NCBI GenBank assembly: GCA_030615505.1
Contig: JAUWZD010000040.1
Coordinates: forward strand, 1-38,161
Reading direction: 5' to 3'
DNA from: Spirochaetales bacterium
GTDB taxonomy: Bacteria; Spirochaetota; Spirochaetia; SZUA-6; DRHE01
Length of the DNA: 38,161 nucleotides
Under the pieces are notes generated by a model, which worked only from the letters and a program-made list of their open reading frames with translations, was not told the origin of the DNA and searched no databases. Of this stretch, positions 1 through 38,161 are shown piece after piece. A program made the translations under genes and the position numbers. Each line of letters opens with the position of its first letter. Position 1 is the first letter of the stretch.

Positions 1-1
1 T

Positions 2-196
2 CTGCGTTCATGGATCCATAAGACCATGAGAGAGAAAAATCTGAGCAAAAGGTACACAATTGAAGAGGTGATGTATGAGATAAAGAAGCTGAAGATCGTT
101 GAACTTGCAAATAAGAAAAAAGTCCTCACAGAATCTTCCAAGACTCAAAAGGAGCTGTTCAAGAAAATCGTCAACGAGATCCCCAAGCTACAGTAG
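2..196 (+). pseudogene. C-terminal end of an IS1634/IS4-type transposase (cut by window edge)
   Basis: The reading frame is open from the window edge to a TAG at 194-196 and gives about 64 residues. It contains LSKRYTIEEVMYEIKKLKIV followed by a T-E-S-S-K-T-Q-K-E segment. This resembles the conserved tail of IS1634-like DDE transposases, where a short helical segment and a T-x-x-S-K-x-Q-R/K-E motif end the protein. Only the tail is visible, so it could be the end of an intact element lying to the left or a fragment. The family assignment rests on remembered motif similarity and is moderate. Confidence 0.5.
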
Positions 197-285
197 AAAA
201 CCTAGCTGTAAAATGGCGGGATTTTAGGATACTATGCATCATAAAAATAGCCTGGTTACCGCTCTCATCAACCAAAAAGGAGCTT

Positions 286-834
286 ATGGCAAGGATATTG
301 TTAGTACAAAAGGAAAATACCATTCTTAAACGTTCTTTAGAAGTGAATAGAAAGAGGCCCAGATTCATCTTAAGGGATAGACTGTTTTATTCGATTCTTA
401 ACAGAATAGCAGATAAAGCGAGATATCATTTTACCCTGGTAAAACTCAGAAACAGTGCTGAAATGGATCAGGAGGTTTATCAAAGGGTACTGGACTTTTG
501 CTCAGAAAACGAAGAAAAGGAAGGGAAGACCCGAAACGCCTAATGAAATAAAGCAGTTGGTATTGAAGATGAAGAATGAGAATATCTGTTGGGGGAATAA
601 GCATGGTTTATCGGCTCTGTAAGAAGGGAAGCTTTTGATTGGTTTATTCTGTTTAATGAAGCACAGATTAGAAATATCCTTGCTGAATATATCGGGTATC
701 ATAACGAGAAGCGACTACATCAGGGAATTGCTGAAGAATTGACAGGTGGATACACCCCACAAAAAAAGGGAAGAGTAATCGGCTATCCAGTACTGTCTGG
801 GCTGCACCACCATTATGAAAGGCTTTCCGCTTAA
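286..834 (+). pseudogene. IS481-like (rve integrase core) transposase with internal deletion, copy 1
   Basis: The first part (286-543, 85 codons) matches the N-terminal region of integrase-core transposases, with ENTILKRSLEVNRKRPRF and RDRLFYSILNRI. Near 515-590 another frame continues with a GRPETPNEIKQLVLKMKNEN segment ending WGNK. The frame then jumps near 600 directly to the C-terminal part, which runs to TAA at 832-834 and contains VRREAFDWFILFNEAQIRN, YHNEKRLHQGI and PVLSGLHHHYERLSA. The catalytic core between these parts is missing, so the gene is dead. The C-terminal part and its downstream tail are repeated at about 7268-7721. Confidence 0.75.
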
Positions 835-1063
835 GCTCTCCTTATTCAATCCTCCCTTATTTTTTCATTTCAATAGCCAAACCGAGCCATATTCTTTCGC
901 TGCCGTGATAGCCTAATTATTTCTTTTAATTTATGGGATTACCCGGATATGCCAGAGATAGTAGTCTGAAGCCTCTATTTCTCTGAGGTTCACACTTTAT
1001 ATCTTATCATAAACAGTCAAGATTTAGGACAATTCCATTGGCGGACGTAATTTTTCACCCACA
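835..1063 (+). mobile_element. 3' non-coding tail and right end of the IS481-like element, copy 1
   Basis: This stretch follows the transposase stop and aligns loosely with 7504-7721 behind the second copy. Shared landmarks are TTATTTCTCTG (about 976-990 and 7648-7660) and the end ttcacccaca (1054-1063 and 7712-7721). Read outward, the end is TGTGGGTGAA, which fits the TGT start common in IS3/IS481-type termini. The element end coincides with the point where the DUF3795 reading frame on the minus strand stops matching its family. Confidence 0.5.
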
Positions 1064-1213
1064 CGCGCTCTCGACGGTAATATTGGGCGCATTGTACTCT
1101 TCGCGCCACTGCACGGCCACCCGCTCCAACGCAGCATGGTCATCCGCCTGAGAGGCGATGTAGGCTGGGCAATCGGTGCATACCAATCCACAGTAAGCAA
1201 TGATCTTGCCCAT
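1055..1213 (-). pseudogene. DUF3795 family protein, truncated by IS insertion
   Basis: A 52-codon minus-strand reading frame begins MGKIIAYCGLVCTDCPAY and includes QWREEYNAPNITVES. This is the characteristic start of DUF3795 proteins, small cysteine-rich proteins of unknown function, probably metal binding; Cys8, Cys12 and Cys15 are visible. An excellent ribosome binding site (AGGAGG, seven bases before the ATG) supports the start. The family normally continues past 100 residues with further cysteines. Here the frame enters the IS end at about 1063 and stops at TGA 1055-1057, inside the IS terminus. It is too short for the usual gene-length cutoff. Confidence 0.65.
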
Positions 1214-1404
1214 CAGATATCCTCCTATTGATCAGATTTCACCTTCCTAAAGATAAGATTGATTTACTATTCTGTCAAAGTTCACTCCAGATATTAAAGA
1301 GCAAGAACCGGGAACAAGAGCCCGCGGCCGATTCAGAACTTCGGTTCAATCGGTGGGAACTGAAGTTTCACAGACGTGATTTTGAGATTTAGGATTAACT
1401 GGAA

Positions 1405-1433
1405 TTGACCAGAAACTTCACCTACATTACAAT
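1405..1433 (+). promoter_or_regulatory. Sigma-70-type promoter for the 1521-4463 gene pair
   Basis: TTGACC at 1405-1410 and TACAAT at 1428-1433 are separated by exactly 17 bases, giving a transcript start near 1440 and a leader of about 80 bases before the ATG at 1521. The 307-base gap 1214-1520 otherwise shows no gene. Confidence 0.55.
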
Positions 1434-1520
1434 AGTACTTAAAGGATCAAGAGGACATAAAATCGAAAAAAACACGTCATTTGCGATTTGACCTAAAGGC
1501 AGTGTCCGGAGAAACAAGTC

Positions 1521-2456
1521 ATGAAGACAGGGAGATGTTCCTGGGTCATTCTTCTTCTCATCCTCCTCTCGGCAACCCATCTGGCTGCTGAAAACGCCAA
1601 CGCGTCTCTCACAATTGTCGTATCCAATTTCGATTTCGGCAGTTTGACGGAAGAGGATATGATCGAGTACGTGGACTATCTAGCCTTCCAGATTGAAAAA
1701 ACCGTGAATGCTGAGTCAACTTACTCTGATCTAGATGTAGAGGTGGTGAGGGAATCTGCGAAGTTCAAGGTTCGCGCCAGGGAAAGAACAGATAGGCCTT
1801 CATACGAATATATGATCGACGGTGTTTTAAAACGTTCGGAACACGGATACGCTGTAGTGATCCGTGTAACTGAGGCTGTGTCGGATCCCCGAAAAGAAAC
1901 TTTCGAATATGAATATAGAAGTGAAAAGGAGTTGTATTCCGGTTGTACTGAGATAGCGATAGAGGTAGCTGACTGGATTTTTGGAATTCAAGAGAACAAA
2001 GTTCAAGATAACAAAGACTATTCACGTGATTCATACGTTGCCGTCGGCATAAAAACTGAGCTTGGGTGGATTTCGGCTACCTCGACAACGGCAAAAGGTG
2101 GGTGTTTGACTCTTCTCCTTACAACGATGGTGTTTACTCCATGGTTCCTTCCAGGTATTGGTGTAGACTTTCTTTGGTCAAAGAATATAACGGAGAACAC
2201 AGCAAGCTATCTGATTGGTCTCGAGCTGAATGTCAGCATTTTGTTAGTTTCCGCTGGTTTGAGTATCGTTTGGGAAAGTACGCCGGACGAGCAAATACCG
2301 TACCTGGGCTTTAGGTTACGCTTATTGGATATACCGCCTTTTTTGATATTAGGCTTTGATTTCTTGCCTTTAACAGTTCGCTGGAACCTGAAGACCGGGA
2401 AACCCATATATACCCTCGGTATTATCTCCCTTACTCTTGGAGTAAGCAATATATAG
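1521..2456 (+). CDS. Exported or membrane protein of unknown function with FlgO/CsgG-like N-terminal region
   Basis: The 311-residue protein starts with a clear Sec signal peptide (MKTGRCSWVILLLILLSATHLAA). Residues about 30-155 look like the alpha/beta region of FlgO/CsgG/LpoB-type proteins: VVSNFDFGSLTEEDM opens it, VDYLAFQIEKTV forms a helix, YEYMIDGVLKRSEHGY resembles the usual 'yiitG-v' strand, and alternating strands follow. The last 120 residues are hydrophobic and strand-rich and could sit in the outer membrane. I do not recognise a named family. It is followed after 9 bases by the vWA/CsgG-like lipoprotein, so the two are probably co-transcribed from the promoter at 1405-1433 and may form one envelope assembly. 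An ATG with GGAGA 10 bases upstream supports the start. Confidence 0.6.
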   Translation: MKTGRCSWVILLLILLSATHLAAENANASLTIVVSNFDFGSLTEEDMIEYVDYLAFQIEKTVNAESTYSDLDVEVVRESAKFKVRARERTDRPSYEYMIDGVLKRSEHGYAVVIRVTEAVSDPRKETFEYEYRSEKELYSGCTEIAIEVADWIFGIQENKVQDNKDYSRDSYVAVGIKTELGWISATSTTAKGGCLTLLLTTMVFTPWFLPGIGVDFLWSKNITENTASYLIGLELNVSILLVSAGLSIVWESTPDEQIPYLGFRLRLLDIPPFLILGFDFLPLTVRWNLKTGKPIYTLGIISLTLGVSNI

Positions 2457-2465
2457 GAGGATATC

Positions 2466-4463
2466 ATGAAAAAAATGCTGAGTGTTTTCTTGCCGTTTTT
2501 TCTGGTTTTTCCCGTGCTAGTGTGGTGCGCGGGAGAAAAAGAAGCGGCTGCGTCAGCCACACGGGGAAAGTATCTGGCAGGGCAAGGTATTATCATACCA
2601 CCGCACGAAGTCCATGTTGATTCCTACATAGCCCATATCGACTACAAGTATCCTGAACCGGATGAGGCCCTTGGAATCACACTCTACTCGGGGCATTACC
2701 AGATATCGACCGCGGGACAGGAAGAGGTAATCCAAATTGGAATCCAGGGGAAAAAGCTGGGATTCGAAAATCTTCCGCCTCTAAATCTTGCCTTCGTAAT
2801 CGACAAGAGCGGGTCCATGAGTGCCGCCGACAAGATGGGCTGGGTCAAGGACGCCTTCGACATTTTCATCGAACGTGTGCGGGATATCGACTTCGTTTCC
2901 CTGGTGGTTTTCGACAGCAACGCGAAAGTGGTCTTCCCGTCGACACAGATAAAAACCCGGGATCGGCGGCTTTCATTCAAACGAGCGGTCGAATCCATCC
3001 AGCCGGGTGGCGGGACGAATCTGGTCGCAGGCCTGGAGCTCGGGTACCAGCAGGTCCTCGCCAATTACCGGAGGGAATATACAAATCGAGTGCTATTTCT
3101 CACCGACGGGGTAGGCGAGTCGAAAGGCATCCTCGATATGGCGGAAACCTATAAAGAGATGGACATCAATGTTTCCACGATAGGTGTAGGGACGGATTTT
3201 GATCTGGAGTTAATGGTTGAGCTTTCGAAACGGGGAGGCGGCAGCTCAAGATTCATTTCCGATCGAGAGGAGATGGAGGAGACCTTCGGCAGCGAGCTCG
3301 ATCGTATGGTGGTCCCGGTGGCCCGGAATCTGGAGATGTCGTTGGAGTTTCTCCAGCCGGTGGATATACTGGAGACCTGGGGATACAAGAACCGGATTGC
3401 CGGTAACAAGATTCACTATGCCCAGGATACACTTCACCACAGTGACTACGAGACGATTCTGGCCCACCTGCGTGTTTCGCCCCAAGCCGCAGCCGGCACG
3501 AAAGATCTGGCTCGCTTAACGATAGACTATGAAGATCTGGACGGAAATAAGCATCGTTTTGGACCTCATGTATTGACCGTCGAGTTTGTAGACATGGAAC
3601 AGCCGGTGGCGGGATTCTCAAGTGGAATGGTTCTTCAGTCGGGCACCATGATGCGTTTTGCCCAGAGCCTGATAACCATCGGTGAGCTGTACTATTCCTG
3701 CAAGGAGGAGATTGAACAGATCAATCGGAAGCGGGATGAGCTGTGGAAGGAAAGTGGAAGTGATGTCTCCTATGACGATCTGACGAGCCTGGAAATTCGA
3801 AGGCTCGAGGAGTCGGTGGCCTCCAAGATGCAGCGGGCGCTGGATATAACTGTTGAAATGAAGAAGGAAGTAACAAATACAAGGTTGAGACTCGATAATG
3901 AGGGCTTTGACGATGAGATCGAGATTTTATCGAGATATATCGATATTCTGGGTCAGGAGCTACAGTGGGAGCAGCCCAGGGTGGCAAGCTTGAAAAGTGA
4001 TATAGAGATCACGCCCACGGTCCGGCAGCGTTCGGTGCAGGATCATCTGTCTAATCTGTTCAGGGAGATGACCATCGATCTGAAACTCAAGGAGAAGGGT
4101 GTCGTTGCCATATCGGGATTTACCACAAAGACCGACCGGTCTTCGGCGTTGATCGATCTTCTGAACGAGATGGCTGTAGTGGAGATCGGCAGGATCGACA
4201 CGCTGACACTGGTTGAACGGGACAAGCTGGACTCCCTTCTTGCCGAGCAGGAACTTGCCCTTTCCGATCTGATGGACACCGAACAGGCGATCGAGGTCGG
4301 TAAGTTTCTGGCGGCGAACTATATCGTAACCGGTTCCGTCATCGAGATGGCGGCAACGGTGGTTATATTCGGGCGCGTTATAAATGTCGAGACAGGAGAG
4401 GTGGAGTCTGTCGCCCAGGTGATATTGCTCAAAGACAGGGACGTGAATAAATTACTGATGTAA
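2466..4463 (+). CDS. Lipoprotein with vWA domain and C-terminal CsgG/FlgO-like domain
   Basis: A 665-residue protein with a lipobox-like signal (FPVLVWC, Cys21), so probably lipid-anchored. A von Willebrand factor A domain spans about 105-290 with an intact metal site: D113-K-S-G-S-M-S, T184 in GGGTNLVAG and D214 in FLTDG. A middle region (about 290-520) is beta-rich and then helical. Residues about 535-660 resemble CsgG/FlgO/TolB-like envelope proteins: GVVAISGFTTK, LTLVERDKLDSLLAEQEL, AANYIVTGSVIEM, and VINVETGEVESVAQV at the end. A strong ribosome binding site (AGGAGG) precedes the ATG. The vWA domain suggests metal-dependent protein binding at the envelope. Partner and role are unknown; it probably works with the upstream exported protein. 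Confidence 0.75.
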   Translation: MKKMLSVFLPFFLVFPVLVWCAGEKEAAASATRGKYLAGQGIIIPPHEVHVDSYIAHIDYKYPEPDEALGITLYSGHYQISTAGQEEVIQIGIQGKKLGFENLPPLNLAFVIDKSGSMSAADKMGWVKDAFDIFIERVRDIDFVSLVVFDSNAKVVFPSTQIKTRDRRLSFKRAVESIQPGGGTNLVAGLELGYQQVLANYRREYTNRVLFLTDGVGESKGILDMAETYKEMDINVSTIGVGTDFDLELMVELSKRGGGSSRFISDREEMEETFGSELDRMVVPVARNLEMSLEFLQPVDILETWGYKNRIAGNKIHYAQDTLHHSDYETILAHLRVSPQAAAGTKDLARLTIDYEDLDGNKHRFGPHVLTVEFVDMEQPVAGFSSGMVLQSGTMMRFAQSLITIGELYYSCKEEIEQINRKRDELWKESGSDVSYDDLTSLEIRRLEESVASKMQRALDITVEMKKEVTNTRLRLDNEGFDDEIEILSRYIDILGQELQWEQPRVASLKSDIEITPTVRQRSVQDHLSNLFREMTIDLKLKEKGVVAISGFTTKTDRSSALIDLLNEMAVVEIGRIDTLTLVERDKLDSLLAEQELALSDLMDTEQAIEVGKFLAANYIVTGSVIEMAATVVIFGRVINVETGEVESVAQVILLKDRDVNKLLM

Positions 4464-4834
4464 ACCGGCGAAGTCATACTAGACGAAACCGGGACGCTTT
4501 CAGGTCATTCGATTGATAGGAATTTTTTATAATCCGACCTGATGCAAATAATCAAGAATTAAGCACGGAATTGAGAGATGATAACCGAAAGTGTCCTTTC
4601 GGCAAGCGCGTGTGGGGTCGGGTAAGCGAGGGGCGTTGCCGCCCCACAGGACTGTCACCAGTCCACACGCTCCCCTAAGAACCGGCCATGTAAGTTTCCT
4701 ATGGAAACAACAGACGGTTGGATTTTGTCCAGGAGTGGTGAATCTGGCCCGTGGAAATGGTGTGATTCGGTAGCTTTGTGACTTGAGGAGTCTTTAAGAA
4801 AGCGGGAAAAGGCGCGCCACCGGAAGTCAATTGC
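4464..4834. other. 371-base gene-free stretch, highly structured, probable group II intron relic on the minus strand
   Basis: No credible protein is encoded here. The core 4585-4708 packs several perfect stems: ccgaaag/ctttcgg (4585-4602, 4-base loop); gcgtgtgg/ccacacgc (4608-4615 with 4663-4670) enclosing ggggcg/cgcccc (4630-4645) and gact/agtc (about 4651-4664); and gtttcc/ggaaac (4694-4708, 3-base loop). Read on the minus strand, the order is an AACCG...CGGTTCTTAGGGGAG block, a GC-rich hairpin and then TTACCCGAC. This is the order of domain V, domain VI and the 3' terminus of bacterial group II introns. The domain V bases are degenerate and no reverse transcriptase is present, so it would be a dead 3' fragment ending near 4617. 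Confidence 0.35.
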
Positions 4835-5936
4835 CTATGAGGCCTTCTTACCCATCAAAGGTGTGAGGGATTCGGGAAACGTTGGGGCACTGACTATCCT
4901 CTTCAGTTTGGCAGAAACCGGGCAATCGTTCCCGTTTGATTTCTTCATTTCCTGGCGTACGATCTCTGCATCGACGTCGGAAAACCGCTGGGCAAGATCC
5001 CTCTTACCACTGAGAAGAATATCCATAAAATCCTTGTTTCTTAGATTCATGACCAAAGGGGTGTCCTTGAGCATTGATTTCAGTGCTCTCTCCATAGCTT
5101 GAAAACCATTCTTCTTGCGATAGGTTCGCATAAGGGTTCTGAAGAACTTCTCCAGTATGTTGTTGGTCCGCTGAGGTTGAATGATGATTTTTCCCGCCTT
5201 TGTTTCTACGACAATGGGATCACAGAAAAGCATATCCCAGTACTTGTTGATTTGGCCGATCATCTTTTGATATGCTTTGTCTTTCATAAAGTTTTTATCC
5301 CTGGATAGCCGGCGTCTAAACTTTGTGACCTCTTTTTCGATCGTCTTCATGTTGCACAGTTCCCCGTCATCATTCAAACCGCGCTTGTTCTCCGGAATCT
5401 GGAAGGGTTATTCGCATGGCGGACCTGAGACGAATGAAAATATCCACCTTCTCTTGCATCTTGTCCGAAGCTCTCTTAAGCACTGAATCCCTGATAACAG
5501 GCTGAAGATCACGGCGAATTGTACTGTAGAGTTTTTTCTCTTTGGCAGTCTTGAACAAGCCGGATTGTGAGAACTGACCCAATAGAGTGTAGGCAGTCAC
5601 CAGTCTTTGGTAGAAAATCATATAGGGCTGATCGAAAGGGAACCCGCGTCCTTGTCCCTGGTTCTTACCTTCCAGCGCCCACGCCATCAGTGTGTGGATT
5701 ACCATTTGCGGCAAACCTTCTGTGTCGCAGGCTGTCGTAACGTCTTCAGTCTCGATGAGACTAAGAAATGTTTCCACGAGCTGTGGCGGCTCGGCAGCGA
5801 TACTGCTGTTCAAAGTACGGACTCTCTTTCTCAAGGTACCCTGAATGCCATGGTTTTTCAGTCTTTTCCTGATGGTGTCATTTTCTTCCCCGAAAAGCTC
5901 CTTGCCTGCACTCTTGAGGTTATGTTGAGTAATTAG
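4835..5936 (-). pseudogene. Frameshifted, N-terminally truncated transposase-like gene
   Basis: Two overlapping minus-strand frames join near 5370-5385. The upstream part runs from an open position at 5936 to 5370 (about 190 codons, no convincing start). The downstream part (5377-4835, 180 residues) contains QPQRTNNILEKFFRTLMRTY, then RKKNG, DTPLVMNLRNKDFMDILLSG and DAEIVRQEMKK. The T-N-N-x-L-E-x-F-F-R-x-L-x-R-x-x-R-K-x-x-G pattern is typical of the end of DDE transposases. A single frameshift between the two parts, and the lack of the N-terminal half with its catalytic aspartates, mark it as a relic. The exact IS family is not clear to me. Confidence 0.5.
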
Positions 5937-6001
5937 TTATGTGTAGTAAAATGAATAAATCTTTATGTCAATAGAAATTATATTTTGAATACTACACATA
6001 A
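5937..6001 (-). promoter_or_regulatory. 12-bp perfect inverted repeat around an AT-rich core, operator-like
   Basis: TTATGTGTAGTA (5937-5948) is repeated in inverse as TACTACACATAA (5990-6001), with 41 bases between. On the minus strand a TTGACA lies at 5971-5966 inside the repeat, and 17 bases later comes TACTAC within the distal arm (5948-5943), a weak -10. The outer ten bases (GTATTATGTG on the minus strand, 6004-5995) also occur at the toxin-antitoxin operator at 37575-37584. It may be a stranded operator-promoter or an IS terminal repeat. Confidence 0.35.
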
Positions 6002-6003
6002 TA

Positions 6004-6246
6004 CTAAAGGCTTTCCAACCAAGAAAGAAGCGGCTCGTCTTTGATTATGATATGATCATTTGAGCCAGAAATAGCAGGCATGCTATCAAGAGCGCGTTGC
6101 TTCATTTCAAGATCTATTTCCGCATATCTGTTTGTGGTAGCCACATCTGAATGACCAAGCCAGCAGCGAATTGTATTGATATCATTTCCTGATTGCAAAA
6201 GGTGCATTGCGTTCGAATGTCGAATATGTAGAGCTCTACATATTCG
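6004..6246 (-). pseudogene. C-terminal stub of a tyrosine recombinase/integrase
   Basis: The open frame contains [17 protein letters not shown], with the catalytic H-x-x-R region (HIRH), then [19 protein letters not shown]. That block carries the conserved LGH and the nucleophilic tyrosine in NRYAEID. The N-terminal part and the first catalytic arginine are absent. The fragment ends upstream at a stop overlapping the molybdopterin oxidoreductase fragment, so it was joined by rearrangement or deletion. A phage- or transposon-type recombinase is likely; its partners are gone. Confidence 0.7.
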
Positions 6247-7120
6247 TCATATTCGGGGAACCCATCTCCCTGCTAAATGGAGACTCATCATCTGTAAGCA
6301 TGTTCGTGTTGGACTGCTGCCACCTTTTAAGCCCCTTCTTCTCCGGGAACCACCATGCGTAATCGACCTGTACCACACGTTTATCCAGAGCATTGCTCAA
6401 TTCGGCCCTCTGTTCAATCCTGCCCCGTTTTGTGGCTATATAAACCATATCTCCCTCCTGAATACCTAAATTTGCCGCTGTCTCAGGGTGTATCCTAATT
6501 ACAGGTTCAGGACGGATGTTCCTGAGTGTTTTGATCTGACGTCCTCCTGAGTGCCTGTAAACATCTGCCTTTTTGGAGGTCATAATAAGAGGATATTCCT
6601 TCTAGAGCTCCGGATCGCTGTACATAGTCTCTGGAAGTTTTTTAAATACAGGTAAGGGATCGAAACTCCAATCAGCAAGCATTTTAGAATAAAGCTCAAC
6701 CTTTTTAGATTCCGTATCAAACCCTCCCCGGACATAATGCCTGTATATCCTGCTACCAACCAGGTACCCTATCTTTCTGAACTCCTCAAAAGTAATACCT
6801 GCAGGCTCTAGAATCCTGTCCAGCAACCTTTCCATATCATCAAAGGCATACTCCGGATAACCCAGCTTTTTTATAAGTTCATTAAGTATCTGCCCATCTG
6901 ACCAGCATTCTCCCACCTGAGCCACTTTCTGCTGGACAGAGGCTATGGGGTAATGCCAGGGTTGTTCTACACTATCATACTCTAAGTATGTGGCTACAGG
7001 AAGAACAACATCTACAATTTCTGCAGTAGGGGTCAAAAACTGGTCGACTACTGCTAGACCCGTCAAATTGTCCGGTATGCTGTTACCACCAACCCGACAA
7101 GACAGTTTGTAAGGCAGCAA
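6236..7120 (-). pseudogene. C-terminal part of a molybdopterin oxidoreductase, with internal amber codon
   Basis: Residues match the C-terminal third of DMSO-reductase-family molybdopterin enzymes: VVDQFLTPTAEIVDVVLPVA followed by TYLEYDSVEQ, then the dinucleotide-binding domain with IHPETAANLGIQEGDMVYI and the end VVQVDYAWWFPEKKG. A TAG at 6604-6602 interrupts an otherwise continuous frame (DPEL-stop-KEYPLIMTSKK), at a point where the family reads straight through. The N-terminal two thirds (Fe-S and cofactor domains) are missing beyond about 7100, and the last residues are lost at the junction with the recombinase stub. It is a non-functional remnant, and its subfamily cannot be fixed from this part. 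Confidence 0.8.
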
Positions 7121-7129
7121 TTAATAGAG

Positions 7130-7721
7130 TTTATATGGAACTTTGAGGGCAAACGATCTATTTGGTGCATGACGGCTCTGGTGAGTTCCGTTATCTCAAT
7201 TATGATGATTTCGGTATAGAGGGGATTAAAATATCAGCGAATGTTCCCAACATGAATGCATTCTTAAGCATGGTTTATCGGTTCTGCAAGAAGGGAAGCT
7301 TTTGATTGGTTTATTCTCTTTAATGAAACTTAAGAATCAGGAATATCCTGGCCGGATATATCGCGTATCATAACGAGAAGCGACCACATCAGGGAATTGC
7401 TGAAGAATAGACAGGTGGATACACCCCGCAAAAACAAGGAAGAGTAATCGTCTATCCAGTACTGTCTGGGCTGCACCACCATTACGAAAGACTTTCAGCT
7501 TAAGTTTTTTATTCGATAGAGATCCTTCATATTTTCTTCTGCGCAGCTTAGGAGAACTATCTTCGCTTAATGCTTTGATTGTTTACGAATCTTAAAATAT
7601 CCAAATTTGCCGGAGAATAATAGCCCAAAACCCTTATTTCTCTGGGGTAATAATCCATATCTGGTTAGAAATATCTAAAAGTTAAAGCGATTCTACTGCC
7701 GGATGGAATAATTCACCCACA
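7130..7721 (+). mobile_element. Decayed IS481-like element, copy 2 (core and C-terminal part plus right end)
   Basis: One frame across 7150-7260 gives IYLVHDGSGEFRYLNYDDFG followed by IEGIKISANVPNMNAF, the rve core around a catalytic aspartate. After a frame change the C-terminal part follows to TAA 7501-7503, ending PVLSGLHHHYERLSA. An in-frame TAG (about 7408-7410) interrupts it. From 7268 on it closely matches 604-834, and the tail reaches the shared end ttcacccaca (7712-7721). The copies are diverged but plainly homologous, so both are old relics. Together they cover most of the original transposase: copy 1 keeps the N-terminus, copy 2 the core. Confidence 0.75.
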
Positions 7722-7739
7722 CGAGGTCTACTAGTTTAT

Positions 7740-8246
7740 TTAAACTTCTTCTCTATACACCCCCACAATTTCACCAAAATAAACGGTGTGCAGATCACCT
7801 TCGGGATAATATTCTTTTACTATATCTATATCTAAAGCGGTATTGATCACATTATTCTTATGAATTATTTTGCATTCGTAATGGATGGAACATTCCTTTA
7901 TATAAGGAACCGAGATCATCTTTCCTTTTTCAAGGGTGAAGTTACATTTTTCTACCTTGTCAATATCCCGGCCTGATCTTGTCCCGCAGAGGGTAACTTC
8001 CTTTTTTAAGCTCTCAGCAGGAACATTTACGGAGAATTGAGGGAAATTCTCTATTAACCCGAAAGAATAACGGGATGGACGAACTAAAACGATGAAAACT
8101 GGTTTCCCCCAAATAATACCAATTGTTCCCCAGCCAATGGCCATGGGATTCCCTTGTTCTCCAACCACCAATAAACATCCATTTTTGCCGAATTGTTCCA
8201 TGGTTTCGGAAAAGGCATCAAAAACACCAATTTTCTTTCTCATCAT
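7740..8246 (-). CDS. Flavin reductase-like / flavoredoxin domain protein
   Basis: A 169-residue protein of the flavin reductase-like, FMN-binding split-barrel family: CLLVVGEQGNPMAIGWGTIG, GKPVFIVLVRPSRYSFGLIE, FSVNVPA and a TLCGTRSGRDIDKV segment. Such proteins bind FMN and act as flavoredoxins or NAD(P)H:flavin oxidoreductases; the physiological partner here is unknown. The frame can be extended to 8381, but that would overlap the divergent gene at 8347 and add 45 residues without family similarity. The ATG at 8246 has AAGGA at a good distance and gives the usual family length. It is transcribed divergently from the signalling gene. Confidence 0.8.
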   Translation of the reverse strand: MMRKKIGVFDAFSETMEQFGKNGCLLVVGEQGNPMAIGWGTIGIIWGKPVFIVLVRPSRYSFGLIENFPQFSVNVPAESLKKEVTLCGTRSGRDIDKVEKCNFTLEKGKMISVPYIKECSIHYECKIIHKNNVINTALDIDIVKEYYPEGDLHTVYFGEIVGVYREEV

Positions 8247-8346
8247 TAAGTCCTTATACTGCCATGAAGATATAGCATACTCAACCAAATACTCTCTTCT
8301 GTCAACTGTGACAGATAGGCTGAAATAGGATACAATTGATTCTACT

Positions 8347-10945
8347 ATGCTTTTTTTTGTTATCAGGAAGTGTATATACAAAGTTTCAATTTCCTTATTT
8401 CTACTCTGTCTCTGTCTCCTCCTCTTCTTGCAAAAAGTGAGCAGCGAGGAGCAGAACTCCCCATCTGGTGTCGGTCAAAACACAATCGTGCTGACCACCG
8501 CAAAAGGCGAATACAATTTGGGGGGATACTTATACCTGCTGGAAGACCGGAAAGGGGAGCTTACCTTTAAAGAAGTGTCCTCCTTAAGCGAATCCTTTAT
8601 TCGCCATATGGAGGATGAACCCAATATCGGCTTTACCCGCTCTGTCTATTGGATAAAATTCTATATACATAACCTTGCTCCGGACCAGGAATGGACTTTG
8701 GAGCACAGCTACCCGCCCATGGATCTTATCGAGCTCCATATACCCCAAGATGAGACCGGGGAAACTAAGACTGTCCAGAGATCGGGAGATTTAATTCCCT
8801 TTAATGAAAGGCCTATTCCACACCGCAATTTTCTCTTTAATCTCAATCCGCCGCGGGGAAAGACATCTGCCTATTACCTGCGCTTTAAAAGCGAAAGTGC
8901 CATGGTATTTCCCCTGAAAATTTGGAGCCGTGAAGCCTTTACTGCTAAGGATTCAATAAGTCAACTTATTTTAGGATTGTATTTCGGCTTGTTGATCGTA
9001 ATGATCCTGTATAATCTCTTAATCTACATTTCATCCAAAGAATTATCCTACCTTCACTATATCATTTTTGTTACCTCTCATTTTTTCTTCCAGATGTGTA
9101 TGACCGGAGCGGCGGCGGTATACCTGTGGTCCAGAAATCCCTGGTGGACCAATCATTCTTTGGTTATTTTTTCCACTCTTTCAGTAGCATTCGCAATTAC
9201 ATTTACTCGTGAGTTCCTTCACACTAAAAAGTGGGTGCCGCGTATTCACCTGGTTTTAAATTGCTTCTTAGCTTTATCATTCTTTAACTGTGCCTCATCC
9301 CTTTTCGTTTCCTATGCAGTAAGCATTATAGTTACCAACAGTCTTCTGCTCATACTCTCTGTTGTTTTTATAATAACGGCAATTACTACCTACAGAAAAG
9401 GATACCTTCCAGCCCGTTTCTATCTAATCGCCTGGCTTTCTCTGCTTGTAGCGGTGCTAATTCTCGCGCTTAAAACTTTTGGCTTTGTTCCCAGTAATTT
9501 TTTTACAACAAACATACTTCAAATTGGCTCTGCTTTAGAGGTAATCCTGCTTTCATTTGCCATAGCGGATCGAATTAACCATTTAAGGAAAGAAAAAGAA
9601 GAAGCCGAGCAGGCCCACTTAATCAGTCAAAAGAAGGCTCTTGAGATTACAGAAGAGAAGCTCTATACAGACAATATGACCGGACTGCCGAACAGGAACC
9701 GGTTAATCCTGGACATTCAAAAAATGGATCAGCCCAATCTCTTTCTCATCAATGCGGATCACTTCAAAGAAATCAATAATTTCTATGGTTATATAATCGG
9801 AAATATAATCATAGTTGAGCTGGGTAATCGTATTTGCAGCTGCAAATTCCCCTACCCTTTTACAGTGTACAAACTGCATGCAGATGAATTCGCTTTAACC
9901 ATCGACTCCCGCATGAATAGAAGTAAGTTTGAAGATTTCGGAGAAATACTTCACACTTCGTGCATGAATGAACCCTATGACATCAAGGGACAGGTCATTC
10001 CTTTGGAAGTAAGCATAGGCATTGCCAGCAGTAAGAAGAATCTTTTAGAACAGGCAGACATGGCTCTGACCCAGGCCCGCAACAGTCATAAAGATTTCGG
10101 AATATATGATCCTTCCAAGAAAATTGTTAAGCAGTATGAAAATAATTTGAAATGGGCAAGTATTATTCGAGAATCACTGAAAAATGATCGGGTATTCCCA
10201 TATTTCCAGCCCATTATAAATAATCAAACCGGTATAATTGAAAAATATGAGTCTCTTATGCGTCTGCAGGTTGAGGATGGCGGTATAATTACTCCGAGCA
10301 AATTTCTTTCTATTGCCAAGAAATCAAAACTATACTCGGAACTCTCAAGATTGATTATTAAGAAGAGCTTTTCTGTTTTTAATGCTGTAGGCAAGGAGTT
10401 TTCTATCAATTTATCCATAGCGCAGCCTGCGGCTGCATCCAAACGTTTCTTTTAAAGTGAAATTTTGCTAAAAAAACAAGATTTTAGGGCATCATAGTAT
10501 AGATGATATCCTCGATTCAGACACTATGGCTCTTATTCGACACTCCCTTAACCATCATAATGTCAGGGGCAGAGTAGTTTTTGAGATACTCGAATCAGAA
10601 GGAATTAGCAGCTATGAACCGGTTTCACATTTTATAGGCGAGATGAAGGCTGAAGGATGTAAAATCGCCATTGATGACTTTGGAAGCGGTTATTCGAATT
10701 TCGAGCACATTTTACGCTTAAATGTGGATTATCTGAAAATTGATGCTTCGCTTATAAAAAATATTCATGAAGATTTAAACGCTCAATACATTGTGGAAAC
10801 TATCATCGAATTTTCTCAGAAACTTAAAATAAAAACTATTGCCGAGTATGTACACAGCAGTGAAGTTTTTAAGAAAGTAAAAAAAATGGGGGTTCATTAT
10901 TCCCAGGGATACTTTATGGGTAAGCCTAAGCTATCTCTTCAATAA
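8347..10945 (+). pseudogene. 7TMR-DISM sensor with GGDEF and EAL domains, interrupted by a short insertion
   Basis: A signal peptide (1-30) is followed by a periplasmic 7TMR-DISM sensor domain (about 45-195, with RSVYWIKFYIHNL), seven membrane helices (about 205-405), a short coiled coil and a GGDEF domain (about 435-590). In the GGDEF domain the active-site motif is HADEF, near residue 512, so cyclase activity is doubtful. The EAL domain begins near 620 with ESL in YESLMRL. At 10420 an 82-bp insertion shifts the frame and causes a stop at 10455. Beyond 10501 the EAL domain resumes (VVFEILESEG, IAIDDFGSGYSNF, LKIDASLI, IAEYVH) to the stop at 10945. Removing the insert restores FSINLSIDDILDSDTMALI in frame. 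Apart from the break, the EAL catalytic residues look intact. As it stands the protein loses most of its phosphodiesterase domain. Confidence 0.85.
10420..10501. repeat. 82-bp hairpin-bearing insertion inside the EAL domain
   Basis: The insert is flanked on both sides by ATA (10417-10419 and 10499-10501), which could be a 3-bp target duplication. Removing 82 bases restores the frame and a typical EAL sequence exactly. It begins with a strong hairpin, gcagcc-tgc-ggctgc (10422-10436), and contains the palindrome aaacgttt (10441-10448). It is AT-rich after that and has no coding capacity. It looks like a miniature mobile or REP-like element. Confidence 0.65.
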
Positions 10946-10978
10946 GACTTATGCTTAAATTATTAGAATTTAATATAA

Positions 10979-12460
10979 CTACTTTTTACCTGAATACATC
11001 TGTAACTTTAGCCCTTCTCTGTTTTCCTCAATAAGCGCATACCAGATACTCTTTTTTTGAGTTAATTCCTTGCTCTGTCTTGCATAAATCTTCAGCTTCT
11101 CATAGGTTTCAGCATGTTTTTTAGAATTACAATAAGCAATTTTGTACTGTTGATTGAATATGGAATCCATTTTCTTCTCTATTTCCCGCTCCAGTTTCTT
11201 TTCAAAATCCATAATCAATCCATTATATTTTGTGTAAATTTCAGATACATAATCTAAAACCAACCGGTCAAAAATTGGGATATGCTCCAGTTGTTGCTTG
11301 ATTTTTCTGAGTATAATTGCAGCGGATATATAATCTTCTTCGATCACATATAGTTGATCCGCTTTATTGCATAACTTGGTCAAGCTTGTATTGGATACGT
11401 TTTGCGGATTACCATCCACGTTTATATCAACTGAGAAGTGAGGCGTATATCTGCAGGCTTCCCTGACAACAGCTATCAGATCCGCAAAGATCTTCTGGGT
11501 CCATAATTCCTGGCGCAAGGAATCATAGAGCTCCTCCAGATAGGATGCATACTCTGCCCTGTATTTTTCCCCCTTTTTATAGATAATTTCATAGGCGGTA
11601 AGCTTCATACCCTTGAAGGCTACCGGACCATTGTTTAAAAAATAAAGAATTTTTTTAGCGTAAAGGTCGCTTTTCACCACCTTATTTTCCTTTAAAAAGT
11701 TCACATGTACACTCTGGGTAACCAATATCTTTGATTCATGGGGGGAGAGTTCATTAGCCCGGGTCTGGAGTCGGGCTGCGGTATTAAGCAGAAATCCGGA
11801 TAATAAACCACTTTCCGTTATAATGAGCGGAGTGGTCAGGTTCCCCCCTGCTATACCTGCCGTTACTTTAAAATCAGGCAGGATTATACTGTAATCAGTA
11901 CGGTTCCTCTGAACAGCCATATCTTTTATGACAGAGCGCTTGGAAAAACTGTTGAGAATCTCGAGGGTAGTTTTAATAATATCCGTAGCAGTAGCCGCAA
12001 CAACTACAATTTCATCCCCCCTCTCTCTGGTCGCTAAAGCACAGTTACTGCTGGCTATTTTTTTTATACCTTCATGGAGAAACTCATCCAACTTATGCAG
12101 GCGTGACAGATTCCCTTTGCTTTCCTGGCAGAACCTGGTGTACCCGTGAATATCAAGCATGGCCACATATATATTGGAAATGGAAATGTTCCTCTTAAGG
12201 TCGCCGGCCTCTTTTAAGTCTCTGTGGATAAGAACCAACTCCTTCCAGAGCTTTGTATAATGGGACCTGTTCAGATCCTTGAAAAACCCCCAGTTTATTT
12301 CTTTGATGAGCAAAAAAACCTTGAGGAGAATCTCCTTTGGGTTAAAAGAAAACTTTAGTTTTTTAGAATAGGTAACAAGCTCAGCGAAGGTTTTAATCTC
12401 TTTGGAAATGATCTTCTCATATAGATGGTAGAATAACTTGTGCTCTGAATAAGACCTCAT
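10979..12460 (-). CDS. Class III adenylate/guanylate cyclase-like protein
   Basis: A 493-residue cytoplasmic protein without signal or membrane segments. Residues about 95-290 form a class III nucleotidyl cyclase-like domain: VAMLDIHGYTRFCQES supplies the first metal aspartate (D103), RERGDEIVVVA the second (D149), and GFLLNTAARLQTRANEL the transition-state N226 and R230. Metal and transition-state residues are therefore present. The purine-specificity residues are not obvious to me, so cAMP or cGMP cannot be assigned, and catalysis is plausible rather than certain. The first 95 residues and the last 190 are helical and unrecognised. The gene is convergent with the broken GGDEF/EAL gene, 34 bases apart. 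Confidence 0.7.
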   Translation of the reverse strand: MRSYSEHKLFYHLYEKIISKEIKTFAELVTYSKKLKFSFNPKEILLKVFLLIKEINWGFFKDLNRSHYTKLWKELVLIHRDLKEAGDLKRNISISNIYVAMLDIHGYTRFCQESKGNLSRLHKLDEFLHEGIKKIASSNCALATRERGDEIVVVAATATDIIKTTLEILNSFSKRSVIKDMAVQRNRTDYSIILPDFKVTAGIAGGNLTTPLIITESGLLSGFLLNTAARLQTRANELSPHESKILVTQSVHVNFLKENKVVKSDLYAKKILYFLNNGPVAFKGMKLTAYEIIYKKGEKYRAEYASYLEELYDSLRQELWTQKIFADLIAVVREACRYTPHFSVDINVDGNPQNVSNTSLTKLCNKADQLYVIEEDYISAAIILRKIKQQLEHIPIFDRLVLDYVSEIYTKYNGLIMDFEKKLEREIEKKMDSIFNQQYKIAYCNSKKHAETYEKLKIYARQSKELTQKKSIWYALIEENREGLKLQMYSGKK

Positions 12461-12606
12461 CCTGAATTAGACCCTACTTCCGGTTCACTATACACTATTC
12501 TCACAATTAATTACAGTATTTTTTTCAGGCATACTGCTTTGATTTTGGAATGCAGGGCAATAGTTGATACTTACAATATAATGCCGGTAGGCAAGAGACC
12601 CTGGGA

Positions 12607-13740
12607 TTAAAGAGAACTGTTCTTTCTATTCTCCTTAATTAGATCCTGATAAAGATTGAGATGTCTCTGAACAACCTGGCTGAAATCGTGCTGTTTGATT
12701 GCGGTTTCCCTATTCGCGTTAGAAAAAGCCCTCATCACCTGGGGATTCTCAATAAGATAATTAATCTGACGGGCCAGATCAGATGTATCCCTGTTCCTGA
12801 ACAGCAGATTAGCCAGTTCTCGCGCTGCACTGTCCTGTGAATCAGAGGCAATAGTGGGTTTGCCACAGGCCATGGCCTCAAGAAGCACTATACCCTGCAG
12901 CTCGGTTTCAGAAGGCAGAACAAATATTGAACAGGTTTGATACATTCCAAGTAGTTCCTCATCACTCAATCTGCCGGTAAAAAAAACATCAGGATTTATT
13001 CTCCCGGCCAGTTCCTGAAGCTCAGACTTTATAAAACCATCGCCGCAAACAACAAAGCTGTAATCCGGATGAGCCCGTTTGACGAGCGCTGAAGCCTTTA
13101 TAAATGTATCAACATTTTTCTCCCTCATGAGTCTTCCCACATATAGAACTACAGGCTTCCCCTTACCGTTTGGACTGAAAACTTGAGTGTTTATCCCATT
13201 AGATATTACAGACACCTCTTTGCCCTTTTTAAGGCCATAGTGGAAGAGCTCCGATTTTGCATACTGAGAGGGGCAAACTACATGATCCGCGCAGTTGTAG
13301 AACCAGATACCGTATCGGCTCAATATCCGTTTGGCTGCTGATGAATTTATTTTCATATTTTTGAGGACATTGTCGGCCTGGACATGAGATGAGAATACAA
13401 TTGGGATAGAGCGTTTCCTGGCAGCATAAATAGCCGCAAGGGAGATAGGAGTTGGGACCTGAACATGAATTATATCGATTTTCTCTTTAGAAAATATCTT
13501 ACGGTAAGCGGAAAATGGATTTAAGCTGACATGTGCTCCATAGAACCTCTTAAGATGATAACCCTTTAAACAGTAGTATGTGATGTTGCCCACTCCACTG
13601 ATATAAGAGCGATCAGTAACGGTTATGACAAATACTTTCTCAACGTGTTCAGCTATTCCCTCTATTAAGCGTTTGGTAAATACTGTCTGGCCGGATATAT
13701 AATTGTTGCATATATAATCACTTAAGATAGCTACATTCAT
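12607..13740 (-). CDS. GT4-family glycosyltransferase
   Basis: A 377-residue GT-B fold glycosyltransferase. The N-terminal domain has IIHVQVPTPISLAAIYAA and SSHVQAD. The C-terminal half has the GT4 signatures VVLYVGRLMREKNVDTFI, FVVCGDGF and the E-x7-E motif (E280 to E288 in SETELQGIVLLEAM) followed by ACGKP. The pattern resembles lipid glycosyltransferases such as diacylglycerol glucosyltransferases, but acceptor and sugar cannot be read from sequence. It is divergent from the lipid/polyketide operon that starts 204 bases away and may glycosylate its product; that link is inference from position only. A promoter is visible upstream. Confidence 0.85.
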   Translation of the reverse strand: MNVAILSDYICNNYISGQTVFTKRLIEGIAEHVEKVFVITVTDRSYISGVGNITYYCLKGYHLKRFYGAHVSLNPFSAYRKIFSKEKIDIIHVQVPTPISLAAIYAARKRSIPIVFSSHVQADNVLKNMKINSSAAKRILSRYGIWFYNCADHVVCPSQYAKSELFHYGLKKGKEVSVISNGINTQVFSPNGKGKPVVLYVGRLMREKNVDTFIKASALVKRAHPDYSFVVCGDGFIKSELQELAGRINPDVFFTGRLSDEELLGMYQTCSIFVLPSETELQGIVLLEAMACGKPTIASDSQDSAARELANLLFRNRDTSDLARQINYLIENPQVMRAFSNANRETAIKQHDFSQVVQRHLNLYQDLIKENRKNSSL

Positions 13741-13756
13741 ACTATTATTGGTGTTA

Positions 13757-13785
13757 ATTATGTATTATGTTTCCAAATATTGCAA
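13757..13785 (-). promoter_or_regulatory. Promoter for the glycosyltransferase gene
   Basis: On the minus strand TTGCAA (13785-13780) and CATAAT (13762-13757) are 17 bases apart, placing the transcript start within about 10 bases of the ATG at 13740. No equally good plus-strand promoter for the operon starting at 13944 was found in this gap. Confidence 0.4.
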
Positions 13786-13943
13786 GAGGATGATGGCACG
13801 CACACTAAAGAAATAAGATTCAGGCCTGCTTATAAATTGAATATCTATCAGTATTACCCACTCTGAAATCACTTTCCGGGTATACATTCATCATCAGAGT
13901 ATGTTATCAAGTACAGACAATAACTGTTTTGTAGGGAGATATA

Positions 13944-14969
13944 ATGAAGAACTGCTTTCTATTTCCTGGTCAGGGAGCGCAGTACCCGGGCATGGGCCGT
14001 GATCTCTGGGAATCGAGCCTGAAAGTCAAGGATCTGTTCCATCTTGCCTCTGATGTAACATCCATGGATCTAGAAAAACTTCTCTTTGAGGGAAGTGAAG
14101 AGGAGCTCAAATCTACTGATAAAACACAGATTGCTGTAACACTGGTGAATCTTTCTGCACGTCTGGCCCTCAAAGAAAAGGGTGTAGAGGCTGACGGTTG
14201 TTCCGGTTTCAGTCTGGGCGAATACTCGGCCCTGTATGAGGCTGGAGTGATCGAGCTCGAAGACCTTTTTGCAATAGTTAAAGCCCGGGGTGAGCTTATG
14301 GAAAGAGCAAGCCGGAATCTTGACAGCCGAAGGTTCCGACCTTGGGGCCGAAGGTCCCGACTGCCGCAGGTCCCGAACTTGGGGTGGGGCTGCAGAGACA
14401 ATACTACCGCTCCAGGCGATCCCGGAGTCAAGGCCGGCATGGCTGCGGTATTGGGATTGGAATACGATGAGGCTGTAGGAGTCCTTAAAAAGCTTAAAGG
14501 AGACGAGGTCTATCTGGCTAACTATTCGAGCCCCATCCAGATTGTACTGGCAGGAACACACCGAGGTCTGGAAAAGGCAAGGCCTCTATTTGAAGAGGCG
14601 GGAGCCATGCGATTTATTACACTCAGAGTTTCGGGTCCCTTTCATTCTCCCCTCCTTGAAGAAGCAAGGGCAGGACTTAAGGAAGTGCTTTCCGGATACA
14701 CCTTTAAAGACCCGGTAAAGCCCGTATATGCCAATGCAAGCGGTAAAGCTGTTGGATCCGGAGCTGAAGCAAAGGAGCTCTGTGTGCGTCAGATCGTGTC
14801 CACCGTACTCTGGGTTAATGAGGAACAGAGTATCCTTAATGACGGCTACGATAGATTCTTAGAGGTGGGTCCCGGTTCCGTTCTTTCAGGGCTCTGGAAG
14901 TCCTTTTATAAGAAGATAAAATGTAAACCTGCCGGAAAGCTGGAGGATATAGAGAAGCTTATAAAATAA
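13944..14969 (+). CDS. fabD: Malonyl-CoA:ACP transacylase (FabD-like) with a 35-40 residue insertion
   Basis: The enzyme loads malonyl units onto the carrier protein. FLFPGQGAQYPGMG opens the protein, the nucleophile Ser90 lies in GFSLGEYSALYEAG, Arg115 (KARGELM) is the expected malonyl-carboxylate contact and His234 lies in VSGPFHSPLL, so the active site is complete. The usual GHS is GFS here. Between RGELMERAS and GMAAVLGL the family has about 6-10 residues; here there are about 41 (residues 124-164). They are encoded partly by a GC-rich imperfect repeat that keeps the frame. The length is 341 residues against about 310 usual. A GGGAGAT ribosome binding site supports the start. It is the first gene of the ten-gene operon. 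Confidence 0.85.
   Translation: MKNCFLFPGQGAQYPGMGRDLWESSLKVKDLFHLASDVTSMDLEKLLFEGSEEELKSTDKTQIAVTLVNLSARLALKEKGVEADGCSGFSLGEYSALYEAGVIELEDLFAIVKARGELMERASRNLDSRRFRPWGRRSRLPQVPNLGWGCRDNTTAPGDPGVKAGMAAVLGLEYDEAVGVLKKLKGDEVYLANYSSPIQIVLAGTHRGLEKARPLFEEAGAMRFITLRVSGPFHSPLLEEARAGLKEVLSGYTFKDPVKPVYANASGKAVGSGAEAKELCVRQIVSTVLWVNEEQSILNDGYDRFLEVGPGSVLSGLWKSFYKKIKCKPAGKLEDIEKLIK
14326..14384. repeat. Three imperfect short repeats forming hairpins inside fabD
   Basis: Three related units (14326-14347, 14347-14366, 14367-14384) share ccgaaggt(t/c)ccga and end partly in cttgggg. They can form aaggt-tccg-acctt (14330-14343) or gacctt-ggggccg-aaggtc (14338-14356), two overlapping hairpins. They code for an Arg/Pro/Trp-rich peptide unlike anything in FabD, so this is an inserted repeat that preserved the frame. 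Confidence 0.65.
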
Positions 14970-15017
14970 AATGAAATGCAAAGCAGAGGTCTCTTGTGAA
15001 ATTATGATAAACAGGAT

Positions 15018-16313
15018 ATGGTTCGGATCATGAAAAGAAGAGTCGTAATTACCGGTATGGGCACCATCAACCCCCTTGGAGATACACTGACTGAATATTA
15101 CAAGAATCTGATAAATGGAAAATCCGGAATAAAAAGGTGGGAATCCCTGGACATGACCCACGTGGAATGTAAGATCGGCGGAGATTTGGGAAACTATGAC
15201 TGCAAATCCAGCCTGGAGAAATTTAAAGAATCTCTCTCAGAGGAGAAGTATAAAAAAACCCGCAAGCTCTTCCGCTCCGCTACCTTTTCTTCGAAGACAG
15301 CGGTTCTCTGCGCTCTTGACGCCTACCGTGATGCGGGACTTCTGGGACTGGATGGCGATCCCTTCCGAACCAGTGTCATTGTAGGAGGGCATAATTTAAA
15401 CTCTAACTATATCTTAAAAAATGCTAAGCTGTTTTTAGAAGAGCCGGAGTTTATCGACCCCCTGTGCGGTGTGGAAGCTATTGACCCTAATGTGCCCGCT
15501 GTCATAACGGAAGTGCTGGATCTTCAAGGCCCTACCTTCACCATTGGAGGAGCCTGCGCCAGCGGGAATCTGGCCATGAGAGAAGGGTTCCGGGATATCA
15601 TTACGGGTGAGTGCGACTCATCCGTTGTAACAGGGGCGTTATTTGATATGTCCCCGGCGGATATTCACGCCTCCGTATTTATCAATGCCGTAGTTGTAAA
15701 ACCGGAGTTTCAGGAGATGCCTGAGGAGGCCTCAAGACCCTTCGATGCCTCAAGATGCGGATTTGTCTATTCTCACGGAGCGGGAACCATAATCTTAGAA
15801 GAACTTGAATCAGCCTTAAATCGTGGAGTCCATATCTATGGGGAAGTTCTGGGAGTAAAAGCCAATGCCAATGCCTGTCATCTGCCCCAGCCCGCTGCAG
15901 AAACACAGGAGAGGATCATCACTGACCTCTTAAAAGCCACCCATACCGACCCCCAAAGTATCGATTATGTAAACTGCCATGCAACAGGCACGCCTGTCGG
16001 GGATTTAGAAGAGATAAGGGCCATAAAAGGAGCATTCGGTGATCATGCCTATAAGCTGAAGCTCAATGCTCCGAAATCAATGCTTGGACATGTCTGCTGG
16101 TCAGCCCCCATTGTCGAGACCATCGGCGGACTCCTGCAGATGCAGTTTGGGACGCTCCATCCCACGATCAATATAGAGCGGCTCGATCCTGAGGTTGATC
16201 TGGATATTTGCGCCAATACTTCAATCGAGCACAGAATCACCTATATATTGAAGAACTCATTCGGATTCGGAGGCATCAATGCCTGCAGCCTTATAAAACG
16301 GTACGAGGAATAG
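15018..16313 (+). CDS. Beta-ketoacyl-ACP synthase, first ketosynthase of the operon (KS1)
   Basis: A 431-residue KAS I/II-fold ketosynthase for decarboxylative condensation on ACP. RRVVITGMGTINPLGD opens the protein, the nucleophile Cys180 lies in GGACASGNLAM, His321 in NCHATGTPVGD and His358 in KSMLGHVCWSAP, so the Cys-His-His triad is intact. The motif neighbours are unusual (IGGACASGN instead of the common xxxACATG; CWSAP instead of LLGAAGG), which sets it apart from housekeeping FabF and from KS2. HMGS cassettes normally include a ketosynthase-like decarboxylase with Cys changed to Ser; this protein keeps Cys. Starts at 15018 and 15030 are both possible. It lies 48 bases after fabD and 3 bases before the ketoreductase. 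Confidence 0.85.
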   Translation: MVRIMKRRVVITGMGTINPLGDTLTEYYKNLINGKSGIKRWESLDMTHVECKIGGDLGNYDCKSSLEKFKESLSEEKYKKTRKLFRSATFSSKTAVLCALDAYRDAGLLGLDGDPFRTSVIVGGHNLNSNYILKNAKLFLEEPEFIDPLCGVEAIDPNVPAVITEVLDLQGPTFTIGGACASGNLAMREGFRDIITGECDSSVVTGALFDMSPADIHASVFINAVVVKPEFQEMPEEASRPFDASRCGFVYSHGAGTIILEELESALNRGVHIYGEVLGVKANANACHLPQPAAETQERIITDLLKATHTDPQSIDYVNCHATGTPVGDLEEIRAIKGAFGDHAYKLKLNAPKSMLGHVCWSAPIVETIGGLLQMQFGTLHPTINIERLDPEVDLDICANTSIEHRITYILKNSFGFGGINACSLIKRYEE

Positions 16314-16316
16314 AGT

Positions 16317-17057
16317 ATGAATGTATTTATTACCGGGGGATCCAGGGGAATTGGAAGAGCTATTGTTCTTAGAATGGCAAGAGAAGGTCACGGCTGCGCC
16401 TTTACCTATGCGGGGAATGCCGCTGCAGCGGATGAGACAATCAAGCTGGCCAAAGAGATCGATAATAGAGCGCCGGTGAAAGCCTATCAAATGGATGTAA
16501 AGATTGCAGGTGAGGTAGAAGCAGTGGTTGAAAAAGCTATTGATGATTTTGAGAATTTTGGGGCTGTAGTCAACAATGCCGCAATCGCTAAAAATAACGC
16601 CGCTGCTTTGATGAGCGATGAGGAATGGGATGAAGTGATGAGCACCAATCTCTCCGGTCCCTTCTACGTGATACGCAGCTTTCTCATGCACTTCATCGCC
16701 AATAGAAACGGCCGTATTATTAATATCTCCTCCCTGGCCCAGGACGGATGCAGCGGCCAGGTAAACTATGCAGCCAGTAAGGCGGGCCTAATAGGCCTGA
16801 CCAAAACCCTGGCCAGGGAGTATGGACCTAAGGGAATCACCGCTAATATAGTCACCGTGGGATATGTAGAAACCGATATGACCGACCAGCATTTAGCTGA
16901 TAAGCTCCATAAAATCTGGATGGAGTACTGCCCTCTTAAGCGCGCCGGTACGGCTGAGGAAATCGCCGGTTTAGTGTACTACCTCTGCACCGATGAGGCG
17001 GGATTCATAAACGGCGAGGTGATCCGGGTAGCCGGAGGCTTGACCTACATACCTTAA
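16317..17057 (+). CDS. fabG: 3-oxoacyl-ACP reductase (FabG-like SDR)
   Basis: A 246-residue classical SDR: NADPH-binding GGSRGIGRA (8-16), NNAA (86-89), catalytic serine in ISSLAQDG (about 138-139) and Y151-x3-K155 in VNYAASKAG. Family knowledge makes it the ketoreductase of the elongation cycle, reducing 3-oxoacyl-ACP to 3-hydroxyacyl-ACP. AGGA seven bases before the ATG and a 3-base gap from KS1 point to one transcript. In this operon it could also reduce a 3-keto-sphingoid product of the alpha-oxoamine synthase; that is inference. Confidence 0.85.
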   Translation: MNVFITGGSRGIGRAIVLRMAREGHGCAFTYAGNAAAADETIKLAKEIDNRAPVKAYQMDVKIAGEVEAVVEKAIDDFENFGAVVNNAAIAKNNAAALMSDEEWDEVMSTNLSGPFYVIRSFLMHFIANRNGRIINISSLAQDGCSGQVNYAASKAGLIGLTKTLAREYGPKGITANIVTVGYVETDMTDQHLADKLHKIWMEYCPLKRAGTAEEIAGLVYYLCTDEAGFINGEVIRVAGGLTYIP

Positions 17058-17077
17058 TAAGTCTACTATCGGCTGAT

Positions 17078-18307
17078 ATGAAAAGAATTGGAATTGAAAA
17101 GATAAATCTATACGGAACATCTCTCTTCCTCGATCAAGTCAAACTGGCAGAGGCAAGGGGTAAGGATCCGGATAAAGTAGTGACTGATTTCCTGATCGAT
17201 GTCCGTTCCTTGAACCCCCCCTATGAAGATACAGTCACCATGGGCGCCAATGCAGCCGGACCAATGCTTACAGAAGAAGATAAAAGCTCAATCAGCATGC
17301 TGATTGTGGGTACAGAGGGTTCGGTTGATTTCGGCAAGCCCATCAGCACCAATATACACGGCGCCTTAAAGCTGACTCCAAATGTTAGGAATTTTGAAAC
17401 CAAGCATGCCTGTTACTGCGGGGTCGCTGCTTTAGATACGGCTCTGAACTGGATTGCATCCGGTCTGAACAGGGGAAAAAAGGCCTTAGTTATAACCACA
17501 GATTTCAGCAGAATGCACCTCAATACCAAGGAAGAATTTGTCATGGGCGGGGTTGCTGCAGCATTGCTGGTCAGTGAGAATCCAAAGGTAATCGAATACG
17601 AGCTGGTAAAGAAGGGAAGCTGGACAACCAATGTCTATGATACCTTCAGACCGAGCGCCAGGCATGAGGTGGGCAATAATGAGATAAGCCTCTTCAGTTA
17701 TATCGATGCTTTAGAGGGCTCGTATGCAGATTATGTGAAGCAGTGCGGTAATTCAATTGATTTTGACACCCATTTCTCATATATCAATTATCACACTCCC
17801 TTCCCCGCCATGTCCTTTCAGGCTCACAGGACACTATGCAATATTGCAAGACCGAGAAAAAAGGCCGAAGTCAAGGAGAGCTTTCAAAAAAAGGTATTTC
17901 CTACCCTCCTCTATTCCCGGAAAGTTGGGAGCACCTATGGGGCAAGCAACTTTGTCGGTTTGTGCGCATTGATGGAGAGTATAAATACTCTGAAAGCAGG
18001 TGACCGTGTAGGCTTTTTCACCTATGGCTCAGGTGCAATAGGAGAATTCTACAGCGGGCTCATCTGCCCGGAAGCTCAAGTTACTATTAAAAGCCTGAAC
18101 CTTGACGGACATTTCGATTCAAGGAGAGAGGTCAGTGTAGAAGAATATGAAATGATCGAGAAAATCCGGGAAAGCTATATTGAAAATCCCAACTTCGCTC
18201 CAGATTTTTCAATCCTCGATAACTGGTACGATGCACACTACAGAGACAGGGGATACCTTGTTCTGAAAGAGGTAAAGGACTTTTATCGAACATACGAATG
18301 GAGCTAG
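17078..18307 (+). CDS. HMG-CoA-synthase-like enzyme for polyketide beta-branching (PksG/MupH/CurD type)
   Basis: A 409-residue HMG-CoA synthase homologue. The catalytic set is visible: Glu80 (IVGTEGSVDFGKP), Cys112 (ETKHACYCGVAAL), His239 (YHTPFPAMSFQAHR) and the C-terminal FFTYGSGAIGEFYSG. In polyketide pathways such enzymes add the methyl carbon of acetyl-ACP to a beta-ketoacyl-ACP, giving an HMG-like intermediate that becomes a beta-methyl or methylene branch. A mevalonate pathway role is possible in principle. The directly following ECH1 and ECH2 genes, the ACP and the absence of HMG-CoA reductase or mevalonate kinases favour beta-branching. It starts 20 bases after the ketoreductase. Confidence 0.88.
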   Translation: MKRIGIEKINLYGTSLFLDQVKLAEARGKDPDKVVTDFLIDVRSLNPPYEDTVTMGANAAGPMLTEEDKSSISMLIVGTEGSVDFGKPISTNIHGALKLTPNVRNFETKHACYCGVAALDTALNWIASGLNRGKKALVITTDFSRMHLNTKEEFVMGGVAAALLVSENPKVIEYELVKKGSWTTNVYDTFRPSARHEVGNNEISLFSYIDALEGSYADYVKQCGNSIDFDTHFSYINYHTPFPAMSFQAHRTLCNIARPRKKAEVKESFQKKVFPTLLYSRKVGSTYGASNFVGLCALMESINTLKAGDRVGFFTYGSGAIGEFYSGLICPEAQVTIKSLNLDGHFDSRREVSVEEYEMIEKIRESYIENPNFAPDFSILDNWYDAHYRDRGYLVLKEVKDFYRTYEWS

Positions 18308-18311
18308 AGCA

Positions 18312-19130
18312 TTGCCGTCCGTAACTCATTATACTGATTCTCAAGCTGCCGTAATCACACTCAACAAGAGTGAAGAGGGCAACCGCCTTGACCTTGAAAC
18401 CCTGGAACATCTCTCCTCTACATTCAATAAATCTTCCCTGGATAATAACGTACGGGTAATTCTCCTTCGTTCCAATGGAAATACATTCTGCACGGGAATG
18501 GACCTGGTTCAATTACAGAACCTTAAAGCAGGAATGGACAGGGCTGAGAAAGCGCTGTCCCTCTATGTTGATCTGCTCTCAGCTATCTATAACTCTCCTA
18601 AACCTGTAATATGCCTGGTAAACGGCGATGTTAAAGCGGGTGGCGTAGGTTTAATGTCTGCCTGCGATATAATTATAGCCTCAAATGATTCCAATTTTGA
18701 ATTAAGTGAGGTGCTCTTTGGGCTCATTCCCGCTAATGTGCTCCCCTATCTATTCTCTCTGCGGATCACGCCCCAGAAGGCGCGGTACCTGATCCTAAGC
18801 TCCAAGAGGATCTCGGCCGCGGAGGCTCACCGCCTTAATTTGGTGGATGAAATCTTTCCCCGGCACGAACTGGAGAAGGCTGTACGAACCGTGATTAAGA
18901 GGCTCTTCCGCTCCTCTCCCGGGGCTTTAGCAGAAACCAAGGCCTTTACTAAGATGCTTCTTGGAAAGGAGCTCGATACGGCAAGAGAGCTGGCCAAAGA
19001 GAAGCTGCTTGAGCTGATAAAGCGCCCTGAAGTTATACATGCGGTTACCGCCTTCAATGAAGGAAGCGTTCCTGACTGGTTCGGCCGTTACAGGCCGCAA
19101 AAAGAGATTGTCCCCGGGGTGGAAACATGA
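18312..19130 (+). CDS. Enoyl-CoA hydratase-like protein, ECH1 type (HMG-ACP dehydratase)
   Basis: A 272-residue crotonase-fold protein: oxyanion-hole segments FCTGMDLVQLQN (about 59-70) and VNGDVKAGGVGLMSACDI (103-120), and a catalytic-type Glu133 in FELSEVLFGLIPANVL. This pattern matches the PksH/CurE/TaX-type dehydratases that remove water from HMG-ACP to give methylglutaconyl-ACP. The start is TTG at 18312, five bases after the HMGS stop, with GGAG a suitable distance upstream inside the HMGS gene. Its end overlaps the ECH2 start by four bases (ATGA), a sign of translational coupling. The role is assigned from family and cassette order. Confidence 0.83.
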   Translation: MPSVTHYTDSQAAVITLNKSEEGNRLDLETLEHLSSTFNKSSLDNNVRVILLRSNGNTFCTGMDLVQLQNLKAGMDRAEKALSLYVDLLSAIYNSPKPVICLVNGDVKAGGVGLMSACDIIIASNDSNFELSEVLFGLIPANVLPYLFSLRITPQKARYLILSSKRISAAEAHRLNLVDEIFPRHELEKAVRTVIKRLFRSSPGALAETKAFTKMLLGKELDTARELAKEKLLELIKRPEVIHAVTAFNEGSVPDWFGRYRPQKEIVPGVET

Positions 19131-19876
19131 AAAGAAAAATCTGCTTAAGCGTGCAGGATACAGGTATTGCCCGTCTTAAGATGAATGACAGTGAAGGAAA
19201 AAATATCTTTACTAAGGAATTTATAAATGAGTTTGTCCATGCCCTGGATGAGCTTGAAAACATTTATAAGCCAAAGGTACTTATCCTGCACGGTCTGGAT
19301 GATGTGTTCTGCGGCGGTGCCGAAAAGGAAACCCTGATCGATCTCTGCGACGGCAAGATTGTCGTGATTGATCTCATATTATCGGAGAGACTGGTGAATC
19401 TCCCCTTCCCGGTAATCGCGGCCATGGAGGGCCATGCAATGGGAGGCGGCCTGGTGGTAGGGCTCTGCTGTGACATAGTGATTGCAGCCAGGGAGAGCCG
19501 CTACGGGTCGGTGTTCATGTCCATGGGCTTTACACCGGGTATGGGCTGCACAACCCTGCTCTCAGAATTGGTCGGTCCCTACATTGCCAATGAGATGATG
19601 TTCACGGGTAGGCGCTTTCGGGGAAGCGAGCTTGCAGGCAAAGGGACCCATATCAATTACATTCTCCCTAAAAGCGAGGTCCTTCAGAAAGCCGGGGATT
19701 TAGCTTTACAGATAAGTGAGAAGAATGTAAAATCACTCTACCTTTTGAAATATACGTTGGGCGCAAAGAAGAAGAAGCTCTTAATAGACGCCAGGCTTCA
19801 GGAAGACCTTATGCACCGCATAACTTTTGCATTTCCTGAAACCAAAAAGACGATTAACGAACTTTATGTGGAATAA
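19127..19876 (+). CDS. Enoyl-CoA hydratase-like protein, ECH2 type (methylglutaconyl-ACP decarboxylase)
   Basis: A 249-residue crotonase-fold protein: VFCGGAEKETL (60-70), AMEGHAMGGGLVVGLCCDI (99-117) and the signature MGFTPGMGCT (133-142). That last motif is typical of PksI/CurF-ECH2/TaY decarboxylases rather than of beta-oxidation hydratases. These enzymes decarboxylate methylglutaconyl-ACP to a 3-methylcrotonyl-type thioester and so finish the beta-branch. With HMGS and ECH1 directly upstream, the three core cassette enzymes lie in order. Whether an alpha,beta or beta,gamma double bond results cannot be predicted here. Confidence 0.85.
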   Translation: MKRKICLSVQDTGIARLKMNDSEGKNIFTKEFINEFVHALDELENIYKPKVLILHGLDDVFCGGAEKETLIDLCDGKIVVIDLILSERLVNLPFPVIAAMEGHAMGGGLVVGLCCDIVIAARESRYGSVFMSMGFTPGMGCTTLLSELVGPYIANEMMFTGRRFRGSELAGKGTHINYILPKSEVLQKAGDLALQISEKNVKSLYLLKYTLGAKKKKLLIDARLQEDLMHRITFAFPETKKTINELYVE

Positions 19877-19884
19877 GATCATTT

Positions 19885-20691
19885 ATGATACAGATCGATC
19901 TGAGCGGAAATGTAGTACTCATCACCGGCGGCACAAAGGGGATTGGACGGGCTGCTGCTTTGAGCTTTGCCCAGGCCGGGGCGAAATGCTTTCTTACCTA
20001 TAAATGGGGAAGCGCGGATATAGAAGAAATCCAAAGGGAGTTTGAGGCAGAAGGCGCTGAAATTCCAGTAGTTCTCCCGGCCGATGTATCCGTAGAAGAG
20101 GATACGGATCATCTGATGGAAGAGATCGGTAAAACAGAAAAAAGGGTCGATATTTTTATAAGCAATGTAGGCTTTGCCCTGCGCACCATGTCCCTGGATG
20201 ATTACAAGAAACGTTCTCTCTATAAAACCCTGGATTACAGTACCTGGCCTATTATTGAATACTGCCGGAAAATAAAAAAGAGTTTCGGCAGCTATCCCCA
20301 TAATATCGTAGCTGTATCGAGCGACGGGCCGGATCATTTCTACCGGGGATACGACTTTGTGGCTGCTTCCAAATCTCTTTTAGAGTTTTTCTCAAAGTAT
20401 CTTTCCGTACATCTCTTCAGAGAAGGGAGCAGAGTCAATGTGATCCGTTTCGGTATGGTAGAAACGGAATCCTTTCAGGCTGTTTTCGGTAAAGAGTTCT
20501 TTAACTATATTTTAGAGAATGGTGTTCAGGAGGGAATGCTTTTGACACCTGAAACTTGCGGAAAAGCGGTTTTAGCACTCTGCAGCGGACTGCTGGATGC
20601 AGTGAATGGGCAGATTATCACTGTTGATTACGGTCTGCCCTTTCAGGATAACATCATGATGCGTTATCTTGAATCTAAAGAGGTGAAATAG
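19885..20691 (+). CDS. SDR with Y-x6-K motif, probable FabL/FabI-type enoyl-ACP reductase
   Basis: A 268-residue SDR: GGTKGIGRAAALSFAQAG binds NAD(P), and SNVGF stands where NNAG is usual. The catalytic pair is not Y-x3-K. The position four before Lys163 is Val, and instead Tyr156 is separated from Lys163 by six residues (RGYDFVAASK). Y-x6-K is the hallmark of SDR enoyl-ACP reductases FabI and FabL. The surroundings (VAVSS before it, ASKSLLEFFSKYLSVHL after it) are more FabL-like than FabI-like. The expected role is the last reduction of each elongation cycle, or reduction of the branched enoyl group. An automated label would probably be just 'SDR oxidoreductase'. Confidence 0.75.
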   Translation: MIQIDLSGNVVLITGGTKGIGRAAALSFAQAGAKCFLTYKWGSADIEEIQREFEAEGAEIPVVLPADVSVEEDTDHLMEEIGKTEKRVDIFISNVGFALRTMSLDDYKKRSLYKTLDYSTWPIIEYCRKIKKSFGSYPHNIVAVSSDGPDHFYRGYDFVAASKSLLEFFSKYLSVHLFREGSRVNVIRFGMVETESFQAVFGKEFFNYILENGVQEGMLLTPETCGKAVLALCSGLLDAVNGQIITVDYGLPFQDNIMMRYLESKEVK

Positions 20692-20715
20692 CGCCAGGTT
20701 TTTCACCTGGTGTTT
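20681..20715 (+). promoter_or_regulatory. Two mutually exclusive hairpins before the acyl carrier protein gene
   Basis: aggtgaaa (20681-20688) pairs perfectly with tttcacct (20701-20708). Alternatively ccaggt (20694-20699) pairs with acctgg (20705-20710), followed by tgttttt. The two stems share bases, so only one can form. The second plus its T-run looks like a weak intrinsic terminator and the first like an anti-terminator overlapping the end of the reductase gene. This could set ACP levels or be an RNA processing site. Confidence 0.45.
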
Positions 20716-20742
20716 TTATATTACAAAATCAAGGAGAAATGT

Positions 20743-20988
20743 ATGACAAAAGAGAGAGTAATAGAGGTTATTAAGAACAATATTATTGAGAATCTTGACG
20801 ATCTGGAAGTGGATGATATCGATCCGCAGAAATCCATGAAGGACTACGGCGCAAACAGCCTGGATATGATTGAGGTTGTATCATGTTCCATGCGCGAGCT
20901 GAAGATTAAAATCCCCAGGTCAGAACTGGCTGATATTGCCAATATTGACCATCTGGCCGATAAGTTCATGGATTATGTAGATAAGTAG
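20743..20988 (+). CDS. Acyl carrier protein
   Basis: An 81-residue ACP carrying growing chains on a phosphopantetheine arm at the serine of GANSLDMIEVV (about residue 46). The usual D of the DSL motif is N. A G-A-N-S-(L/I)-D form is familiar from donor ACPs of HMGS cassettes, but with only one ACP in the cluster this one would have to serve several steps. The ATG at 20743 is chosen because AAGGAG lies directly upstream; an upstream start at 20710 would add a non-family leader. It sits between the enoyl reductase and the alpha-oxoamine synthase, whose start is one base after its stop, so ACP-bound acyl chains are probable substrates of that enzyme. Confidence 0.92.
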   Translation: MTKERVIEVIKNNIIENLDDLEVDDIDPQKSMKDYGANSLDMIEVVSCSMRELKIKIPRSELADIANIDHLADKFMDYVDK

Positions 20989-20989
20989 C

Positions 20990-22246
20990 ATGCCTGATGT
21001 ATTAAGCTACAGCCTGGCTGATTTCTTCTATACTGATAATCCGGATGTTCTCTCACCTCCGGAAGATTTTCTAGAATGGATCAACCACCCAAGGGTCAGA
21101 CAGTGTTTCAGTTTTTTCGAGCAGCAGCTCCTGGCCGCGCCAAGAACATCCACAGAGATACTGAGCAATATTGATAATAAGAGAAGGAAGATAATAAATC
21201 TTACCTCCTACAATTACCTTGGTCTATCTTCTCACCCTGAAGTAATTCAGGCTGCAAAAGAGGCGCTCGATCAGTATGGATTGGGCGCTTCCGGCGCCCC
21301 CCTATTATCAGGAACCTTTGACCTTCACGCGCGATTCGCCAGGATGCTGGCTGATTTTAAGCAGAAGGAGGACTGCCTTCTCTACTCCAGCGGCCTGGGC
21401 GGGAATATGGGCGCTATCCAGGGAATATTGAGAAAAGGGGATATGTTTATCCTGGATGAGAAGTGCCATAAGAGCCTTGTAGACGGCGGAACTCTATCTG
21501 GAGCTAAGATGCTCTTCTTTGAGCATAACAACCCCGATTCTTTAGCCATGATGCTTGAGAAAAGCAGGGGTAAGAGAGTCATGGTCGCGGTCGAAGGTGT
21601 GTATTCCATGGACGGCGACTTAGTAAAATTAAAGGATATCGTTGAGGTCTGCGATCAGTATAAAGCCGCTATCTATATTGATGAAGCCCATTCAACCCTC
21701 ATGTTCGGTCCCAACGGCAGGGGTGTTGCTGAACACTTCGGTCTTGAGCATAAAATGGGAGTCAGCTTCGGTACTTTGAGCAAATCCTTCGGGGGTGTGG
21801 GAGGCTTCGTCTGCTCTAATGCCGATCTTATCAGCTATTTAAAGTGCTACTCCTCTCCGTGGAACTTCTCATGCGCGTCCTCGCCTCCCGTAGTAGCCGG
21901 TTTAATTAAAGCCCTGGAGGTGGCTACCCGCGATTCTTCGCTCCGGGATAAGATGTGGCAGAATGTGGCCTATTTTAAAAAAAGGCTTGTTGATCTTAAG
22001 CTCGATATAGGGCAGACCGAATCCCAGGTTATACCCATAATTATAGGCTCCTCCGGGGAGAAGCTCATGAGCTTTGCCTGGGAAATTCAAAAGCGCGGGC
22101 TCTTCCTTCAACCGGTTGATTTTCCCGCTGTGCCTGCGGAATCAAGAAGATTCAGGATTTCCGTTTCGTCCCAGCTAACTCAGGCTGAAATGGATGAGGC
22201 TCTGAACATTATCGAGGATGTTATTGCTAAGGGCTTAAAATCCTGA
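20990..22246 (+). CDS. PLP-dependent alpha-oxoamine synthase, serine palmitoyltransferase-like
   Basis: A 418-residue fold-type I PLP enzyme: NLTSYNYLGLSSHPEV, LYSSGLGGNMGAI, His160 stacking on PLP (DEKCHKSL), D231-E-A-H234 and the PLP lysine Lys265 in GTLSKSFGGVGGF. These positions agree with those I recall for bacterial serine palmitoyltransferase (His159, Asp231, His234, Lys265). The SKSFGGVGGF.CSN stretch is closer to SPT than to BioF or KBL, and the 65-residue N-terminal extension also fits. The enzyme should condense an amino acid with an acyl thioester, losing CO2 and releasing the chain as an alpha-aminoketone. The amino acid cannot be predicted. BioF is the main alternative, but no other biotin gene is nearby. 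Confidence 0.85.
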   Translation: MPDVLSYSLADFFYTDNPDVLSPPEDFLEWINHPRVRQCFSFFEQQLLAAPRTSTEILSNIDNKRRKIINLTSYNYLGLSSHPEVIQAAKEALDQYGLGASGAPLLSGTFDLHARFARMLADFKQKEDCLLYSSGLGGNMGAIQGILRKGDMFILDEKCHKSLVDGGTLSGAKMLFFEHNNPDSLAMMLEKSRGKRVMVAVEGVYSMDGDLVKLKDIVEVCDQYKAAIYIDEAHSTLMFGPNGRGVAEHFGLEHKMGVSFGTLSKSFGGVGGFVCSNADLISYLKCYSSPWNFSCASSPPVVAGLIKALEVATRDSSLRDKMWQNVAYFKKRLVDLKLDIGQTESQVIPIIIGSSGEKLMSFAWEIQKRGLFLQPVDFPAVPAESRRFRISVSSQLTQAEMDEALNIIEDVIAKGLKS

Positions 22247-22258
22247 TTAAAAAAAAGC

Positions 22259-22786
22259 ATGGATTATGATAAACTTTTAAGACAGCATAGAAAAAAGTCT
22301 TTAGTTAATCTAGAAGATGTGAGTCACAAAATCGATCTTGGCAGGGAAGAGATTAAAAGAATAATCCCCCACCGGGAGCCTTTTCTCTTAGTCGATCGAA
22401 TTACAGGTATTGATTTTTCCCGTGAGCTTATTACAGGATCCAGAATAATCAAAGAGAATGATCCTGTATTTCAGGGTCATTTCCCTGAATACCCCGTATA
22501 TCCCGGATGCCTTGAAATCGAAATGATAGGCCAGTTAGGCCTCTGCATGCAGTATTTCCTGAAGAATCGTACAACTAAAATCCACGATAATGCCAGTCCT
22601 GCTCCGGTAAGAGCCACCCGGGTTGTGGGAGCATACTTTTTGGAGCCTCTCCTTCCCGAAATGGAAGTTATTTTAATAGCGAAGAAGCTTGAATATGACG
22701 GCTTTTTTGCAAAAATGATCGGACAGGCTATAATTGATGGTAAGGTATGCTGTGTATCAATCGGAGAGGTCTGCTTCCTCGATTAA
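22259..22786 (+). CDS. 3-hydroxyacyl-ACP dehydratase (FabZ-like)
   Basis: A 175-residue hot-dog-fold dehydratase. The catalytic His38 lies in IIPHREPFLLVDRI, and Glu88 in FPEYPVYPGCLEIEMIGQ occupies the FabZ glutamate position. The N-terminal 30 residues are an extra segment compared with FabZ (about 145 residues). It supplies the dehydration step of the elongation cycle. It is the last gene of the plus-strand run, 12 bases after the alpha-oxoamine synthase, and overlaps the end of the convergent KS2 gene by four bases. Confidence 0.85.
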   Translation: MDYDKLLRQHRKKSLVNLEDVSHKIDLGREEIKRIIPHREPFLLVDRITGIDFSRELITGSRIIKENDPVFQGHFPEYPVYPGCLEIEMIGQLGLCMQYFLKNRTTKIHDNASPAPVRATRVVGAYFLEPLLPEMEVILIAKKLEYDGFFAKMIGQAIIDGKVCCVSIGEVCFLD

Positions 22787-24048
22787 GAGGTAAATCTGGA
22801 AATAACCAGGGCTGCGTTCTGTCCGCCGAACCCGAAGCTATCGGAGAGAATGTGATCGACCTTTGCTTCCATAGGTTTATTTTTCACTACGTTCAGATTG
22901 ATCTCAGGATCCTGTTCAAACTGATTGATTGTAGGATGAATAACACCCTGCTTTAAAGTGAGGATGGCTGCAATTGCTTCAACTCCGCCCGCTGCACCGA
23001 GCAGGTGGCCCACCATTGACTTGGTGCTGTGTACCGGAACTTTTGTAGCATAGTCTTTAAATATTTTATTTATAGCAATACATTCAATTAAATCCCCAAG
23101 CGGAGTGGAGGTCGCATGCCCATTAATAAGACCGATATCTTCCGGATCGAGTCTTGCAAAAGCTAAAGCGTTCTGAACTGCCTGGACCGCACCCCGGCCC
23201 TCAGGATGCGGAGCAACCAGGTCATGGGCATCGCTGCTGAAACCGAATCCGGTAATCTCTCCGTAGATACGAGCTCGGCGCCTCTTCGCATGCTCCAGTT
23301 CTTCAAGGCAGAGAACACCCGCTCCCTCGCTCAATACAAATCCATCCCGGCTCTTATCAAAGGGTCTGCTCGCCGTATGGGGCGAATCATTCCGTTCAGA
23401 CAGCGCCATTATATTTCCGAATCCAGCGATACCATTGGCAGAAATCGCAGCTTCTGAGCCCCCTGCAAATATTGCATCTGCCATTCCCATCTTTATGAGA
23501 AACACAGCTAAGCCTATGGCATGATTGCTGGTTGCACAGGCCGAGTTTACAGAAAAACTCGGGCCCTGTAGATTCCACTCCTGGGCAAAGTAGCTTGAAC
23601 CTGTATTGGGAATGGCATTGATAATATAGAAGGGAGAGACAGCCTGCATACCCTCATTGATGATTCTCTTTACATTATCGTAATTGGCTATTACACCGCC
23701 GTCCCCGGAACCAATGATTGTTCCATAGCGATGAGGCGCCTTCTCGATTTCAATTCCCGAATCTTCAATTGCCTGGCATCCCGCCACATGAGCCAGTATT
23801 ATGTAGCGGTCTAGGCGTCTACTCATTTTCTTATCTTTAAAGTATCTTGAGAGATCGGGAAAATCTACCTCTCCTGCAATTTTTACGCTGTAATCGTTTG
23901 AATCAAAATTTGTAATCAAGCGAACACCGGATTTCCCCTTGATGAGATTATCCCAATATTCCTCCACCGTATTCCCTATGGGATTTATGGTACCTAGTCC
24001 GGTTATAACAACACGTACTTCGTGAGGATTCTTTTGATCGTTTCTCAT
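22783..24048 (-). CDS. Beta-ketoacyl-ACP synthase II-like (KS2, FabF family)
   Basis: A 421-residue KAS II: VRVVITGLGTINPIGNTVEE, nucleophile Cys171 (VNSACATSNHAIG), His311 (NGHATSTPLGD), His348 (TKSMVGHLLGAAGG) and C-terminal SFGFGGQNAALV, all canonical. It is closer to standard FabF than KS1 is, so KS2 may do ordinary elongation while KS1 handles a special step. It is encoded opposite to the operon, tail to tail with the dehydratase (the stop codons interleave), and divergent from the PPTase. Its own promoter lies directly at the start codon, with no ribosome binding site visible, suggesting a leaderless message. Confidence 0.88.
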   Translation of the reverse strand: MRNDQKNPHEVRVVITGLGTINPIGNTVEEYWDNLIKGKSGVRLITNFDSNDYSVKIAGEVDFPDLSRYFKDKKMSRRLDRYIILAHVAGCQAIEDSGIEIEKAPHRYGTIIGSGDGGVIANYDNVKRIINEGMQAVSPFYIINAIPNTGSSYFAQEWNLQGPSFSVNSACATSNHAIGLAVFLIKMGMADAIFAGGSEAAISANGIAGFGNIMALSERNDSPHTASRPFDKSRDGFVLSEGAGVLCLEELEHAKRRRARIYGEITGFGFSSDAHDLVAPHPEGRGAVQAVQNALAFARLDPEDIGLINGHATSTPLGDLIECIAINKIFKDYATKVPVHSTKSMVGHLLGAAGGVEAIAAILTLKQGVIHPTINQFEQDPEINLNVVKNKPMEAKVDHILSDSFGFGGQNAALVISRFTS

Positions 24049-24056
24049 GATTCGAT

Positions 24057-24085
24057 ATTCAATAGATAAATAAGCACTTTGTCAA
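24057..24085 (-). promoter_or_regulatory. Promoter of the KS2 gene
   Basis: On the minus strand TTGACA (24085-24080), a 17-base spacer and TTGAAT (24062-24057). The predicted start near 24050 is two bases from the ATG at 24048, which predicts a leaderless mRNA. Confidence 0.5.
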
Positions 24086-24127
24086 TACACTGATTAGTCC
24101 CTGGGAAAAACAGGATAATAACGGGAT

Positions 24128-24156
24128 TTGACAATAATCTGAAATTCTCTGATAGT
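24128..24156 (+). promoter_or_regulatory. Promoter of the phosphopantetheinyl transferase gene
   Basis: TTGACA (24128-24133), a 17-base spacer and GATAGT (24151-24156). The predicted start near 24163 is only a few bases before the ATG at 24167. Confidence 0.5.
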
Positions 24157-24166
24157 AATAAGGAAT

Positions 24167-24898
24167 ATGTATGAGGATTACAAGCCGTGGGATTCACCTC
24201 CTCCATTCCCACAGTTATCTCGTGATGAGGTTCATGTATGGAGGGTTTCGCTGGATCAGCCAAGGGTAAAGCTGTCTGCGCTTGAAAAAATACTGTCTAA
24301 AGACGAAATAAAGAGGTCACAGCAGTTCTATTTCGAACAAGACAGAATGCGCTACATTATAAGCCGGGGTTCATTGCGAAAGATCTTGGGTTTATATCTT
24401 GACAGAGCCTCAGAATCTTTACAGTTTCATACAGACCGGCAAGGTAAACCCTTTTTAACTGACAACAGGCAGTCAATTCAATTCAATGTTTCTCATTCCG
24501 GAGATGTAACATTAATTGCCATCTCAATGCATCGGCGTGTGGGTGTTGATATTGAAAGGGCAAGAGAAGGGATACGAATGGATGAAATCACAGAAATTTT
24601 TTTTTCTATTCCGGAAAAAAAATATCTGCAAGCCCTGCCTAAAAAAGAAAGATTCAGGCTTTTTTTTACTATCTGGACACGTAAGGAAGCAGTGATTAAA
24701 GCCCTGGGAGGGAACATAGCCGGTTTAAAGGATTTTGCCGTATTGAATGATACAGTTAATGAAGGAATGTTGATCGATGTTCCGGACACGGAAAACTCCG
24801 CGTGGATCTTATGGGATCTAAAACCTTCACCCGGCTATTCCGGTGCTGTATGCCTGGAAGGTAGAAAGTGCAAGCTCTCATGCTGGCATATGGCATAG
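24167..24898 (+). CDS. 4'-phosphopantetheinyl transferase, Sfp/Gsp type
   Basis: A 243-residue Sfp-type PPTase (family length about 220-240): FNVSHSGD (107-113), VGVDIER with Mg ligands D128 and E130, and FFTIWTRKEAVIKALGG with W170, K173 and E174. It transfers phosphopantetheine from CoA to the serine of carrier proteins, most simply the ACP at 20743. Secondary-metabolite clusters often bring their own Sfp-type enzyme, whereas housekeeping FAS uses AcpS; this supports a dedicated role for the system. It is divergent from KS2, with its own promoter. Confidence 0.92.
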   Translation: MYEDYKPWDSPPPFPQLSRDEVHVWRVSLDQPRVKLSALEKILSKDEIKRSQQFYFEQDRMRYIISRGSLRKILGLYLDRASESLQFHTDRQGKPFLTDNRQSIQFNVSHSGDVTLIAISMHRRVGVDIERAREGIRMDEITEIFFSIPEKKYLQALPKKERFRLFFTIWTRKEAVIKALGGNIAGLKDFAVLNDTVNEGMLIDVPDTENSAWILWDLKPSPGYSGAVCLEGRKCKLSCWHMA

Positions 24899-24921
24899 CT
24901 GGTTGGATTTTAAGCAGAAGA

Positions 24922-24950
24922 TTGACAGTCCTATTAATATATATCATACT
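24922..24950 (+). promoter_or_regulatory. Promoter of the CDP-alcohol phosphatidyltransferase/flippase pair
   Basis: TTGACA (24922-24927), a 17-base spacer and CATACT (24945-24950), 80 bases before the ATG at 25032. Confidence 0.5.
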
Positions 24951-25031
24951 CCCCGCCATTATATTATTTCAATTGATCATTGGATGAGTTCCATTGTATA
25001 TTGAGTTCAACTTCGGAAATTGGAGACCTAA

Positions 25032-25943
25032 ATGATGAATCAATTAATAAGTGATTACAAGAAAACATTAAAGCCAAATGAAACTGAAGAAATAGTTAAT
25101 TTGCTCTTTTTCCGACCCACAGCCTTTTTATTCGTTTTAATAGTAAAGAAGATAGATTTTTCACCGAATTATTTTACTTTTACTTCTTTAATATTCGGAC
25201 TGCTCTCAGGATACTACCTCAGCCAGGGTGCCTTAAGCTTAGGAGCCCTGTTTATATATTTAATGATATCATTCGACTGTTCCGACGGGCAGCTTGCAAG
25301 GTTAAAGGGAATCTCAACCAAATATGGGAAAATGCTCGATAACGTTGCGGATATAATATCCTATTTAGCCATGCTTTTTGGTATTGCTTATTACCAGTAC
25401 TATCTCCATTCTAATCCGTATGTTTTTTCATATGCCGGCCTGTCCTTCCTTGTACTGGGCATGAATGTGTTATTTTGGGATCAGTTTAAGAATCAATATA
25501 TAATGTATGTCTATAATGACTATCATGATAAAGTGGATCCCTTATCGATCCTGTACCGGCATTACTCTTCAAGCAGAGGGATAAAAAAAGTAGCCAATTA
25601 TGTATATTATAATATTTATAAATTCGAAACAAGCATAACGAAGCTGGGCTGCTTATCTGATTCTAAGAGACGTCCATCTGTTTTTGAGGTTGAAGGATTC
25701 AAGCCAACTAAAGATATGCAGGAGTTGTATAAAGAGACATTCACTTCTTCTATAAGGTTGTGGAGCTTCATCGGCACGAGTACGCACTTCTTTTTAGTTA
25801 TCCTGCTTGCAATTATAAACAGAATCGAAATGGTCTTTGCTGTATTCATTATATATTCTATTTTAATGTGCATTACAGCCCTTATCTATCAGAATATTGC
25901 TTATGCAAAATTTAAGAAAAAGTTAAAGAGCATACCTGTATAA
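25032..25943 (+). CDS. CDP-alcohol phosphatidyltransferase family membrane protein
   Basis: A 303-residue membrane enzyme with the complete CDP-OH-P motif D-x2-D-G-x2-A-R-x8-G-x3-D-x3-D: D82, D85, G86, A89, R90, G99, D103 and D107 in SFDCSDGQLARLKG and YGKMLDNVAD. Hydrophobic segments precede and follow it, and another pair lies at the C-terminus after a roughly 90-residue soluble insert (about 160-240). The family moves a phospho-alcohol from a CDP-activated donor to an alcohol, forming phospholipid-like products; donor and acceptor are not predictable. An ATG with GGAGA upstream. It is followed after 9 bases by a YbhN-type membrane protein. Position right after the fatty acid/oxoamine cluster suggests head-group transfer to its product (inference). 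Confidence 0.85.
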   Translation: MMNQLISDYKKTLKPNETEEIVNLLFFRPTAFLFVLIVKKIDFSPNYFTFTSLIFGLLSGYYLSQGALSLGALFIYLMISFDCSDGQLARLKGISTKYGKMLDNVADIISYLAMLFGIAYYQYYLHSNPYVFSYAGLSFLVLGMNVLFWDQFKNQYIMYVYNDYHDKVDPLSILYRHYSSSRGIKKVANYVYYNIYKFETSITKLGCLSDSKRRPSVFEVEGFKPTKDMQELYKETFTSSIRLWSFIGTSTHFFLVILLAIINRIEMVFAVFIIYSILMCITALIYQNIAYAKFKKKLKSIPV

Positions 25944-25952
25944 TCAAGAAAT

Positions 25953-26975
25953 ATGAAGCTGTCAAAACGTCTTTTACGCCTGATTATATTTTTAGCTCTC
26001 AGCATATTCTCAATAGGTCTCATATTATACCTTACTGCTAACAGGGAAACCCTAAAGGCGCTCACCAGCATAAAGGGAACCTATCTCTTTATCCTCGCAG
26101 GGATATGGCTTTTTGCCATCACTATGGACGCCTCAGCCATTATGTTTTTTGTTTCCGGCACAGATGAAAAGATCAGGCTCTGGAATGCGTATAAAGCTGC
26201 TGCGATTCGAATTTTCTTCAACCTTGTAACCCCTTTCAGCGCAGGCGGCCAGCCTGTAATGATCTATACACTGAGCAAAGAGAGGATCCCCGGAGGCAAG
26301 GCTTCATCAATTGTTATTATGAAGCTGATATCGCTCGCCGCATTTAACCTGCTCGGCGGCATTACTGCATTCGTTTTCTTTCATGAATATATAAGCGATA
26401 TTGCAGCTTTGAATACAGCCTTTTTTATTGCAGGAATTGTACTATTCTTTATCATAACAAGTCTCATCGTCGTGCTGATGAATCCCCACTTAATCATCCC
26501 ATTCATAGAAAAGCTCGGAATATTTCTTCACCGCTTAAAAGTGATTAAAGATGTGAAAGTATTTCATAAAAAGGTTATAAAAGAAGCGCGTCATGCCAGA
26601 AAAAGCTTCAGGCAGTACTTTGGACACGGCTTCGGTTTTTTTCTAGCCGGTACTCTCTCAAGCGGCCTAATGTATTTCGCAGAGCTTCTCATGTTATGGA
26701 TAATACTGCGCGGCTTTGGCGTGGAGCTTCAATTCATCGAGGGAATTACACTCAGCGCTCTTCTGTTCTTTCTGCTGGGCTTTATGCCCACACCGGGATC
26801 CGCAGGCCTGGGCGAAGCTATCTTTATAGTAATTTTTGCAGGCACAGTTCCAAAATATCTGTTGGGTGTGGCGGTTTTAGTCTGGCGCCTGTTCCACCGC
26901 TACTTAAGCGGCATTGGCGGCGCTTTTTTTTCAGCCGGGTATTTCACCAGGATTATAGTCAGGGACTCTGATTAA
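25953..26975 (+). CDS. Lysylphosphatidylglycerol synthase TM / YbhN (UPF0104) family protein
   Basis: A 340-residue polytopic membrane protein with the family core TPFSAGGQPVMIYTLSKERI (about 88-107) and the C-terminal LGFMPTPGSAGLGEAIF motif. This is the transmembrane domain of MprF-type proteins without the aminoacyl transferase part. Such domains are regarded as lipid flippases or accessory factors in lipid and glycan export. Nine bases separate it from the CDP-alcohol phosphatidyltransferase, so the two probably make and translocate the same lipid. Its end overlaps the end of the convergent FloA-operon gene by four bases. Confidence 0.85.
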   Translation: MKLSKRLLRLIIFLALSIFSIGLILYLTANRETLKALTSIKGTYLFILAGIWLFAITMDASAIMFFVSGTDEKIRLWNAYKAAAIRIFFNLVTPFSAGGQPVMIYTLSKERIPGGKASSIVIMKLISLAAFNLLGGITAFVFFHEYISDIAALNTAFFIAGIVLFFIITSLIVVLMNPHLIIPFIEKLGIFLHRLKVIKDVKVFHKKVIKEARHARKSFRQYFGHGFGFFLAGTLSSGLMYFAELLMLWIILRGFGVELQFIEGITLSALLFFLLGFMPTPGSAGLGEAIFIVIFAGTVPKYLLGVAVLVWRLFHRYLSGIGGAFFSAGYFTRIIVRDSD

Positions 26976-27463
26976 TCCCAGATTCTCTCTCGATTAAGTG
27001 ATAAGCCCAGGGGAGGTCCCAGGATCTCCGACCATATAACCGCACGCTTAAGCGGCGGGAAAGCCTCCATCTTTCGATGTATATCTTTTCGAATTACCGT
27101 ATAATGGTTGACTTCATAATGGGTGACTTCGGATTCACCGGACACCGGGATGCGGCCCACTTTTAAAGGAGGCATCGGGGGTTCCTCTTTCCAGTCTTCA
27201 GTCTGAGCAACCGGCCAGTATGATACAATATCCGCCGATACGGGAGGCTCTACGATTTGAGCCGGCTTTTCATCTTTATCCTGCTGCAACATCTCCTGCG
27301 TCTGCGTTTGCAGCTTTCCCTCAGTGTCATGGTCAGGAATGGACCCGCTCCGTCTGCGCTTTAAAGATCGTATGTGCAGAAGCAGAGGAACCAGTATGAT
27401 GAGGATGGCTGGCAGCAGTGCAACCAGCTCTTTAAACTGGTCAAAAAAATCAGTACCGGGCAT
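26972..27463 (-). CDS. Small membrane protein of unknown function at the end of the FloA operon
   Basis: A 163-residue protein with one N-terminal membrane helix (LVALLPAILIILVPLLLHIR, about 12-31), a basic stop-transfer (RSLKRRRSG) and a soluble cytoplasmic part rich in Pro, Glu and Gln. Its last 60 residues (VTHYEVNHYTVIRKDIHRKM and PPLKRAVIWSEILGPPLGL) look conserved but are not a family I know. It begins 5 bases after floA, so it is probably co-expressed and may be a FloA partner. Confidence 0.6.
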   Translation of the reverse strand: MPGTDFFDQFKELVALLPAILIILVPLLLHIRSLKRRRSGSIPDHDTEGKLQTQTQEMLQQDKDEKPAQIVEPPVSADIVSYWPVAQTEDWKEEPPMPPLKVGRIPVSGESEVTHYEVNHYTVIRKDIHRKMEAFPPLKRAVIWSEILGPPLGLSLNRERIWD

Positions 27464-27468
27464 GATCC

Positions 27469-28467
27469 TTACTCCGTATCTTCACTTCTTTCAGGCTTCT
27501 CTTCTCCGCTGATACTCTGTCTCATACTGGTGTCCGCCTGTATATTTCGCAGGCGATAGTAATCCATGATTCCCAGATTACCGCTCCTGAATGCTTCGGA
27601 AATTGCCTTTGGAATTTCCGCTTCTGCCAGAACAACCTTGGCCCTGTTCTCCCGGACTAAGGCGGACATCTCCTGTTCCCTCGCCCTGGCCGCAGCCCGC
27701 CTCTGCTCGGCAACGGCCTGGAACCGCCTCTTGTCCGCCTCAGCCTGGTCAGCCTGCAGTTTGGCCCCCACATTCTCTCCCACATCCACATCGGCAATAT
27801 CTATTGAGAGAATCTCGAAAGCCGTGCCCGCATCCAGGCCCTTTTGTAAAACGGTTTTTGATATATTGTCGGGGTTTTCTAAAACGCTCTTATAGGTCTG
27901 GGCAGAACCGATTGTGGTAACAATCCCCTCACCTACCCGTGCAATAATGGTTTCCTCCGTGGCTCCGCCAACCAGGCGCTCAATATTGGCCCGCACAGTT
28001 ACACGGGCCTTGGCCTTGAGCTGGATACCGTCCTTGGCCACCGCATCTATGGTAAGCCTGCCTTTTTCCGGATTGGGGCAGTCTATAACCTTTGGATTGA
28101 CACTGGTTCTTACAGCATCCAGAACATCCCTTCCTGCCAGGTCAATAGCCGCTGCACGCTGAAAATCCAGGGGGATATTGGCCTTATTGGCGGCAATCAG
28201 AGCCTTGCCTACCCTGATTACATCTCCGCCTGCAAGATGGTGCGTCTCCAGTAGATCGGATTCAGTGGGGATACCCGCCTTGACCAGCATAATCCGGCTG
28301 TCCACTATAAGTCTCGCCTTTACCCGCCGAATCCACATCCCTATCAGGCGCCCCAGGGTGATATGCGCTCCGGATAGAAGAGCCCGAAACCACAAACCAA
28401 AGAACTTAAGGAATATCGAGATAAAAGCTAAACATGCAATCCCAATAGCGACATATACTATAATCAT
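27469..28467 (-). CDS. floA: Flotillin-like protein FloA (YqfA)
   Basis: A 332-residue flotillin-like scaffold for membrane microdomains. An N-terminal membrane segment ([19 protein letters not shown]) is followed by the conserved FloA core ([22 protein letters not shown] begins it, then [15 protein letters not shown] and [19 protein letters not shown]) and the Ala/Glu-rich coiled-coil tail ([20 protein letters not shown]). The ATG at 28467 is preferred over the GTG at 28482: AGGAGG precedes it, it gives the usual length, and it lies one base after the upstream NfeD stop. The gene order with NfeD proteins is the usual one. Confidence 0.93.
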
Positions 28468-28468
28468 C

Positions 28469-28960
28469 TTACCCTCCTTCACGCACGATTATGCGGCTGC
28501 CTTCTACTTTTATAACCTTTACATGACGGCCTTCTTCGATATATTCACCTGCCGTCACAACACTGTACTTTCTGCTATCAATCAGCACCCGGCCGGAGGG
28601 CCGGAGGTCTGTCAGCACCGTCCCCTCTTTTCCGGCCAGATCCGTATACTTCTCTGCCGTATAGGAGGCAAAGCCTCCCTCCCGCTTCTGAACTTCCCCA
28701 AGTATAAGTCTCCTGCCCATAAAGGTGCGGGGGAATACTTTAAAATAAAAAATGATAAGAAGGGGAACAACTACCAGGGCAATCAGGAGAAAAATCGACC
28801 CGAGCACGCTTCCATGCTCAACAAAAACCATTACAACGCTGCCTATAATGCAGCCTGCCCCGAGGATTCCCACCAGCCCGCCGGCTGGAACAAAGAACTC
28901 AACAATTATGGCTATTAGTCCTGCAATCAGTAAGCCGATGGCCAGCCACATCTTCAACAC
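28469..28960 (-). CDS. nfeD: Short NfeD family membrane protein
   Basis: A 163-residue NfeD1b-type protein: N-terminal membrane helices ([53 protein letters not shown]) and a C-terminal OB-fold domain ([45 protein letters not shown]). It lacks the protease domain. The short form is usually linked to flotillins and thought to act with them. It overlaps the long NfeD by 7 bases and ends 1 base before floA. Confidence 0.9.
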
Positions 28961-30441
28961 CCCCGAACCACGATACGATTTCCGCTTACCTCAATCACCT
29001 CAATATCTCTTCCGGCTTCCAGGAATTCTCCGTCTGTCTCAACGACCAGTATATCCTCATTAATTTCCGCTTTTCCGGAAGGCCTTAAGGCCGTTACCGC
29101 CTTGCCCTTTTCCCCAAGCAGCCCCTTCGATGCTTCAATACTCTGAACTGTAAAACCCTCCTGCTGGCCTTCAGCGGATGTCAGAATCAGGCGGTTGAAG
29201 ACCGGCGCCCTTGGGAATAATTTGAAGATTACAGCTATCAGCACAATAGAACCCAAAAACCCCAGACCCACAATCAAAATATTCTTGCCCAGTAAATCCC
29301 ACTGCCAATCAAACTCGGGCCAGACAAAATCCTGTCTTGAGAGCACTAATGAGAGCACGATCAGCACAATACCGGAGATACCGGTGAACCCGAAACCCGG
29401 GATAAGGAAAATCTCTACAACCAGGAGAATCGTACCAAGCAGAAAAAGCAGGAGCTCCAGGGATCCGACTGTACCCAGCAGGGCGCTGCCCAGGAAAATA
29501 ACGGCAAAGGCAATTATGGCGATGGTTCCGGGTACTCCGAAACCCGGGCTGGTTATTTCCAAATAAAGGGCAACCAGGCCGATCATCACAAGCAGGCTGG
29601 TAACCAGCGATCCGGTAATTACAGCCACAATCTTGTCCGGCAGGTCTGCAGAAAGAGATACGGTTTGAGATTCAGGGATCTCCAGTACCTCTAACAACGC
29701 CTCCAGATTATTGAAAGTTCCTGAGGATACCCCGTACCGTTCCATTTCTCCGGCTGTTAGGGTCAGCAGCTTACCCTCCCGGGAGATAGTCTTCCCCTTT
29801 TCTATTTCATCTCCCTGCTCCCGGGCTCTCCGCTCTAAGTCCGGCAGTTCATCAGAAGTAGCCACCGAAAGCTCTCCATTTAAAAATACCTCAAAGAGCT
29901 CTACATCCATGTCCACCATAGCCAGGGCAATCCCCTTGGGATAACCGTTTTTTTCTGCCAGGGAAGCCATTTGAGCCCGGACGGCGCTGACCATTTTCTC
30001 GCTAGCGGTCTCCATTCCCTCTGCGGTCTGTAAAACCGGGGCTGCGGCACCCATGGAAGTTCCGGAAGCCATATAGATGCTGCTGCAGGAAAATGAAATC
30101 AGGGCTCCGGCCGACCAGCTCACACCGGTTCCGGCCGGGCCGGCCGGAATAAAAGCTATGGTCTTGATTTTATCCGCTGAGCCGATCAGTGTTGTAATCT
30201 GCAAGGCAGAATCCACTCTACCACCGAAGGTATCAATTTCAAATATGATTATCTTTGCACCCGCTCTCTCCGCATCCTGAATTCCCCGTCGAATAAATAC
30301 CATCATGGCGCGATCAATTTCTCCACGAATCGGTATTACATAGGCAGCATTCGGAGCCTCATCAGCCTCCTGGGCGTATAGAAACATCGGGAGACGTAGA
30401 AAAAAAGTAATATAAGCCAGGAAAAGAATCCCTTTTCTCAT
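28954..30441 (-). CDS. nfeD: Long NfeD protein with ClpP-class serine protease domain
   Basis: A 495-residue membrane-bound serine protease homologue. A signal peptide is followed by a ClpP-like domain (AAYVIPIRGEIDRAM, FEIDTFGGRVDSALQI, nucleophile serine in GVSWSAGALISFS, SMGAAAPV and a candidate general-base Lys in SEKMVSAVRAQM). Four or more membrane helices (about 265-405) and a C-terminal OB-fold (GEKGKAVTALRPSGKAEI, IEVIEVSGNRIVVR) follow. Family knowledge: the protease cleaves membrane proteins such as stomatin/flotillin partners. It is the first gene of the minus-strand operon. Confidence 0.9.
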   Translation of the reverse strand: MRKGILFLAYITFFLRLPMFLYAQEADEAPNAAYVIPIRGEIDRAMMVFIRRGIQDAERAGAKIIIFEIDTFGGRVDSALQITTLIGSADKIKTIAFIPAGPAGTGVSWSAGALISFSCSSIYMASGTSMGAAAPVLQTAEGMETASEKMVSAVRAQMASLAEKNGYPKGIALAMVDMDVELFEVFLNGELSVATSDELPDLERRAREQGDEIEKGKTISREGKLLTLTAGEMERYGVSSGTFNNLEALLEVLEIPESQTVSLSADLPDKIVAVITGSLVTSLLVMIGLVALYLEITSPGFGVPGTIAIIAFAVIFLGSALLGTVGSLELLLFLLGTILLVVEIFLIPGFGFTGISGIVLIVLSLVLSRQDFVWPEFDWQWDLLGKNILIVGLGFLGSIVLIAVIFKLFPRAPVFNRLILTSAEGQQEGFTVQSIEASKGLLGEKGKAVTALRPSGKAEINEDILVVETDGEFLEAGRDIEVIEVSGNRIVVRGC

Positions 30442-30463
30442 CTATAATCTCTTCTCTTACTGT

Positions 30464-30492
30464 AACATCATGCCTCAATAATAATTTGTCAA
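30464..30492 (-). promoter_or_regulatory. Possible promoter of the NfeD-FloA operon
   Basis: On the minus strand a perfect TTGACA (30492-30487), 17 bases and a weak GATGTT (30469-30464), about 25 bases before the ATG at 30441. Confidence 0.35.
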
Positions 30493-30628
30493 GTGTAATT
30501 ATTATTTCCCGACTTCCAAAGTAATACCAGATCATAACTTAAAAACATGGGATATGCTATTCCCTTCTGTATTAAAGTTGATATAATTCTCGGAGGAGGT
30601 CACTTTAGTATATAAAGGGGAGGTGAAA

Positions 30629-31600
30629 ATGAAAATCGTAGTTATAGGGGGAAGCGGTCATATAGGGAGCTATCTGATTCCGCGGTTAGTGGAGATGGGA
30701 TATGAGACCGTTAACATCACCAGGGGAAAAAACAAGCCCTATAGCAGCCATCCGTCATGGCAGTCAGTACAGCAGGTGAATATGGATCGAGCCAGGGAAG
30801 AGGCCGAAGGCAAATTTACAGAAAAAGTCGCTGCCCTAAGACCGGATATTGTCATGGATCTGTTCTGCTTTACCCCGGACAGCGCCAGATCGATGGTAGA
30901 GGGCCTAAGAGGCAGAATCCAGCACTATATATCCTGCGGCACCATCTGGGTGCACGGTCCTGGTGTCGTGGTTCCGACCACGGAGGACCAGGCCAGGGCT
31001 CCATTCGGGGACTATGGTATTCAAAAGGCCGCCATGGAGGCATACCTGCTTAATGAAGCACGGCTTCACGGCTTTCCTGCCACTGTTCTTCATCCCGGTC
31101 ACATAGTGGGACAGGGATGGCCGCCCCTGAATCCGGCCGGCCACTTTAACCCGGAAGCTTTTGAGAAAATAGGAAATGGAGAGGAGCTCATCCTGCCCAA
31201 TCTTGGTCTGGAGACTGTGCATCATGTTCATGCAGATGATGTGGCCCAGGCCTTCATTAAAGCCATGACCCACTGGCGAAGCTCCATCGGTGAGGCCTTT
31301 CATGTGACTTCCCCTGCCGCCCTGACCCTGCGCGGGTATGCCGAGAGAATGTCTGCCTGGTTCGGCCTGAAATCAAATTTAGGCTTTCTGCCCTGGGAGG
31401 AGTGGCGGAAAACAGTTTCCGAGGAAGACGCTTTATATACATGGGACCATATAGCTCACAGTCCCAGCTTAAATATCTCAAAAGCTGTAAAGTTCCTGGA
31501 GTATCAGCCTCGATACAGCTCCATAGAAGCGGTGTACGAGTCCGTCCGATGGCTGATGGATAATGGCGTTATTCATCTGTATGGGAATCAACACCCATGA
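30629..31600 (+). CDS. NAD-dependent epimerase/dehydratase family protein (extended SDR)
   Basis: A 323-residue extended SDR with the Rossmann motif KIVVIGGSGHIGSYL at the start, a segment YISCGTIWVHG, a Y-x3-K like element in GDYGIQKAAMEAYLL, and HVHADDVAQAFIKAM typical of epimerases and reductases acting on NDP-sugars or sugar derivatives. ATG 30629 is chosen over GTG 30623 because AGGGGAGG lies just upstream. A TATAAT at 30582-30587 could be its -10, but no good -35 was seen. It overlaps the PfkB kinase start by four bases (ATGA). The substrate is unknown; neighbours suggest sugar or sugar-acid breakdown. Confidence 0.8.
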   Translation: MKIVVIGGSGHIGSYLIPRLVEMGYETVNITRGKNKPYSSHPSWQSVQQVNMDRAREEAEGKFTEKVAALRPDIVMDLFCFTPDSARSMVEGLRGRIQHYISCGTIWVHGPGVVVPTTEDQARAPFGDYGIQKAAMEAYLLNEARLHGFPATVLHPGHIVGQGWPPLNPAGHFNPEAFEKIGNGEELILPNLGLETVHHVHADDVAQAFIKAMTHWRSSIGEAFHVTSPAALTLRGYAERMSAWFGLKSNLGFLPWEEWRKTVSEEDALYTWDHIAHSPSLNISKAVKFLEYQPRYSSIEAVYESVRWLMDNGVIHLYGNQHP

Positions 31601-32775
31601 AAGATGAACTCGATGTGATTGCCGCAGGACTTCTCTGCCTGGATATAATTCCCCGCTTTAACACCAGTCAGGAAAGCGGAAGAATCTCAGATATCCTGAA
31701 ACCTGGGAGTTTAGTGCATATGAAAGGCATGGCCCTCTCCACAGGAGGATCAGTTTCTAATGTGGGGATTGCTATGAAGATCTTCGGGTGCCGGGTAGGT
31801 TTTATGGCTAAGGTCGGAGATGATACCATCGGTAAGATCATAATCGATATTTTAAAAAAAAACGGGAACACCGAGGGAATCATTATTTCAGAGGGTGAGG
31901 AGAGCTCCTATACGGTAGTTATCTCGCCGCCTAAAATTGATCGCATCTTTCTGCACTGCCCCGGGACAAATGATACCTTCACCTCAAGGGATATCAACTT
32001 CTCCTTAGTAGAAAAGGCAAGACTCTTCCATTTAGGTTACCCGACCCTGATGGAATCACTCTTTATCAATGAGGGTGAGGAACTCACTGCGATCCTGAAA
32101 AAAGCCAGGGATACAGGGGCTGCAACCTCCCTGGATATTTCACTGCCCGATCCCAATTCGACGGCCGGACAGGCCAACTGGCGTGTTATATATCAGAAGG
32201 CCCTGCCCTATGTCGATATTTTCGTACCCAGTATTGAGGAGGCTTTTTTTACCCTCTATCCGGATAAATATAAGGAGCGTAAACAGAAGCTGGGCGGCCA
32301 AGAGCTGATCGATTATATCGGCCACGAAGAGTTTACCTGTATTGCGGATGAATTTCTAAATATGGGCTGTAAAATATCCGTGCTCAAGGCAGGGCATAAC
32401 GGCTGGTATCTTAAGTCCGCAGGCAGCCTAAAGAAATTGGGCAGGGCGGCCCCCGGTGATATTGAATCCTGGAGCGGCAGAGAAATCTGGTGCCCGGCCT
32501 TTTATATCGAGGCCATAGCCAGCGCCACGGGTTCCGGTGATTCCTCCATCGCCGCCTTCCTGACAGCCCTGCTCCGGGGACATACCATTGAAGACTGCCT
32601 TAAGTTAGCCAACTGCGCAGGCTATCTAAACTTAAAGAGCCTTGATGCGTTTTCCGGTCTGCCTTCCTGGGATAGGATTCAGACCACAGTGCCTGCACTT
32701 GCGGTTCGAGAGAACAGTTTCCTCTCCGGTACGGATTGGACCTGGAATGAAGTCTTAAAGATCTGGGAGAAATAG
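31597..32775 (+). CDS. PfkB-family carbohydrate kinase
   Basis: A 392-residue ribokinase-like kinase: the PfkB motif GGSVSNVGIAMKIFG (about 49-63), FMAKVGDDTIGKII and the catalytic aspartate in ATGSGDSSIAAFLTALLRG (near residue 313), which stands for the common GAGDSF. It phosphorylates a sugar or nucleoside-like hydroxyl with ATP; substrate not predictable. It is somewhat longer than ribokinase because of extra segments before the ATP site. It is translationally coupled to the upstream SDR. Confidence 0.85.
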   Translation: MKDELDVIAAGLLCLDIIPRFNTSQESGRISDILKPGSLVHMKGMALSTGGSVSNVGIAMKIFGCRVGFMAKVGDDTIGKIIIDILKKNGNTEGIIISEGEESSYTVVISPPKIDRIFLHCPGTNDTFTSRDINFSLVEKARLFHLGYPTLMESLFINEGEELTAILKKARDTGAATSLDISLPDPNSTAGQANWRVIYQKALPYVDIFVPSIEEAFFTLYPDKYKERKQKLGGQELIDYIGHEEFTCIADEFLNMGCKISVLKAGHNGWYLKSAGSLKKLGRAAPGDIESWSGREIWCPAFYIEAIASATGSGDSSIAAFLTALLRGHTIEDCLKLANCAGYLNLKSLDAFSGLPSWDRIQTTVPALAVRENSFLSGTDWTWNEVLKIWEK

Positions 32776-32792
32776 AATGTGCAGTTCCTCTC

Positions 32793-34391
32793 TCATACGC
32801 CAGGGGGTATGACCATATTACCCCTGTTAAGAAGAAAATAGGGATTAAAAGCCTGTATCAATCTCTGCATCCCTTCAATGCCCTCATCTCCGTACATCTT
32901 TCTCAATAGATCAACCTTCAGCTTTCCGATTCCATGTTCTGCAGATATTGTTCCGCCTGAATCAATAACTTCTTGAGCCCACTTCCGATACAGCTCCCTG
33001 CCCTTTTCATATTCCTCAATACTATGCGGAATTATATTCACATGGATATGGTTATTTCCTATGTGCCCGAACATGACATGCTCAAGACCTGAATTATCGA
33101 GATCCCTATGATACAGGGCCAGGATATTATTCAGCTCCTTGTCCGGGACTGCCATATCCGTGCCGAGCTTAGTAAGTTCCGGGTCCTTTTTCCTGTATTC
33201 ATCAATGAGAAGATTAACCGCTTCCGGCAGGGAATGCCTGAAATTTTTCAGGCGCTCAAGCTCCCGGGAAGTTGTGGCTATCCATGTTGAATCCTCATTT
33301 CCACCGCATTCGACCATAAGCTCGGCCATGGTCTCTACCGCCGCGCTGACCGAGTCTTCATTGTCACCGTGATATTCGACATAGATGGCGGTATGATACT
33401 CCCCCGGGATGCCGGGTATCTCTGAAAATGCGGGATTCTTTTCTTTCTGATCTCTCAGCAGATCCAAAGCATTATGATCAAAAAACTCTATAGCGGCAGG
33501 TTTCTCATCGATCCTCGTATTAATACACGGGAGCGTTTCACCGCGTGCAGCCATTACGAATCTAACGGCTGTAATTTCATCAGGAAAAAAAGCCATAATG
33601 CCCCATACCTCTTCCGGATATGGATCCAGCCTGATTTCTAATTGGGAAATGACGCCAAGTGTGCCTTCGGACCCGATAAACAGGTCCAATAGATCCATAT
33701 TGGCTGAGCTGTAAAATCCGGCGGCATTCTTTGTCTCCGGCATCTTATATCGCGGCAGCTCCCCTTGAATAAGATTTCCCGACTCTGATTTAATGCAAAA
33801 ATTAACACCGGATGCGGCATGTTCGCCTCTTCTAATGAGTATCCTTGAACCGTCGTGGAGTACTATGCGCAGAGCCTCGATGTAAGCCCGGATTGAACCG
33901 TAAAAAAAGGAACGGGCTCCGGAGGCATTGCATGCGGCCATACCGCCGATTGAAGCTGTGGTCTCTGTAGGATCGGGGAGAAAAAAGAAACGTCCTTTAT
34001 CTCTGAACAGCTTTAAAGCAATAAGTGAGCTTTTATCCCATTCTGATGTATCGAATTCCTTATTTCCCAAAACCTCATTGACTTGCTCCAGCAGAACACC
34101 AGGCTGCACTGTGAGATAGAATTTATCTACTGTCTTCCGGTAACTTAAGCCCAATATCCTGTTCATTCTGCTCAAGTTAAGGATATGCCCACCCCTCGGC
34201 ACAGCGCCACCCGTTATGCCGGTGCGGCCCCCCTGAATAGTGGTAGGAACCCCTTGCTCATGGAGATAGGAAATTATCTCCATGAGCTCCTCTTCGCTTT
34301 GAGGAAAGGAAATAGAGTCTGCCTTGCCCTTTAACCGGGACTCATCCCCTAAGTATTCCTCATAATTCTCTTTAACATTATGTAAAATCAA
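32793..34391 (-). CDS. FAD-linked oxidase, GlcD/D-lactate dehydrogenase type
   Basis: A 532-residue flavoprotein of the vanillyl-alcohol-oxidase fold: FAD-binding TTIQGGRTGITGGAVPRGG (about 52-70), DPTETTASIGGMAACNASGA and GSEGTLGVISQLEIRL, with the C-terminal HIGNNHIHVNI and SAEHGIGKLK of GlcD-like 2-hydroxyacid dehydrogenases. The two histidine clusters are the usual substrate/metal region. It probably oxidises a 2-hydroxy acid from the neighbouring carbohydrate pathway. The gene begins three bases after the end of the FGGY kinase gene, so the two form an operon. Confidence 0.88.
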   Translation of the reverse strand: MILHNVKENYEEYLGDESRLKGKADSISFPQSEEELMEIISYLHEQGVPTTIQGGRTGITGGAVPRGGHILNLSRMNRILGLSYRKTVDKFYLTVQPGVLLEQVNEVLGNKEFDTSEWDKSSLIALKLFRDKGRFFFLPDPTETTASIGGMAACNASGARSFFYGSIRAYIEALRIVLHDGSRILIRRGEHAASGVNFCIKSESGNLIQGELPRYKMPETKNAAGFYSSANMDLLDLFIGSEGTLGVISQLEIRLDPYPEEVWGIMAFFPDEITAVRFVMAARGETLPCINTRIDEKPAAIEFFDHNALDLLRDQKEKNPAFSEIPGIPGEYHTAIYVEYHGDNEDSVSAAVETMAELMVECGGNEDSTWIATTSRELERLKNFRHSLPEAVNLLIDEYRKKDPELTKLGTDMAVPDKELNNILALYHRDLDNSGLEHVMFGHIGNNHIHVNIIPHSIEEYEKGRELYRKWAQEVIDSGGTISAEHGIGKLKVDLLRKMYGDEGIEGMQRLIQAFNPYFLLNRGNMVIPPGV

Positions 34392-34394
34392 AGC

Positions 34395-35894
34395 TCAATC
34401 CTCATAAATATGGGCTCTTACAAGCGACAGCCATACTTCATAGGCCTTCAGATACTCTTCACGTATCTTCTTATCGGGCTCGATTATCTTCACCGTTTTA
34501 AGCCCGGTAAAAGCATCCTTGACAGTGTAAATACCTGCACCTATGCCCGCTCCCCTGGCCGCTCCCTGTGAGCCGTCCGTATTATAGAGCTCGATACCGG
34601 CTCCGGTGGCGGCGGAAAAGGCTTCGGCAAAGAGAGGGCTTAAGAACATATTGGCATATCCTGCTCTAACTTTCTCAACCCTGACCCCCATACTGCTCAT
34701 GATATCCAGCCCAAACTTAAGTGCAAAAACAATTCCTTCCTGAGCAGCCCGTAGCAGATGTGACTGACTATGGGTATTAAAATTCAAACCATGAATGGAA
34801 GCCCCGATATTCCTGTTCCCCAGGGTCCGTTCTGCTCCATTGCCGAAGGGAAGAATAGTAAGACCCCCTGAACCGATGGGAGCTTCTTTAGCCATTCGAT
34901 TCATCTCATCATAAGTTACTGTACCGCCTCTTAGGGTCATTAACTTATTTTTAAGCCAGCTGTTCAGAATGGCCGTTCCATTTATACAGAGCAGTATTCC
35001 GCAGCGCGGACTTTCATTACTGTGGTTCACATGAACGAAGGTGTTCACCCTGGACTCCGGATCGTAAAGAGCCTCATCACTGACACCGTACACTACCCCG
35101 GAGGTCCCCGCTGTTGCCGCTGCTTCCCCCGGATTTAGCACATTGAGTGAGAGAGCATTATTGGGCTGGTCCCCGGCCCGGTAGGACACTTTGATCCCGG
35201 CTTTCAACCCTAACTCTCCGGCAGCATCCGGCCGAACCTCACCCTGCACGGAGAAGGTGGGAACTACAGGAGGAATTAGTTCCTCTGATAGTCCGTAATA
35301 TTCCATTAGAAAGCTCGCTATTCCATTCTCCCGGAAATCCCACAGTATGCCCTCTGAGAGACCCGAAGGTGTTGTAGCGATTTCCCCGGTCAGGCGCAGG
35401 GCAATGTAATCGCCCGGAAGCATGATCTTAAAGATTTTAGAAAAAATTTGGGGCTCGTTTTCTTTGACCCATTTTAGCTTGGACGCGGTAAAATTGCCCG
35501 GAGAATTGAGAAGACGCTTTAAACAGAGATCCTTCCCCAGATCTGAAAAGGCCTTCTCTCCGATATCCACCGCCCGGCTGTCACACCAAATTATGGCGGG
35601 CCGCAGCACCCGATGGGCTTCATCAATGCAAACCAGGCCGTGCATCTGGTAGGAGATACCGAGCGCCTCAACATCTCTTAGATCAACTCCGGACCTTTCC
35701 CTGATCTCCGCTGTGGCTGATTTAAGATGCCGCCACCAGACCTCAGGGTCCTGTTCCGCCCAGCCCGGCTTAACAGCCGTAATCTCCAGCTCTCTTTGGG
35801 GAGAAGCTGCGGAATAGATGAGTTTTCCGGTATCAATTTCCAACAGAGAGGCCTTGATGGAGGATGAACCCACATCGTAACCAATGAGATACAT
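34395..35894 (-). CDS. xylB: FGGY-family carbohydrate kinase, xylulokinase-like
   Basis: A 499-residue sugar kinase with the N-terminal ATP-site motif IGYDVGSSSIKASL, the xylulokinase-like SYQMHGLVCID (about 106-116), IIWCDSRA, GDQPNNALS, and C-terminal NTDGSQGAARGAGIGAG. The length and the QMHGL motif fit xylulokinases, but related pentose and polyol kinases share them, so the sugar is uncertain. It probably shares a transcript with the FAD oxidase behind it. Confidence 0.8.
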   Translation of the reverse strand: MYLIGYDVGSSSIKASLLEIDTGKLIYSAASPQRELEITAVKPGWAEQDPEVWWRHLKSATAEIRERSGVDLRDVEALGISYQMHGLVCIDEAHRVLRPAIIWCDSRAVDIGEKAFSDLGKDLCLKRLLNSPGNFTASKLKWVKENEPQIFSKIFKIMLPGDYIALRLTGEIATTPSGLSEGILWDFRENGIASFLMEYYGLSEELIPPVVPTFSVQGEVRPDAAGELGLKAGIKVSYRAGDQPNNALSLNVLNPGEAAATAGTSGVVYGVSDEALYDPESRVNTFVHVNHSNESPRCGILLCINGTAILNSWLKNKLMTLRGGTVTYDEMNRMAKEAPIGSGGLTILPFGNGAERTLGNRNIGASIHGLNFNTHSQSHLLRAAQEGIVFALKFGLDIMSSMGVRVEKVRAGYANMFLSPLFAEAFSAATGAGIELYNTDGSQGAARGAGIGAGIYTVKDAFTGLKTVKIIEPDKKIREEYLKAYEVWLSLVRAHIYED

Positions 35895-35989
35895 ACAGCT
35901 CTCCTGTGATTATGACTGATGCTCTATTATATCAAATCCGGCTGAATAGTGCAGCTCTTTTCCGGGCTGTGATTATCCCTTTAAGCTCT

Positions 35990-36169
35990 CTACTTATGTC
36001 CAGCTTCTGCTCTTGCTGCTCTTAAGAATCGCATCAAGAATCTTCATCATGCGTTTTCAATATTGTAGCCGGATGCAGCCTTTCTTGCCAGATCGATATT
36101 CAAATCCGCTACACTCTTTACTTTGATTCCCCCTATCCGGACTAAAGCCCCCGGGTGTATGGATCCCAT
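35990..36169 (-). pseudogene. Gfo/Idh/MocA oxidoreductase fragment
   Basis: A minus-strand frame from 36169 gives VRIGGIKVKSVADLNIDLAR followed by KAASGYNIENA, then a stop. In a shifted frame it goes on as ILDAILKSS. This is the Rossmann region of Gfo/Idh/MocA sugar dehydrogenases (strand, ADxD, helix R-K-A-A, x-G-I-E-N-A, D), with frameshifts and without the rest. It is a short dead remnant just outside the kinase gene. Confidence 0.45.
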
Positions 36170-36201
36170 ATAACCGGTTTACCGCCCGCCCGTATGTTTT
36201 T

Positions 36202-36420
36202 ATGAAATTACAGGCCTTAATGACATCCGTGATACAGACCCTTTTAATACAGCTTGCAGATGAAAAAACCAGCTACAATATATCCGGAAGCTTGCTGACC
36301 TCGCTGTCCAGGCAGGATCCTGTTGTAAATACTATCTGGCATGTTGAACCCCTTTTAAAAGATATAGATGACCTTAAAGCTTATCTTGATCCAGATATGA
36401 CATATGAATTTTCTCATCAC
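36202..36420 (+). pseudogene. Unidentified fragment, possibly uroporphyrinogen-decarboxylase-like
   Basis: The frame holds HVEPLLKDIDDLKAYLD, recalling the 'LL-kdidDL-ayL' segment of URO-D family methyltransferase-like proteins. It has no good start, and after about 36400 it runs into the sulfatase tail of the opposite strand. The assignment is weak. Confidence 0.25.
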
Positions 36421-36430
36421 TCTTTCTCAA

Positions 36431-36700
36431 TTACGCCCCGGCGATTCTCGGCATCCAGATTGGTTCTTTGCCCATCTCTGCATGTACCAATTTAAGCAGG
36501 AGATCTGATTTCAATCCGCTATAATCAGGATTATTACAGAGATTATTAAGCTCACCAGGATCATGCTCAAGATCGAACAGCTCACCGTAATCATGCTTGT
36601 AATATACAGTAATCTTGTAGCGTTCACTGACGTATGTCTTCATGTCGATGGTAGTGGGCTGATGGCGATTTTCTACTACACATCCCACGGCTCAGGCACA
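36431..36700 (-). pseudogene. C-terminal end of a sulfatase
   Basis: The frame contains KTYVSERYKITVYYKHDYGE then LFDLEHDPGELNNLCNNPDY, the typical end of type I sulfatases (YKL-x-Y---GELYDLxxDPxExxNL). The catalytic N-terminal part with the formylglycine Cys/Ser is absent, so the gene is dead. It fits the theme of lost carbohydrate catabolism in 35.9-37.1 kb. Confidence 0.7.
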
Positions 36701-36879
36701 AGATATGGAAGATGAGGATCAAGAAAGCTTGCCTATAAAAAGAAGCTTTATTTGTTATTCCTGTACTGCTCCAAAAGAAGATTCATGCGCTCTGCGATGC
36801 ATGCGTGGTAGAGGTGTTTTAATTTCACTGTTTATAATACAGAGTGTATTCCAGTGCTGCTGATCACTGGTAATCAGAA

Positions 36880-37075
36880 GTACATTTTGATTATCTTAAA
36901 AACAGAGAAGATGTGGAGATTGCCGCACTTTGTGATAGTAATGAAAAGATGCTTGAAAATTTCAGTCAGAGATATGGCGGCAAATGTTATAGGGACTATA
37001 GACAAATGATTGACAGAGAGAATTTGGATGCTGCCTGGATATGTACTCCTCCAGAAGTTCGAGGTGAGCCCTTAT
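36880..37075 (+). pseudogene. Second Gfo/Idh/MocA oxidoreductase fragment, cut by an ISL3 element
   Basis: The frame reads FDYLKNREDVEIAALCDSNE, a helix, YRDYRQMIDRENLDAAWICT and PPEVRGEPL, the N-terminal Rossmann half of a Gfo/Idh protein. It is lost upstream of about 36880. At about 37075 the match ends exactly where an ISL3-like terminal sequence begins. Confidence 0.65.
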
Positions 37076-37568
37076 CGGCTCTCTTCATATTAGTGGGGTA
37101 AGTCGAATTAAATGCCCTTTCAGTGTATGTTTTTATATACGCATGGGAGGGCGAACTATATTATAGAACCCATTTTACTCTTGGCTGCTCCGACCAGCCG
37201 AGCTCGAGACGATGCAAGAGCAGCGGGACGATTCGGAAGCGATATGAGGCATACGGTAACGGATAGGACTTTGACTGATTTGCTCGGGCTTCCGGGTATG
37301 ATAGTGACAGAATATGCCATCGAGGTTCAGGGCTATGTGGGAGCCATATCGGCAAGCGGTAGAAGCGAAGTTGCCCCATGCAAAGATAGTAGCGGATCGG
37401 TTTCATGTTATGAAGCAGCTCAACAAACGACTTACGAAGTTACGGCGTACCATACAGTCTGAAGCTGATCCAAAAGTGAGAGAAGTCCTGAAAGGCTCTC
37501 GTTGGATTCTCGTCAAGAATCGAACAGAGTTGACGACAGTCGAAGAGCAGAATATGATGTCTACTTGA
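37076..37568 (+). mobile_element. Deleted ISL3-family element
   Basis: The left end near 37076 (ggctctcttcatattagtgg) resembles ISL3 terminal repeats. The N-terminal transposase part TLTDLLGLPGMIVTEYAIEV (about 37272-37330) is joined by deletion and frame change to the DDE-domain part MWEPYRQAVEAKLPHAKIVA then DRFHVMKQLNKRL (37338-37440), which breaks off near 37550. Zinc-finger and catalytic parts are missing, so it is inactive. Confidence 0.7.
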
Positions 37569-37613
37569 CAATGTGTATTATGTGGATTATATAAGCTATA
37601 GTGATCCACATAA
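37565..37613 (+). promoter_or_regulatory. Promoter and palindromic operator of the toxin-antitoxin operon
   Basis: TTGACA (37565-37570), 17 bases and TATATA (37588-37593) form a near-consensus promoter. A perfect 10-bp inverted repeat, TTATGTGGAT (37578-37587) and ATCCACATAA (37604-37613), brackets the -10 box. This is the expected site for autorepression by the ribbon-helix-helix antitoxin that follows. Confidence 0.7.
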
Positions 37614-37628
37614 AAGAGAGGCAAAATT

Positions 37629-37859
37629 ATGAGAACAATACAAATGACTTTGGATGAAGAATTAATTGAGGAAGTCGACAAAATTGTAAAGGAACTCGAA
37701 ACAACCAGGTCTGCATTCACGCGGGTGGCATTACGGAAAGCCATCAATAATATTCATGTTAGCCGACTTGAAAAGAAGCACCGAAGAGGATACGAGATTC
37801 ATCCTGTTAACAAAGGCGAGTTCAGTGTGTGGGAGGAAGAACAGGATTGGGGGGATTAA
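37629..37859 (+). CDS. Ribbon-helix-helix antitoxin (CopG/MazE-like)
   Basis: A 76-residue protein with an N-terminal ribbon-helix-helix: the strand MRTIQMTLDEELIEEVD, then LETTRSAFTRVALRKAI. The acidic, aromatic C-terminal tail (FSVWEEEQDWGD) is typical of the part that wraps and neutralises a MazF/PemK toxin. GAGAGG lies upstream of the ATG. Its stop codon TAA shares one base with the toxin ATG (TAATG). It should bind the operator at 37578-37613 and repress the pair. Confidence 0.85.
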   Translation: MRTIQMTLDEELIEEVDKIVKELETTRSAFTRVALRKAINNIHVSRLEKKHRRGYEIHPVNKGEFSVWEEEQDWGD

Positions 37860-38161
37860 TGAAACGAGGAGAGATCAGATGGTACAAGTTTAAATCCCCT
37901 GATAAAAGGCGTCCTGTTCTTATTTTAACACGCGATTCTGTTCTAGAGTATTTAGGAGAAGCCACCATTGCACCAGTTACCTCAACTGTTAGGGACATTC
38001 CAAGCGAAGTATGTCTCTCTAAGCTTGATGGCATGCAAAAAGACTGTGTCATTAATTTGGATCACATCCAGACAATCTCAAAAGGGAAAATTGGCTCCCT
38101 TATTACAACACTTTCTTCAGAGAGGTTAACACAAGTACATAGAGCTATACTATTTGCGCTG
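37859..38161 (+). CDS. MazF/PemK-type mRNA interferase toxin, cut by window end
   Basis: 101 codons without a stop, beginning MKRGEIRWYKFKSPDKRRPV then LILTRDSVLEYL and continuing TIAPVTSTVRDIPSEVCL, MQKDCVINLDHIQTI and KGKIGSL. These are the family landmarks (G-E-I-x-W at the start, K-x-R-P-V-L-I-L, a P-x-T strand, V-x-L-D-x-I). The family is about 105-115 residues, so only a few residues are missing. It probably cleaves mRNA at short motifs when freed from its antitoxin. Confidence 0.85.
   Translation, partial: MKRGEIRWYKFKSPDKRRPVLILTRDSVLEYLGEATIAPVTSTVRDIPSEVCLSKLDGMQKDCVINLDHIQTISKGKIGSLITTLSSERLTQVHRAILFAL

Follow-up and report, generated by a model that had tools for sequence, protein, structure and literature searches.

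A stand-alone fatty acid synthase locus with a beta-branching cassette and an alpha-oxoamine synthase, probably for a branched sphingolipid-like lipid

Beta-branching cassettes are exemplified by PksF-I and AcpK of bacillaene, CurB-F of curacin and that of virginiamycin M, and the KS0 of such cassettes is a ketosynthase without the catalytic Cys. To our knowledge, they are confined to modular polyketide lines that make specialised metabolites, every characterised cassette with an HMG-ACP synthase (HMGS) serving a modular polyketide synthase (PKS). In fungal and cyanobacterial PKS systems (sphingofungin SphA and others), polyketide or fatty acyl chains are set free as aminoketones by an alpha-oxoamine synthase (AOS), and we know of no HMGS branching in such systems. 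An AOS with its own ACP also belongs to the sphingolipid pathway of Caulobacter and E. coli BL21 (Spt, AcpR, CerR/epi and bCerS/aca/YghO), whose YghO-family members are proposed in PMC9386255 as N-acyltransferases in dihydroceramide synthesis. The KS0 of beta-branching cassettes is defined in PMC10006238 as a condensation-inactive KS that makes acetyl-ACP. Finally, in the Aib alternative isovaleryl-CoA pathway of Myxococcus xanthus, an HMG intermediate is dehydrated, decarboxylated and reduced to a branched acyl thioester for lipids, as outlined in PMC9131029.

The window analysed here is a 38,161-nucleotide stretch of a Spirochaetales draft genome, in which the initial annotation named twelve genes at 13944-24898; all of these are confirmed as open reading frames with family profile matches. 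Ten of them lie co-directionally on the plus strand in the order AT, KS1, KR, HMGS, ECH1, ECH2, FabL-like SDR, ACP, AOS and DH, with intergenic gaps of -4 to 48 bases. The PPTase, earlier called divergent, is so relative to the convergent KS but not to the operon, and therefore has the same direction as the latter. Two extra lipid genes, for a CDP-alcohol phosphatidyltransferase and then a flippase-like protein, are found 3′ of the PPTase.

13944..14969, +, AT, malonyl-CoA:ACP transacylase duplicating the genome's FabD (TIGR00128 243 bits, under its cut-off of 261)
15018..16313, +, KS1, PRK07103-type beta-ketoacyl-ACP synthase (NF005490 326 bits, cut-off 445)
16317..17057, +, KR, FabG-type 3-oxoacyl-ACP reductase (TIGR01830 237 bits, cut-off 298)
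17078..18307, +, HMGS, HMG-ACP synthase-type (PDB profile best CurD, 384 bits; tree)
18312..19130, +, ECH1, presumed HMG-ACP dehydratase (PF00378 156 bits)
19127..19876, +, ECH2, presumed 3-methylglutaconyl-ACP decarboxylase, PksI type (NF005496 268 bits, above cut-off 215)
19885..20691, +, SDR2, FabL-like, presumed enoyl-ACP reductase (ER) (NF005975, FabL, 104 bits, well under its cut-off of 328)
20710..20988, +, ACP, donor type (AcpK/CurB) (NF005502 63 bits, cut-off 79)
20990..22246, +, AOS, PLP alpha-oxoamine synthase, presumed to release the chain by condensing it with an amino acid (PDB profile; own clade)
22259..22786, +, DH, FabZ-type dehydratase (PF07977 62 bits; FabZ 83 bits, cut-off 113)
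22783..24048, -, KS2, FabF-type elongating synthase, convergent (TIGR03150 514 bits, above cut-off 494)
24167..24898, +, PPTase, HetI/Sfp type (PF01648 69 bits; NF042922 190 bits, cut-off 370)
25032..25943, +, CDP-alcohol phosphatidyltransferase, candidate head-group enzyme (PF01066 51.5 bits)
25953..26975, +, flippase-like LPG_synthase_TM protein, candidate lipid flippase (PF03706 105 bits)

Among the 80 loci retrieved and kept, a syntenic "type A" cassette is present in 33 (23 labelled spirochaete) and a reshuffled "type B" in 13, which together make up the 46 type A/B loci. The order KS1-KR-HMGS-ECH1-ECH2-SDR-ACP-AOS-DH recurs in type A loci at 34-82% protein identity, and the arrangement therefore exceeds chance. 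Besides many uncultured bacteria, the carriers include a single cultured spirochaete, Salinispira pacifica, and the conservation of the cassette over several phyla suggests a role in membrane lipids.

The discrete AT, KS, KR, DH, ER and ACP, with SDR2 as the putative ER, together make up a type II fatty acid synthase set. Residues which we take to be catalytic in each family were counted in per-family alignments of the window copies and their aligned relatives. The AT is 64% identical to the genome's own FabD (contig C90), has an insert of 35 residues (14328-14432) after RNLDS where FabD has 4, and keeps its Ser and His in 16/16 aligned rows; it is seen in 7/33 type A loci, several loci being cut short. 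In KS1 the Cys/His/Lys/His set is kept in all 38 full-length rows, and the Cys is present in 51 of 54 KS1 records (the other three are truncated, and some genomes are counted under two loci). Retaining its catalytic Cys, KS1 is not a condensation-inactive KS0, and the locus is therefore more than a canonical cassette relocated beside a fatty acid synthase. SDR2 has the pair Tyr156-x6-Lys163, both residues of which are kept in 42/42 rows, and finds FabL both as its best PDB match (3oic) and as its best NCBIfam model, though below the cut-off. The DH retains His74 in 31/31 rows, and the Glu of its xxxxE motif occurs in 29 of 30 relatives, the remaining one being without the motif. KS2 accompanies 16/33 type A loci, and at the chosen score threshold a PPTase lies near the cassette in 3/33 type A and 5/13 type B loci.

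HMGS, ECH2 and the ACP resemble their counterparts in polyketide cassettes. In PDB profile comparisons HMGS scores 384 bits with CurD and 349 with PksG, as against 278-290 for MvaS-type enzymes, and in a tree of 88 rows the cassette HMGSs, forming a separate clade, are split together with CurD, PksG and 8s81 by a 100/99 branch from presumed mevalonate enzymes of lactobacilli, spirochaetes and others, labels that are our own. Its Glu is kept in 68/69 rows (one gap) and its Cys and His in 69/69. ECH1, encoded between HMGS and ECH2, keeps Glu133 in 38/38 rows; PksH ranks sixth among its PDB matches, the best solved ones being general crotonases. ECH2 matches PksI (144 bits) and CurF (131 bits) best and has His230 in 41/41 rows, Lys67 in 29/41 only. 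The ACP is closest to CurB (E 4e-11; next ACP 2e-4), has NF005502 as its best NCBIfam model, below cut-off, and retains the Ser in 34/34 rows.

The AOS finds the serine palmitoyltransferase (SPT) 3a2b as its best PDB profile match (320 bits), while all of its scores with the NCBIfam SPT, KBL and BioF models are below cut-off, the best SPT model giving 310 of 640 bits. In the tree it forms its own 100/98 clade with other cassette AOSs, beside SPT, KBL and BioF, so that it neither passes a curated SPT cut-off nor falls within the SPT clade. It is thus not inside BioF, and in 5/15 cassette genomes no AOS other than that of the cassette was found. His/Asp/His/Lys are kept in 28/28 rows. An AOS was found in 21/33 type A loci, and 10 of the 12 others have a contig end within ~2.1 kb after HMGS, the remainder being L090 and L095.

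Since discrete fatty acid enzymes, a methyl-branching cassette and a sphingolipid-type enzyme occur together, the product is probably an undescribed branched sphingolipid-like membrane lipid. The reading we favour, and hold to be somewhat better than an even prospect, is that of a self-contained, discrete ACP-based fatty acid synthase into which a beta-methyl-branching cassette is built and whose chain a dedicated AOS joins to an amino acid, most likely serine; the FAS-like machinery with beta-branching and SPT-like release proposed in the initial annotation is supported. The PPTase would arm the ACP, malonate would be loaded by AT or the housekeeping FabD, and a KS would provide acetyl-ACP and beta-ketoacyl-ACP. 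HMGS would then add the acetyl carbon onto the beta-keto group, ECH1 would dehydrate and ECH2 then decarboxylate, and the beta-methyl-enoyl-ACP would be reduced by SDR2, with ordinary elongation rounds run by KR, DH, SDR2 and KS2. The AOS may form an alpha-aminoketone, to be N-acylated by a YghO/bCerS-family acyltransferase (cassette-adjacent elsewhere, on contig C89 here), and a reductase, the CDP-alcohol phosphatidyltransferase and the flippase could finish and move the lipid. The step order, branch position, serine and head group are likewise predictions. Several findings count against this scheme: the AOS lies below the curated SPT cut-offs and outside the SPT clade; no AOS is present in L090, L095, L107 and L124 despite about 6-10 kb 3′ of HMGS; the operon has a single ACP where canonical cassettes have separate donor and acceptor ACPs; KS1 is unlike the KS0 of those cassettes; and the CDP-alcohol transferase is common to one other locus only. 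It is quite improbable that the branching cassette is used repeatedly, with branched and unbranched rounds alternating to give a polymethylated isoprenoid-like chain from malonate alone on a sphingoid head, which if true would give a sphingolipid a phytanyl-like tail with no need of isoprenoid enzymes.

The neighbourhoods lend weight to the sphingoid-type lipid guessed at earlier. In 12 of the 44 loci examined for their neighbours, a GNAT-like acyltransferase of the YghO/bacterial ceramide synthase family (hhalign P 100, E 3e-76) adjoins the cassette; none is nearby in the other 32, contig ends and greedy ORF choice making its presence a lower bound. A member was found in 14/15 cassette genomes, and the family is broad, with a match in 103/392 genomes of the phylum, a point against the favoured reading. 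The copy of the window's genome, on C89, is 37% identical to YghO over its length, cassette adjacency being seen in other genomes only; a CFB-type SPT is also encoded in this genome, at C165, and the C89 acyltransferase might therefore serve that SPT instead. In G031 the acyltransferase is ~3 kb from a CFB-type SPT, away from the cassette. C89 further encodes an epimerase-family protein with 25% identity to E. coli CerR/epi, which scores highest with the NCBIfam models OleD and HpnA without reaching either cut-off. In L100, a sphingolipid delta-4 desaturase domain (PF08557, 8e-15) lies directly 3′ of the AOS and the YghO-family acyltransferase. Apart from the window's own, L105 alone among the 46 type A/B loci has a CDP-alcohol phosphatidyltransferase; this homologue of 304 aa (84 bits, 23% identity) again lies 3′ of the PPTase. 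Flippase-like homologues lie inside L089 (judging by length, the same contig as L061) and L102, and PAP2 proteins occur around the cassette, one of them weakly matching phosphoinositol dihydroceramide synthase (29.5 of 480 bits). Several recurrent neighbour clusters carry no family assignment, and an exporter or regulator may be among them.

The locus shares with modular-PKS cassettes the HMG-ACP synthase, PksI-type ECH2, donor-type ACP, discrete malonyl transferase and accompanying KS, with ECH1 as a presumed counterpart. It differs in that no megasynthase was found, KS1 has its Cys, KR, DH, ER and an elongating FabF are encoded together as discrete proteins, HMGS branches off in a clade of its own and the chain would meet an AOS. 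With the Caulobacter/E. coli BL21 pathway it shares an AOS with its own ACP and the YghO-family acyltransferase, whereas the AOS lies outside the SPT clade and beta-branching enzymes are added. No acyl-ACP synthetase (aasR) was identified at the cassette locus, so the chain seems to be ACP-built. PKS-AOS systems likewise free the chain as an aminoketone, and SphA is listed in the AOS PDB profile search, but those are type I megasynthases and these discrete type II proteins. The Aib pathway follows the same proposed sequence from HMG to a branched acyl thioester, with CoA, MvaS, LiuC and AibA/B in place of the HMG-ACP synthase, PksI-type ECH2 and carrier protein; by profile and tree, HMGS is not a mevalonate-type MvaS.

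That HMGS is a mevalonate-pathway enzyme, with the ECHs in fatty acid or leucine breakdown, could draw on TIGR01835 as its best NCBIfam model (277 bits, below cut-off 360) and on the crotonase matches of ECH1, but is hardly tenable given its grouping with CurD/PksG, an ECH2 above the PksI-type cut-off and a donor-type ACP in the same operon; profile and tree refute this identity, barring long-branch effects, in line with the initial annotation. Service in trans to a modular PKS encoded elsewhere, as described for the virginiamycin cassette in PMC10006238, is very improbable. KS-bearing ORFs above 610 aa do occur in 2 of the 15 cassette genomes (all drafts except G209), one of 2312 aa with two KSs in G017 and one of 973 aa in G006, and in the cyanobacterial L106 HMGS adjoins KS ORFs of 917 and 1034 aa. 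However, the other 13 have none of this size, and no modular PKS was found in the window's draft genome, whose four KS genes comprise three of discrete size and, at a contig end, a 201-aa fragment that has its own start; moreover, the dedicated KS, KR, DH, ER and ACP render a megasynthase unnecessary.

The favoured reading has as a special case a single branching on acetoacetyl-ACP, which would pass through 3-methylcrotonyl-ACP to isovaleryl-ACP, an ACP-bound analogue of the Aib route, and yield an iso-branched sphingoid base without leucine; this is a real possibility, though we lean against it. Malonyl-ACP alone would suffice, the Aib route follows the same logic on CoA (PMC9131029), and in 8/15 cassette genomes, several of them incomplete drafts, no E1-alpha of a 2-oxoacid dehydrogenase was strongly matched, so that the usual leucine route via that complex looks absent there; the survey covered E1-alpha, as opposed to ferredoxin-type ketoacid oxidoreductases. 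In the strain description of Salinispira pacifica, iso-C15:0 (11.7%) is a listed distinguishing feature from related Spirochaeta strains, yet the anteiso- and iso-even acids listed there (PMC4511686), and POR-type oxidoreductase and Ptb-like genes just upstream, point to amino-acid-derived starters. Strong E1-alpha matches in 7/15 cassette genomes, including Salinispira and the window's own, also argue against it, and a starter alone needs no dedicated KR, DH, ER and second KS. A product that is instead an alpha-aminoketone or a derived signal, pigment or antibiotic is unlikely: the placement of the AOS outside the SPT clade, the presence of CqsA-like autoinducer synthases in its superfamily (NF005526 194 bits, cut-off 428) and the 32/44 loci with no acyltransferase nearby would suit it, but the YghO-family acyltransferases, sphingolipid desaturase, PAP2, CDP-alcohol transferase and flippase-like proteins around the cassette speak for a membrane sphingolipid.

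Under the favoured reading, beta-branching chemistry is wired to stand-alone fatty acid enzymes and a sphingolipid-type release enzyme, which would explain methyl-branched sphingoid chains in bacteria without leucine-derived starters or methyltransferases and would offer a naturally discrete form of a system that megasynthases make difficult to study. The cultured Salinispira pacifica carries the genes and its major aminolipid is listed as unidentified, so the idea is testable at once.

The window comprises one entire contig (C44; 38,161 bases) of a 4.44 Mb draft genome that is 93% complete. The gene list of the initial annotation holds, with all of its families named by Pfam and NCBIfam:

13944-22786, ten genes in one direction: AT (FabD-like), ketosynthase KS1, FabG-like KR, HMGS, two crotonases (ECH1 and ECH2), an SDR (SDR2), ACP, alpha-oxoamine synthase (AOS) and FabZ-like DH
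Downstream, convergent to the run: FabF (KS2)
Following KS2: HetI/Sfp-type PPTase, CDP-alcohol phosphatidyltransferase and a flippase-like protein

The gaps between the ten co-directional genes measure -4 to 48 bases. The curated NCBIfam cut-offs are missed by most of the cassette matches and exceeded by ECH2 and KS2, and Rfam and tRNA scans over the window returned no matches.

A profile scan of 84,980 species genomes for HMGS yielded 178 confirmed relatives, and the loci of 80 of these were analysed, giving 33 type A cassettes (syntenic with that of the window, with HMGS more than 56% identical), 13 reshuffled type B cassettes and 34 other loci. The named close relatives of the window's HMGS come mostly from spirochaete MAGs, and on this ground the source genome is assigned to the Spirochaetota. 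According to the MAG labels, which may be wrong, the type A loci belong to 23 spirochaetes (one an Olavius algarvensis symbiont), five Aminicenantes, two FCPU426, one Firestonebacteria, one Chlamydiae and one unlabelled genome, and the type B loci to six Bacteroidota, three Myxococcota, one Hyphomicrobiales, one Saccharibacteria, one unlabelled genome and one Lokiarchaeota MAG (L117). The type B order is AT-DH-KS1-KR-HMGS-ECH1-ECH2-SDR-ACP-SDR-AOS, with a frequent pair of SDR2-like genes and some inversions. Because the BLAST maps overlook genes, such as ECH1 in L075, a PPTase-like gene of L080 that was found by Pfam, and the Salinispira acyltransferase, in place of which an opposite-strand ORF was chosen, all neighbour and locus gene counts are lower bounds. 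An AOS was thus seen in at least 21 of the 33 type A and at least eight of the 13 type B loci; of the 12 type A loci lacking it, all but L090 and L095 run out within about 2.1 kb downstream of HMGS, and among the five such type B loci, L107 and L124 have more than 9 kb downstream.

In the interpretation proposed for the cassette, a discrete type II fatty acid synthase combined with beta-branching enzymes and an AOS would produce a branched sphingolipid-like lipid. A profile of 15 HMGS relatives scores 384 bits against CurD and 349 against PksG, with the best two HMG-CoA synthases at 290 and 278. In the 88-row tree, in which several long branches were flagged by the program, the cassette HMGSs together with CurD, PksG and 8s81 are separated by a branch of length 0.87 (support 100/99) from a presumed mevalonate group of lactobacilli, spirochaetes, Oceanospirillaceae and others, the mevalonate labels being our own. 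The 34 type A sequences form a single clade (100/99) with CurD, PksG and 8s81 outside. Profile scores and tree thus agree with the initial proposal of a branching-type enzyme, and a mevalonate-pathway HMGS is rejected on these two grounds. The remaining branching functions follow with varying specificity: ECH2 lies above the NCBIfam PksI-type cut-off and has PksI and CurF as its top solved-structure matches, with Lys67 conserved in just 29 of 41 rows; the ACP has the donor ACP CurB as its best match (E-value 4e-11), the next-best ACP being at 2e-4; and ECH1 is less specific, with PksH ranking sixth among its solved matches. The AOS retains its catalytic residues in 28/28 rows and falls below all curated NCBIfam cut-offs for serine palmitoyltransferase (SPT), KBL and BioF. 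Among solved chains, its profile scores best against the Sphingobacterium SPT (320 bits), followed by KBL-named chains at no more than 267 and the E. coli-type BioF at 204, and SPT, KBL and BioF lie outside the 100/98 clade that unites 27 cassette AOSs (20 of type A and seven of the eight of type B) in the 35-row tree. The exception is the AOS of locus L131, which joins E. coli BioF on a branch flagged as long; since the tree has long branches, single placements such as this one are unsafe. A BioF identity, against which the initial annotation had set its SPT-like assignment, is rejected on both the scores and the tree.

The cassette might instead have acted in trans on a modular polyketide synthase. 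MEGASYNTHASE was not found: the genome of the window has four KS genes, none of them seen as modular: the housekeeping FabF, KS1, KS2 and a 201-aa FabF-like fragment. No KS-bearing ORF above 610 aa occurs in 13 of the 15 cassette genomes, 14 of which are drafts; the two others hold ORFs of 2312 aa with two KSs (G017) and 973 aa (G006). The 46 type A and type B loci showed none above 600 aa; a cyanobacterial locus (L106) has two. A role in trans is rejected given that no modular synthase was found in the draft genome itself and 13 of the 15 genomes show no KS ORF above 610 aa, in line with the fully discrete machinery initially described. The 201-aa fragment has its own start and lies at the edge of contig C155 (L051, 1-603), where it is cut by the contig end.

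Conserved residues bear on the remaining catalytic assignments. Canonical branching cassettes employ a condensation-inactive KS0, according to an excerpt from PMC10006238, whereas KS1 here retains the catalytic Cys, with Cys-His-Lys-His present in 38/38 full-length rows, and is therefore predicted either to act in condensation or to fulfil both functions. SDR2 is closest to FabL, although far under the FabL model cut-off, and because of this likeness and a Tyr-x6-Lys in 42/42 rows it is read as a putative enoyl reductase. In the reaction sequence that appears most likely as a whole, malonyl-ACP would be decarboxylated to acetyl-ACP, which with HMGS would attack a beta-ketoacyl-ACP, ECH1 and ECH2 would yield a beta-methyl-enoyl-ACP to be reduced by SDR2, the chain would be extended by KR, DH, SDR2 and KS2 and released by the AOS as an aminoketone, and N-acylation and head-group transfer would complete the product; every reaction here is modelled on the established chemistry of relatives, the families, their order and their residues being the observed part. 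A special case in which the cassette acts on the starter and would give an iso chain seems rather less probable than not, and is weakened by the presence of E1-alpha in seven of the 15 cassette genomes surveyed. The methyl branch may lie in the starter, within the chain or near the head, and the E1-alpha counts did not discriminate between these positions. The component parts are already known, and their combination was not found as the subject of a paper: among the matches listed, open-access titles and abstracts gave none on a discrete beta-branching fatty acid synthase with an AOS, nor on sphingolipid genes in spirochaetes.

The genes surrounding the cassette bear on the proposed N-acylation. 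A protein of about 375 aa lies beside it in at least 12 of 44 neighbour-analysed loci (L088, L089, L091, L093, L100, L102, L105, L113, L116, L121, L123 and L124), and a member of this acyltransferase family is likewise adjacent in genome G259 (L062). Of three examples examined, most had no Pfam match and one had a weak GNAT match, and A3, a profile built from 13 members, aligns over its whole length with YghO of E. coli BL21 (hhalign probability 100, E 3e-76). The Caulobacter counterpart of YghO and the acyltransferase bCerS are taken here to be the same gene. According to excerpts from both sources, YghO and its Caulobacter counterpart are listed as presumptive acyl-CoA N-acyltransferases in dihydroceramide synthesis (PMC9386255), and the Caulobacter acyltransferase has been named bCerS (PMC11087976). 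In L100, from a MAG labelled Chlamydiae, the cassette AOS and acyltransferase are directly followed by a fatty acid desaturase carrying PF08557, the domain of sphingolipid delta-4 desaturases (8e-15; 15154-17246). Six Bacteroidota loci place a PAP2 protein between acyltransferase and AT (both seen in five; L108 is cut), and the one PAP2 protein tested weakly matches phosphoinositol dihydroceramide synthase. The family is found in 14 of the 15 cassette genomes and in 103 of the 392 genomes of the phylum sample; in raw counts uncorrected for kinship, it occurs in 13 of 14 genomes with the cassette HMGS (13 full-length matches and a fragment in G039) versus 90 of 378 others.

In the genome of the window, the acyltransferase lies away from the cassette on contig C89 and is 37% identical to YghO; an epimerase-family reductase in the same run shares 25% identity with that of E. 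coli. The run (L172, 298-4431) consists, head to tail, of an ornithine aminotransferase, the reductase, a membrane protein that by eye is CAAX-protease-like, and the acyltransferase, and is possibly a ceramide-finishing cluster. This genome also has a second AOS, an SPT of CFB type that is accompanied by its own FabZ on contig C165 (L052, 835-2823; 504 bits, cut-off 640), which groups with the Sphingobacterium SPT in the AOS tree (95/90), and because of it two kinds of sphingoid base may be made. SPTs at least 50% identical to that of C165 occur in four of the 15 cassette genomes, in one of which (G031) the gene is about 3 kb from an acyltransferase; given this and the SPT of C165, the C89 acyltransferase may serve the latter, or both AOSs, which counts against the sphingolipid reading of the cassette. 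In its favour, the C165 query finds a single AOS in five cassette genomes, and in all five it is the cassette AOS. In G100 and G095 it lies inside the cassette locus, and in G072, G014 and G042 on another contig, where ACP-AOS-DH are in order and 68-82% identical.

The cassette also occurs in genome G209, a single contig of 3,782,798 bases that is taken to be the genome of a cultured species, Salinispira pacifica:

Salinispira locus (L063): acyltransferase, AT, KS1, KR, HMGS, ECH1, ECH2, SDR2, ACP, AOS, DH, then KS2 and PPTase

The acyltransferase is directly upstream of AT, and besides the cassette AOS there is one further AOS, 32% identical to the C165 query. According to an excerpt from PMC4511686, iso-C15:0 at 11.7% is among the features separating the strain from related ones, the acids include anteiso- and iso-even forms as well, and the major polar lipids include an unidentified aminolipid. 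Gene set and lipid data are consistent with the model and no proof of it, because of the anteiso- and iso-even acids and the POR and Ptb-like genes upstream. The region just upstream of the cassette (L063, 155-5010) encodes subunits of a POR-type ferredoxin oxidoreductase together with acetate/butyrate-kinase-like and Ptb-like proteins, which might supply branched acyl-CoA starters.

A third HMGS clade, about 40% identical to the window's, comprises L111, L114, L118 and L120 from other spirochaetes and the HMGS of L117, which is counted in type B. No AOS was seen in the maps of these five loci; their gene orders include KR-HMGS pairs, KR-HMGS-ECH1-ECH2-ACP in L114 and DH-KS1-KR-HMGS-ECH1 in L117. 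The AT of the window carries an insert (14328-14432), with 35 residues after RNLDS versus four in the genome's own FabD; its DNA looks GC-rich and partly repetitive, and the active-site residues lie outside it. At 8347-10945 a signalling gene of 7TM-GGDEF-EAL type, with domains named by eye, appears interrupted inside the apparent EAL domain, giving two ORFs of 702 and 139 aa.
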